64,000 nucleotides of DNA from Cymbidium sinense (taxonomy: Eukaryota; Streptophyta; Magnoliopsida; Asparagales; Orchidaceae). Below are positions 1 through 64,000 of this stretch, in pieces. The notes below the pieces were generated by a model, which was not told where the DNA came from, ran no database searches, and worked only from the letters and a program-made list of their open reading frames with translations. The translations under genes and the position numbers were made by a program. The stretch lies in NCBI GenBank assembly GCA_021442155.1, contig CM038215.1, positions 7,216,976 through 7,280,975 of the forward strand. The letters run 5' to 3'. Position 1 is the stretch's first letter. Each line of letters starts with the position of its first letter.

Positions 1-3000
1 TTTTTATTTAGTTTAGTTTATTTATTTTAGGTTTATTTAGGTTTATTTTTTAGTTTAATTTTCATTTTATTTTATTTTTTAGGTTTCAGTTTTATTTTTT
101 ACTTTTAGGTTTAACTTTAGGTTTTTATTATATTTTTTTAGGTTTAGGTTACAAGCTTTTATTTTAGGTTTATTTTTAGATTTTATTTTTTAGTTTAAGT
201 TTAGGTTTATTTTTAGCCTTTTTTATTTTATTTAATTTAGGTTTAGGTTTAGGTTTAGTTTGATAGGTTTATATTTAGGTTTTATTTATTTTAATTTAGT
301 TTAATTTAGTTTAGGTTTAGGTTTTTTTTAGTTTAGGGTTTCAGTTATATTTTTTAGTTAATTTTATGTTTTATTTTAGGTTTATTATTTAGGTTTATAT
401 TTTTATTTTATTTTATTTTAGGTTTATTTTATTTTTATTTTATACTTAGGTTTTATTTTATTTAGGTTCTTTATTTCTTAGTTTAGTTTAGGTTTTTATT
501 TATTTTAATATAATTTAGTTTTTTATTTTTATTTTATTTTATTTTTAGGTTTAGGTTTAGGTTATAGTTTTATTTTATTTTATTTTGGTTTAGGTTTATT
601 TATTTATTTTATTTTTAGGTTTTATTTAGTTTAGGTTTAGGTTTTTAGCTTTTAGGGTTTAGGATTTATGGTTTTAGGGTTTAGGGTTTTAGGGTGGTTT
701 AGGGTTAGGGTTTAGGGTTTAGATTTAGGGATAAGGGTTTAGTGTTTAGGCTTTAGGTTTTAGGGTTTTGAGGGTTTAAGTTTAGGGTTTAGGGTTTAGG
801 GTTTAGGGCCTAGCATTTAAGGTTTAGGGTTTATGGTAAGCATAAGGTTTAAAATTTTAATTTTTTTAAACTAACTGAACTAGTATGTTTAGGTTTATTT
901 AGTTTATTAAGTTTATTTTTTATTTATTTTAGTTTATTTTATATTTTATATTTATTTATGTTCATATTTTATTTTTATTTTGTTTAGTTTATTTAATTTA
1001 GTTTAGGTTTTTTATTGCAATATTTTTTTTTTTATTTTTAGGTTTAAGTTTTAGTTTTTTTTTATGTTTAGGTTTAGGTTTTTATTTTATTATTTTAGGG
1101 TTAAGTTTTAGGTGTTTATTTCAGGTTTATTTTTAGCTTTTACTTTTCAGTTTAGGTTTAGGTTTAGTTTATTTTTATTTTATTTAGGTTTAAATTTAGG
1201 TTTAGTTTATTTTATGTTTAGGTTTAGGTTTTATTTATTTTGTTTTAGTTTATTTTAGCTTAGGTTTTGGTTTATTTTAGTTTATTTATTTTATTTTTAT
1301 CTTAGGTTTACAGTTTTTTAGTTTAGGGTTTAGGTTATAATTTTTATTTAGTTTTAAGTTTAATTTTTAGTTTTATTTTCTAGGTTTAGGTGTTTATTTA
1401 GTTTTTATTTTATTTTATTTGAGTTTTATTTTAGGTTTATTTTACTTTTATTTTACATTTAGTTTTTATTTTATTTAGGTTTTTTATTCTTATTTTTGTT
1501 TTATTTTTTAGTTTAGTTTAGGTTTTTATTTATTTTATTTTAGTGTTTTTAAGTTTATTTTATTTTATTTTAGGTTTAGGTTTAGATTTTAGTTTAGGTT
1601 TTTATTTTATTTAGTTTTCTATTTATTTATTTATTTTATTTTTTAGTTTTATTTAATTTAGGTTTAAGTTTTTAGGGTTTAGGGTTTTAGGGTATTAGGG
1701 TTTAGGGTTTAGGGTTAGGGTTTAGAGATTATGGTTTAGGGGTTACGATTTGAGTTTAGAGTTTAGGGTTTAGGGCTAGTTTAGGATTTAAGGTTTAGTG
1801 TTTTTTAGGGTTTAGGGTTTAGGGTTTAGGGTTTAGGTTTAGGGTTTAGGGTTTAGGGTTTTTTTAAATTAAGTAAACCAGTAGGTTTAAGTTTATTTAG
1901 TTTATTTGGTTTATTTATTATTTATTTTAGATATTTTAGTTTATTTTTTATTTAGTTTAGTTTATTTATTTTAGATTTATTTATTTTATTTTATTTTTTA
2001 GATTTAGGTTTAGGTTTATTTTTATTTTATTTTATTTTTTATGTTTAAGTTTTATTTTTTATTTTAAGGTTTAAGTTCAAGTTTTTATTTTATTTTTTTA
2101 GGTTTAGGTTTTAGGTTTTTATTATAGGTTTATTTTTAGGTTTTACTTTTTAGTTCAGGTTTAGGTTTATTTTTTATTTATTTTATTTTATTTAGTTTAG
2201 GGTTTAGGTTTAGGTTTAGTTTATTTTATGCTTAGGTTTAGGTTTTATTTACTTTAGTTTAGTTTATTTTAGTTTAGGTTTAGGTTTATTTTTTTTAGTT
2301 TAGGGCTTAGGATTCTTTTTTAATTCATATTTAGGTTTAATTTTTTAGGATTACGTTTAGTTGTTATTTTATTTTTTTAGGTTTAGGTCTTGGGTTTTTA
2401 TTTTAAGTTTATTTTTAGGTTTTATTTTTTAATTTAGGTTTAAGTTTACTTTTAGTTTATTTTATTTTATTTAGTTTAGGTTTAGGTTTAGGTTATATTT
2501 ATTTTACTTTAGTTTATTTTAATTTTGATTTAGGTTTATTTTACAGAGCATTAGAGTTTATTTAGGGTTTAGGATTTGCTCAGTTTAGGGTGGGGGGTGG
2601 AGTTTAGGGTTTAGGGTTTAGGCTTTAGGATTTAGAGTTTTTGGGGTTTAGGATTAGCTTAGAGTTTAGGGTTTAGGGTTTTACGATTTAGGGTTTAAGG
2701 TCAATGTTAGGGTTTAGGGTTTATGGTTTTGGGTTTACGGTTTAGCGTTTAGGATTTAGGGTTTTGAGTTTAGGGTCTTTTAAGGTTTAAGGTTTAGGGT
2801 TTAGGGTTAGGTTTAGGGTTTAGGATTTAGTGTTTAGGGTTTTGGATCTAGGGTTTTTGTTTAAGGTTTAGGGTTTAGGTTTTTTTTTTTTAAAATTAAG
2901 TAAACTTGTAGGTTTTGGTTTATTTAGTTTATTTTTTATTTATTTTAGTATTTTTTATTTTTTATTTGTATTTAGGTTTATTTTTTTTAGTTTAATTTAT

Positions 3001-5464
3001 TTATTTAATGTTTATTTATTTTAGTTTATTTTTTAGGTTTAGGTTTAGGTTTTTATTTATTTTTTAGTTTAGTTTTACTTTAATTTTATTATTTAGGTTT
3101 AGGTTTTTTTTTATTTTTAGGTTTAGGTTTAGGTTTTCCTTTTATTTTTTAAGTTTAGGTTTTAGGCTTTTATTTTAAGTATATTTTTAGATTATATTTT
3201 TTTAGTTTAGGTTTAGGTTTATTTTTAGTTTAGTTTATTTTATTTTATTTTATTTAGGTTTTTTATTCTTTGGATTAATTTTATTTTTAGTTTAGTTTAG
3301 GATTTTATTTATTTTATTTTATTTTATTTTTAGATTTAGGTTAAGGTTTTAGTTTAGGTTTTGAGGTTTAGGTTTAGATTTTATTTCATTATTTTAGGTT
3401 TTATTTCATTTTATTTTATTTTATTTAGGTTTAGGTTTTTTATTTATTTTATTTCTAGTTTTATTTAATTTTTATTTAAGTTTTTAGGTTTTTAGGTTTT
3501 TAGGATTTAGGGTTTAGGCTTTAAGGTTTAAAGTTTATGGTTTTAGTGTTTTAGGGTTTAGGGTTTATAGTTTAGTGTTTAGGCTTTAGGCTTTAGGGTT
3601 TTTAGTGTTTAGGGTTTAGAGTTTAGGGTTAGCTTAGGGTTTATGGTCAAATTAAGGTTTATGATTTAGGGTTTAGTGCTCAGGTTCTGTTTAGTGAGTT
3701 TAGAGTTTAAGATTTAGGGTTTAGGATTAGATTTAGAGAGGTCAGTTTAGGGTTTAGTAGAGTAGGGTTTTGAGGGTATTTTGGTTAGGTCATAGTTAGG
3801 TGGGGTGGTAGTGGGTTTAGTGTTTAGAGTGGGTTTAGGGTAGGAGGTGGGTTTTATGGTTTGGGGTTTAGTTTTTAATAGTTTACGTCAAGGGTTTAGG
3901 GTTTAGGAGTTATTTTTTTTTTAAATTAAGAAAACTGATATGTTTAGGTTTATTTAGTTTATTTAATATTTTTATTTAGGTTTATATTGTATTTTTATTT
4001 AGTTTAATTTATTTATTTTATGTTATTTATTTTAGTTTATTTTTTAGTTTTAGGTTTAGGTTTATATTTATTTTTTAGATTAGTTTTATTTTTAAATTAT
4101 TTTTTAGTTTTAGGTTTTTTTTAGTTTAGGTTTTAGTTAAATTTTAGTTTAGTTTTATTTTATTTAGTTTAGGATTTAAGTTTAGTTTATTTCAGGTTTA
4201 GGTTTAGGTTTTATTTATTTTAGTTTATTTTAATTTAGGTTTAGGTTTATTTTATTTTGTTTATTTTAGGTTAATTTTTCTTTTTTTTAAAGTTTAGGGT
4301 TTAGGTTATATTTTTTATTTATTTTTTGGTTTTAATTTTAGGTTTAAGTTTTCATTTAGCATTTATTTTAATATAATTTAGGTTGAGTTTATTTTTATTT
4401 TACATATAGGTTTTATTTTATTTAGGTAATTTATTTTTAGGTTTATTTTATTTTTAGTTTAGTTTAGGTTTTTTTTCTTTTTATTTTAGTTTAGTTTTTT
4501 ATTTTTTTTATTTTATATTATTTTAGTTTAGTTTAGCTTTTTATTTTATTTTATTTGGTTTATTTTTATTTATTTTAGTTAATATTATTTATTAATATTA
4601 TTTAGGTTTATTATTATTTTTATTTAGTTTAGTTTATTTATTTTGGTTTAATTATTTTTGTTTAGGTTTTTATTTTAGTTTATTTTTTACGTTTAGGTTT
4701 AAGTTTAGGTTTATTTTTTAGTATTTTTTATTTTAATTTAATTTTTTAGGTTTTAATTTAATTTTTTATTTTTAATTTTACATTTATGTTTTTATTTTTA
4801 TTTTCTAAGTTTAGGTTTTAGGTTTTTTATTTTAGGTTTATTTTTAGGTTTTATTAATTAGTTTAAGTTTAGGATTATTTTTAGTTTATTTTATTTTATT
4901 TAGTTTAGGTTTAGTTTATTATAAGTTTAGGTTTAGGTTTTATTTATTTTAGTTTAGTTTATTATAGTTTATGTTTAGGTTTATTTTATTTTTATTTTAT
5001 GTTTATGTTTTTTTTTTTAGTTTAGGGTTTAAGTTTTATTTTTAATTTATTTTTAGGTTTTATTTTTAGGTTTATTTTTAAGGTTTAGGTTTTTATTGAG
5101 TTTTAATTTTATTTTTTTAGGTTTATTTTAGTTTTATTTTAGGTTTAGTATTTATTTTAATCAGGTTTTTTAATTTTTTTAGTTTAGTTTAGGTTTTCAT
5201 TTATTTTATTTTATTTTAGTTTTTATTTTTTCTTTTATTTTCTTTTTAAGTTTAGGTTCAGGTTTAGGTTTAGGTTTTAATTTATATATTTTATTTTATT
5301 TTATTTTGGTTTAGGGTTTATTTAGTTTAGGTTTATGTTTTTAACTTTTTAGGGTTTATGGTTTAGGGTTTAAGGTTTGAGGTTTAGGGTTTAGGGTTTA
5401 GTGTTTAGTTTTTAGGTTTAGGGTTTAGGTTTTGGTTTAGGGTTTAGGATTTTTTGTTTTTTTT
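1..5464 (+). repeat. Telomere-like megasatellite array, segment 1
   Basis: Low-complexity DNA built from TTTAGGG heptamers, TTTAGG hexamers and TTTTA/TTTAG pentamers, with the G-rich strand on plus and almost no C. Heptamer-rich blocks lie near 650-860, 1,670-1,860, 2,560-2,880, 3,480-3,920 and 5,340-5,450. Each block up to 3,920 ends in a T-run followed by a non-telomeric anchor (AAATTAAGTAAAC-like) at about 868, 1,866, 2,892 and 3,923, so the spacing is 998, 1,026 and 1,031 bases. After each anchor comes TTTAGTTTATTT-rich DNA. No reading frame of any length is present. The motif is the common plant telomere repeat; the high degeneracy and the anchors show an old amplified array rather than a chromosome terminus. 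Confidence 0.85.
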
Positions 5465-5957
5465 AACAGAAAATATATTCAAATTCAATATTTCTTCTTT
5501 TTGATTTAATCAACCAAGTAACACAGCAAATTTTCTAATACACAAGCGATGACATAGATAAAAAATGGATAAAAAATGTTTAAGCATAGAGCAAATCAAA
5601 AGCCTTAGATAACTAGAACCATCTTTACTATAATGACACAATTCCATAAGCAGTAGCTCGGATTGATCGTTCTTCAATTTCTCTAATTTCCATCAGAACC
5701 ACGTCGGCCTCTGGAGTAGCGTGATCCACCAACATATCACTGATCTCTCCTTTTGCCACCACCAAGGATGTAATCTTTGTGGCTCCTCTTGCTTCCATAA
5801 CCACCATTGCTCTGACACTACCTCCACATCCACCAGCACTTTTAGATCCCCCACCACAACTATGATAATCGCCGCCTCCACCTTCACCTCCACCGCCAGA
5901 TCTAGACTGAGCCTAGTTGATGGTGATGTTCCTGCCATCAAGGTTTTGCCCATTTTT
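5465..5957 (-). pseudogene. GR-RBP 3'-end pseudogene, copy 1
   Basis: Minus-strand remnant of the last part of a plant glycine-rich RNA-binding protein gene (GRP7-like; these bind RNA through an RRM followed by a Gly-rich tail). Reading leftward from 5,954 gives NGQNLDGRNITIN, the end of the RRM, then a stop (TAG) where the family has Q or E, then AQSRSGGGGEGGG and a Gly/Tyr-rich tail. The tail loses frame and ends in DGN-stop-RN-stop; the terminal Trp codon of GNWRN is TAG, and the normal stop is at 5,674-5,676. From 5,465 to 5,673 is 3' UTR-like sequence shared with the other copies, bordered by a T-run (an A-tail on the minus strand). There is no start, promoter or RRM core, so it is not functional. 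The family assignment is firm; the retroposed origin is inference. Confidence 0.85.
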
Positions 5958-8191
5958 AGGGTTTAAATTTATTAGGCTTCAGAGTTTAGGTTTATTTTTT
6001 AATTTATTTAGTTACTATAGTGTTAGGTTTAGCATTAGGGTTTAGGGTTTAGGGTTTAGGGTTGTAGGTTTTAGGGTTTAGAGTTTAGGGTTTTCTTCTT
6101 TATTTTTTTTTTTTTTTTCATAGAGTTCAGGGTTTATGGTTTTAGAGTTTAGGGTTTAGGGTTTAGGGTTTAGGGTTTTAGGGTTTAGGGTTTAGGTTTT
6201 AGGGTTGTAGGTTTAAGGTAAGTTTTTTTAATTTTAATTTTATTTAAATTAAGTAAACCGGTTGGTTTAGGTTTATTTAGTTTATTTTTTATATATTTTA
6301 GTTTATTTTATTTTTATTTTTATTTAGGTTTAATTATATTTTTAATTAGTCTAGTTTATTTATTTTAGTTTAGGTTTTTCATTTTAATTTATTTTTTAGG
6401 TTTAGGTTTAGCTTTAGGTTAATTTTTTAGATTAGTTTTATTTTTATTTTATTTTTTTAGGTTTAGATTTTTTTTTATTTCTAGGTTTAGGTTTAGTTTT
6501 TTTATTTTATTTTAGGTTTATGTTTTGGTTTTTATTTTAGGTTTATTTTTAATTTTATTTTTAGTTTAGGTTTAGGTTTATTTTTAATTTATTTTACTTT
6601 ATTTAGTTTAGGTTTAGGTTTAGGTTTAGTTTATTTTAAGTTTATGTTTAGATTCTATTTATTTAGTTTAGTCTATATTAGTTTAGGTTTAAGTTTAATT
6701 TATTTTATTTTAGGTTTAGGTTTTCTTTAATTCAGGGTTTAAGCTTTATTTTTATTTATTTTTAGGTTAATTTTTTAGGTTTAGGCTTTTATTTAGTTTT
6801 TATTTTATTTTATTTTAGGTTTATTTTATTTTTATTTTATTTTTAGTTTTTATTTTATTTAGGTTTTTTTTTAGTTTAGTTTAGGTTTTAATTTATTTTA
6901 TTTTAGTTTAGTTTTTATTTTTTATTTTATTTTCTTTTTAAGTTTAGGTTTAGGTTTAGGTACAAGTTTTAGTTTATGTTTTTATTTTATTTTATTTTTT
7001 TATTTTATTATGGTTTAGATTTTATTTATTTATTTTATTTTTAAGTTTTATTTAGTTTAGGTTTAAGTTTTTAGCTTTTTAGGGTTTAGGGTTTAGGTTT
7101 AGTTTAGGGTTTAAGGTTTGGGGTTTGGGGTTTAGGGTTTAGGGTTTAGGGTTTAGGTTTAGGTTTAGGTTTTGGCTCAAGTTTTAGTTTATGTTTTTAT
7201 TTTATTTTATTTTATTTATTTTTGTTAAGGTTTTTTTATTTATTTATTTTTAGGTTTTATTTAGTTTAGGTTTAGGGTTTTAGCTTTTTAGGGTTTAGTG
7301 TTTAGGGTTTGATTAGGTTTTATTTTGTTTATTTTACTTTTATTTTAGTTTTAGGTTTTATTTAGGTTAGGGTTTAGGTTATGGGTTTAGGGTTTAGGTT
7401 TAGGTTTAGGCTCAAGTTTTAGGTCATATTTTTTAATTTATTTTTAGGTTTTATTTTTGGGTTTATTTTTTAGATTTAGGTTTTTATTTAGTTTTTATTT
7501 TATTTTATCTTAGGTTTATTTTATTTTTATTTTACATTTAGTTTTTATTTTCTTTAGTTTTTTTATTCTTAGCTTTATTTTATTTTTTAGTATAGTTTAA
7601 TTTTTTATTTATTTTATTTTAGTTTACTTTTATTAGTTTATTTGATTTTATTTTTAGGTTTAGGTTTAGGTTTTAGTTTAGGCTTTTATTTTATTTAGGT
7701 TTTGGTTTTTTATATATTTTATTTTTTGCTTTTATTTAGTTTAGGTTTAGGTTTATAGGTTTTTAGGGTCAAGGGTTTAGGGTTTAGGGTTTTAGGTTTT
7801 AGGGTTTAGTGTTTTAAGGTTCAGGGTTTAGAGTTTAGGGTTTAGTGGTTTAGGGTTTAGGGTTTAATGTTTAGGCTTTAGGGTTTAGGGTTTTTATGGT
7901 TTAGGGTAGGTTTGGGTTAATTTAGTTTATTTAGTCTAATTTTATTTATTTTAGTTTATTTTATTTTTTATTTTATTTAGGGTTTAGGGTTTTGGTTTTA
8001 GGGTTTTGGGTTTAGTTGTGGCTTTAGGTTTTAGGGTTTATTTTTTTATTCAAGGCTTCAGGTTTGTGGTTTTGTGGTTTGTGGTTTTGTGGTTTAGGTT
8101 TTTGTGGTTTGTGGTTTAGAGTTTGTAGGTTTATGTATTTGGTATAAGGTTCAAGTTTTAGTTTAGAGTTTAGATTTTTACTTTTATTTTT
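5958..8191 (+). repeat. Telomere-like megasatellite array, segment 2
   Basis: Same composition and polarity as segment 1. An anchor (AAATTAAGTAAACCGG) is at about 6,246. Heptamer blocks are near 6,020-6,230, 7,080-7,180 and 7,740-7,910. The stretch 8,040-8,160 has an unusual GTGGTTTGTGGTTTTGTGG flavour. It separates GR-RBP copies 1 and 2, whose stop positions lie 2,716 bases apart, roughly two array units plus the insert. I see no gene. Confidence 0.8.
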
Positions 8192-8660
8192 AAAAGAGAA
8201 CAAATTTAGATTTAAAATTTCTTCTTTTCAGGTTTATTAACCAAGTAACACATTAAGTTTTCTAAGAAATAAGCGATGACATAGATAAAAAATGAGCACA
8301 CATAGAGCAAATCAAGAACCTTAGATAACAAGAACTGTCTCTACTGTAAAGACATAATTCTATAAGCAGTAGATCAGAATGATCATTCCTTAGTTTCTCC
8401 AGCTCCCATTAGAACCACCCCAGCCTCTCGAGTAGTGGGATCCACCATCATATCCCCAATCTCCCTCTCACCACCACCGCCAGAACCTCCTCCGCCCTCC
8501 CACCTCCATAACCACCACTGCTCCGACCACCACCTCCATATCCACCAACACCTCCAAATTCCCCACCACCACTATGATAACCGTCGCCTCCACCTTCGCA
8601 TCTGCCACTAGATCGAGATTGAGCCTGGTTGATGGTGACGCTCAGCCATCAAGGTGACCT
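8192..8660 (-). pseudogene. GR-RBP 3'-end pseudogene, copy 2
   Basis: Second minus-strand remnant of the same GR-RBP gene end. The coding part runs leftward from about 8,655 to the stop at 8,390-8,392. Just after LDG a one-base deletion shifts the frame; downstream it reads TINQAQSRSSG, so the Gln codon (CAG) that is a stop in copies 1, 3 and 4 is intact here. A Gly/Tyr-rich tail follows (GGVGGYGGGGRSSGGYGGG), then a frameshift, and the end reads SNGSWRN-stop in the right frame. The 3' UTR-like part is 8,192-8,389. This copy therefore branches from the others before their shared nonsense mutation, or was separately repaired. Not functional. Confidence 0.85.
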
Positions 8661-11600
8661 GGGTGGTTTAGTTTAGGTTTAGTTTGTGGTTTAAGTTTAT
8701 TTATTAATTTATTTAGTTACTTTAGGTTAGGTTTAGGGTTTGGGGTTTAGGGTAGGTTTAGTTTAGGGTTAGGGTTTAAGGTTTAGGGTTTTAGGATTTA
8801 TGCTTTTAGGGTTTAGGCTTAGGGTTTAGGGTTTAGGGTTTAGGGTTTATGGATTTTTTTTTTTAAATTAAGTGAACTAATAGGCTTAGGTTAATTTAGT
8901 TTATTTTTTTATTTGATTTAGTTTATTTATTATTTATTTTTATTTAGGTTTATTTTTTTATTTTTAGCATATATTTTAATTTTTAATTATTTTAGTTATA
9001 TTTAGTTTATTTTAGGTTTAGGTTTATGTGTTTAGTTTATTTTTATTGTATTTTAGGTTTAGGTTTATTTTAATTTTAGGTTTAGGTTTAGGTTTGTATT
9101 TATTTAGGTTTAGGTTTTAAGTATATGGTTATCTAGCTTTATTTTAATTAGGTTTAGGTTTATTTTAGTTTAATTTATTTTATTTAATTTAGGTTTAGGT
9201 TTGGTGAGTTTATTTATTTTAATTTAGTTTATTTTAGTTTAGGTTTATTTTTATTTTATTCATTTTATTTTATTTTAGTTGAAGTTTTCTTATAATAGGG
9301 TTTTAGGTTTTTTTTGTTTAAGTTATTTTTTTATTTAGTTTTATTTTATTTTATTTTAAATTTATTTTATTTTATTTTTATGTATTTTTTTATTTTATTT
9401 AGGTTTTAATCTTAGGTTTAATTTATTTTAGTTTAGTTTAGTTTTTATTTATTTTATTTTAGTTTAATTTGTTAGTTTATTTTATTTTGTTTTAGGTTTA
9501 GGTTTGAGTATAGGTTTATTTTATTTTATTATTATTTTAGTTTAAGTTTTATATATTTATTTGGAGGTTTATTTATATATTTAGTTTAAGTTTTAGGTTT
9601 AGGTTTAGGGTTTGTTTAGTGTTTAGGTTTTATTTTTAGGGTTTAGGGTTTAATGTTTAGGTTTAGGGTTTAGGTTTTTTTTTTTTTAAGCTAGGTTTGG
9701 ATTTTATTTTATGTTATTTTTATTTTATTTAGTTTAAGTTTTTTATATATTTTATTTTATTTTATTTAGTTTAGTTTATGTTTTGTGGTTTTTAGGGTTT
9801 AGGGTTTAGCTTTAAAGTCCCAGGGTTTGGTTTAGGGTTTAGCATTTAGCATTTTAACCCTGTGAGTTTAGGGTTTTGTGGTTTAGGGTAAGGTGGTTTT
9901 TAAAATTAAGTAAACCAAGAGTTTAGTTTATTTAGTTTATTTTATTTATTCATTTTATTTTATTTATGGTTTAGGGTTTAGGGTTTATGGTTTATGCTTT
10001 GTGGTAGGTTTAGGATTTATTTGGTTTATTATTTTTTTAAAAAATTAAGCAAACCATAGTTTAGGTTTATTTAGTTTATTTAGTTTAATTTTATTTATTT
10101 TAGTTTATTTAATTTTATATTTTTATTTAGATTTATTTTTAATTTTTATTTAGTTTTGTTTATTTACGTTAGTTTATTTTTTAGGTTTATGTTTATTTTT
10201 TTGTTAGTTTTTATTTTTAATTTATTTTTTAGGTTTAAGTTTTATTTTATTTTTTTTTAGGTCTTTGATTTATTTTTTTGTAGTTTCATGATTTTATTTT
10301 GGGTAGTTTTAGGTTTTATTTTTTAGTTTAGGTAGTTTATTTTTTAGTTTACTATTTTTTTAGTTTAGGTTTAGTTAGTTTGATTTAGTTTATGTTAGTT
10401 TTATTTAGTATATTTATTTTAGTTTCATTTTAGGATTATTTTATTTTATTTTAGTTTAGGTTTTAGTTTATGGTTTAGTTTTATTTTATTTATTTTCATT
10501 TTATGTTTTAGGTTTATTTTTAGGTTTGTTTTATTTAGTTTAGTTTTATTTTATTTTATCTAAGTTTATTTTATTTTATTTTATTTTTTTATTGGTTTTA
10601 TTAGGTCTTTTAATTTAATTAGTTTAGGATTATTTATTTTTTAAGTTTATTTAAAGTTTTATTTTATATTTAGTGAGGATAGTTTAGTAGGTATTTTATT
10701 TTATTTATCTTATATTTAAGTTTTATTTATTTATCTGTATGTTCATTTAGTTTAGTTGGTAGGGAGTGGTATAATACCAGTGCCTAGGTTTAGTTTAGGG
10801 TGGTTTGGGGTCATTAGGGTTTAGGCTCAGTTTGTGTTGTGGTTAGGTTTATTTGGTGGCCCATGTTGGGTCCTGTGGTTGGGCTCAGTAGGAGAGTGTG
10901 GCTCAGTGTTTTATTTTTAGGAAAATCAATATAGTATTTAGTTTATTTAGTTCAATTATTTTATTTTATTTTATTTAGTGATTTATTTTATTTTATTAGG
11001 TTTTATTTTAGTGTATTTTGGTTTAGTTTTTATTTATTTTATTTTTTTTAGTTTAGTTTTATTTTTTTATTTTATTTTAGTAGTTTATTTTATTTTAGGT
11101 TTAGTTTAGGTTTTAATTATTTTTATGTTTTATTTTAGGATTTTATTTTAGTTTTTATTTTAGTTTATTTTATTTATTTATTTATTTAGTTTTATTTTTT
11201 ATTTAGTTTTTTTTATTTTATGGTTTTGGGTTTTTGGTTTTATTTATTTATTTTTAGTTTAGGTTTATTTTAGTTTTTTTATTTTATTTATTTAGTTTTA
11301 TTTAATTTATTTTTACATTTATTTTGATTATTTTATATTTTATTTTTTTTAATTTAGTTTATTTTATTTTATTTTATTTATTATTTATTATTTATTTGGT
11401 TTTTTTATGTTTATTTTATTTTAGTTTTTATTAATATTTAGGTTTGGGTTTATGTTTTTGTGGTTTTCAGTTTGTGGTTTATTTTTTTAGTGTTTAGGTT
11501 TGTGGTTTGGTGTGTTTTGGGGCAGTACTTGTGGTTTAGTTTAGTTGGTTGTGGTTTTGGGTTTGCTTGGGGTTGTGGTTTATTTTAATTTTAATTTTAA

Positions 11601-13283
11601 ATTAAATAAATCAGTTTAGTATTTTTATATTTATTTATTTTTATTTTTTTATTTGATTTAGGTTTATTTTTTTTTTTTAGTTTAGTTTATTTTATTTAGT
11701 TTATTTATTGCAGGTTTTATTTTATTTTATTTTATTTATTTTAGGTTTTTTAGTTTAGTTATTTTTATTTTATTTTTTTTAGGTTTATGTTTGGGTTTTA
11801 TTTTATTTTTAGGTTTAGGTTTTAGATTTTATTTTTATTTTAGATTTCTTTATTAGTTTAGTTTTTTTACTTTTTTATTTTATTTTCTTTAGTTTGTTAT
11901 TTTAGGTTTAGGTTTTATTTATTTTAGTTTAGTTTATTTTAAATTTAGGTTTATTTATTTTATTTTATTTATTTAGGTTTACTTTTTTTTTAAGATTTCA
12001 TTTTAATTTTATTTATTTAATTATTTTGGTTTATTTTATGTTTAGTTTTATTTAGTTTTTATTTTATTTTTTATTTTAGGTTTAGCTTTTATTTTATTTT
12101 TTCTTATTTTAGTTTAGTTTAGGTTTTTTATTTGTTTTATTTTAGTTTTTTATTTTTTTATTTTATTTTCTTTAGGTTTAAGTTTAGGTTTTAGTATGTT
12201 TTATTTTATTTTATTTTATTTAATTTTATTGGTTTTATTTATTTTATTTTTTTGTTTATTTAATTTAGGTTTAGGTTTTAGGTTTTGTGGTTTTAGGGTT
12301 TAGGGTTTTGGGTAGTTTATGTTTTATTTTAGAGCTCAGATTATGTGAGGGTTTAGGTTTTTTTGTGATTTATAGGGTTTTAAGTTTAGGATTTATGGTT
12401 TATGATTTTCTAAACCAAGTAAATAGTTTAGGTTTATTTAGTTTATTTTTATTTATTTTATTTTAATTTTAATTTTTATTTAGGTTTATTTCTTTATTTG
12501 GTTTAGTGTATTTATTTTAATTTAGGTTTTTGCTTTAGTTTATTTTTAAGGTTTAAGTTTATTTTTTAGTTGAGTTTTATTCATATTTTAATTTTTAGGT
12601 ATAGGTTTTATTTTTTATTTTTAGGTTTAAGTTTTAATTTTATTTTTTTAGGTTTATGTTTTAGGTTTTATTTTAGGTTTATTTTTAGGTTTTATTTTTA
12701 AGTTTTGGTTTACTTTATTTTCAATTTATTTTATTTTATTTAGTTTAGGTTTAGGTTTAGGTTTTATTTATTTTAGTATAGTCTTAAGTTTATTTTACTT
12801 TATTTATTTTATTTTTATTTTAGGTTTAGGTTTTTATTTAGTTTTAATTTTATTTTAGGTATATTTTATTTTATTTTTATTTAGTTTTTATTTTATTTAG
12901 GTTTTTTTCTCTTAGGTTTATTTTATTTTTTAGTTTAGTTTTGGTTTTGTTTATTAACTATTTATTTTTATTATTTATCTTTTTAGGTTTAGGTTTAGGT
13001 TTTAGTTGGTTTTATTTTATTTTATTTTTTTTATTTATTTTAGATTTAGGTTTATTTCTATTTTAATTTATTTATTTAGTTTAGTTTTAGGTTTCTTTTT
13101 TTTATTAGTGGTATTTGGTTTGGTTTAGGGTAGGTTTAGGTTTAGGGTTTTAGGGTTTAAGGTTTAGGTTTGGTTTAGGGTTTTTTGTTTAGGTTTTTAA
13201 GGTTTAGGTTTGTGGTTTTTGGTTTAGGGTTGGTTTAGGGTTAGTTTACTAGGTTTGTTTATTTTAGGTTTAGGGTTTTGATG
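8661..13283 (+). repeat. Telomere-like array, segment 3 (most degenerate part)
   Basis: Plus-strand T/G-rich degenerate array. Anchors occur near 8,865, 9,902, 10,042, 11,599 and 12,412, so spacing is irregular here (1,037, 140, 1,557 and 813 bases). Heptamers are sparse between 10,100 and 13,000, where TTTTATTTTA and TTTAG pentamers dominate. Short islands with more G and some C lie at about 10,750-10,910 and 11,480-11,580. The array returns to TTTAGGG-like text at 13,120-13,280, where it meets the LINE-A poly(A) end. No coding sequence is supported. Confidence 0.75.
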
Positions 13284-13290
13284 TTTTTTT

Positions 13291-15733
13291 GGGAAACCCA
13301 TATAAAACCCACAAAAAGAGGGTTACAAGGTTATCGGGATAAACTCCAAAACCATCGCTCAAAGAGCTAATCAGAGAGTAAAATAAAGAGAAAAGGAAAG
13401 AAAAGATACAAAATGATTAACAAAGATAAGCGATGGATGGATCTGGGCCAAAGCTCTTCAGATATGAAGATACATGGCACTAGGAGAAAACACAGAGAAA
13501 AAAGAAATGCATCACAAAAAGTAGAAAGATAAAATTAGAATAGTTAAACAATCTGAGACAAAGTGAAAAATTAAAGCAGCATAAACTAAGAAAAATTATA
13601 GAGAAGAGTGTGAGAGAAGGCTCAGGCTCAGTCACACTAGATTGAGGCAGATGGAAATATGAACATCCAAACTTCAGCGGAAGGGTTACATCACAAGAGC
13701 TACTAGCAAACCAAAAAGGAGTGAAATCAACACAGCCATCATAGCCTACAAACCCGTGAGAAGATATCAACCATTTGTTGAAAGTCTTATGAGCCTTAGT
13801 ACCTGGAAACCTAAACAAAGCCATATACACTAAAGAAAAGGAAACAATAAAGAGCAGCATGGGAGAGGGGATCCCATGCAGGATAAATATCATCAATATA
13901 GTCACCATAGCATGAGAATCCCTACACATATGAAAATGAACCATCTCTACCAGATCCACCTTTTTAATACCAAAGCCAAGAGTATAATTAGGCCAGCATG
14001 AAAACCCGAAAATAGCGAAAAGGCGGAGGATAGAAACAATATACAACCAATTGAAAAGACTACTAAAATCCTGTTAAGCAAATCAATTAGCATGTAAATA
14101 ACACCATCCCAAACGTATGGGACATATATGAAACTTTCAGGCCAGGAGTATAGCTCTGGAATATTGCCCAGAAAAGATACCCATTCAGAATAAGAAATGC
14201 AGATGTTAACAACCCCCTTGTTAATAATCATTGCAGAAGTTAACAAATAGCAAATGTAAAGTGAGACAACATAACCCAAACCCAAAATAAAATGCAGTCT
14301 AACCAAGATGGGAATGCGTGAGATTAAGTGGACCGAAATAATGGCGCACCCCATACAACAACACCAAAAATCGAGAGACAACCCGGTAGCATCTTGGGCA
14401 TAAAACGATAATCGGTAACAATCATGATAGCAAATAGACTAGGCGGCCATAAAACCACTCATTAGGTGCATAAGTTAATAACTAAGTAGGTAATAGCATA
14501 ATCAGTGATACAGTCTAACGAAGATGGAAAAAATAGTAGCGATTAAATAGACCACAAACATCGTGATAAACGGCGATCACAAGACAAAAATAATCAGAAA
14601 AACAACCCCAGAAGCAGCCTGCTGGACATAAGACCCGAAAATCCAACAACCAACAAATAAAATAGCAAAAAAAATATGGTACCCACATAAGATAATCCAG
14701 TAAAAAATAATGGTACATCATAGACACGAAAGGGGTTCAAAGGAAAGCCATCATTGAAATCCTTCAAGATAAAGAAAAGCATGCCAGCAGCTAAGCCAAC
14801 ATCATCAGTAAAAGTAGACTGGAAAGAACACAAAAAGTAATTCCAATCCTGCAGAGAGACAATAATAATAACAAGGGTATTGCAGTTTCTCTCCATACTA
14901 GTTGGGGAGGTGAGGTTAGCAAGAACAATCAGAAAACAACCCCAGAAGTAGCCTGCTAGACATAAGACCCAAAAATCCAACAACCAACAATTAAAGCAGC
15001 AAAACAATTATTGCACCCACCATAAGAAAATCCAATAAAAAATAGTGGTACAACATATACACGAAAGGGGTTCAAAGGAGAGCCATCATTGAAATCCTTC
15101 AAGACAAAGAAAAGCAGACCAGCAGCTAAGCCAACATCATCAATAAAAATAGGCTGGAAAGAAATCAAGAAGTAATTCCAATCCTGCAAGAAACAGTAAT
15201 AATAACAAGGGTATTGCAGTTTCTCTCCTTACAGGTTGAGGAGGTGAGGTTAGAGAGCAAAAGAGGGGCCACAAAAGACAGATAATTAGGGCCTGTCATG
15301 AAGCTATACGAAAATATAGCAATTAAATAATGAGATAGCAAAGTCATGAGCCCCAGCACAGATTTCCAGAGAAAGGAAAAGAGACAAAACACAGCCTTAA
15401 TCATAAAATGGAAAATAGATACAGTAAGACCCATAATGAAAATATTGATGGGAAGAAGTCTGTCCTTGTTGATCAAAAGTAAAGCGGTAAAACATCTCCC
15501 TCCAGACGATAAGGAAAATATCTCCATCCAGGTTAGAAAAATAGGAAACACCTTACCATTAATGGAAATAGCGAAGCGGTAAGACCCCAAATAAGGTTAG
15601 GAATTAATTAATCCGGGCGAGATCACAAAATAACTACAAAGGTGTATCGGGAAGATGCATCGAACTAGAAACAACAACTTTTAGAAGTTGGTCATGTAGT
15701 TAAGGTAACACAGGCCAAAAATAATAGGATCAA
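13291..15733 (-). other. LINE-A 3' untranslated / hypervariable region
   Basis: Sequence between the end of the RNase H domain and the poly(A) tail. It starts with GGGAAACCC next to the T-run, as in LINE-B, and shares with LINE-B the blocks at 13,320-13,370 (GGATAAACTCCA) and modules such as 'GTTGGCCATAAAACC'-like and 'GACCCAAAAATCCAAC'-like text. Several open frames of 70-190 codons occur on minus, but they are rich in Phe/Leu/Cys, overlap each other in different frames and include a repeated segment. They match nothing I recognise and I treat them as chance. Confidence 0.65.
14590..15235 (-). repeat. ~335-bp direct tandem duplication in the LINE-A 3' region
   Basis: Two neighbouring copies in the same orientation, offset 335 bases: TTCAAAGGAAAGCCATCATT at 14,736 matches TTCAAAGGAGAGCCATCATT at 15,071, and CAACCCCAGAAGCAGCCTGC near 14,604 matches near 14,938. 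Similarity is high throughout. Two of the chance minus-strand open frames are copies of each other because of this. Confidence 0.85.
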
Positions 15734-18700
15734 TTAATTTACGTGAGGATTGTCCAAATTAACCAAACCACTCAAATGTTTAAGTAGTGTAAGTTGATCA
15801 AAGAATTTTATGCCATCTAATCTAGCACCCAAATTAGCAAGGTAATCAACACATGCATTACCTTCATGCCATACATGAGTGATTTTAAAATAGAGTTGAG
15901 AAAGGAGAGCTCTAATCTGCTTTAGAAGGTAGAATAATTTTGTATTGCCCACTTTGGTGGAAGTCAAAAGATCAATCAGTAACAGGGCATCCACCTCAAT
16001 CCAAATATTGAGCCAACCTTTTTGAAGGCAAATCTCAATAGCTTTGTAAATTATCATTAGCTCAGCAAAAAGAACAGATCAAGTATTAAGGGGGTAAGCA
16101 AAAGCACATAAGACTTTACCATTAAGGTTTCTGAAAATACCGTCCACAGCTAGAAGCATTTTTAGAAATAGAGCCATCAGTGTTAATTTTAATTATATTA
16201 GCATGAGGTTTTATCTAATAAACAATCTTGTCATCTTTACAGTTGGGTTGATCCGGAAAGTTAAAACCCAGTTTATTGGCCATAAATTTGAAGCCATTGA
16301 ATTGATTGTAGTTAATTAAATTGGCATTAAATAAGGCATGGATTTTATTTTTAATTCTAGCAATTATCCTCATATGGTTCATAGGAATCCCATGATGTTT
16401 TGCATCATTTCTGTCCATCCATATGAACAAATAAGAGTGATAGCAGTTATGAGTTTAATGTGGCCTTTAATAGTGTTTTCAAAATAAACTCCAAGAAGTT
16501 GGTATAGAGTTAAGGAGACATTGAATTTGACAATATTAAAAAGTTCATCATACTAAATCTAAAGTTTGGAAGCAATGGTTCATTAACAAATACATGATTT
16601 ACATTCTTAATGTGAAAGTAGTAGTAGCATTTTGAAGGTAAGTAAAAACCTTTACCCCACATCAAGGAGTCAACAGGGATGAAGTTTTCTAAAATATGCC
16701 AAGTTAGAATAGAATAAGAAATAGGAATAGTGTTATTCCAAAGTTTAAAAAACACATTGGAGAAATCATGAGCTTCTTTGATATATCAAACATTTTAAGG
16801 TTGAAATCACCATTTTGGGAAAGCTTAAAAGGATCGATCATGCTATGAATGATAGGAATAATAGTAAGCTTATCTGAAAGAGAGAAATCAATATAGTCGG
16901 TAAGCTTAGTATTGTTCCACTTATTATTGAGAAAGAGTTCACTTTAATAGCAGCAATGGAGTGGGTAGAAAGTAATTCATCAATGGACCAACCTCCAGTC
17001 GAGTTATCTTGCCAAAAGAAAGAGGTTCTATAGTTAATCCCGCATGAGATTAATGATTCTACTTCCCATTTGATGGAACAAATTCATTTCCATACAAGAG
17101 ATTCTCCCACTTTATAAGGGCAAATCAAAGGGTGCTTACAGCGGTGAAATTAGCAAAGACTATTGTTGCTCCTAAAATTCCACCAAAGTTTATAGGAAAA
17201 AAGCGTGATAGCTTCCGATTGGCTTACGACCAGCCACCTTCACAAGAGTGCCAGCTCTTATACAAAGAGGTCCAATGTATTCTTTTAGTAGAATTGTTAG
17301 AACCCCAGAAGAATTTGTTAAGGAGGAAGTGATCAAATGGTAGAATTTGTCAGCACAATGGTTTGAATGAGATATAAAGGCATGGAGTTAAGGGTACTCT
17401 TAATCAAAGTGAGCCTACCACCAAATGAAAGTAAATAAAATTCTCAAATAGAAATTTTATTAGAAATTTTTTGGATTAACTCATCAAAGAGATGTGATCT
17501 TTTCTGACCTCTAAAAAGTGGAGCACCAAGATATTTAATAGGAAGTTGTTGTTGCTAAAAATTAGTAATTCTAAAGATTTGGTTAATCCTATTACTAGAG
17601 ATTTTAGAGGAAGGAATGAAACAACTTTTACCTTCATTAAGAAAGAGACCACTTTCGTTACCAAATTTATTTAAAAGATTCTTAATAGTTTTAATGTGAT
17701 GAATAGAGGCATTGCAAAAGATTATGAAGTCATCAGTAAAGCTAGGATGAGAGACAGGAAGACCACCTTGAGTTCTAAAAACATGCTAGGATTATTGTTA
17801 AAAAGATCATTAAGACTCCTCGAAAGATAATCAACAACAATAATAAAAGAGAAGGAGATAAGGGATCTCCTTGTCTCAATCCATGCATAGAAGGGAAAAA
17901 ACCTATTGATTCACCATTCATGATAACAGAGAACCAAACATTGGTAATACAATTTTTAATGAGATAGATAAAAGATTCAAAAAAATCAAACAAATGTAGA
18001 ATTTGGAAGAGAAAATTCTAAGAGAGGTTGTCAAAAGCTTTAGAGATGTCCAATTTGAAAAGGATGTTACCACCTCTGGTAGAAGAATCAAGGTCATGAA
18101 TCAACTCTTGGGCTAGAAGAATGTTGTCAGATATAGCTCTACCTTTAACGAAACTAGTTTGATTGGGGGAAATAATTTTACGCAGCAGCGGACTAATTCT
18201 ATTGGAAATTAATTTAACAATGAGTTTATGAAAGAAGGTGCAAAGGCTGATAGGTATGAAATCGCCCCAAGATTCAGGATTATTAATTTTGAGAATGAGA
18301 ACAATGGAAGTGCTAAAAAAATATCTTTGTAAAGATTTCCATTGAAGAAATCAATGACAGCATCAACAAGGTCAGACTTAATAATAGGCCACAATGCTAA
18401 AAAAATTGAGTGTGTAGCCATCAGGGCCAACAATAGAATCAGTGTTCATGCTATTAAGAATACTACCAATCTCAGCTTCCGTAAGACGCATATTAAACAA
18501 GTGGTTGTCATCATTAGTAACTATTGAGGGAATCAGGTGAGAGTTGGAGAGAGATTCTACAGAAGGGTTATTATTTAATAAGATTTTAAAATGATGTATG
18601 ACAGAATCTTTAATATCGTTATTGTCTATGATCCAGCTGCCGTTATCATTTTAAATTTTTTTAATAGAGTTTAAAGCTTTCTTTTTTTTAAAAGAGCATG

Positions 18701-19713
18701 GAAGTACTTGGTATTTCTGTCACCATCAGCAATATGTTTGCTAGCATCCTTTTGTCGCCAGTAGGTTTCCTCCATATTCTGATAGTTAACCAAGTTATCT
18801 TTAGCTTCATTCAACTCCTCAAGTTTAGTAGAATCAGTCAAAATGGCATCTTCAAGAGAACAAATTAATTATTCCATATTTTTGATATTGGCAAAAAGAT
18901 TTTTAAAATGATGCTTGTTTCACCAATTTAGCTTAAGCTTGAAGAGTGAAGCCATCAATGAAGAGGAGCCATCCAACATTAATGAAATCAATGTGTTGGA
19001 TCCACATATTTTGGAATCTGAAAGAGGTTGGGGAGGGTAATCTATTAGATGGATTTTGGATCAAAATAAAAAGCTGAGCATGGTCAGACAAAGTTTTGCT
19101 CAAATGTTCAACAGAAGTAAGGGGCCATTGATTGATCCAAAGAGAATTAAAAAGAGTCCTATCCATTTGCAGTCTATAGTTATGCCATGTATAATCCGAA
19201 CACAAATAGCCAATATCAATGAGATTGCAATCAAGAATCATATTAAAAAAGTCTTCCATGGAATGAATGTTAGGAGAGCAACCTCCCCTTCTTTTCGAGG
19301 AAGAGAGAATATTGTTAAATCATCCCCAACCAACCGGGGTTGGAGGAGGAGGCAAAGGTTCTTAAGTTGTCCTAAAGAATGTTCCTACCAGCTCTATTAC
19401 AAGAAGCATAAATAAAGGAAACTAAAATAGAAAAATCACCCAATGAGATGTAGACCTTAACCAATTGTTGAAGATCATCAAGGATAGATATGTTGACTAA
19501 ATTATTCCAAAAACACCAAATTTAATTGCTAATATTATAAAAGAAGTTTTGAAAGCCAAGCGTTCTAGCAACATGGTTGATCTTAGAAGAGTGTATGAAT
19601 GGTTCAATAACAATAAGTAAGGCTATGTTATGAATACAACAAAGACTTCTAATATGATTGCGGACAATGAGAGTCCAAATACCCCGAACATTCCAAATTA
19701 GTAAGTTGATCAT
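15734..19713 (-). pseudogene. LINE-A ORF2 (endonuclease-RT-RNase H), broken
   Basis: ORF2 made the enzyme that nicks the target and copies element RNA into it (target-primed reverse transcription). A plausible start is the Met at 19,713, giving MINLLIWNVRGI, the usual start of a LINE AP-type endonuclease. More endonuclease lies at 19,259-18,933 (DRTLFNSLWINQWP, then SDHAQLFI near the usual SDHxP). RT covers about 18,700-17,480: GPDGYT near 18,420, a LDISKAFDNLS-like stretch near 18,050, GLRQGDPLSPS at about 17,880, and the catalytic box FTDDFIIFCNA at about 17,745-17,715. The zf-RVT-like linker is about 17,100-16,500 (FFWQDN). RNase H is about 16,215-15,734 (IWIEVDALLL, then HVWHEGNACVDYLA, which carries the late His and Asp of plant RVT_3 domains). 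Stops and shifts separate all these blocks, so it is not functional. Confidence 0.88.
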
Positions 19714-19787
19714 AATAAAATAATAAAGAAAGGAAAAGAGATAACTAAACAAATAATAAAGTAAGAAGAAAAGGAAATTAGAAATAG

Positions 19788-21270
19788 TTATTTATGGGAA
19801 GTTAGAGAAGATCTAGTAGTTCTAGTAGAGCGATTAGTGAACATTCTAGCTTTAAGTGATTTTTTTTTAAAAATAGTTTTAAAAGGTCTATCATTGTCCA
19901 AAGAATCACCATCCGAGAGAGACTGATTTGTGATATTCAGAATAGGATCTATATCAGTCAAAGCATTTCTAATGGTAATTTCCCCTTCTTCAATGTCAGA
20001 ATTAAGCTGAGAAAGTGGGTTAGCATGCATATCACTCTGAAGAGTAGGAGAAGGAGAGATTGTGAAGACATTAATAGCACAGATTTCATGCTTAATTTTA
20101 GAATTAGTTTTCAGATTTTGTTCCATCATCAAAGGATCAGCAGTTTTTAGATTTTGTTCCTTCATCAAAGGATTAACTCCAGAATTTGTATTCAGATTTT
20201 GATCCAACCTAAAATTTCCATTCAAATCACCACTAAGGTTCATATGAGTCTCCTCGGGTTCACTAGCCAAAAGGGGTAGGTTAGACTGAGTCAAGGTATT
20301 GTCTTGAGGAGCCAAATTATTACAATTAGAAGAAATGATAATTAAGCTATCATTAGCCTCCTCACAAACCTCATAAGCATTATTTTTAACATGCTCAGAT
20401 TGCTCTCCAATAGACAAAGCAGTGGATAGAAAAGGAGTAGGGGTAGGGGTAGGATTCCCAATTTTGAGTGACTTTAGGCACATAAGAAAATTTACTAATT
20501 TTTTCATTTGATAGAGTAGGATTAGGATCCAACAATTTGTTCTTTTTTAGTTGAGGATGCAACACAAAACATTCAGAATGATCATGGCCATGAATCTTAC
20601 AATGTGTGCAAAGAATAGGAAAATTCTCAAATTCAACTTTTTGATTATAACCAACTTCTTAGAGCCAATCCAAACTTATTTAGGATGCTTTTTAGTGATA
20701 TCAATATCAACCAAAATATGAGCAACAAAATGTCGTGATCTCACAACGGTGGCCTGATCAATTTGAAGAGGCTGACCAAAAGCAAAAGAGAACTTGATGT
20801 GTAACATAATGTATTCTCATATTAGGAAAAGCTAGCCATATAGGAACAATTAAGGATTCCTCTTTTATATTAAAAAGAGGAGACCATTTCAGAAGTCACA
20901 TTTGACAATTAAAAACAAAGTAAGAGCGACGTACAAAAACTCTTGAATAATCTAAGTCATTAGAGAACTGAATTAAAATATGCCTTGGATCAATCAATCC
21001 GATAGTGAAAACACCTGAAAGTTTAAGACAATAAAAAAATGATCGGATGTTATCGAGAGTTGGCTGACATAAGGAAAATTTACCAACCAAAGAGAATTCA
21101 AAAGGCTTCTCCAACTTTTCCACATCTAGATCCGAGCACATAATAGCAGGCATCCCACGAAAAGAGGTCGAGATCAAATTCACTGAAGCATTAGGTGAAA
21201 GGTTCTTATTAGATAATGCATATTTAAAGGACTTAACTGCAGGCAGAGTAGCGGATGATTTTAGATCCAT
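19788..21270 (-). pseudogene. LINE-A ORF1 (DUF4283 plus CCHC zinc knuckle), broken
   Basis: The gag-like RNA-binding protein of plant LINEs. It opens with MDLKSSATLPAVKSFKYAL at 21,270. Residues about 55-124 form a DUF4283 domain (FSLVGKFSLCQPTLDNIRSFF, then IGLIDPRHILIQF), broken by a stop at 20,896. After a decayed stretch comes a perfect CX2CX4HX4C knuckle, CTHCKIHGHDHSEC, at about 20,570-20,612. The tail (20,507-19,788) is Ser/Asn/Pro-rich and ends in SRSTRTTRSS-like basic residues. A PTPTPTP run comes from a GGGGTA microsatellite near 20,440. ORF1 ends about 75 bases before the ORF2 Met, a normal LINE spacing. Confidence 0.87.
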
Positions 21271-21510
21271 AATTCCATGTAAATCTTATGCCCTAGTCGA
21301 TGCCTCCAAGATGGATAAGCTCGACTGCGTGGAAAGTGGCTCCTCTGCCATTGAAAGAGCAAAGTGAAAATTACATTAGAGGCCAATAAGAGACGAACAA
21401 TCGAAAGAATCGATCGTGAATGATAAAAAATCGCCAAGCCATAAAGAAAATGAAAGCGACAAAAGGGAAAAATGAAATTGCCAGAGAGCGCTGTGGCCGA
21501 GAGGGTTTTT

Positions 21511-24500
21511 TCTAGTGTTTCAATGTTTAGAGTTTCAGGTTTAGAGTTTAGCATTTAGGGTTCGGGCAAGGTTTAGGGTTTAAGTTCTATGGTTTAGGGT
21601 TTAGGGTAGGGTTTTTAGGCTTTAGGATTTATGCTCTAGGGTTTAAGGTTTAGGGTTGTAGGTTTATGGTTTAGGGTTTAGGATTTAGGGTTTAGGGTTT
21701 AGGGTTTAGGGTTTAGGTTTTTTAGAAAAAATTAAGTAAATCAGTAAGTTTAAGTTTATTTATTTATTTTAGTTTATTTTATTTTCTATTTTTATCTAGG
21801 TTTAATATGTATTTTTATTTAGTTTAGGTTTTTTATTTTAATATATTTTAAGGTTTAGGTTTAGGTTTATGTTTATTTTTTAGTTTAGTTTAATTTTTAT
21901 TTTATTTAATGGTTAAGTTTTATTTTTTAATTTTAATTCTAAGTATAGGTTTTTATTTTATTTTTTTAGGTTTAGGTTTTAGGTTTTTACTTTAGGTTTA
22001 TTTTAAATTTTTTTTTAATTTAGGTTTAGGTTTATTTTTAGTTTATTTTATTTTGTTTAGTTTAAGGTTTAGGTTTAGTTTATTTTAGGTTTAGGTTTAG
22101 ATTATTTATTTTTAGTTTAGTTTATTTTAGTTTAGGTTTATGAATATTTTATTTTGTTTATTTTAGGTTTAGGTTTTTTTTGGTTTAGGGTTTAGGTTTT
22201 ATTTTTATTTATTTTTAGATTTTATTATTAGGTTTATTTTTTAGGTTTAGGTTTTTATTTTATTTTTTTAGGCTTAGGTTTTAGATTTTTATTTTAGGTC
22301 TATTTTTAGATTTTCTTTTTTTGTTTAGGTTTACATTTATTTTTAGTTTATTTAATTTTCTTTAGTTTAGGTTTATGTTTCAGTTTTAGTTTAGGTTTTA
22401 TTTATTTTAGTTTAGTTTATTTAAGTTTAGGTTTTCTTTAATTTGTTTTATTTTAGATTTAGTTATTATTTTTAGTTTAGGACTTTGATTTTATTTTTTT
22501 TTTATTTTTAGGCATTATTTTTAGGGTTATTATTTTGTTTAAGTTTTTATTCAATTTTTTATTTTACTTTATTTTTATTTTAGGTTTACGTTTTAGTTTA
22601 GTTTAGGTTTTTATTTATTTTATTTTAGTTTAGTTTTCATTTTTTATTTTATTTTCTTTTTAGATTTAGGTTTAGGTTTAAGTTTAAGTTTAAGTTTTAG
22701 TTTATGTTTTTATTTTATTTTATTTTATTATTTAATTTTGGTTTTGGTTTTTTATTTATTTTATTTTTAGGTTTTATTTAGTTTAGGTTGAAGTTTTTAG
22801 GTTTTTAGGGTTTAGGGTTAAGAGTTTTAGGGTTTATGCTTTTAGGGTTTAGAGTTTAGGGTTAGGGTTTAGGGTTTAGGGTTTATGGCTTAAGGTTTTT
22901 TAAGATTTAGGGTTTAGGGTTGTAGGTTTAGGGTTTAGGGTTTAGGTTTAGGATTTTGTGTTTATGGTTTTTTTTTAAATTAAGTAAATGGGTAGGTTTA
23001 GGTTTATTTAGTTTATTTTATTTTTTATTTTTTTAGGTTTATTTTCTTATTTAGTTTAGTTTATTTATTTTAGTTTATGGTTTTTTTAGTTTATTTTTAT
23101 GGTTTAGGTTTAGGTTTAAGTTTAATTTTTAGTTGAGTTTTATTTATATTGTAATTTTTAAGTATATGTTTTATTTTTTATTTTTAGGTTTAGGTTTTAA
23201 TTTTATTTTTTTAGGTTTAGGTTCTAGGTTTTATTTTAGGTTTATTTTGAGGTTTTATTTTGTAATTTAGGTTTAATTTTATTTTTCATTTATTTTTTTT
23301 TTTAGTTTAGGTTTAGGTTTAGATTTTATTTATTTTAGTTTAGTTTATTTTAGTTTAGGCTTAAGTTTATTTTATTTAATTTAATTTATTTTTATTTTAG
23401 GGTTAGGTTTTTATTTAGTTTTTATTTTATTTTAGGTATATTTTATTTTATTTTTATTTAGTTTTTATTTTATTTAGGTTTTTCTCTTAGGTTTATTTTA
23501 TTTTTTTTAGTTTAGTTTAGGTTTTTATTAATTCTATTTTAGTTTATTTTTATTAGTTTATTTTATTTTTTTTAGGTTTAGGCTTAGGTTTTGGTTTAGG
23601 ATTTTATTTTATTTTATTTTATTTTATATTTTATTTTATTTAGGTTTAGGTTTATTTTTTTATTTCATTTTTTGGCTTTATTTAGTTTAGGTTTAGGTTT
23701 TTAGGTTTTTAGGCTTTACGGTTTAGGGTTTAGGGTTTAAGGTTTCGTATTTAGGGTTTTAGGATTTAGGGTTTAGGTTTAGGGTTTAGGGTTTAAGATT
23801 TAGAGTCTTGGTTTAGCTTAGGGTTTAAGATTATTCTAGGGTTTAGGGTTTAGGGTTAGTTTAGGGCTTAGGGTTTCGACCGTTAGAGTTTAAGGTTTAG
23901 GGTTTAGGATTTAAGGTTTGGGTTAGGGTTTAGGATTTAGGTTCTAGGGTTTAGGGTTTAAGGTTAGTTTAGGGTTTAGGGTTTAGGAAAGTGTTTTTTA
24001 GGGTTTAGGATTTTGGCTTTAGGGTTAGTTTTAGGATTTAGGATTTAGGGTTTAGGAATTTTTTTTAAAAAATCAATTAAATTGGTTGGTTTAAGTTTAT
24101 TTAGTTTATTTTTTTTTATTTATTTTAGTTTATTTTATTTTTCATTTTTATTTAGGTTTAATTTGTTTTTTATTTAGTTTAGGTTTTTTATTTTAGTTTA
24201 TTTTTACGGTTTAGGTTTAGGTTTATGTTAATTTTTTAGTTTAGTTTTATTTTTATTTTATTTAATGTTTTAGGTTAGGTTTCTATTTTATTTTTTTAGG
24301 TTTAGGTTTTAGGTTTTTATTTTAGGTTTATTTTTAATTTTTTTTAATTTAGGTTTAGGTTTATTTTTAGTTTATTTTATTTTGTTTAGTTTAGGGTTTA
24401 GGTTTAGTTTATTTTAGGTTTAGGTTTAGGTTTTATTTATTTTTAGTTTAGTTTATTTTAGTTTAGGTTTATGAATATTTTGATTTTTATTTTATGTTTA

Positions 24501-27393
24501 GGTTTAGGTTTGGTTTAGGATTTAGGCTTTATTAATTATTTATTTTTAAGTTTTATTATTAGGTTTATTTTTTAGGTTTAGGTTTTTATTTTATGTTTTT
24601 AGGTTTATGTTTTAGATTTTTATTTTAGTATTTTTAGGTTTTCTTCTTTAGTTTAGGTTTAGGTTTATTTTTAGTTTATTTTATTTTCTTTAGTTCAGGT
24701 TTGTGTTTAGGTTTAGGTTTAGGTTTTATTTATTTTAGTTTAGTTTATTTAAGTTTAGGTTTTGGCTTATTTTTATTTTAGGTTTTTTTTTTTTAATTTA
24801 GGACTTCAATTTTATTTTTTATTTATTTTTGGGTATTATTTTTAGGTTTATTATTTTGTTTAAGTTTTTATTTAGTTTTTTATTTTATTTTATTTTAGGT
24901 TTATTTTATTTTTATTTTAGGTATAGTTTTTATTTTAATTAGGTTTTTTATTTTTTTAGTTTAGTTTAGATTTTTATTTATTTTATCTTAGTTTCTTTTT
25001 TATTTTTTATTTTATTTTCTTTTTAGGTTTAGGTTTAGGTTTAGGTTTAAGTTTAGGTTTTAGTTTATGTTTTTATTTTATTTAATTTTTTATTTAATTT
25101 TGGTTTTGGTTTTTTATTTATTTTATTTTTAAGTTTTATATAGTTTAGGTTTAGGTTTTTAAGTTTTTAGGGTTTAGGGTTTGGTGTTTTAGGGTTTATG
25201 CTTTTAGGGTTTAGAGTTTAGGGCTAGGGTTTAGGGTTTAGGGATTAAGGTTTTTTAGGATTTAGGGTTTAAGGTTTAGGTTTACAATTTAAGGTATATG
25301 GTTTTTTTTAAATTAAGTAAATGGGTAACTTTAGGTTTATTTAGTTTATTTTTTATTTATTTTAGTTTATTTTATTTTTTTTATTTTTATTTAGGTTTAT
25401 TTTGTTATTTACTTTAGTTTAGGTTTTTTTTTTTAGTTTATTTTTACGGTTTAGGTTTAGGTTAAAGTTTATTTTTTAGTTAAGTTTTATTTATATTTTA
25501 ATTTTTAGGTATATACTTTATTTTAGGTTTAGGTTTTAATTTTATTTTTTTAGGTTTTGGTTTTAGGTTTTCTTTTAGGTTTATTTTTAGGTTTTATTTT
25601 TTAGTTTGGTTTAATTTTATTTTTAGTTTATTTTATTTTATTTTATTTAGGTTTAGGTTTTATTTATTTTAGTTTAGGCTTAAGTTTATTTTAATTTATT
25701 TTATTTTTATTTTAGGTTTAGGTTTTTATTTAGTTTTCATTTTATTTTAAGAATATTTTATTTTATTTTCATTTAAAATTTATTTTTTTTAAGTTTTTAT
25801 TCTTATGTTTATTTTATTTTTTAGTTTAGTTTAGGTTTTTATTTGTTCTATTTTAGTTTATTTTTTTTTTTTTAGGTTTAGCTTTAGGTTTTAGTTTAGG
25901 TTTTTATTTTATTATATTTTTTATTTTATTTTATTTAGGTTTAGGTTTATTTCTTTATTATATTTTTTTGGGTTTATTTAGTTTAGGTTTAGGTTTTTAG
26001 GTTTTCAGGGTTTAGGGTTTAGGATTTAGGGTTTAAGGTTTAGGGTTTAGGGTTTTAGGGTTTAGGGTTTTAGGGTTTAGGGTTTAGGGTTTTAGGGTTT
26101 AGGGTTTTGGTTTAGCATTTAGGGTTTAGGGTTTAAGGTTTTTAGGGTTTAGGGTTTAGGGTTAGCTTAAAGTTTAAGGTTAGTTTAAGGTTTAGGGTTT
26201 AGGGTTATTTAGGGTTAGGGTTTCGAGTTTTAGAGTTTATGGTTTAGGGTTTGGGTTAGGGTTTCGGGTTTAAGTTCTAGGGTTTAGGGTTTAGGGTTTA
26301 AGGTTAGTTTAGGGTTTAGGGTTTGAGGTAGGGTTTTTTAGGCTTTAGGATTTAGGCTTTAGGGTTGTAAGTTTAGGGTTGTAGGTGTAGGGTTATTTTT
26401 AGGGTTTAGGGTTTAGGATTTTTTTTAAAAAAAAAAAAATTAAGTAAACCGGCAGGTCTAAGTTTATTTAGTTTATTTTTCAATTATTTAAGTTTATTTT
26501 ATTTTCCATTTTGATTTAGGTTTAATTTATATTTTTTTTAGTTTATTTTTAAGGTTTAGGTTTAGGTTAATGTTTATTTTCTAGTTTAGTTTTATTTTAT
26601 TTTATTTAATGTTTAGGTTTTATTTTTAATTTTTAGTTTTAGGTTTAGGTTTTTATTTTATTTTTTTAGGTTTAGGTTTTATGTTTTTATTTTAGGTTTA
26701 TTTTTATTTTTTTTTAATTTAGGTTTAGGTTTATTTTTAGTTTATTTTGTTTTGTTTAGTTTAAGGTTTAGGTTTAGTTTATTTTAGGTTTAGGTTTAGG
26801 TTTTATTTATTTTTAGTTTAGTTTATTTTAGTTTAGGTTTACGAATATTTTGTTTTATTTATTTTAGGTTTAGGGTTTAGGTTCTATTTTTTATTTATTT
26901 TTAGGTTTTATTATTTGGTTTATTTTTTATGTTTAGGTTTTTATTTATTTTTTATTTTATTTTTATTTTAAGTTTAATTTATTTTTATTTTACGTTTAGT
27001 TTTTATTTTATTTAGGTTTTTTTATTTTTATGTTTATTTTATTTTTTTAGTTTAGGTTTTTATTTATTTTATTTTAGTTTAATTTTTATTTTTTTATTTT
27101 ATTTTATTTTTAAGTTTAGGTTTAGGTTTAGGTTTATGTTTAAGTTTAGTTTTTTATTTTATTATATTTTTTGTTATTTTTAGGTTTAGGCTTTTTTATT
27201 TATTTTATTTTTCGATTTTATTTAGTTTAGGTTTAGGATTTTAGGTTTTTAGGGTTTAAGATTTTTGGTTTTGGGTTTAGGGTTTAGGGTTTAAGGTTTA
27301 GGGTTGTTAAGGTTTAAGGTTTATGGTCTAAGGTTTAGTGTTTAGGTTTTGGGTTGAGGTTTTAGTTTAGGGTTTAGGGTTTTGGTTTTTTTT
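21511..27393 (+). repeat. Telomere-like megasatellite array, segment 4
   Basis: The best-ordered part of the array. Anchors are at about 21,729, 22,977, 24,069, 25,310 and 26,437, so units measure 1,248, 1,092, 1,241 and 1,127 bases, alternating long and short. Heptamer-rich blocks are near 21,580-21,720, 22,800-22,970, 23,700-24,060, 25,160-25,310 and 25,990-26,420. The plus strand is again nearly C-free. There is no gene. Confidence 0.87.
21729..26940 (+). repeat. ~2.33-kb higher-order repeat (dimeric), about 2.2 copies
   Basis: Non-adjacent units are more alike than neighbours. The text GAATATTTT next to TTTAGGTTTA recurs at about 22,142, 24,474 and 26,842 (offsets 2,332 and 2,368). GACTTYRATTTTATTTTTT recurs near 22,481 and 24,803. 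The anchors at 22,977 and 25,310 both read AAATTAAGTAAATGGGTA (offset 2,333). The anchors at 21,729, 24,069 and 26,437 are followed by TTAGGTTTAAT, which the others lack. This is the signature of a two-unit higher-order repeat that amplified after the basic ~1.1-kb unit existed. Confidence 0.75.
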
Positions 27394-27453
27394 AAACAAC
27401 GAACAAAATTCAGATTCACAATTTCTTCTTTTCAATTTCATCAACCAAGTAAC
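27394..27453 (-). pseudogene. GR-RBP 3'-UTR stump, copy 5 (truncated)
   Basis: After a T-run the 60 bases here (AAACAACGAACAAAATTCAG onward, ending CATCAACCAAGTAACA) match the outer 3' end of the four longer GR-RBP copies, for example 61,405-61,460. The match stops abruptly at about 27,453, where unrelated sequence (AACGAGGGAAGTGAGG) begins. The coding part is absent and is not found on the far side of the foreign block. It marks the left breakpoint of the non-telomeric insertion or rearrangement. Confidence 0.75.
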
Positions 27454-29565
27454 AAACGAGGGAAGTGAGGTAATCAAATGACATCCTTGCGGCTAGCTAA
27501 AGCCTTATGTTCCGGGGATGTCTAGACTATATACTCATTACCATTCAATCTTATATAAATCAATACATGAATAGAGGAAAGAGAACTCAACATTCATACA
27601 CTTAAGCTATAAGCACAAGCATTTCTTATGTATTTATAACTAGCATCATAACACATATTATTATTCATTTATAAGCTTTTGAAAGATACATTTAGATTTA
27701 ATAGTGATAATAGCCACGCATATATTAAATTAAATCAACACATGCAAGCTTACATAAAGAAAATCCATTTTATTTTACCTAATTATCAAAAGATGGATGC
27801 ATGAATTCAAATGACATACCAAATTTAACATGATTGTGAAGAAGACAATCAAATATAAGCATGTGATTCATTCAACCAAACTAGTTCTTAAGGACAATCA
27901 AATCAAAGAAGATTATTTAAACCAAAGCTTTTTTATTAATTAAGTTTTGGATTTGATTTGATTTAAAGAGGAGAAGAGAAATCATCACTTTCTGTTTTAA
28001 ACTAATTCCCACATTACTAAGTTAATTTAATTTAAGCAGCTGTAATTAAGTTGATTTTATGGGTTAATTAAGTTGAACCCTTAATTAGATGAATTAATTA
28101 CCCTTACTAATGTCACCTTAAAGTAATTAACTAAATACTTATGAGCCAACATGATTTGCATGAGAAATAAACTTGCATTGATCCTAGGAAATAATAGGGG
28201 CCTAATGCAATTAGCTCATGATTAATAGTAAATTAGATTAAAAGTCTTAATTTATTACTCTTATGGTTCTCCCACACATATGGACTAACCATAATTTCAT
28301 TAAACTCATTTAGGTTATTAAACACCTAAAAATCTTCCCCATGATTTAGTTAATTAAGGTTTGATGTGATTATGATTTCAATTTGATTAAGTAATTTAAT
28401 TAATTAGTTAAATATTAAATAATTTTATTTTAAAAAAGGGTGAAAAAAACTTAGGGAAAGGGGTCCCAACCCTATTCCTTAGTTCACTTACTGTTGAACA
28501 ATGATTAATAAACTTAATTAACTAATTTATTACTATTCATTAGATTAATTAATCAATAATTAACTTAAAAGAGTAATTAAGGTTTAATTAGTCAATTTTC
28601 TTAATTGAGCAATAAATCCCAAGAAAATCATGGGAGGCAGAGGTCATCCTATTAAATTAACCCATAAAATTTAGGTTTAATTGCTCAAGCAATTAAAAAG
28701 TAATTAAGCTAATTAATTTTGCAATTAAACTAATTACTATTCAAAATTAGTTAAGATAATTTTTAATTAATTCTCCTCTAAAATACTTGTAAAATGAGTA
28801 TTTATTTGCATTATTTTATTTCTCTATGATTTTTTTATGATTTTTAGAAGTTTTAGCCATTAAAATGATTAGTTAAGCCTAATTAAAACCTTAGCCTATT
28901 GGAACCACATGGCGCGATGACGCGATGCACTTTCGAGATGTCACACTAACACGATGAGCTTTCCACGTGGCATCGTGAGACTGGCTACTTAAAACTTATC
29001 CAACTAAGTGCTTACGTGGCGGCGGCGGATGCTCTTTCTCGTTCACCGTCTGATCTATGATTGGATAGCAACGATTAATCCGATAACTTAATAGGGTTAA
29101 ATTAGATGGATCTAGCAAATTTAATCACGATTGTCCATTTTTATCATGCAAAGCCGATGGTGTTTGATCTAACGTCATGCGAGTGAGAGAGAATGGAGTC
29201 ATCATTCTAACTTGATCTAAGCGAGCTCAGATCAACTCCAAAAGGATTCCACACCTTCATGATATCGATCGAAGAGGATCCAATAGTCAAGATCACACGA
29301 GATGCAAGTTTTCTTCAAAAATCTCCAACCCATTTTTGGCTAAGGTTCAATTTTGGAAGCATACCTCATCGGAGCTAAAGACCAGTAGCTCGAACAATTG
29401 AGGAAGCTTCATCTATTGGAGATGAAGCCTTGTTGAGAAGCAATTGGATCAATTCCTCATTGTTCGCTCAAAAGGCCATGAACTGATGATTTGGAACATA
29501 GCTTTGATCGAAGTCTGACCTCCGATGCACAGGAAGCTTGGGAGATGCTTCGTTCTTGCTCAATG
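27454..29565. other. Non-telomeric DNA of unknown origin
   Basis: Composition changes sharply: all four bases are present and telomere-like motifs vanish. From 27,900 to 28,800 it is rich in TTAATTAA/AATTAATTA palindromes. From 28,900 to 29,560 it is more GC-balanced and includes two ACGTGGC cores (28,965-28,971 and 29,014-29,020), of the kind plant G-box/ABRE sites use. I recognise no protein; a 72-codon open frame starts at 29,491 but runs into the RTE insertion. It may be part of an LTR-element non-coding region or host DNA; I cannot tell which. Confidence 0.45.
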
Positions 29566-29582
29566 TGGCCTAAGGATGGTGC
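29566..29582 (+). repeat. Target-site duplication, left copy (RTE LINE)
   Basis: The 17 bases TGGCCTAAGGATGGTGC occur here immediately left of the RTE 3' tail, and again at 30,631-30,647 immediately right of the truncated 5' end. This is a direct flanking repeat as made by target-primed insertion. Confidence 0.92.
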
Positions 29583-30630
29583 AACAACAATAACAACAAT
29601 AACAACAACAACAAGCATTAATCCCACTAGGTGGGGTCAGCTACATGAATCCATCATCTCCATTGTGTCCTATTATGTGCCAAATTCTCATTTAAATCAA
29701 GTATACTAAGATCATTTTTTATACATCTTAACCAAGTCTTTTTAGGTCTACCACTACCTTTCTTAACATAAGGCAAATCTAATGCATCTACTCTCCTAAT
29801 CAGGTCATCGACGTCGACACTTTATGTGGCCAAACCATCTAAGGAGACTCTCCCTAATCTTATCTACCATTGGAGCTACTCCAACTTTTTCCCGAATATA
29901 CTCATTTTGCATTCTATCTCTAAGAGTAAAGCCACTCATCCAGCTAAGCATCCTCATCTTTGTAACACTTAACTTAGTCTTATGTTTCTCTTTTATTGGC
30001 CAATATTCTGCACCATAAGTCATTGCAGGTCTTACCACCATCTTATAAAATTTTCCCTTAAGTTTAAGTGGAACTTTTATCACATAATAGGCGGATGCAT
30101 TCCTCCACTTCAACCATCCAACTTGAATTCTACTAATAACATCTCCATCTATTTCACCATCATTTTGAATAATAGAGCCTAAATATCTGAAACACTCACT
30201 CTTATCAATGACTTGTTCACCTAATGTCACAACACTACCACTAGAACTTCTATAACTAAAATTACACTCCATATATTCAGTTTTAGATCTATTTAAACGA
30301 AAACCTTTAGACTCTAGAGTTGACCTCCATAATTCAAGTTTCTATTGGACTCCCTCTCTAGTCTTATCAACAAGAAGAATGTCATCAGCAAAAAGCATAC
30401 ACCAAGGTACATCTTCTTCTAAATGTCTAGAAAGAATATCCATAACTAAAGTAAAAAAGATAAGGACTTAAAGCTGATCCTTAATGTAATCCAACTGAAA
30501 TAGGAAAATATTTTATCAATCCTCCTTGTGTTTGGACACAAGTAACAACTCTAGTATACATATCCTTAATGACTTGAATATAACTAATATTAACTCCTTT
30601 CTATTCTAGAACTCTCCGAAGAACATCTCT
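29583..30630 (-). mobile_element. 5'-truncated RTE-clade LINE insertion
   Basis: The element lies on minus and is 1,048 bases long between perfect 17-base target-site duplications. Its 3' end (left) is a (AAC/ACA)n tract on plus, that is (TTG)n on the element strand, followed by CCCACTAGGTGGGGTCAGCTACATG, cited here only to its first 20 bases: CCCACTAGGTGGGGTCAGCT. This GGGGTC-GGCTACATG-like end and TTG tail are typical of plant RTE LINEs. Only the C-terminal RT part is present, so it was 5'-truncated on insertion. The intact duplications suggest it is younger than its surroundings. Confidence 0.92.
29805..30630 (-). pseudogene. RTE LINE reverse transcriptase, C-terminal part
   Basis: Reading leftward from the 5' truncation: an SPYLFTLVMDILSRHLEEDV-like RT palm segment, then the catalytic box LFADDILLVDKT (FADD at about 30,381-30,392), then a frame running from 30,272 to 29,805 with [53 protein letters not shown] and [13 protein letters not shown]. 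These are the thumb and C-terminal motifs of plant RTE reverse transcriptases. A stop or frameshift separates the FADD part from the C-terminal frame in places, and the endonuclease is missing. It is a dead fragment. Confidence 0.9.
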
Positions 30631-30647
30631 TGGCCTAAGGATGGTGC
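30631..30647 (+). repeat. Target-site duplication, right copy (RTE LINE)
   Basis: TGGCCTAAGGATGGTGC, identical to 29,566-29,582. Sequence to its right (GTGCAAAGTAAATTTG) is the continuation of the target interrupted by the RTE insertion. Confidence 0.92.
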
Positions 30648-31239
30648 GTGCAAAGTAAATTTGTGTTTGATAGAGAAATGGGAAAGCTAGGTCAAAAATG
30701 GGAGTGTCCTATTTTGGGACTGATGGGAATGGAATTTTTGGATCAAGGAATGAGCTTGGGAACTTAGGAAATGGCTCTAGCGGCTTATCTTGTCTAGCTA
30801 GTGCTCTGAAAAATGATTTTCATGTGTGTTTGAGTGGAAATGAGGGGGTGTATACCCCCTTCATCTTGATTGGACTTGAGATCAGGTTTGGATTCTAGTG
30901 GCGTTGGACATCTCAAGGAGTCGTGGGTGGCAGGGAGGAGGTGAGTTGGCTTGGCTTGGTTGGTTTAAGGTTTGGAGGTGGCTGCCATGGAGGAATCATG
31001 GGTGTCTTATGGATTTCAAATGCTCCAATGGGGAGGGTGACGTGATTTCACCTCCCATCATGGCCTACCCAACCACCCCTTGGGTCAGGTTGGGCAGTGT
31101 CCTAGGTGCCAAGTTGGACCATTGGGAGATTACCAAGTGGCCAAGGAATGGAAATGACCATTTACATGAGTGATTTGTCTCATGTGATTCCCTTGACCCA
31201 AAGGTAGAATGATCATTTGGCATTATATTTGATTTGGGT
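30648..31239. other. Non-telomeric DNA, unrecognised
   Basis: GC-balanced sequence continuing the DNA left of the RTE insertion. Two short adjacent open frames (30,698-30,898 and 30,898-31,173) have no recognisable motif and no gene-like context, and I do not call them genes. Confidence 0.4.
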
Positions 31240-32665
31240 AGATTTTAAATAAGCCAAAAGTGGTTCAGCCAAAATTTCAAGTCAGTTGGAGTTGATTTGG
31301 TTAGGTTTGGTTCAATTTGACTCATTTAGGTCGAATTGGGTTAGGTTGGGTCAAGTTGACCAATTGTTCAAATTGGGTCAAACCAAGGGTTGGGTTAAGT
31401 TCATATGATCATTTAGGATGTTTGGATCAATTGGTTTGGTTTATTTTTGGCATAGATTTAATTTTGGCTCATTTGAATTCATTTGGGTCAAATGGGTTAA
31501 GTTGACCAATTCGACTAAATTAGCCAAATTAGCTTGGGTTGGGTGTTGGTTGGAGTTTAATTGACTAATTGAAGATGATTTGAAGCTTTGGTTTAAATTA
31601 ATTTGGATTGGTTTTGATTTATGCCAACTTGAACCTTTTGGTCAAATTGGGCTAAGTAGATCAATAGGGTTCAATTGGGTCCAACCATGGCTTTGGTAAA
31701 ATTCAACAATCAATTTGGAATGAACTTGAGCTATTAGTTGCAATCAATTTGGTTTATATTTTGATTTGACCCAATTTATTCTTTTAGGTCAATTTGGGTC
31801 AACTTGGGTTAAGAGGGCCAATTGGGTTTGATTTGACTCAATCGAAGGTAAAGTCATATTCAAATATTGATTTTGATTTGGTATGAATCATTGGTTTCAA
31901 GGGATTTGGCTTAGGTTGTAATTTGGCTAGTTTGGATTCATATGGGTTAAGGGGTTGACTTGGTCAAATGACCAAGTTGACTTCTTTTGACCTAATTTGT
32001 GATAATTGATCAACCTAGGGTGATCAACAATCATGATGGGAAGTTTTGATGGGCTTGGTTCAATCTAATTTGGGTAGGACTATTAGAACTTGGCTCAGAT
32101 AGGTAAAATTGGGCACTTTGGGTCAAGTGGACCAATTGGGTTTAGTTGGCTTGATTTTGGGTTGGGTTTGATTTAGTTGAGTTTATATATGGATTTGGGA
32201 TTGATATATAAATTGAATTACAATTGGCTTGAGTTTAAATGGGTTTTTGGTTAATTTGAACATTTCAAGTCAAAAGTTGGGTTTTGGGTTGATCTTAGTT
32301 TGGCTTGATTATTATATATTTAATTTATATTTATGAATATAGTTGAAGGTATGATTGATTCTTGAGAAAATCAATTGAATTTGGGTTTTGGAATGAAGGA
32401 ATTTGGCTAAGTCCATGGAGTTTGGTCATGTGGCATAGGTTTGGATTTTGATTTGGTTTGATTTAGTTTTGATGATTTAAATGTATATTTCATTTAAATT
32501 TGTGAAGATTACTAAAAATATGATTTATTTGTGAGAAAATCAATTTAGTTTGACTTAATTTGGATTAAGATTTGGCTAAGTCCATGAGATAGGTCATATG
32601 GTTTAGGAAGGGTTTTGATTTAATTTGATTTAGTTTGATTTAGTTTTGACCATTTGAATGTAATA
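31240..32665 (+). repeat. TTGGGTCAA-rich degenerate repeat region
   Basis: About 1.4 kb in which short variants of TTGGGTCAA, GACCAATTGG and GATTTGGTTTGATTTAG recur dozens of times at irregular spacing on plus. It is non-coding in all frames apart from short chance ORFs. Such text is common in non-coding parts of plant LTR retrotransposons. It ends abruptly at about 32,665-32,690 where gypsy RNase H coding sequence starts. Confidence 0.6.
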
Positions 32666-32680
32666 TTGATCATATCATCT
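32341..32680 (+). repeat. 169-bp direct tandem duplication
   Basis: GAGAAAATCAATT occurs at 32,364 and 32,533, and GGCTAAGTCCATG at 32,405 and 32,574: both pairs are offset by 169 bases. The two copies are diverged but alignable across their length and form the right end of the TTGGGTCAA-rich region. Confidence 0.8.
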
Positions 32681-32689
32681 GTCCAATCC

Positions 32690-34330
32690 TTGCACCAACA
32701 ATGAAGTCAAATATGAGGCTCTGATTTCCTATCTGGAGTTAGTCGTTACTCTAAGAATATAGAACATCAACATCTTTGGGGATTCTCAACTAGTTATCAA
32801 CTAAATCGTTGAGTCCTATAAGGTTATAAAGCCCAAGCTCCATCATTACCACAAGTACACCATGGAGTTATTGGCCCAAATCTCAGAGGTTACCATTTAT
32901 AAGATTCCTCAAGGAGAGATAGTGCTTTTAGCCAAGCTTGCCAAGGAGTTGGCATGTCCGGAGGATGAGTACATATCAATAAAGGTCCAAAATAGACAAG
33001 TATTATCCCTTTTTGATATTGAACTCATCAAAAGTACTCTCTTGAGAAGGAGGATGCCATTGCAAAGAAAGATGAGGAGTTAGATTGGAGGCAACCATTC
33101 ATGGATTACCTAAATAAAGGCAAACTACCTCAAGAGAAGTTCCAAGCCCATTAGATGAAGCAGAGAGCACTTTCCTACAAGCTTGTGGATGGTGTCTTAT
33201 GTCGGTGGTCTTGCGATCATATGTGATTATGTTGTTTATACAAGCACGAAGCCCATAAGATCATGACCGAGATACACTTAGGATTATGTGGAGCCAACCA
33301 ATCCGGTACGAAGATGAAAGCCAAGATCAAGAGACTAGGATACTACTGGCTATCGATGATCAAAGATTGCATGGATACGGCTAGGTGATGCCACCAATGT
33401 CAAATACACATTGTGGTCCTACACCAACTACTTAACATTCTACATCCTACATTGGCCTCATGGCCATTTGAGTGTTGGGGTACCAACATAGTGGGTCCGA
33501 TTGATCCTCCTTCTTCCAAGGTCATCAGTTCATCTTAGTTGTTACTGACTACTTTTCCAAATGGGCGAAGGTGATTCTGCTTAGAGGTCATAGATGTGCT
33601 CGGCAGTGTAACCATATTATATAGGTTCGGAGTGCCTCGATAAATTATATCTGATAATGGTATTGCATTCAAGAGCATCGAGATTAACAAATTTCTCCAG
33701 ACACACAACATAGATTGGAGATATTCTACCATCAACTACCCGAGGGCAAATGGCTTAGAAAAAGCCTTCAATAAAACTCTCATCCAAATACTGAAGAAGA
33801 CACGTGATAATAACAAGCAATAGTGGCATGAGCAGTTAGTTGAAGCCTTGTGGACCTACCGCACCACATATAGAACTCCAACTCACTCTACTCCTTTCTC
33901 CTTAGTGTATGGGTCTGAAGCCAATCTACCATTAGAAGTCCAACTCCCATCACTAAGGATATCTTTGGGTAGCAAGATTACAATAGAGCAGAATGCTAAG
34001 TTATGGTTAAAAGAGTTTGAAGGTTTGGAGGAGAGACACCTGCAGGCAAGCAAAAACCTTAAGCTGTACAAAGCTAAAATGATTCAAGCTCACTACAAGT
34101 TGGTCCATCCTAGAGATTTTTAAGTAGGAGAGCTTATTTTAGTTCTAAGGAGACTGATTGTCGCCCATCATAAGATGGGAGGCAAGTTTGAACCCACTTA
34201 GGAAGGCCTTTTTTTCCATAGAAAAGGCCTACCAAGAATGATCTTATCAGCTTATTAATCATAAGGGAGAGCACCCAATGCTTCCAATCAATGAGCTCCA
34301 CTTAAAGAAATATTATAGATCATGTTTGAA
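32690..34330 (+). pseudogene. Ty3/gypsy (Tat-like) RNase H and integrase, decayed
   Basis: Decayed pol 3' half of an LTR retrotransposon. It opens with an RNase H-like part (NNEVKYEALISYLELVV near 32,697, then FGDSQLVINQIVESY near 32,780), matching the NNEAEYEALI pattern of Tat-lineage elements. Next is an integrase zinc finger with HKIMTEIHLGLCG near 33,250 and CHQCQ near 33,390. In the catalytic core I see WGTNIVGPI (near 33,478) where the family has WGxD, then ISDNGIAFKS near 33,650, then a block where the usual Glu aligns with Lys (near 33,758). WTYRTTYRTPTHSTPFSLVYGSEA follows at 33,850; the C-terminal part ends in LPINELHLKKYY at about 34,310. Several in-frame stops and two lost catalytic residues make it inactive. 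Protease, RT and LTRs were not found. Confidence 0.85.
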
Positions 34331-35347
34331 AATAATTATCATCAATGAAAATTCAATTTTGACTTCAATCTCTTCCATTGTAAAAGTATTCTTATTTGTG
34401 ATCTTCCATGGTGTGTTTAGGGTAGGTGTAAGGAATCCGAGCAGCGTCTTATCCTTCATCGACACAACACAAACATAAATGACAAATAAACATATAAAAT
34501 AAACACATATCTTTTGTCTCGAGCTACTCTTAGTTTAGATAATGCCCCCAACGACACTCACTCAATAGTTGCTCTAGGTTAGGCTGACGTGCTTCCCTGC
34601 TAGTGTGTCACCCTAGTGGTCTTTTTGCTTTGGAGGATATAAGTTTACTATGCTTTCCTTCCTTACTTGGCTACGCACCATGAGCACCTTATTAGTTTGG
34701 TAGGCCTTACTGCGTGGATGGTAAGCTAACTCATGTTGGCTTTATTTAAGAGGATGTGGGTCTGCTACGCATTCTTCTTGGATTAGCCTTCGTGCACTAA
34801 CTGAGTCGAGTATATTTGAGGTTTAGGTTATGTCCCCTGGTGGATCCTTCTATCCTGACTGCTTCAAGTTTGGGTCCAGTCCTTCCTAAGGGCTCCCCGC
34901 TTAGTAGTCGCTCTAGGTTAGATAACATATGTCCTGCCAATGATGGACTATCCCTATGATCAGTTTCACTTAGAAATTTATAAGCCTACATGTTTTCTTT
35001 CAAGATTGATCATTGCACATCGACGAGCACCTTAGGTTGGTTGGTTCTCACTATGCTGACAGATACAGCTTAGCTTAGTTGGTTCTCTCACCTTAGGATA
35101 CACCAATCTTAGTAGATGTAAGTATGCTACACTTTCTCCTTGAGTTGGCGATCGTACACCTTAGGATAACGCCCCTTGTAGCACCTCATTTGTGGGCACT
35201 ATATTTGGATCACATCCTTTGTGAACCCCTTTTAGACACTACTTGGGTTACTATTGGATTGGACAATTCCTCTTTCCTATTAACTACCCTTATGGTTGGA
35301 GAATCCATCCTGTGGATGTGCAGAATCTCCTTTGGTCTAGTAAATCT
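34331..35347 (+). other. Gypsy 3' non-coding region, unduplicated part
   Basis: Follows the integrase directly. It has no coding capacity and contains early, diverged units of the ~400-bp repeat described below (GCTCTAGGTTAGGCTGACGTG near 34,577 and GCTCTAGGTTAGATAAC near 34,908). It corresponds to the long post-integrase region that Tat-lineage elements carry. I found no LTR end or polypurine tract that I could defend. Confidence 0.55.
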
Positions 35348-36250
35348 GAGATAGGTTAAGGTTGACATAGCCCCTTCTCAATGTGGTCCATTGCACAACA
35401 AAAGGCTCTATGCAAACATACAAACAAAATATATATTCACATGTGGATTAGGAGGACAGCCCTAGCGGTACCTTTTCCCAAGAAGACATCTTATCTTTAG
35501 GGCAATGTTAGCAAAACTCCCTATAGGAATCGCCTGACTACTATTGAGTTGATAGAAGTACTTAATGACATTCACTCAGTTTCTCTCCAAGTTATATTTA
35601 TTGTGCTATCAGCAGGTCACCCAGTGGTTGTTCCCTGCTTTAGAAGATGTAAGTCTGCTATGCCTTCTTCCCATCATAGTCATTGCACATCGAAAGGCAA
35701 CCCCTTAGGTTGGCTAGTTCTACCCCATGACCAGTAGCCTCACCCTTTGGATTTGTAAATCTAAGATAGGACAAGTCTAATATAGCCTCTTCTCAATGGG
35801 TACAACACATATTGACATGGTCCATAAATTAAATCTATCAAATTTGACCAAGCTAACATCACTAACTGATATGCCCTCAATTTGAAATCAAACTAAACCA
35901 AATAAACCATATCAAATCAAATGAAACTAAGATAACATTAATCTTGACTACTTTTGAGTTGACATAAGCCCATGATGGCATTCACTCAGTAGTCTCCCTA
36001 GGTCAACTTTTATTTGTTGTGCATCCAACAGGTCACGCCAGTAGTTGTTCCTTGCTTTGGAAGATGGAATTCTTTTACACCTTCTTCCTAACACAGCCAT
36101 TGAACACCAAAAGGTAACCCCTTAGGTTGGATAGCTCTACCCCACAATCGATAAACTATCCCTTTGGATTTGTAAACTTGAGGTAGGACAAGGCTAACAT
36201 AGCCCCTTCTCAGTGAGCCCATCGCACACTGATAGGGTCCATAAATTAAC
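34540..36250 (+). repeat. ~400-bp tandem repeat units in gypsy-derived non-coding DNA
   Basis: The unit reads, with variation: CACTCAGTAGTCTCCCTAGG, GTCACCCAGTGGTTGTTCC, CTTTGGAAGATG, CACATCGAAAGGCAACC, CTTAGGTTGGCTAGTTCTAC, CCTTTGGATTTGTAAA, GGACAAGGCTAACATAGCC. Starts are near 34,555, 34,900, 35,572 and 35,975; the last two are 400 bases apart and most alike, the first two are incomplete and diverged. A copy of the last two recurs in the duplicated block at about 39,340-40,020. Tandem repeats between integrase and the 3' LTR are well known in Tat/Ogre-type elements. Confidence 0.75.
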
Positions 36251-36269
36251 TCAGATTAAATTAAACCCA

Positions 36270-36810
36270 ATTTGATTTTCCCCAATGGAGTTAAATCACA
36301 CTATTCTCCTAGTGGAGCTCTAAATCATATATAAACAAGTCAAGCAAACAAATCAAATTCAAAACCAACCTCCCTAGTGGAGCCTAATTAAACCAACTCC
36401 CCAGTAGAGTCTAAATCCAAGAAATCCAACCAAACTCTTATTCCCAGTTGATACATCCCCAAACAAATCTATGAAATCAAACTCAAATCCTAATCCCAGC
36501 AGATAGCCCGAACATGCTTCTCTAGTGGAAGGTTCATATACCCGATCTCTAGCGGACTCGAGCCCATATCTCTAGTAGATGTGCCTCTACATCAATTAAA
36601 CCAAAACAAATTAAAGTCGATTCGATCTTAATTTATGGTGGATTATAGATTCTTATCCCTAGCGGATCTTCTTTCCACAAATAATATAATCAAATCAAAT
36701 TCAAACCTTATCCCCAACGAATTTTCTTCTTATATGCCCTCACATAGACCACTTACATGTCATGTCCAATGCATGTGTGATTTCCTAATGGATCTCCATC
36801 CATGTCCTTG
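36270..36810 (+). repeat. CCCTAGTGGA-box minisatellite (copy in A)
   Basis: About a dozen variants of a (T)CCC(T)AGTGGA box at 25-45-base intervals: CCCAATGGAG, CTAGTGGAGC, CCTAGTGGAG, CCCAGTAGAG, CCCAGTTGAT, CCCAGCAGAT, CTCTAGTGGA, CTCTAGCGGA, CTCTAGTAGA, CCCTAGCGGA, CCCCAACGAA, CCTAATGGAT. Between boxes are A-rich spacers (AAATCAAA, CAAATCAAATTCAAA). The same tract recurs in copy B at about 40,050-40,570. Confidence 0.7.
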
Positions 36811-36879
36811 ACATGGAATTCTCATGAAATCTTATTTCTTCTCTTATGAACACCTTTAATACTTCAACCAATAGCTAAA

Positions 36880-38290
36880 TAATGTATTTGTTCAAATTAC
36901 ATCATCTTAACATTGTAATTAACATTTTATGATTTGTGAGGGTGCAAACTCAAACTAACTATACAATATCATGCTAAACAGATTATAGTGTGAATTAACA
37001 CACTATTTTATATTATAATTTGCTATAATATAATATATTATCTATTAAAATCACTTAAAAGAAACAAATAATAAAATTTTCTTAAAATATTAATAATGTT
37101 CATTTTGGATGTAAAATTCTTATTTTTCTATTAGAAATGGTACAAAATAACATAATTTTGGTATTGCTTCTTTGCGTGTGCCATGAATTTGGCCAACTTC
37201 TTTCATGTCAACCTTCAAATTAACAATTTTGTGAGTTTTGACCCTATGTATTATAACAAAAGTAAAACATGCTAAAATGTACAATAACATTTAGTAACAT
37301 GACACCACATTTATATGTATGTGAAGTTATATTGTTATGTACATTATATTTTAATATACTTTCATATAATACATTATCTTACATTACACCTTAAAATAAA
37401 TTGCTTTAAGTGAAAATTTTAAAAAATTGGTTGAAAAATGAACATTTATTTTGGATGCAAAATTCCATTCTTTTGATTAAAAGACACACCATAGCACAAC
37501 CCCAATGATGTTCCCTAAAGCTTACCATAAATTTTGCCAAATTCCATCATCTCAGCCTTTAAATCAATATTTTTATGAATTATACCAATTCAAACTCTAC
37601 TACATCATACTATAACCAACTAAAATATGCTAAACAAGAAGTAGTATTACACAATTATAGAATATAATGCATGATACTATACTATATTATGGCATCCTAT
37701 ATTATAATACAATATAACATATTATATTTTATTATATAGCATATCATATCACAAGGGATTTCTTAAGATAAAATATCATAAAATTAGTCTAAATAATAAA
37801 AAACTAAATATTTTAGTTGTATTACTTACATATTTTAAATTGAAACAATATATTATGATGTCATGCTCTACCTATTATGAATTTGGCCAAATTCTGCCAT
37901 TTTAAAGCCTAAATTAACATTTCTATAAATAATGCTAGTGAAGGCACGACTGCATGATTATAAAATACTAAAAGAACTTAAAATGTGCAGAGTAATATAT
38001 TATGATATTTGATGCTATACTATGCTACAACAAATAATATTTATTTTGAACATACAATCTTACTTTTATACTACAAATGGCATAGCACACCTTTGGTACT
38101 ACAACCTAATTCCCACTTTGAATTTAACAAATTTCATCATTTGATTTATTAAATTAATATTTTTGTGATTTATATTAATATGGACTATAGGGCACAATAC
38201 CATAATATACTAAAACATTTCAAAATATCTTATAACATCCAAAAACACATCACTACATGGTCAAATATATGATGATACATTATACTATAA
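36880..38290 (+). repeat. AT-rich ~300-360-bp satellite (copy in A)
   Basis: Four to five diverged monomers. One landmark, TTTTGGATGYAAAATTC and its variants, lies near 37,101, 37,444, 37,804 and 38,039. A second landmark (CATCWYMRCCTTTAAATTAA, then CATTTTTRTGAATT) lies near 36,900, 37,200, 37,543, 37,897 and 38,132. Intermediate parts share GGCATAGCACA, GAATTTGGCCAAATTC and ACTATAACCAACTAAAATAT-like words. There is no coding capacity. I do not recognise the family. Confidence 0.7.
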
Positions 38291-38319
38291 TATATGGTAT
38301 TATAATATGATTTAGAGTT

Positions 38320-39119
38320 AGGGTTTAGGGTATTCGAATCTCTAATAATCAAGGTAAAGTCTATTGAAGACATTTTCTTTAGCTACCTCAACTATGTTAG
38401 GATTAGGTCATTCTTTAGATCTACTCCTAATGACATCTTTATTCAAGGTTTATGGTTTAGGGTTATTTTAGGGTTTGGGGTTTAGGGTTTAAAGTTTGGA
38501 GTTATGGTCTTGGGTTTAGTTTTTTTAGGGTTTTGAGGTTTTAGGGTTTAGGGTTTAGGCATTAGGGTTTTAGGGTTTAGCGTTTAGGGTTTAGGATTAA
38601 GGGTTTTAGGGTTAAGGGTTTAGGGTTTAGGGTTTAGGTTTTAAGGGTTTTAGGGTTTAAGATTTAGGGTTGTGGGTTTAGGGTTGTAAGATTGGGGTTT
38701 AAGGTTTAAGGTTAGTTTTAGGGCTTAGGGTTCAGGATTTAGGATTAAAGGTTCTTTTTTTAAATTAAGTAAACTCATAGGTCTAAGTTTATTTTAGTTT
38801 ATTTAGTTTATTTAGTTTATTTTTTATTTATTTGAGTTTATTTTATTTTTTTATTTAGTTTAGTTTATTTATTTTAGGTTTATTTATTTTAGTTTAGGTT
38901 TTCTATTTTAGTTTATTTTTTAGGTTTAGGTTTATTTTTTAGTTGAGCTTTATTTTTATTTTATTATTTAGGATTACATTTTATTTTTTAATTTTTAGGT
39001 TTAGGTTTAGGTTTTTATTTTATTTTTTTAGTTTTAGGTTTTAGCTTTTTTCCTTAGGTTTATTTTTAGGTTTTCTTTTTTTGTTTAGGTGTAGGTTTAT
39101 TTTTAATTTAATTTATTTT
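38320..39119 (+). repeat. Telomere-like DNA at the end of duplication copy A
   Basis: After a 110-base non-telomeric stretch (about 38,335-38,445, AGTCTATTGAAGACATTTTC), heptamer-rich text runs from about 38,446 to 38,755. An anchor (AAATTAAGTAAACTCATAGG) is at 38,762, and pentamer/hexamer-rich DNA continues to the duplication junction at 39,119. The polarity is the same as in all other segments. Confidence 0.8.
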
Positions 39120-42100
39120 GAGATAGGTTAAGGTTGACATAGCCCCTTCTCAATGTGGTCCATTGCACAACAAAAGGGTCTATGCAAACATACAAACAAA
39201 ATATATATTCACATGTGGATTAGGAGGACAGCCCTAGCGATACCTTTTCCCAAGCAGACATCTTATCTTTAGGGCAATGTTAGCAAAACTCCCTATAGGA
39301 ATCGCCTGACTACTATTGAGTTGATAGAAGTACTTAATGACATTCACTCAGTAGTCTCCCCTAAGTCGGGTTATATTTATTGTGCTATCAGCAGGTCACC
39401 CAGTGGTTGTTCCCTGCTTTAGAAGATGTAAGTCTGCTATGCCTTCTTCCCATCACAGTTATTGCACATCGAAAGGCAACCCCTTATGTTGGCTAATTCT
39501 ACCCCATGACCAGTAGCCTCACCCTTTGGATTTGTAAATCTAAGATAGGACAAGTCTAATATAGCCTCTTCTCAATGGGTACAACACATATTGACATGGT
39601 CCATAAATTAAATCTATCAAATTTGACCAAGCTAACATCACTAACTGATATGCCCTCAATTTGAAATCAAACTAAACCAAATAAACTATATCAAATCAAA
39701 TGAAACTAAGATAACATTAATCTTGACTACTTTTGAGTTGACATAAGTCCACGATGGCATTCACTCAGTAGTCTCCCTAGGTCAACTTTTATTTGTTATG
39801 CATCGAACAGGTCACGTCAGTAGTTGTTCCTCGCTTTGGAAGATGGAATTCTTTTACACCTTCTTCCTAGCACAGCCATTCAACACCAAAAGGTAACCCC
39901 TTAGGTTGGCTAGCTCTACCCCACAACTGATAAACTATCCCTTTGGATTTGTAAACCTGAGGTAGGACAAGGCTAACATAGCCCCTTCTTAGTGAGCCCA
40001 TCGCACACTGATAGGGTCGATAAATTAACTCAGATTAAATTAAACCCAATCTGACTTTCCCCAATGGAGTTAAATCACACTGTTCTCCCTAGTGGAGCCC
40101 TAAATCATATATAAACAAGTCAAGCAAACAAATCAAATTCAAAACCAACCTCCCTAGTGGAGCCTAATTAAACCAACTCCCCTAGTAGAGTCTAAATCCA
40201 AGAAATCCAACCAAACTCTTATTCCCAGCTGATACATCCATAAACAAATCTATGAAATCAAACTCAAATCCTAATCCCAGTGGATAGCCCGAACATGCTT
40301 CTGTAGTGGAAGGTTCATATACCCTATCTTTAGCGGACTCGAGCCCATATCTCTAGTAGATGTTCTCACATCAATTAAACCAAAACAAATTAAAGTTTAT
40401 CTAATTATGGTGGATTATAGATTCTTATCCCTAGCGGATCTTCTTTCCACAAATAATATAATCAAATCAAATTCAAACCTTATCCCCAACGAATTTTCTT
40501 CTTATATGCCCTCACATAGACCACTTACATGTCATGTCCAATGCATGTGTGATTTCCTAATGGATCTCCCTCCATGTCCTTGACATGGAATTCTCATGAA
40601 ATCTTATTTCTTCTCTTATGAACACCTTTAATACTTCAACCAATAGCTAAATAATGTATTTGTTCAAATTACATCATCTTAACATTGTAATTAACATTTT
40701 ATGATTTATGATGGTGCAAGCTCAAACTAACTATACAATATGCTAAGATTATAGTGTGAATTAACACACTATATTATATTATAATTTGCTATAATATAAT
40801 ATATTATCTAACATTACACATCATTAAAATCACTTAAAAGAAACAAATAATAAAATTTTCTTAAAATATGAATAATGTTCATTTTGGATGTAAAATTCTT
40901 ATTTTTCTATTAGAAATGGTACAAAATAACATAATTTTGGTGCTTTTCTTTATGTGCCATGAATTTGGCCAACTTCTTTCATGTCTACCTTCAAATTAAC
41001 AATTTTGTGAGTTTTGACCCGATGTATTATAACAAAAGTAAAACATGCTAAAATGTACAATAACATTTAGTAACATGCCACCACATTTATATGTATGTGA
41101 AGCTATATTGTTATGTACATTATATTTTAATATACTTTCATATAATACATTATCTTACATTACACCTTAAAATAAATCACTTTAAGTGAAAATTTTAAAA
41201 AATTGGTTGAAAAATGAACATTTATTTTGGATGCAAAATTCCATTCTTTTGATTAAATGACACACCATAGCATAACCCCAATGATGTTCCCTAAAGCTTA
41301 CCATAAATTTTGCCAAATTCCATCATCTCAGCCTTTAAATCAATATTTTTATGAATTATACCAATTCAAACTCTACTACATCATACTATAACCAACTAAA
41401 ATATGCTAAACAAGAAGTAGTATTACATAATTGTAGAATATAATGCATGATACTATACTATATTATGGCATCCTATATTATAATACAATGTAACATATTA
41501 TATTTTATCATATAGCATATCATATCACAAGGGATTTCTTAAGATAAAATATCATAAAATTAGTCTAAATAAAAAAACTAAATATTTTAGTTGTATTACT
41601 TACATATTTTAAATTGAAACAATATATTATGATGCCATGCTCTACCTATTATGAATTTAAATTCTCGCCATTTTAAAGCTGAATTAACATTTCTATAAAT
41701 AATGCTAGTGAAGGCATTTAATTTATGATTATAAAATACTAAAAGAACTTAAAATGTGCAGAGCAATATATTATGATATTTGATGCTATACTATGCTACA
41801 ACAAATAATATTTATTTTGAACATACAATCTTACTTTTAGACTACAAGTGGCATAGCACACCTTTGGTACTACAACCTAATTCCCACTTTGAATTTAACA
41901 AATTTCATCATTTGATTTAATACCATAATAAACTAAAACATTTCAAAACATCTTATAACATCCAAAAACACATCACTACATGGTCAAATATATGATGATA
42001 CATTATACTATAATATATGGTATTATAATGATTTAGAGTTAGGGTTTAGGTATGAATATCTAATAATCAAAAGTCTATTGAAGACATTTTCTTTAGCTAC

Positions 42101-42785
42101 CTCAATTATGTTAGGATTAGGTCATTCTTTAGATCTACTCCTAATGAAATCTTTATTCAAGGTTTATGGTTTAGGGTTATTTTAGGGTTTGGGGTTTAGG
42201 GTTTAAAGTTTGGAGTTATAGGTCTTGGGGTTTAGGTTTTAGGGTTTTGAGGTTTTAGGGTTTAGGGTTTAGGCATTAGGGTTTTAGGGTTTAGCGTTTA
42301 GGGTTTAGGATTAAGGGTTTTAGGGTTAAGGGTTTAGGGTTTAGGGTTTAGGTTTTAAGGGTTTAGTTTAAGATTTAGTGTGTAGGGTTGTAAGATGGGT
42401 TTAGTTTTTTTAGGGCTTAGGGTTGTGGATTTAGGATTAAGGTTCTTTTTTAAATTAAGTAAACTCATAGGTCTAAGTTTATTTGTTTATTTATTTAGTT
42501 TATTTTTATTTATTTATTTATTTTATTTTATTTAGTTTAGTTTATTTATTTTAGTTTATTTATTTTAGTTGGTTTTCTATTTTAGTTTTTTTAGGTTTAG
42601 GTTTATTTTTAGTTGAGCTTTATTTTTTATTTCATTATTTAGGATTAGGTTTTATTTTTAATTTTAGGTTTAGGTTTAGGTTTTTTTTATTTTTTTAGTT
42701 TTAGGTTTAGCTTTTTCCTTAGGTTTATTTTTTAGGTTTTATTTTTTTGTTTAAGTGTAGGTTTATTTTTAATTTAATTTATTTT
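39120..42785 (+). repeat. Tandem segmental duplication, copy B
   Basis: Direct repeat of 35,348-39,119. It includes the same ~400-bp units (39,340-40,020), the box minisatellite (40,050-40,570), the AT-rich satellite (about 40,660-42,030) and the telomere-like end with the anchor at 42,452. It is about 100 bases shorter than A because of small deletions, most of them in the telomere-like part and the AT-rich part. At the right end the array simply continues (ATTTAATTTTAG), while in A the homologous point is cut by the start of B. B thus shows the original junction and A the new one. Confidence 0.92.
40660..42030 (+). repeat. AT-rich ~300-360-bp satellite (copy in B)
   Basis: Second occurrence of the satellite through the duplication. 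Landmarks CATTTTGGATGTAAAATTC (near 40,881), ATTTATTTTGGATGCAAAAT (near 41,220) and ACTAAATATTTTAGTTG (near 41,578) keep the monomer order of copy A. Some monomers have extra deletions, for example GAATTTAAATTCTCGCC at about 41,653 where A has GAATTTGGCCAAATTC. Confidence 0.7.
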
Positions 42786-45700
42786 ATTTAATTTTAGTTT
42801 ATGTTTATGTTTAGTTTATTTTAAGTTTAGGTTTGGGTTTTATTTATTTTAGTTTAAGTTTTATTTTATTTTTTATTTTTTAGTTTAGGGTTTGGTTTCT
42901 TTTATTTATTTTAGGTTTATTTTAGTTTTTTATTTATTTTAATTTTAATTTTATTTTATTTTGTATTTTTAATCTTAAGTTTATTTTATTTTTTTAGTTT
43001 AGTTTAGGTTTTTATTTATTTTATTTTAGTTTTTTTATTTATTTTCATTTATTTTGAGGTTTAGGTTTAGGTTCTAATTTTGGTTTTTTATTAATTTTAT
43101 TTTCAAGTTTTATTTTGAAGTTTGGGTTTAGGTTCTAGTTTAGGTTCTTTTATTCATTTTATTTTTAGATTTTATTTTGTTTATAGGTTGTGCCTTGGGT
43201 TTAGGGTTTATGGTTTAGTTTTGCTATGTTTAGATTTTAGTGGTGTGGTTTGTTTAGTTTAGGCTCATTATTTAGACCCCAGGGTTGAGGTTTAGGGTCA
43301 GTTTAGAGTTTAGGTTTTGGGCTTAGAGCTCAGTTTAGGGTTTAGAGTTGGCCTAGGGTCAGGTTGAGCCTGAGTGGTTTCAGTTTTAGGTTTAGGTTTA
43401 GTTTATGGTTTGGGGTTAAAGTTTAGTAGGGTCAGATTTAGGGCCAGGGTTGGGGTTTAAGGCCCAGGGCCTAGGCTAGGGTTTTAGGTTTTCCAGGCCT
43501 AGGGTTTAGTTTAGGGGAGGTCAGGCCTTGTAGATTTAGGTTTAGGCCTGGTTTGCAGGTTTAATTTTAAGTGGGTTTAGGTTTCTTTAAGCAAACCGAT
43601 AGGTTTGGGTTTATTTAGTTTATTTTAATATATTTTATTTTATTTTATTTTATTTAGGTTAATTTTTTATTTTATTTAGTTTAGTTTATTTATTTTAGTT
43701 TAGGTTTTTATTTTAGTTTATTTTTAAGTTTAGGTTTTTTTTTTGTTTATTTTATTTTATTTTATTTTTTAGGTTTAGGTTTATTTTTCTTTTATGTTTA
43801 TGTTTAGGTTTAGGTTTTATTTTATTTTTTCAGGTTTTGGTTTTAGGTTTTTATTTTAGGTTAATTTTTATATTTTATTTTTTGGTTTATGTTTAGGTTT
43901 ATTTTTAGTTTATTTTATTTTATTTACTTTAGGGTTTAGGTTTAGTTTATTATAGGTTAAGGTTAAGGTTCTATTTATGTTAGTTTAGTTTATTTTAGTT
44001 TAGCTTTAGGTTTATTTTATTTTGTTTGATTTAGGTTTAGATTTTTTTTTAGTTTAGGTTTTATTTTTTTTTATTTATTTTTTAGGTTTTATTTTAGGTT
44101 TAGGTATCATTTAGTTTTTATTTTATTTTAATTTAGGTTTATTTTATTTATATTTTATGTTTAGTTTTATTTTATTTAGGTTTTTATTTTTAGTTTTTTT
44201 TTAGTTTAGGTTTTTATTTATTTTATTTTAGTTTAGTTTTTATTTTTAATTTTATTTTATTTTTTCTTTAGGTTTAGGTATTGGTTTATCTTTAGGTTTA
44301 AGTTTTAATTTTGGTTTTTATTTTATTTTATTTTTTATTTTTATTAGGTTTAGGTTTTTTTATTTATTTTATTTTAAAGTTTTATTTAGTTTAGGTTTAT
44401 GTTTTTGTTTTAGGGTTTAGGGTTTAGGGTTTGGGGGTTTAGGATTTAGGTATAGGATTGAGGTTTATATTTTAGGGTTTATTATTTCATAAGGTTTAGA
44501 GTTAGTTTAGTTTACTGTTTAGTGTTTTCAGTTTGATTTAGTTTTAGAGCCTAGGGTTTAGGATGGGTTTAGGGTTTAGGGTTTAGTGTCAGTTTTAGGG
44601 TATAGGTGGGTTTAGGGTTGGTTTAGTGGTTTAGCTCTGGGTTGGGTTTGTTTAGAGGAGGTAGTTTAAGTAGTGTAGGGTTATAGTTTAGGGTTTTTTT
44701 TTTAAAAAAAAATTAATTGGTTGGTTTTGCATATTTAGTTTATTTTAATTTATTTTAGTTTTTTTTATTTTATTTTATTTAGGTTTATTTTTTTTTATTT
44801 AGTTTAGTTTATTTATTTTAGGTTTATTTATTTTAGTTTAAGTTTTTTATTTTAGTTAATTTTTTAAGTTTAGGTTTAAGTTTATGTTTATTTTTTATTT
44901 AGTTTTATTTTTATTTTATTTTATAAGTTTAGGTTTAGTTTTTATTTTATTTTATTAGTTTTAAATTTTTTGGTTTATTTTATATTTAGGTTTAGTTTAG
45001 GTTTTATTTATTTGATTTCAGTTTAGTTTTTTTTATTTGATTTGATTTTTACATTTAAGTTTAGGTATAGGTTTATGCTTAGGTATAGGTTTTAATTTAG
45101 GTTTTTATTTTATTTTATTTTTTTATTTTATTTAGGTTTAGGTTTTTTAATTTATTTTATTTTAAAGTTTTATTTAATTTAAGTTTATATTTTTAGGATT
45201 TTAAGCTTTAGGAGTTTAGGGTTTACGATTTAGGGTTGTAGGTTTTAGGGTTTAAGGTTTAAGGTTTAGGGTTTTAAGGATAAGGGTTTAGGGTTTAAGT
45301 TTGTAGGTTCAGGATTGAGGAATTAGGGTTTACGGTTTAGGGCTAGGGATTTTCTTTTTATTTTAATTTTTTATTTATTTTAAATTAATTAAACTCATAG
45401 GTTTAGGTTTATTTAGTTTATCTAGTTTCTTTTTTATTCATTTTATTTTACTTTATTTTTTATTTTTATTTAGGTTTATTTTTATTTTTCTTTAGTTTAG
45501 TTTCTTTATTTTAGGTATATTTATTTTAGCTTAGGTTTTTTATTTAAATTTATTTTTTAGGTTTCGGTTTAGGTTTTAGTTTTTTATTTTTATGTTTAGG
45601 TTTAGGTTTTTATTTTATTTTTTAAGCTTAGATTTTAGGTTTATTTTTAGGTTTTATTTTTTAGTTTAGGTTTAGGTTTCATTTTAGTTTATTTATTTTA

Positions 45701-46289
45701 TTTAGGCTTAGGTTAAATTTATTTTAGGTTTAGGTTTAGGTTTTATTTATTTTAGTTTAGTTAATTTTAGTTTAAGTTTAGGATTACTTTATTTTTATTT
45801 TAGGTTTATGTTTTTTTTTCTGTTTAGGGTTTAGGTTTTATTGTTTATTATTTTTGGTTTTATTTTTAGGTATATTTTTTAGATTTGGGTTTTTATTTAG
45901 TTCTTATTTTATTTTATTTTATGTTTATTTTACCTTTATTTTATGTTTACTTTTATTTTTTAGTTTAGTTTAGGTTTTTTATTTTATTTTACTTTAGTTT
46001 GTATTTTTATTTTATTTTACTTTTAGTTTAGGTTTAGGTTTAGGTTTTAGTTAAGGTTTTTATTTTATTTTATTTTTGTATTTTATTTTGGTTTAGGTTT
46101 TTTTTATTATTTATTTTTAGATTTTATTTAGTTTAGGTTTAGATTTTTAGCTTTTTAGGGTTTAGGGTTTAGGGTTTAGGCTTTTTAGGGTTTAGAATTT
46201 AGGGTTGAGAGTTTAAGGTTTTTAGGGTTGGGAGTTTAAGTTTTAGGTCGTTTTAAGAGTTTAGTTTTTTCATTTTTTTTTTTAATTTT
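42786..46289 (+). repeat. Telomere-like megasatellite array, segment 5
   Basis: Continues without a break from duplication copy B. Anchors are at about 43,589, 44,710 and 45,382 (preceded by 42,452 inside copy B). Heptamer-type blocks lie at about 43,190-43,580, 44,400-44,700, 45,190-45,350 and 46,150-46,260. The block at 43,190-43,580 is unusual for containing many C residues (GGCCCAGGGCCTAGG). No gene is present. Confidence 0.8.
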
Positions 46290-46735
46290 AATAGAGAATA
46301 GATCTGATTTGATTTTTCTTTTCGATTTCATCAACCAAGTAACACACCAAGTTTTCTAAGACACAAGCGACAACATAGATAAAAAATGAGCACACATAGA
46401 GCAAAACCAAAGACACCGTTCCATAAGCAGTAGATTGGATCGATCGTTCTTCAGTTTCTCCAATTCCCATCAGAATCACCATGGCCTCTCAAGTAGTAGG
46501 ATCCACCATCATATCCCCGATCTCTCCCTCTGCCATGACCACGACTGTAACCTCCGTCGCTCCTCCCGCCTCAATAACCAGCATTACTCTGACCACCACC
46601 TCCAAATCCATTAGCACCTCCAAAACCCCCACCAACACTACAAAAATCACCGCCTCCTTCTTCGCCTCCACCGCCAGATCTAGACTGATCCTAGTTGATG
46701 GTGATGTTCCTGTTGTCAAGGTTCTGCCCATTCTT
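46290..46735 (-). pseudogene. GR-RBP 3'-end pseudogene, copy 3 (best preserved)
   Basis: The minus-strand frame is nearly continuous from 46,732 to the natural stop at 46,451-46,453. It reads NGQNLDNRNITIN, then the TAG shared with copies 1 and 4, then DQSRSGGGGEEGGGDF and a Gly-rich tail with a single further stop (NAGY-stop-GGRSDGG). It ends SRGHGRGRDRGYDGG, SYYLRGHGDSDGNWRN-stop, the classic GR-RBP C-terminus. The 3' UTR-like part is 46,290-46,450 with a T-run at its outer edge. It lacks the first ~60 residues of the RRM and any start. Two overlapping chance open frames (80 and 87 codons) cover the same DNA. Confidence 0.88.
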
Positions 46736-49700
46736 AAGGTTTAGGTTTAGGTTTAGGTTTATTAGGTTTTAAGGTTTAAGTTTATTTTTTAATTTATTAT
46801 TTACTTTAGGTTTAGGTTTAGGGTTTGGGGTTTAGGGTTTAAGGTTTATGATTAGGGTTTAGGCTTTAGTGTTTAGGGTTTAGGGTTTAGGGTTTTAGGA
46901 TTTTAGGGTGATTTTTAAGGGTTAGGTTTAGCATTTAGTTTAGGGTTTAAGGTTAAGGGTTTAAGATTTTTAGTTTAAGTTTAATTTAGTTTTGGTTTAG
47001 GATGTTTGTGGTTGTTTAGGGGGGTTTAGTTTTAGGGTTTAGTTTATGGGCCAGGTTTTATAAGGTTTTTTTTTAATTACGTATTGCTTTTTTATTTTTT
47101 TAGGTTTATTTTAAGTTTATTTTATTTTTTTGTTTTTATTTAGGTTTATTTTTATTTTTATTTAGTTTATTTACTTTAGGTTTATATATTTTAGTTTAAA
47201 TCTTTTATTTTAGTTTATTTTTTAGTTTTAGGTATATGTTTAGGTTTATTATTTAGTTGAGTTTTGTTTTTATTTTATTTTTTAGGTTTAGGTTTTATTT
47301 TTTAATTTTAGGTTTAGGTTTAGGTTTTTATTTTATTTTTTTAGGTTTATATTTTAGGTTTTATTTTAGGATTATTTTTAGGTTATATTTTTTAGTTTAG
47401 GTTTAGGTTTATTTTATTTTATTTAGTTTAGGGTTTAGGTTTAGTTTATTTTAGGTTTATGTTTATGTTTTGTTTATGTTAGTTTAGGCTTAGGTTTATT
47501 TTATTTTTTCTATATTTTATTTTTATTTTCTATTTAGGTTTTTTAATTTTAGGGTTTAAGTTTTATTTTTAATTTATTTTTAGGTTTATTTATTAGGATT
47601 AGGTATTTATTTAGTTTTTATTTTTACTTATTTTAGGTTTATTTTATTTTTGATTTACATTTAGTTTTTATTTTATTTACATTTTTATATTTGTAGTTTA
47701 TATTATTTTTTAATTTTGTCCAGGTTTTTATTTATTTTATTTTAGTTTATTTTTATTTATTTATTTTATTTTATTTTTATGTTTAAGTTTAGGTTTTAGT
47801 TTAGGTTTTTATTTTTTTTATTTTTTATTTTATTTAGGTTTAGGTCTTTTTATTTATTTTATTTTTATGTTTTATTTAGTTTTGGTTTAGGTTTTTAGGT
47901 TTTTAAGGTTTATGGTTTAGAGTTTAGGGTTTTAGGGTTTAAGGTTTAGGGTTAGGGTTTAGCATTTAGGGTTTAGTGTTTAGGCTTTAGGGTTTAGGGT
48001 TTTATGGTTTAGGGTTTGGGGTTTAGGTGTAGATAATGTTTGGGGTAAGTTTAGGGCTTGGGGTTTAGTTTAGGTTTAAACTTTAGGGTTTCTGATTTAG
48101 GGAGTTTAGGTTAGTTTAGGGTTTAGGTTTTGGGTTTTAGGTTTTAGGTTTTAGGTTTATAGTTTTAGGTTAGAGTTTAATGTTAATTTAGGGTTTTAGG
48201 TTTAAGTTAAGTTTAGGTTAGTTTATAGTTTAGTGTTTAAGTTTAAGATTTAGAACAAGTTTTAGGTTTTAAGGTTTAGGTTTAGAGTTTAGGGTTCATT
48301 TAGGGTTTTGTATTTTACAGATTTAGGGTTGAGGGTTTAGGGTTTAGGGTATTAAGGATTTTTTGTTTAGGGTATATAGGGTTTAGGGTTTAGGGTTTAA
48401 GGTTTAGGTTTATGGTTAGAGTTTAGGTTTTAGGGTTTAGGGTTACTTTAGGGTTTAGTGTTTGGAGTTTTTTAGGGTTTAGGGTTTAGGATTTTAGGGT
48501 TTAGGGTTCAGGGTTTAGGTTTAGGGTTTAAGTTCAAAGTTTTATGGTTTAGGGTTTAGGGTAGTAGGTTTAAGGTTTAGAGTTTATGGTTTAGGTTTAG
48601 TTTAGGGTTTAGGGTTTAGGGTTAAGGTTTTTTTATTTATTTTATTTATTTTTTTAAAATTGAGTAAACTAGTAGGCTTAGGTTTATTTAGTTTAGTTTT
48701 CATTTATTTTAGTTTATTTTATTTTCTATTTTAATTTAGGTTTATTTTTATTTTTATTTAGTTTAATTTATTTATTTTAGTTAATATGCTTTTTATGTAA
48801 GTTTATTTTTTTATTTAGGTTTAGTTTTAGGTTTATTTTTTTAGTTTAGTTCCATTTTTATTTTATTTTTTAGGTTTAGGTTTTATTTTTTTTAATTTTA
48901 GGTTTAGGTTTAGGTTTTTATTTTAGGTTTATTTTTAGGTTTTATTTTTTAGTTTAAGTTTTGGTTTATTTTTTATTTATGTTATTTTATTTTGTTTAGG
49001 TTTAGGTTTAGGTTTAGTTTATTTTAGGTTTACTTTATTTTTTGTATTAAGTTTAGGTTTCTCTTTTAGTTTAAGGTTTCAATTTTATTTTTTATTTATT
49101 TTTAGGATTTATTTTTAGGTTTATTATTTAGTTTTAAATTTTTTTTATTTTAAGTTTATTTTATTTTTATGTTAGGTTTAGTTTTTATTTTATTTAAGTT
49201 TTTTTAGTTTAGTTTAGGTTTTTATTGATTTTATTTTAGCTTAGTCTTTATTTCTTATTGTATTTTTTTTAGGTTTAGGTTTAGGTTTTAGTTTATGTTC
49301 TTATGTTATTTTATATTTTATTTTATTTTGGTTTAGATTTTTTTATTTATTTTATTTTTACCTTTTATTTAGTTTAGGTTTAGGTTTTTAGCTTTTTAGG
49401 GTTTAGGGTTTAGGGTTTACTGTGTTTAGGAGTTTAGGGATTTTAGGGTTTAGCATTTTAGGGTTTAGGGTTTTAAGGTTTAGGGTTTAGGGTTTAGGGT
49501 TTAGGGTTTAGGGTTTAGGGTTTTAGTTTATTGTTTAGGGTTTAAGTAGGTTTAGTTTTTAGGGTTTTTTAGGTTTATTTGGGTTTAAGGTTATTTTTAG
49601 TTCATTTTTTAGGTTTAGGTTTAGGTTTATGTTTATTTTTTAGTTTTGTTTTATTTTTATTTTGTTTTGTAGGAATAGTTTTTATTTTTTTTAGGTTTAG

Positions 49701-52120
49701 GTTTATGTTTTATTTTTTATTTTTTCAGGTATAGCTTTTAGGTTTTTATTTTAGGTTTTATTTTTTTGTTTAGGTTTAGGTTTATTTTTATTTTATTTTA
49801 TTTTAGGGTTTAAGTTTAGTTTATTTTATTTTAGGTTTAGGTTTTATTTATTTTATTTTAGTTTATTCTAGTTTAGGTTTATGTTTATTTTATTTTATTT
49901 ATTTTATTTTTAGTTTAGGTTTAATTTTTTTCATTTTAGTTTAGGTTTAATTTTTTCATTTTATTTTATTTATTTTATTTTTTATTTATTTTTAGGTTTT
50001 ATTTTTAGGTTTATTTTTTATGTTTATGTTTTTATTTAGTTTTTATTTTATTTTATTTTAAGTTTATTTTATTTTTATTTTGTGGTTTGTTTTATTTATT
50101 TAGGTTATTTATTCCAAGGTTTATTTTATTTTTTATTTGAGTTTAGGTTTTCATTTATTTTATTTTAGTTTATTTTTATTAGTTTATTTTATTTTATTTT
50201 TAGCTTTAGCTTTAGGTTTTAGTCTAGGTTTTTATTTTAATTTTTTTATTTTATTTTATTTAGGTTTAGGTTTTTTTATTTTTCTTATTTTTAGGTTTTA
50301 TTTAGTTTGGGCTTAGATTTTCTAGTTTTTAGGGTTTAGGGTTTAGAGTTTAGGGTTTTAGGATTTATGGTTAAGCTTTAGGTTTTAAGGTTTTATTTTT
50401 AGGGTTTTTTTAGGGGTTCTAGTTTAGGATTTTAGGGATTAGGGTTTAGGGTTTATGGTTTAGGGTTGTAGGTTTATAGTTTAGAGTTCAGGGTTTATGG
50501 TTAGTTTTAGGGTTTGATTTAGGTTTAGGGTTTTTTTTCATTTTCTTTTTTTATTTGTTTAAATTAAGTGACTAGTAGGTTTAGGTATATTTAGTTACTT
50601 TTTTATTTATTTTAGTTTAATTTATTTTTTTATTTTGGTTTATTTTTATTTTTAATTAGTTTAGTTTATTTTTTTTGGTTTACTTATTTTAGTTTAGGTA
50701 TTTCATTTTAGTTTATTTTAAGGTTTAGGTTTAGGTTTTGTTAGTTTAGTTTTATCTTTATTTTATTTTTAGGTTTAGGTTTTATTTTTTATTTTTAGGT
50801 TTAGGTTTAGGTTTAATTTTATTTTTATAGGTTTAGGTTTTTGGTTTTTATTTTAGATTTATTTTTAGGTTTTTTTTTTAGTTTAGGTTTAGGTTTTTAT
50901 TAAGTTTTTATTTTATTATATTTTAGGTTTATCTTATTTTTATTTTAGGTTTAGTTTTTATTTTATTTAGGTTTTTTATTTTGTTTAGTTTAGTTTAGGT
51001 TTTATTTATTTTATTTTCATTTAGTTTTTAGTTTTTTTTTAGGGTTAGGATGAGGTTTTAGTTTATGCATTTATTTTATTTTTGTTTAGGTTTCTTTATT
51101 TATTTAATTTTAGGTTTAATTTAGTTTAGGTTTAGGTTTTTAGCTTTTAGGGTTTAGGATTTAGGGTTTAAGGTTTAGTGTTTAGGGTTAATTTAGGGTT
51201 CAGGGTTTAGGTTCAGGGTTTGGGTTAGGGTTTATGGTTTAGGGTTAGAGGTTTTTTTTATTGAATTTTTCATTTTATTTTTCTAATTCTTTTAAATTAA
51301 GTAAATTTCTAGGTTTAGGTTTATTTAGTTTATCTATTTTATTTTTTATTTATTTTATTTTACTTTATTTTTTATTTTTATTTAGGTTTATTTTTATTAT
51401 TATTTAGTTTAGTTTATTTATTTTGGTTTATTTATTTCAGTTTAGGCTTTTATTTTACTTTATTTTTTAGGTTTAGGTTTATGCTTATTTTTTAGTTTAG
51501 TTATATGTTTATTATATTTTTTAGGTTTAGGTTTTATTTTTTATTTTTAGGTTCATGTTTAGGTTTTTATTTTATTTTTTTAGGTTTATTTTTAGGTTTT
51601 AATTATTGGCATAGATTTATGTTTATTTTAAGTTTATTTTATTTTATTTAGTTTTTGGTTTAGGTATAGTTTATTTTAGGTTTAAGTTTAGGTTTTATTT
51701 ATTTTATTTTAGTTTATTTTAGTATAGGTTTAGGTTTATTTTATTTTGTTTATTTTAGGTTTATGGTTTTTTTAGTTTATGGTTTATGTTTTATTTTTAA
51801 TTTATTTTTAGGTTTCTTTTTTAGGTTTTGGTTTTTATCTAGTTTTTATTTTTTTAAGTTCATTTTATCTTTATTTTACGTTTAGTTTTTGTTTAATTTC
51901 GGGTTTTAATTCTTAGGTTTATTTTATTTTTTAATTACATTTAGGTTTTTATTTATTTATTTTAATTTAGTTTTTATTTTTTATTTTATTTTAATTTTAG
52001 GTTTATGTTTAGGTTTATGTTTAGGTTTAGGCTTGAGTTTTTATTTTGTTTTATTTAGGTTTAATTTTTTTTTTCTATTTTAGTTTTAGGTTTTTAGGAT
52101 TTAGAGTTTTGGGTTTAGGG
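46736..52120 (+). repeat. Telomere-like megasatellite array, segment 6
   Basis: Anchor-like sites occur at about 47,080, 48,656, 50,561 and 51,294. Long heptamer-rich stretches lie at 46,800-47,050, 47,900-48,630, 49,390-49,560, 50,320-50,540 and 51,140-51,250. It joins the LINE-B poly(A) end at 52,121. The plus strand is nearly C-free apart from scattered substitutions. No gene is present. Confidence 0.83.
49479..49520 (+). repeat. Longest perfect TTTAGGG run counted (6 units)
   Basis: Six uninterrupted heptamers. Other good runs are five units at 60,819-60,853 and about four near 1,807-1,835. A functional plant telomere would have hundreds of perfect units, so this supports an interstitial or ancient origin. 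Confidence 0.9.
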
Positions 52121-52594
52121 TTTTTTTTTGGGAAACCCCATATAGGGGGAATTTTATTGCCACAAAAATGGGTTACATGGTCCTTAAAGAGGATAAACTC
52201 CAGAACTACTGCTCAAAGAGCTACAATCAACCTAGGGAGTAAATCCCCTATCTAAGTACATCCAAAAGCAAAAGAAAAGAGTTAAGCAAGAAAAAGATAC
52301 AAATTGATTAACATATATAAGCAAATGAAGGATAAGGGTCAATGTTCAGGGATGTGAGAATGACACAATGGAGTAACACAAGAGAAAAAAGGAAAAGCAC
52401 ACAATAGCGACCATTTGATGAAGATCTGTTGAGCCATAATACAATACATAGGCAAATTATCTGAGTAGAAGAAAAAGACAAGTATTGAATTAACCCCATT
52501 CCAAGCCTAAAGGACACATAATAAATATACAGCCTTGGTACCCAAGAATAATGTGGTTATTTCCTAAAAGGATAACCAAAGAATGTAAGTAATG

Positions 52595-53060
52595 TAGCTC
52601 TTAACAACCTCCTTGTTTCAAAATTAAGAAAGCAACAATTATAAAGGGAAACAGCAAACCCCAATCCCAAATTACCACAGGAAATGGGAATATAGCAACA
52701 GATAAGAAGAGATAGGTAAAGGGCAGCTCCCCACCACAAATAGCTCCAATAAGAGACAATCAGAGATAACACCACAAGATTAGCTTGCTTATCATCATAC
52801 TCAATAATCCAGTTCAGCCAATAGTAAAAGAATGTAAGTGCATTCTTAACAACCTCCTTGATTCGTAAAATTAAAAGCAAAGAAAATATAAAGGGAAGCA
52901 AGATATCCTAAGCCCAAATAACCACAGAAATGAGAGTACAAAGTATGAAGAATCGTAAGGGTTGATCCCCACCACAACAACTCAAATAAGTGGCAATAGA
53001 TAACACAATAAAAGCATCTTGCTTATCATTAAACTCAATAATCCAACAATGATGAAGTAA
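52595..53060 (-). repeat. ~240-bp direct tandem duplication in the LINE-B 3' region
   Basis: TTAACAACCTCCTTG occurs at 52,601 and 52,846 (offset 245), and GCTTATCAT followed by ACTCAATAATCCA at 52,787 and 53,021 (offset 234). Intervening text (CCACAGGAAATG against CCACAGAAATGA, and CTCCCCACCACAA against ATCCCCACCACAA) aligns as well. Confidence 0.8.
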
Positions 53061-54079
53061 TATCCAGCTAGTTGGCCATAAATCCATCCATTAAGATTAA
53101 ATAGTGCAAAGATTAAAATCAAGAGAGGCAAAAGCATAATCACAATGATCTGCATAAATCTAGCATAACCAAGAGGGAAAAATATAGATGAAGTTAGTCG
53201 CACTCTTATGTTAACAGCAAAATCCCAAAAGCAAATAACTAGAATGTGCAAGAAACAACCAACAACCATAAAAATAACCTGCTGGATAAAGGACCCGGGA
53301 ATCCAAAGACCAACAGGATAAGCAATAATACAATTATTACCCCCACTTTATAAAACTCTGTTAGAAGGAAAATAAGTTGAATGAAAATCAAGGTGTTCAA
53401 AAGATGATCAGCAGAAAAGTCCCTCCGGGTAAAGATAATCAGTGCCTAAACCTGATCCTCAAAGCAAATCGCATTAAGGAAGTCCAATCCGCAAAAGGAT
53501 AGTAAAATAAATAACATCAAAATGACCACTGGGATGGACAACCCTAAGAAGAGAACAAAAGATTCAAGATCGATCACCAACCCCAAGATATAAAATAGCA
53601 GTAAGTTGGCCAAAAACCAACCCAATCAAAAAAGAAAATACAAAAGTTAATTTCCAGATAGATAGGGAAAAGTCTTGGCCAAGACTAGCAGAGTGGAAAA
53701 AATAGCAGCAAGTGAAATCAACAGTCTCATGGAAACAAAGAAGTAGTGAAAATCAAAAGACCAAAGAACAACAATCACAAAGATAACCTGCTAGATAAAG
53801 GACCCAAAAATCCAAAAGCCAACAGTGGAGAAAATAGAATAGTTAAAGCACCCATCATATAAAACTCCAATAAAAAATAAAGTAAAGAGATAGAGACAAA
53901 AGGGTTCAGAAGATAACCAAGAAAAAAACCCTTCCAGAAAGGGGTGATCAGGCATGAAGCTAAACCCACAATCTCAGGGAAAGCATATTGAAAACCCAAT
54001 AAGAAAGTCCAAACCTACAATGAGATAACAAAAACAAGAAAAATACTACCGTGTGTGGGGAAATGAGGTTAGCCAAACC

Positions 54080-54410
54080 AATCAACAAAAGAACTCCAAA
54101 AGGACCCTACAGAACAAGAAAGACAACCCCAGAAGTAGCAAGCTGGGCAAAGGAATCAATGAGCCAGAGCCAACATCCAAGAGAATAAATAATAGCAAGT
54201 TGGCCAAAAAACCATGCATTGCAAATAGACTAAATGAGGGTAGCCAAAGCAAACAACAAAGCAACTCCAAAAGCAAACAGCAAAGCACCTTGCTGAACAA
54301 GCAAGACAACCCCAGTAATAGTTTGCTGAACAAGGGATTCAATGTTCCAAGTAATCCAATAACCAAGATAAAAAATAATAATAAGTTGGCCATAAAACCT
54401 CCCATTGCAA
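54080..54410 (-). repeat. ~175-bp direct tandem duplication in the LINE-B 3' region
   Basis: AACTCCAAAAG near 54,092 and 54,263, GACAACCCCAGAAGTAGC near 54,122 against GACAACCCCAGTAATAGT near 54,304, and AGTTGGCCAAAAAACC near 54,198 against AGTTGGCCATAAAACC near 54,384. The order is kept with offsets of 171-186 bases. Confidence 0.75.
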
Positions 54411-55680
54411 ATAGACAATACAGAAGATAAGTCCCAGAAAGATAGGGAAAAGATCAGGCCAAAGCTAGCTGAAAAGTGGTGATTAGCAGCAACCAATTGC
54501 TAACAAAAGAAATAAGCAACAAAGCAAAAGCCAGTATCCATTCAATAACCTCAAAAAAGTCTAGCTGAATAAGACAATCCAAAACCCCATAAGCATATGC
54601 TAAATTCCAATTTGACAGTTGGATAATCATAGAGATGTGCCCAAATTTAACAGAGCCACGGGGGAAAGGACATCAAATGAGTTGATCACCAGGCGGCAAG
54701 CAAAGAAAGAAGTTCAAGAGAACAACAGAAACAAAACCAAAAACCATAAGGTTAACCTTCAAAGAGATCTTAATAATAATAATACAATGTTGTGTCTTTC
54801 CTTACAGGTAAGAAAGAGGAGGTAAGCATACAACAAACCAACCCAAAGAGCAGTAATTAAAACATCAGGAGAGATATTGCATCCAACATAAGATACACTA
54901 GCAAGTAACATAGGTACAACATAGATTACTAAGTGGTTCAAAGCAAAGTCATCTTTGATATACAGCCAAACATAAAATATTATGCTAGCAGCTAATCCCA
55001 CAGCATCAATAATATTGGAAGTCCAGAGATAATTCCAATCCTAAAGAGAAGGAGTTATAAAAGTAAGGCTAGTGCAAGAGCTCTCCTTACAGGATGTGGA
55101 GATAACGATATGAAACATAGTAGAGGCAACAACCATAATAAAGAGATGAATATCTATTAAAATAGCTATAAAGATATACAGAGGTATAATAGTTAAACAT
55201 TGAGGCGAGGATCCCATAATATAATTCCAGGAAAGGGATGGAAATCTGTCCCTATTGATCAAAGAGTACAACAACAACAAATAAAGCATTAAATAATATA
55301 TCTCCCTGCAACAAATAGTGAACACTTTATCAGCATTGACAGTAAAATCCTAATCCAGGTTGTGGTAAGTAAACCAATAGCAGATGTTACACAGCTCAAC
55401 AAATGGCCAACAAGGAGTAAAAGGATGATGCATCAGCAAATTCCAAAGGAATAGCAACACCTTATCATTGAAAGTAGTAGAAATAGGAAGGCCCCAATTA
55501 GAATTAATGCAATTAAACCAACAACACATGCCACAAAAATTAGCAGAAAAACACCAAGGGATATCCGGATGAAGCATCAGCAAATACCAAGAAAACAATA
55601 ACACTGAATAGAAAGTGATCATGCAGTTAAACAAGAATTGAGATAGATCAAGCCAGAGGTTAGATTAATTTTTGAGATAA

Positions 55681-58600
55681 GAGAGCCCAGTATTGTCCAT
55701 ATTAACCAAGCCACATAAATGTTTAGGAAGAGTTAGTTGATCAAAGAAGTTTCCATCTAATCAGCACCCAGTTGGCAGGTGTCGGCACATGCATTACCCT
55801 CATGCCATACATGAGTGATTCTAAAATTAAGTTGGGTAAGGAGAGCTCTAGTTTGTCTTGAGAAGGTACAATTAGGTGTTGCTCATTTTGGTAAGTCAAA
55901 AGATCAATCGGCAGAGGGTATCCACCTCAATCCAAATATTGAGCTAACCATTTTGAAAGCAAATCTGGAGAGCTTTGTACACTGCCATAAGCTCAGCAAA
56001 TGGAATAGAGCAAGAATCAAGGGGGTAGGCAAAAGCACATAGGACTTTACCATTAAGATTTCTGAAAATTCCACCATAGCCTGAACCTTTATGAGAGAGA
56101 GCCATTAGTGTTAATTTTAATAGTATTATCAAGAGGTTTTACCCAATAAACAATCTTGTCATTTTTACAGTAGGGTTGATCCGGTAAGTTAAAACCCAGT
56201 TTATTTGCCACAAATTTACAACCTTTGAATTGTTTATAGTTAATGAGATTGGCATTGAACATGTCTCAAATTTTGTATTTAATTCTAGCAATTATTCTCA
56301 TGTGATTCATAGGGATCCCATGATGTTTTGTATCATTTCTATCCATCCACATGAACCAAATAAGAGTGATAGCAGTTACAACTTTAATGCAACCTTTAAT
56401 AGTGTTGTCAAAATAAACTTCAAGAAGTTGATATAAAGTTAAGGAGCCATTGAAAATGACAATGTTAAAGAGGTCATCATACCAAATCCAAAGTTTAGAA
56501 GCAATGGCATTAAAAAACATGGTTCACATTCTCAATGTGAAAGTAGCATTGGCATTTTGAAGGTAATTGAAAACCTTTACCCCACAACAAGGAATCAACA
56601 GGATGAAGTTTTTCAAAATGCCAAGTAAGACAGAATAGGAAGTATGGATAGTGTTATTCCATAGTTTGAGAAACACATTGGAAGAATCATGAGTTTCTTT
56701 AATGTGAATCCAAATATTTTTAAAGTTGAAATCACCATTATGTGAGAGCTTAAAAAGGACCTGGTCTTTATTGGTAGGAATGATAGGAATAGTAGTAAGC
56801 TTGTTTAAGAGAAAGGAAGGAATAAAATCAATAAGCTTACTAATGTTCCACATATTATTCTGCCAGAAAGATTTCACTTTAATAGCGGCAGTGGAATGGG
56901 TGGAAAGTAAGTCATCAATGGACCCACATCCAGTCCAGTTATCTTGCCAAAAGAAGGAGGAGCCAGAGTTAATCCCCAAAAAATTAAGGATTCTGCATCC
57001 CATTTGATGGAACAAAGTCTTTTCCAAATAGGAGAGTCTCCCCTTTATAGGGACAAATGAGGGGTGCTTACCACGGCAATATTTAGCGTCATGAAATTAG
57101 CCCAAAGACTATTGTTACTCTAAATTCCACCAAAGCTTATAGGAAAAGCGGTGATAGCTTCTTTGATTGGCTTACATCCAAGGCCATCTTCGCTAGGGTG
57201 CCATAAGTTTTAAACCAAGAGGTCCAGTGCATTCTTTTAGAGGAGTTATTAGAGCCCTAGAAAAATTTGTTAATGAGGCTCAATTCTTAATGATAGAAAT
57301 GGTGACAATGGTTTGGAGGAGATATAAAGGCATGGAGTTAAGAGTGCTCTTAATCAAAGTGAGCCTACCACCGAAAGAGAGTAAATGGAATTCCCAAACA
57401 AAAATTTTATTTGAGATTTTCTGGATTAGATCATCAAAAAGATGAGATCTTTTCTGACCTTTAAAAAGCGGAGCACCAAGATAATTAATGGGAAGTTGGT
57501 TTTGCTGAAAATTAGTAATTCTCAAGATTTGATTGATCCTATTAGAAGGGATTTTAGAGGAAGGAATGAAACAACATTTTCCTTCATTGAGAAAAGAGAC
57601 CACTTTCATTGCCAAATTTATTTAGAAGGCTCTTAATAGTTTTAATGTGCGAATAGAGGCATTGCAAAAGATTATAAAGTCATCAAAAACAAGATGAGAG
57701 GCGGAAGACCACCTTTAGTTTTAAAAAACATGAAGGATTTTTGTAGAAAAGATCATTCAGCTCCTCAAAAGATATTCAACAATAATAAAAAGAGAGGGTG
57801 AAAGGGTCTCCTTGTCTCAAGCCATGCATCGAAGTAATGAAACCAAGGGACTCACCATTCATGATAATAGAAACCAAACATTGGTAATACAATTTTGATG
57901 AAATGAAATTATCGGAAAACCCAAACAAATGGAAAATTTGAAAGAGGAAATCCCAAGAGAGGTTATCAAAAGCTTTAGAGATGTCCAGTTTGAAGAGGAT
58001 GTTGCCACCTCTGATAGGAACATCAAGGTCATGAACCAGCTCTTGGGCTAGAAGGATATTATCGAATATAGCTCTACTTTTAATAAATCCATTTTGGTTA
58101 TGAGAAATAATTTTAAGGAGCAACGGACTTATCCTATTATTAATTAATTTAGCAATGAGTTTTTGAAAGAAGTTGCAAAGGCTGATATGTCTAAAATCTC
58201 CCCAAGTATCAGAATTTTTAAATTTGGGAATGAGAATAATGGAAGTGCTACAAAAGTATCTAGGTAAAGAGTTGCCATCAAAGAAATCAACAACAACATC
58301 AACAAGGTTAGACTTAATAATAGGCCAACAATGTTGAAAGAAATGAGTCGTGTAGCCATTAGGGCCAGCAACAAAGTCAGTGTTCATATTATTGGGAGTA
58401 CTACTAATCTCGACTTTCGTAGGATGCAATGTGAGTAAATGGTTTTCATCATTAGTAATCATAGGAGATTAAGTGTTGGAGGGGTTCTAAGTTAGGTTGT
58501 TGTTTAATAAATTTTGAAAATGTTGAATGATAGAATCTTTAATTTCATTATTATCGCTGATCCATATCGTTAATATTTTGATTTTTTGAATAGAGTTTGA

Positions 58601-59540
58601 GGCTTTCCTTTTTTTGAAAAGAGCATGGAAATACCTTGTATTTCTCACCATCGAATCTATTTTCTAGTTTTTGCCAGAGGTTTCCTCCATATTCTGATAA
58701 TTAAGTTATCTTTAGCAGTGTTCAACTCATCAAGCTTACTAGGGTCAGTTAACACAACATCTTCAAGGGAGCAAACTAATTGTTCCATATTTTTTAGATT
58801 GGCAAAAAGATTTTTAAAATGGTGCTTGTTCCACCAATTTAGGTTTTGTTTTAGTCTTTTAAGCTTAAGCCAAAGTCAAATCATGCCTTTAACAGAATTG
58901 TCCAGGCGAATAGGGGCCATCTAATTAGTGGAAACAACATTAAAGAAATCACTATGTTGGGTCCACATATTTTGGAATCTAAAAGGAGTGGGGAGGATAT
59001 AAATCGGAAGGAGTTTTGATGGAGATCAATAGCGAGCATGGTCGACAAAGTTCTCAAATGCTCAACAAGTGAGGGGCCATTGATTGATCCAAAGGGAATT
59101 AAAGAGGGTCCTATCAAGCCCGAGTCTAGAGAATGCCATATAGTCGAAAAAACCAATATCAATTAGATTGCAATCGATAATCATATTAGAAAAATCTTCC
59201 ATGGAGTTGATGTTAGGAGAGCAACCTCTCCTTCTTTTCGAGGAAGTGATAATAGTGTTGAAATCACCCCCCAACTAACCAGGGTTTATTGACCGAGGAG
59301 GCAAAAGTTTTTAATTGATCCCAAAGGATGTTCCTACTAACTCTATTACAAGATGCATAGATAAAGGAACCAAGAGTAGAAATTCACCCAATGAGATTTG
59401 AACATTAACCAATTGTTGGAGATCATCAAGGATAGAAATGTTGATTAAATTATTCCAGAAACACCAAATTTTATTACTAATATTATAAAAGAAATTTTGA
59501 AAGCCCAGTGTTCTAGCAACATGGGTAATCTTAGAACAAT
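55681..59540 (-). pseudogene. LINE-B ORF2 (endonuclease-RT-RNase H), broken
   Basis: Starts inside the endonuclease because the N-terminus is deleted. Endonuclease parts: RTLGFQ-like near 59,510 and DRTLFNSLWINQWP near 59,110. RT is best kept in a 228-codon frame at 58,462-57,776: GPNGYT at residues 33-38, LIPKFKN at 77-83, FKLDISKAFDNLSW at 157-170 and GLRQGDP at 214-220. The catalytic box VFDDFIIFCNA follows in another frame near 57,690-57,660. The zf-RVT-like part is 57,027-56,524 (FFWQDNWTGCGSIDDLL) and the linker with FMWMDRNDTKHHG is at 56,520-56,266. RNase H is 56,132 to about 55,700 (SGYGGIFRNLNGKVLCAFAY, FAELMAVYKALQIC, then IWIEVD). Together with LINE-A it covers the whole enzyme. 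Confidence 0.88.
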
Positions 59541-60560
59541 TCCAGAATTAGTTTTGAGATTTTGATCCAACTTGAGGTTCCCATTCAAATCACCATTATG
59601 ATTCATATGAGTCAAGGGATTGTCTTGAGATGCCAAGTTATTACAAATAGAAGCAATGTTAGGTAAGTTATCATTAGTTTCCTCACAAACCTCAATATCA
59701 TTATTTTTATCAAGCTTAGATTGTTCTCCAATAGGAAAATTTGTAGGTAATAAAGGAGAGGGGGTAGGAGGGTGAGTTCTATTTTGAGTAACTTTAGGCA
59801 CATAAGCAAACTTATTTTTTTCATTTGTTAGAGAGGATTAGGATCAACAATTTTTCTTTTAAGATTAGGGTGTAACAAAGCATTGAGTGATCATGTCCAT
59901 GGATCTTACAATGTGTGCAAAAATTAGGAAAATTTTCAAATTCCACTTTTGATTATACCCAAATTTTTTTTGAACCGATCCAAACTTCTTTAGGTACTTT
60001 TTGGTAATATCAATCTCAAAATATAGTGGGATGGCCGTGATCTCACGGTGGTGGCTTGATCTATTTGAAGGGACCTACCAAAGAGAGCCCCAACCGCAAA
60101 TAGGACTTGATGGGTAATGTATCCTCATGTTTGGAAAAAAGCCATAAAGGAACAATTGGGGATTTCTCTTTGACATCAAATAGAGGAGACCATTTCAAAA
60201 GCCTCATTTGATAATTGTACACAATGTAAGAGGGATGAGCAAAGACTCTTGAGTAGTCTAAATCATTAGATAGTTGAATAAGGATATATCTAGGATCAAT
60301 CAATCTGATAATAAATACAGCTAAGAGCTTTAGGCTATGAAAGAAGGATCGAATGCTTTCAAGAGTCGGGCGACACAATGAAAATTTACCAACTAATAAA
60401 AATTCAAAGGGCTTCACCAACTTTTCCACATCAAGATCCGAGCACATTACAACTGGCATTCCATGGAAAGAAGTTGAAATTAAATTGACCAAAGCATTAG
60501 AGCAAGTGTTCTTACCAGATAAAGTGTCCTTGAAAGACTTAACAACACGAATGGATCGAT
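59541..60560 (-). pseudogene. LINE-B ORF1 (DUF4283 part and damaged CCHC), 3'-truncated
   Basis: From about 60,545 leftward: VVKSFKDTLSGKNTCSNALV, then a frame (60,492-60,061) with FEFLLVGKFSLCRPTLESIR, RLIDPRYILIQLSNDLDYSR and MRLLKWSPLF, a clear DUF4283 domain. The region matching the LINE-A start codon is too diverged to give a start. The zinc knuckle near 59,885-59,925 reads CTHCKIHGHDHS but a two-base loss shifts the last Cys out of frame. The tail ends at about 59,541: the codons for LKTNSGI run directly into endonuclease sequence (VLRLPMLLEHWAF in this frame). About 590 bases present in LINE-A (roughly 19,590-20,180) are missing, including the ORF1 end and ORF2 start. Confidence 0.85.
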
Positions 60561-60722
60561 ATTACCTTGAAAATTGGAAGCGCCACGCCTCCAAGTTTGA
60601 AGATCGACACAGTGCACGATCAAGGAAACTCATGGCCAACGAGAACAAAAAATCTAGAAGGAATGATCAGAAGGAAAAGGAAAAGGAAAGGAATGAAATT
60701 GCAGGTCCAGAGAAGGGAGTTT

Positions 60723-61404
60723 TGAGTTTGGGTTTAGGGTTTAAGGTTTAACATTTAGGGTTTAGGGTTTAGGATCGTAGGTTTTAGGGTTTAGAGTTTA
60801 GGAGTTTAGGGTTTATGATTTAGGGTTTAGGGTTTAGGGTTTAGGGTTTAGGGTTATAGGTTTAGGTTTTAGGCTTGCAGGTTTTGGGTTTACGGTTTAG
60901 GTTTAGGGTCGTAGGTTTAGGGTTTACGATTTAGGTTAAGGGTTAGTTTTATGGTTTAGGGTTTAGGGTTAGGGTTTTTTTTATTTTATTTATTTATTTA
61001 TATTTATTTATATTTTTTAATTGTGTAGATTGGTAGGATTAGGTTTATTTAGCTTATTTTTTATTTATTTTAGTTTATTTTATATATTATTAATTATTTT
61101 ATTGTATTTTTTATTTTTATTTAGGTTCATTTTATTTTTTTATTTTGTTTTTGGTTTTTTTATTTATTTCATTTTTTAGTTTTATTTAGTTTAGTTTAGG
61201 TTTTTAGCTTTTTAGGGTTTAAGGTTTAGGGTTTAAGGTTTATTTAGGGTTTAGGGTTTAGGGTATTGTGTTTAGGGTTTAGGGTTTAGGGTTTAGGGTT
61301 TTAGCATTTAGGGTTTAGGGTTTAGGATTTTTACAATTTATGGTTTAATTTTAGGTTTAAGGTTCAGGTTTTAGTTAAGGATTTAGTGTTTTTGGTTTTT
61401 TTTT
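60723..61404 (+). repeat. Telomere-like megasatellite array, segment 7
   Basis: Heptamer-rich text at 60,723-60,980 including five perfect units (60,819-60,853), an anchor-like site near 61,018, pentamer-rich DNA, then heptamers again at 61,210-61,330 up to the T-run beside GR-RBP copy 4. No gene is present. Confidence 0.83.
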
Positions 61405-61886
61405 AAACAAAGAACAAAATCAGATTCAACATTTCTTCTTTTTTATTTCAATAACCAATTAACACACTAAGTTTTCTATGACACAAGTGGTGACATAGTT
61501 CAAAATGCGCATGCATAGACCAAATCAAAAACTATAGGTAGCTAGAACTGTCTATACTATAAAGACATAGTTCCATAAGTAGTAGATCTAATCAGCCATT
61601 CTTAAGTTTCTCTAGTTCCTATCAGAACCACCATGACCTCTTGAGTAGAGGGATCCACCATCATATCCATGATCTCTCCATCCACCACCACCACGGCTAT
61701 AACCTCCATCGCTCTTGTCGCCTCCATAACCATCATTGCTCCGACCACCACCTCCATATCCACCAGTACCTCCAGATCCCCACCACCATTGTGATAACCC
61801 ACACCTCCACCTTCGCCTCCACCCCCAGATCTAGACTGAGCCTAGTTGATGGTGATGTTCTTGCCGTCAAGGTTCTACCCATTCTT
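61405..61886 (-). pseudogene. GR-RBP 3'-end pseudogene, copy 4
   Basis: The minus-strand coding remnant runs from 61,883 to 61,603. It reads NG-stop-NLDGKNITIN, the shared TAG, then AQSRSGGGGEGGGVGYHNGG. A one-base loss follows, then in the next frame GSGGTGGYGGGGRSNDGYGG, SDGGYSRGGGGWRDHGYDGG and a terminal SDRN-stop-RN in which the Trp codon is TAG; the natural stop codon has become TTA. The 3' UTR-like part is 61,405-61,602, bordered by a nine-base T-run plus AAACAAAG. It is the clearest example of the shared outer border seen in all copies. Confidence 0.87.
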
Positions 61887-64000
61887 AGGGTTTATGTTTA
61901 TTAGGTTTTAGGTTTAAGTTTATTTTATATCAAGGTTTAGGTTTTACTTATTTTAGTTTAGTTTATTTTAGTTTACTGTTAGGTTTAATTTATTTTGTTT
62001 AATTTATTTTTATTTTAGGTTTAAGTTTTTTTTAGTTAAGTGTTTATGTTTTATTTCTTATTTTCCTTTAGGTTTTATTTTTAGGTTTATTTTCTAGGCT
62101 TAGGTTTTTATTTAGTTTTTATTTTACTCTATTTTAGGTTTAGGGTTTAGGGTTTAGGGTTTAGGGTTTAGTGTTTAGGATTTAGTGTTTAGGGTTTAAG
62201 GTTTACGGTTTATGGTTTTTTTAAAATCATTAGGTAAATCGGTAGGTCTTGGTTTATTTAGTTGATTTAGTTTATTTTATATTTTATTTATATTTATTTT
62301 ATTTAGTTTATTTTATTTATTTATTTATTTAATTTATTTAGGTATTTTTTTTTTTTTTTTTTAGTTTTAGGTTTATGTTTATTTTTTAGTTTAGTTTTAG
62401 TTTTATTTTATTTTTTTAGGTTTAGGTTTATTTTTAATTGATTTTGATTTAGGTTTAGGTTTTATTTTATTTTTTTTTAAGGTTTTAGGTTTTATTATAG
62501 GTTTATTTTTTAGGTTTTATTTATTCGTTTAGGTTTAGGTTTATTTTTATTTTATTTTATTTTATTTTAAGGTTAAGTTTATTTTTGGTTTAGGTTTAGG
62601 TTTTATTTATTTTAGTTTAGTTTATTTTAGTTTTGGTTTTGGTTTATTTTATTTTTATTTTAGGTTTGGATTTTTTTTAGTTTAGGGTTTAGGTTTTATT
62701 TTTAGGTTTATTATTTAGGTTTAGGTTTTTATTTAGTTTAAAATTTATTTTATTTTAGGTTAATTTATTTAGGGTTTAGGTTATAGGTTAAGGGTTAAGG
62801 GTTTAGGGTTTAAGCTTTAGGGTTAGTTAAGGGTTTAGGGTTTAGGGTTTTAGGGTATAGGGTTTACAATTTAGGTTTAGGGTTAAGGTTTTTTTGCTTC
62901 TTATTTTTATTATTTTTATTATTTATTTTTTTTAAAATTAAGTAAACTGGTAATTTTAGGTTTATTCAGTTTATTTTGTTATTTTAGTTCATTTTATTTT
63001 ATTTTTATTTAGGTTCATTTTTGTTTTTATTTAGTTTAGTTTATTTATTTTAGGTTTATTTATTATAGTTTAGGTTTTTTATTTTGGTTTATTTTTTAGG
63101 TTTAGGTTTATGTATATTTAGTTTTATTTTTATTTTTATTATTTGGTTTAGGTGTTTTTTAGGTTTTATTTATACGTTTATATTTAGGTTTATTTTTAGT
63201 TTATTTTCTTTTATTTAGTTTAGGGTTTAGGTTTAGATTTAGGTTTTGTTTATTTTATTTTAATTTATTTTAATATAGGTTTAGGTTTATTTTATTTTAT
63301 TTATTTTAGGTTTAGGTTTTTTTTCTAGTTTAGGGTTTAGGTTTTATTTTTTACTTTTTCTAGATTTAGTTTTTAGGTTTATTTTTTTAGGTTTATGTTT
63401 TTATTTAGCTTTTATTTTATTATATTTCAAGTTTATTTTTTTTTTACATTTCATTTTAATTTTATTTAAGTTTTTTATTTTTTAGTTTTGTTTAGGTTTT
63501 TGTTTATTCTAATTTAGTTTAGTTTTTTTTTAATTTATTTTTTAAGGTTTTGGTTTCAGTTTTTATTTTATTTAATTTTATTATTTTATTTACATTTAGT
63601 TTTTAGGTTTTATTTAATTTAGGTTTAGGTTTAGGTTTCTAGGTTTTTGGGCTTTAAAGTTTATGGTTTAGGGTTTAGGGTTTATGGTTATAGGTTATAA
63701 GGTTTAGGGTTTAGGGTTTAGGGTTTAGAGTTTAAAGTTTAGGGTTTTGGGGTTTAAGGATGTTGGTTTAGGGTTTAGGGTTTTGGTTTAAGGTTTTGTT
63801 TAAGGTTAGTTTTAGGGTTTAGGGTTTAGGGTTTGGGCTTTTTGATTTGTTTTTTTATTATTTTGTTAAATTATATAAACTAGTAAGTTTAGTTAATTTA
63901 GTTTATTTTTATTTATTTGAGTTTATTTTATTGTTTTTATTTATATAGGTTCATTTTTATTTTTATTAAGATTAGTTTATTTATTTTAGGTTTTTTTATT
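61887..64000 (+). repeat. Telomere-like megasatellite array, segment 8 (runs off the window)
   Basis: Anchors are at about 62,223, 62,935 and 63,868 (spacing 712 and 933). Heptamer blocks lie at 62,140-62,220, 62,760-62,890 and 63,650-63,830. The T/G-rich plus strand continues to the window end, so the array extends beyond it. No gene is present. Confidence 0.83.

What the first reader, a model, noticed from the sequence alone, without database searches (positions are those of the whole stretch)
1..13283. Telomere motif organised into ~1-kb units with a conserved non-telomeric anchor
The array is not random decay of TTTAGGG. A T-run followed by an AAATTAAGTAAACC-like anchor and GGTAGG/TTTAGGTTTATTTAG recurs at least 25 times in the window, often 1.0-1.25 kb apart (868, 1,866, 2,892, 3,923 here; similar spacing at 21.7-26.4 kb and 42.4-44.7 kb). 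Each unit keeps the same internal order of pentamer-rich, hexamer-rich and heptamer-rich blocks. This is a telomere-derived megasatellite with its own unit, which I do not recognise as a described family.
Basis: partly seen in the sequence, partly recalled or inferred. Interest (0 to 1): 0.75.

Follow-up and report, generated by a model that had tools for sequence, protein, structure and literature searches.

The report
Telomere-like satellite with two-part units
A stretch of plant DNA carries an old telomere-like array built from repeated, roughly 1-kb two-part units that all point the same way; it looks like a well-organised satellite of a kind already known in plants rather than random decay of a telomere.

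Summary
A profile of the anchor finds 26 copies (E<=1e-4), all on the + strand; 22 score better than any hit in five simulated arrays, 4 do not. The array (about 31 of 64 kb) alternates "H", near-canonical TTTAGGG (median 190 bp), and "D", a T-rich stretch (median 683 bp) that starts with the anchor and has a second conserved end. D copies over 15 kb apart align in register (48-57% of probes at 60-300 bp; Markov control 8-11%). H blocks show almost none. D is not simply decayed H. Autocorrelation peaks at 1.0, 1.2 and 2.3 kb. Best reading: an interstitial telomere-like satellite grown by tandem duplication (a 3.77-kb duplication and a dimer repeat are visible), carrying two LINEs and one retro-pseudogene that multiplied with it. 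TTTTA is 1,761:8 on + versus -, which would force LINE-type insertions into one orientation. A new member of a known kind. Species, chromosomal position and copy number could not be tested.

The parts
1..13283 (+). First stretch of the array: H/D alternation with anchors at 868, 1866, 2893, 3923, 6246, 7905 (weak), 8865, 9903 (weak), 10042, 12412 (weak) and two GRP pseudogene copies
634..837 (+). Example H block (near-canonical TTTAGGG) before the anchor at 868
   Evidence: junction printed
1866..1930 (+). Anchor, example copy without mismatch to the 23-base core
   Evidence: nhmmer E 3e-12
1886..2543 (+). Example D element (T-rich, TTTAT/TTTAG/TTTAGG)
   Evidence: register tests
1608..1696 (+). 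Example of the second conserved end of D (D-to-H junction)
   Evidence: nhmmer E 4.3e-12; 21 such ends at E<1e-8, 18 of them seeds; none at E<1e-8 in five simulated arrays
21499..27393 (+). Second stretch; anchors 21729, 22977, 24070, 25310, 26437 form an ABABA dimer higher-order repeat (2.3 kb)
   Evidence: lag 2300; 21513-25023 vs 23869-27393, 80%; A units 84-86%, B units 80%
38447..39119 (+). H + anchor 38762 + cut D inside a 3.77-kb tandem duplication
42161..52129 (+). Third stretch; anchors 42452, 43588, 45382, 48657, 50561, 51294; D blocks without a called anchor at 44694, 47056, 49591
60715..64000 (+). Fourth stretch; anchors 61022, 62229, 62935, 63869 (weak)
5475..5985 (-). GRP-like retro-pseudogene copy 1 (3' part of a glycine-rich RNA-binding protein message with A-rich tail)
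8202..8675 (-). GRP-like retro-pseudogene copy 2
46294..46740 (-). GRP-like retro-pseudogene copy 3
61406..61914 (-). GRP-like retro-pseudogene copy 4
27385..27457 (-). Tail and scrap of the GRP pseudogene 3' end (47-63 bp matches)
13286..21541 (-). LINE 1, broken, with H on both sides; only a sub-threshold DUF4283 match (E 0.0094), otherwise known by its similarity to LINE 2
52134..60714 (-). LINE 2, broken, with reverse transcriptase (PF00078) and DUF4283 pieces; H on its right, a D end with a short H-like tail on its left
35347..42785 (+). 3.77-kb tandem duplication, 93.4% identical, that carries an H-anchor junction

Best explanation
An old, probably interstitial telomere-like satellite of a plant. 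Its unit has two parts: H, a short tract of near-canonical TTTAGGG, and D, a T-rich sequence of mostly 0.6-1.1 kb with a conserved start (T-run + AAATTAAGTAAACC... anchor) and a conserved end. It most likely grew by ordinary tandem duplication and unequal exchange (shown: a 3.77-kb tandem duplication, a 2.3-kb dimer repeat, and multiplication of one pseudogene copy; inferred: that this accounts for all units). H tracts turn over faster than D by repeat slippage, so they lose register (inferred). Because nearly every TTTTA lies on the + strand, the nick that an L1-type LINE needs can form almost only on that strand, so LINE-driven insertions should land in one orientation; those seen here do (strand bias shown; enzyme step inferred from recalled general knowledge). 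No gene or encoded function is seen in H or D; it most likely behaves as inert heterochromatic satellite DNA (inferred).
For: 26 anchors on one strand, 22 of them beyond five simulated arrays. Far-pair register of D 48-57% at 60-300 bp against 8-11% Markov control, 260 ordered pairs per offset. Second D end: 21 matches at E<1e-8 (18 seeds), none in the simulations. 25 of 26 anchors within 48 bp of an H right end. Autocorrelation peaks. Tandem and higher-order duplications. GRP copies: 3 of 4 share a stop codon and 3 of 4 the same 5' junction (by eye), so one retrocopy later multiplied. TTTTA 1761 on + against 8 on -. No minus-strand self-match at E<=1e-30.
Against: Most units are only 70-80% alike (range 62-86%) and neighbours are often not each other's nearest relatives, so most duplications are inferred. 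A longer collinear duplication (1.6-8.2 kb against 42.2-49.0 kb, 71%) was not backed by the H blocks (percentiles 3 to 98 over 14 pairings). H blocks of the dimer's A units are not consistently more alike (percentiles 48, 93, 56), though those of the B units are (100). GRP flanks exceed background in only 2 of 6 (right) and 1 of 6 (left) pairs. A-rich tails next to CCCTAAA are also what retro-insertions would leave.
Confidence: 0.72

Rival explanations
1. D is a non-autonomous poly-A retroelement that inserts into TTTAGGG tracts in one orientation, so the array is a pile of insertions into telomeric repeat (a plant counterpart of insect TRAS/SART or Drosophila HeT-A).
For: Read on the minus strand, D ends in a GGTTTACTTAATTT-like sequence + A-run followed by CCCTAAA. 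D has two conserved ends while H varies in length and shows hardly any register. Two short copies keep only the anchor end (D of 63 bp at 7905 and 117 bp at 9903), like 5' truncation. GRP and both LINEs sit beside H in the same orientation.
Against: The two short copies are among the four anchors that simulations can match on score. Blocks that lack the anchor end but keep the other end also occur (44694, 47056, 49591). GRP copies, which look like one insertion multiplied later, vary in their tails just as much. Dimer repeat and tandem duplication are present. No D outside telomere-like DNA was noticed in this window. Target-site duplications cannot be told from the repeat itself.
Confidence: 0.1
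2. Random decay of a long TTTAGGG tract, with the anchor a chance recurrence.
For: H blocks carry point changes typical of decay (25 of 50 single substitutions G to A).
Against: 22 anchors beyond simulation, conserved second D ends and far-pair register; D is not the product expected of the decay seen in H.
Confidence: 0.02
3. Sequencing or assembly artefact, such as nanopore miscalling of telomeric repeats.
For: Blocks of altered telomeric motif are a disputed nanopore artefact (passages of PMC10521516).
Against: The disputed blocks are TTTAAAA/TTAAAA (and CCTGGG-type), not TTTAT/TTTAG; miscalls would not be expected to give D copies with two conserved ends and 62-86% mutual identity interleaved with pseudogene copies and LINEs.
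Confidence: 0.03
4. The array was laid down by repeated chromosome-end healing: each H is telomere added by telomerase to an end that finished in D, followed by fusions.
For: H is near-canonical and adjoins D ends; everything lies in one orientation; almost no C on the + strand (1.7% in D, 2.8% in H).
Against: Needs dozens of end events in one place; tandem duplication is directly visible; H blocks are followed by the same anchor start again and again, which independent healing would not give.
Confidence: 0.05

Closest known systems
Telomere-similar arrays in potato centromeres (Tek & Jiang 2004; He et al. 2013; neither paper held, known here only through citations and passages in PMC2442093, PMC3276127, PMC8621592)
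   Same: Long non-terminal arrays of telomere-like plant DNA; telomeric-repeat BACs hybridised to centromeric and pericentromeric regions (PMC2442093 passages)
   Different: Their unit structure could not be compared; the position of the present array is unknown; the best named protein matches of the LINEs here are Dendrobium, not Solanum
PaB6 satellite of Prospero autumnale (PMC4273535, passages)
   Same: A plant satellite with telomeric motifs as an integral part of a higher-order unit
   Different: 249-bp unit with TTAGGG motifs; no ~1-kb unit with a T-rich part in the passages seen
Pericentromeric telomeric-repeat blocks of Cycas (PMC9827991, abstract and passages)
   Same: Large, heterogeneous interstitial blocks of telomeric variants
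   Different: Main variants are heptamers (TTCAGGG, TTTAAGG, TTCAAGG); no long unit or anchor appears in the passages seen
Telomere-invading non-LTR elements (TRAS/SART, HeT-A, MoTeR; listing and abstract starts, otherwise recalled)
   Same: Single orientation, A-rich end against telomeric repeat
   Different: D has no ORF of 120 aa, is itself telomere-like, and lies in an array with visible tandem duplications

Membership tests
Satellite DNA (tandem, head-to-tail) | Repeated unit, same orientation, homologous outside a short motif | tested here: met
Satellite DNA (tandem, head-to-tail) | Local homogenisation or higher-order repeats | tested here: met
   dimer at 21.5-27.4 kb and 3.77-kb duplication; elsewhere units mostly only 70-80% alike
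Satellite DNA (tandem, head-to-tail) | High copy number genome-wide | not testable with these tools
   The genome search 'own' did not complete
Plant interstitial telomeric repeat (ITR) | TTTAGGG-type repeats | tested here: met
   38 H blocks, 8334 bp
Plant interstitial telomeric repeat (ITR) | Non-terminal position | tested here: inconclusive
   non-telomeric DNA lies between array stretches, but no chromosome map is available
Telomere-specific non-LTR retrotransposon | Own reverse transcriptase | tested here: not met
   no ORF >=120 aa in D; the LINEs present are separate sequences. A non-autonomous element would not need one
Telomere-specific non-LTR retrotransposon | A-rich 3' end joined to telomeric repeat, one orientation | tested here: met
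Telomere-specific non-LTR retrotransposon | Target-site duplications | tested here: inconclusive
   not tested formally for D because the flanks are themselves repeats; looked at by eye for the LINEs
Potato-type telomere-similar centromeric array | Location in centromere, CENH3 binding | not testable with these tools
   single window

The most novel reading that the evidence does not exclude
D is a small poly-A retroelement that specialises in plant telomeric repeats, so this array is the fossil of a telomere-colonising element in a flowering plant, a kind of system I know only from animals, fungi and algae (recalled).
Probability: 0.1. Interest if true: 0.8.

Novelty: new member of a known kind. 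Interest (0 to 1): 0.38.

Why it matters
It shows that a telomere-like array can be a structured satellite with a conserved, partly non-telomeric start and a conserved end, rather than eroded telomere. It also gives a simple, testable reason why retro-insertions in such arrays would share one orientation: the T-rich strand holds nearly all possible L1-type nick sites. The anchor and the D end are ready probes for FISH and for searching plant assemblies.

Tried and rejected
Multiple-alignment identity did not separate in-register from out-of-register sets clearly (0.82 against 0.76-0.81), because the aligner finds repeats anywhere; the register test replaced it. The reversed-window control is too easy, since reversing destroys the telomere motif: simulated arrays still gave 1-6 anchor hits and 4-12 D-end hits at E<=1e-4. 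The limits therefore used are: better than 1.1e-7 for the anchor (22 of 26) and E<1e-8 for D ends (21, none in simulations). The 18 seeds of the D-end model were picked by eye from 26 D-to-H boundaries; the eight left out were 2544, 9785, 10755, 11490, 12268, 13108, 43186 and 62772. That model gave 116 matches at E<=0.05 in the window because it shares the telomere motif. Eight H- or D-labelled segments at 27.9-32.6 kb were dropped as non-array before all counts.

A longer segmental duplication (1.6-8.2 kb against 42.2-49.0 kb) had the highest score of the long array-to-array alignments but was not supported by H-block similarity. That LINE 1 and LINE 2 are copies by duplication was not supported by their flanks (36.5 and 50 against a background of 38+-16); independent insertion is possible but unproven. 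Register of H upstream of the anchor looked raised against a uniform null (27% at 30 bp against 5.9%). Against an H-only null the excess is small: 112 against 89 of 406, and 21 against 12 of 56 for pairs with the T-rich spacer, at 30 bp; 55 against 55 and 9 against 7 at 100 bp; 36 against 42 and 6 against 4 at 150 bp. Decay by cytosine deamination fits H but not D. No Rfam family at gathering score and no tRNA.

Protein searches gave plant LINE relatives. The best named plant hits are Dendrobium: 50% for LINE 2; for the 29.8-kb ORF 72% over 98% of the query and 82% over 66%. Unnamed or non-plant-labelled records scored as high or higher for the latter (79%; 88% in a Chromobacterium amazonense record). 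This hints at an orchid or relative but does not identify the species. The endonuclease domain of the LINEs was not detected by Pfam in the pieces tested, so the nick argument rests on recalled general knowledge of L1-type LINEs. The identity of the GRP piece is by eye from its translation, recalled, with no family search. An exact anchor core was sought in genome contigs (1 hit, a Persephonella MAG, taken as chance and not examined) and viral contigs (0).

Full report
What was checked. The window is plant-like DNA in which about 31 kb of 64 kb is telomere-like, in one orientation (H 8,334 bp, D 22,642 bp; eight H- or D-labelled segments at 27.9-32.6 kb were left out as non-array). The anchor was searched with a profile built from 18 copies: 26 hits at E<=1e-4, all +, eight of them not used for the model; the next best hit is 0.023 and the reversed window gives 0.33 at best. 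Reversal destroys the telomere motif, so I also searched five simulated arrays (same H and D lengths, order-6 Markov): they gave 1-6 hits at E<=1e-4, best 1.1e-7. 22 of the 26 real hits are better than that. The other four (7905, 9903, 12412, 63869) are not, on score alone, but lie at H-to-D junctions. A 23-base core with up to three mismatches gives 16 hits against 0.03 expected.

The unit. A three-state segmentation shows alternation of H, near-canonical TTTAGGG blocks (38, median 190 bp), and D, T-rich blocks (38, median 683 bp, 31 of at least 200 bp). 25 of 26 anchors lie within 48 bp of the right end of an H block; the exception, 10042, follows a short H-like piece that the segmentation did not call. 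Of the 31 long D blocks 23 start with an anchor. The 8 without are the one cut by the window start, one after a GRP copy (61885) and six others (7426, 10909, 11579, 44694, 47056, 49591), some with what looks by eye like a degraded anchor. The far end of D is conserved too...TTTTATTTAGTTTAGGTTTAGGTTTTTAGCTTTTTA then GGGTTTAGGG. A profile from 18 such ends, picked by eye from 26 boundaries, finds 21 at E<1e-8; the simulated arrays have none at that level, best 4.5e-8.

Are units homologous outside the anchor? For 20 units, 120-bp probes from one unit best match another unit in register (within 25 bp) in 87% of 380 ordered pairs at the anchor and in 57, 52, 54, 57, 45, 25, 18, 17, 12% at 60, 120, 180, 240, 300, 360, 420, 480, 540 bp, then 7-16% at 600-780 (266-361 pairs), against a background of 0.3-4%. 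Using only pairs more than 15 kb apart (260), the values at 60-300 bp are 48-57% against 8-11% for an order-6 Markov control; at 360-480 bp 17-26% against 10-11%. Measured from the other end of D, register is 41% against 7% expected if uniform. H blocks show at most a small excess of register over an H-only null next to the anchor (112 against 89 of 406 at 30 bp; 21 against 12 of 56 among junctions with a T-rich spacer) and no clear excess at 100-150 bp. Autocorrelation: 1.0 kb in 1-5.4 kb; 1.2 and 2.3 kb in 21.5-27.4 kb (10 null sequences). The last is a dimer: units 21729, 24070, 26437 are 84-86% alike and 22977, 25310 80%.

H and D differ in kind. In H, of 50 single substitutions in heptamers between intact neighbours 25 are G to A, as cytosine deamination on the other strand would give. 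In D, the base after TTTA is T in 50%, G in 38%, A in 9% of 3,168 cases, and motif spacing peaks at 5-6 instead of 7. D is therefore not simply decayed H; since its copies align, it was probably T-rich already in their common ancestor.

How it grew. Directly visible: a 3.77-kb tandem duplication (35347-39119 and 39119-42785, 93.4%) with an H-anchor junction inside, and the dimer repeat. A 3' fragment of what looks like a glycine-rich RNA-binding protein message, with an A-rich tail, lies at 5475-5985, 8202-8675, 46294-46740 and 61406-61914 (74-79% alike; a scrap at 27.39 kb), always on the minus strand. Three of four copies share the same premature stop and three of four the same truncated 5' junction (by eye), so one retrocopy was most likely multiplied with the array; its wider flanks are shared above background in only some pairs (2 of 6 right, 1 of 6 left). 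That makes tandem amplification the simplest account of the units as well. Two broken LINEs of about 8.3 and 8.6 kb (77-80% alike in the best-aligned parts) lie at 13.3-21.5 and 52.1-60.7 kb, both minus and both beside H. LINE 2 has RVT_1 and DUF4283 pieces; LINE 1 only a sub-threshold DUF4283 match. Their flanks are no more alike than random array pieces.

One orientation explained. TTTTA, the kind of site an L1-type endonuclease nicks (recalled knowledge), occurs 1,761 times on the + strand of the array and 8 times on the - strand. An insertion primed at such nicks must place its sense strand on minus; the GRP retrocopy and both LINEs do. This removes the need for a telomere-specific enzyme, though it does not exclude one. 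The endonuclease domain itself was not detected by Pfam in the pieces tested.

The retroelement alternative. On the minus strand D ends in a GGTTTACTTAATTT-like sequence plus an A-run followed by CCCTAAA, which looks like a poly-A insertion into telomeric repeat, and two short copies (7905, 9903) retain only that end. Against it: those two are among the anchors that simulation can match, blocks that lack that end but keep the other also occur (44694, 47056, 49591), the GRP copies vary in their tails as much, and tandem duplication is visible. I give it 10%.

Known relatives. Telomere-motif satellites and long interstitial telomeric arrays are described in plants: potato centromeres (PMC2442093 and PMC3276127, passages; the original papers are not held), PaB6 of Prospero (PMC4273535, passages), Cycas blocks (PMC9827991, abstract and passages), reviewed in PMC8621592 (passages); kilobase-sized units in Solanum verrucosum centromeres (PMC13232507, passages). 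In the lists returned by eight literature searches I saw no title or abstract start that describes this unit; that is no proof of absence, as the lists were capped, Repbase and plant assemblies were out of reach, and most subscription papers are not held.

Limits. The own-genome search did not complete, so copy number, position and species remain open.

Noticed in passing
5475-5985, 8202-8675, 46294-46740, 61406-61914: Four copies of one 5'-truncated, plant glycine-rich RNA-binding protein-like retro-pseudogene (identified by eye), all on the minus strand, 3 of 4 with the same premature stop, embedded in the array.
   Followed up: partly
13286-21541 and 52134-60714: Two broken LINEs, same orientation, each beginning about 0.85 kb after an anchor and lying beside H; flanks not shared above background, so possibly independent insertions with a site preference.
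   Followed up: partly
27385-42785: Largely non-telomeric block with a further LINE-like ORF at 29805-30341 (72-82% to Dendrobium nobile proteins, 88% to a protein in a Chromobacterium amazonense record that is probably plant contamination) and a 3.77-kb tandem duplication.
   Followed up: partly
43282-43580: An H-like block unusually rich in GGCC/CCTAGG variants, just before the anchor at 43588.
   Followed up: no
array parts of the window: Extreme strand bias: C is 1.7% in D and 2.8% in H on the + strand; TTTTA 1761 to 8 between strands.
   Followed up: yes
6246, 45382, 48657, 50561, 51294, 61022, 62935, 63869: A second class of anchor junction with a T-rich spacer of roughly 25-50 bp between H and the anchor instead of a plain T-run.
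   Followed up: partly
61022-61231 and 7082-7782: Very short D with both ends (anchor 61022, D end 61142-61231) and a cluster of three D ends (7009, 7219, 7691) around short H blocks: local rearrangement inside units.
   Followed up: no
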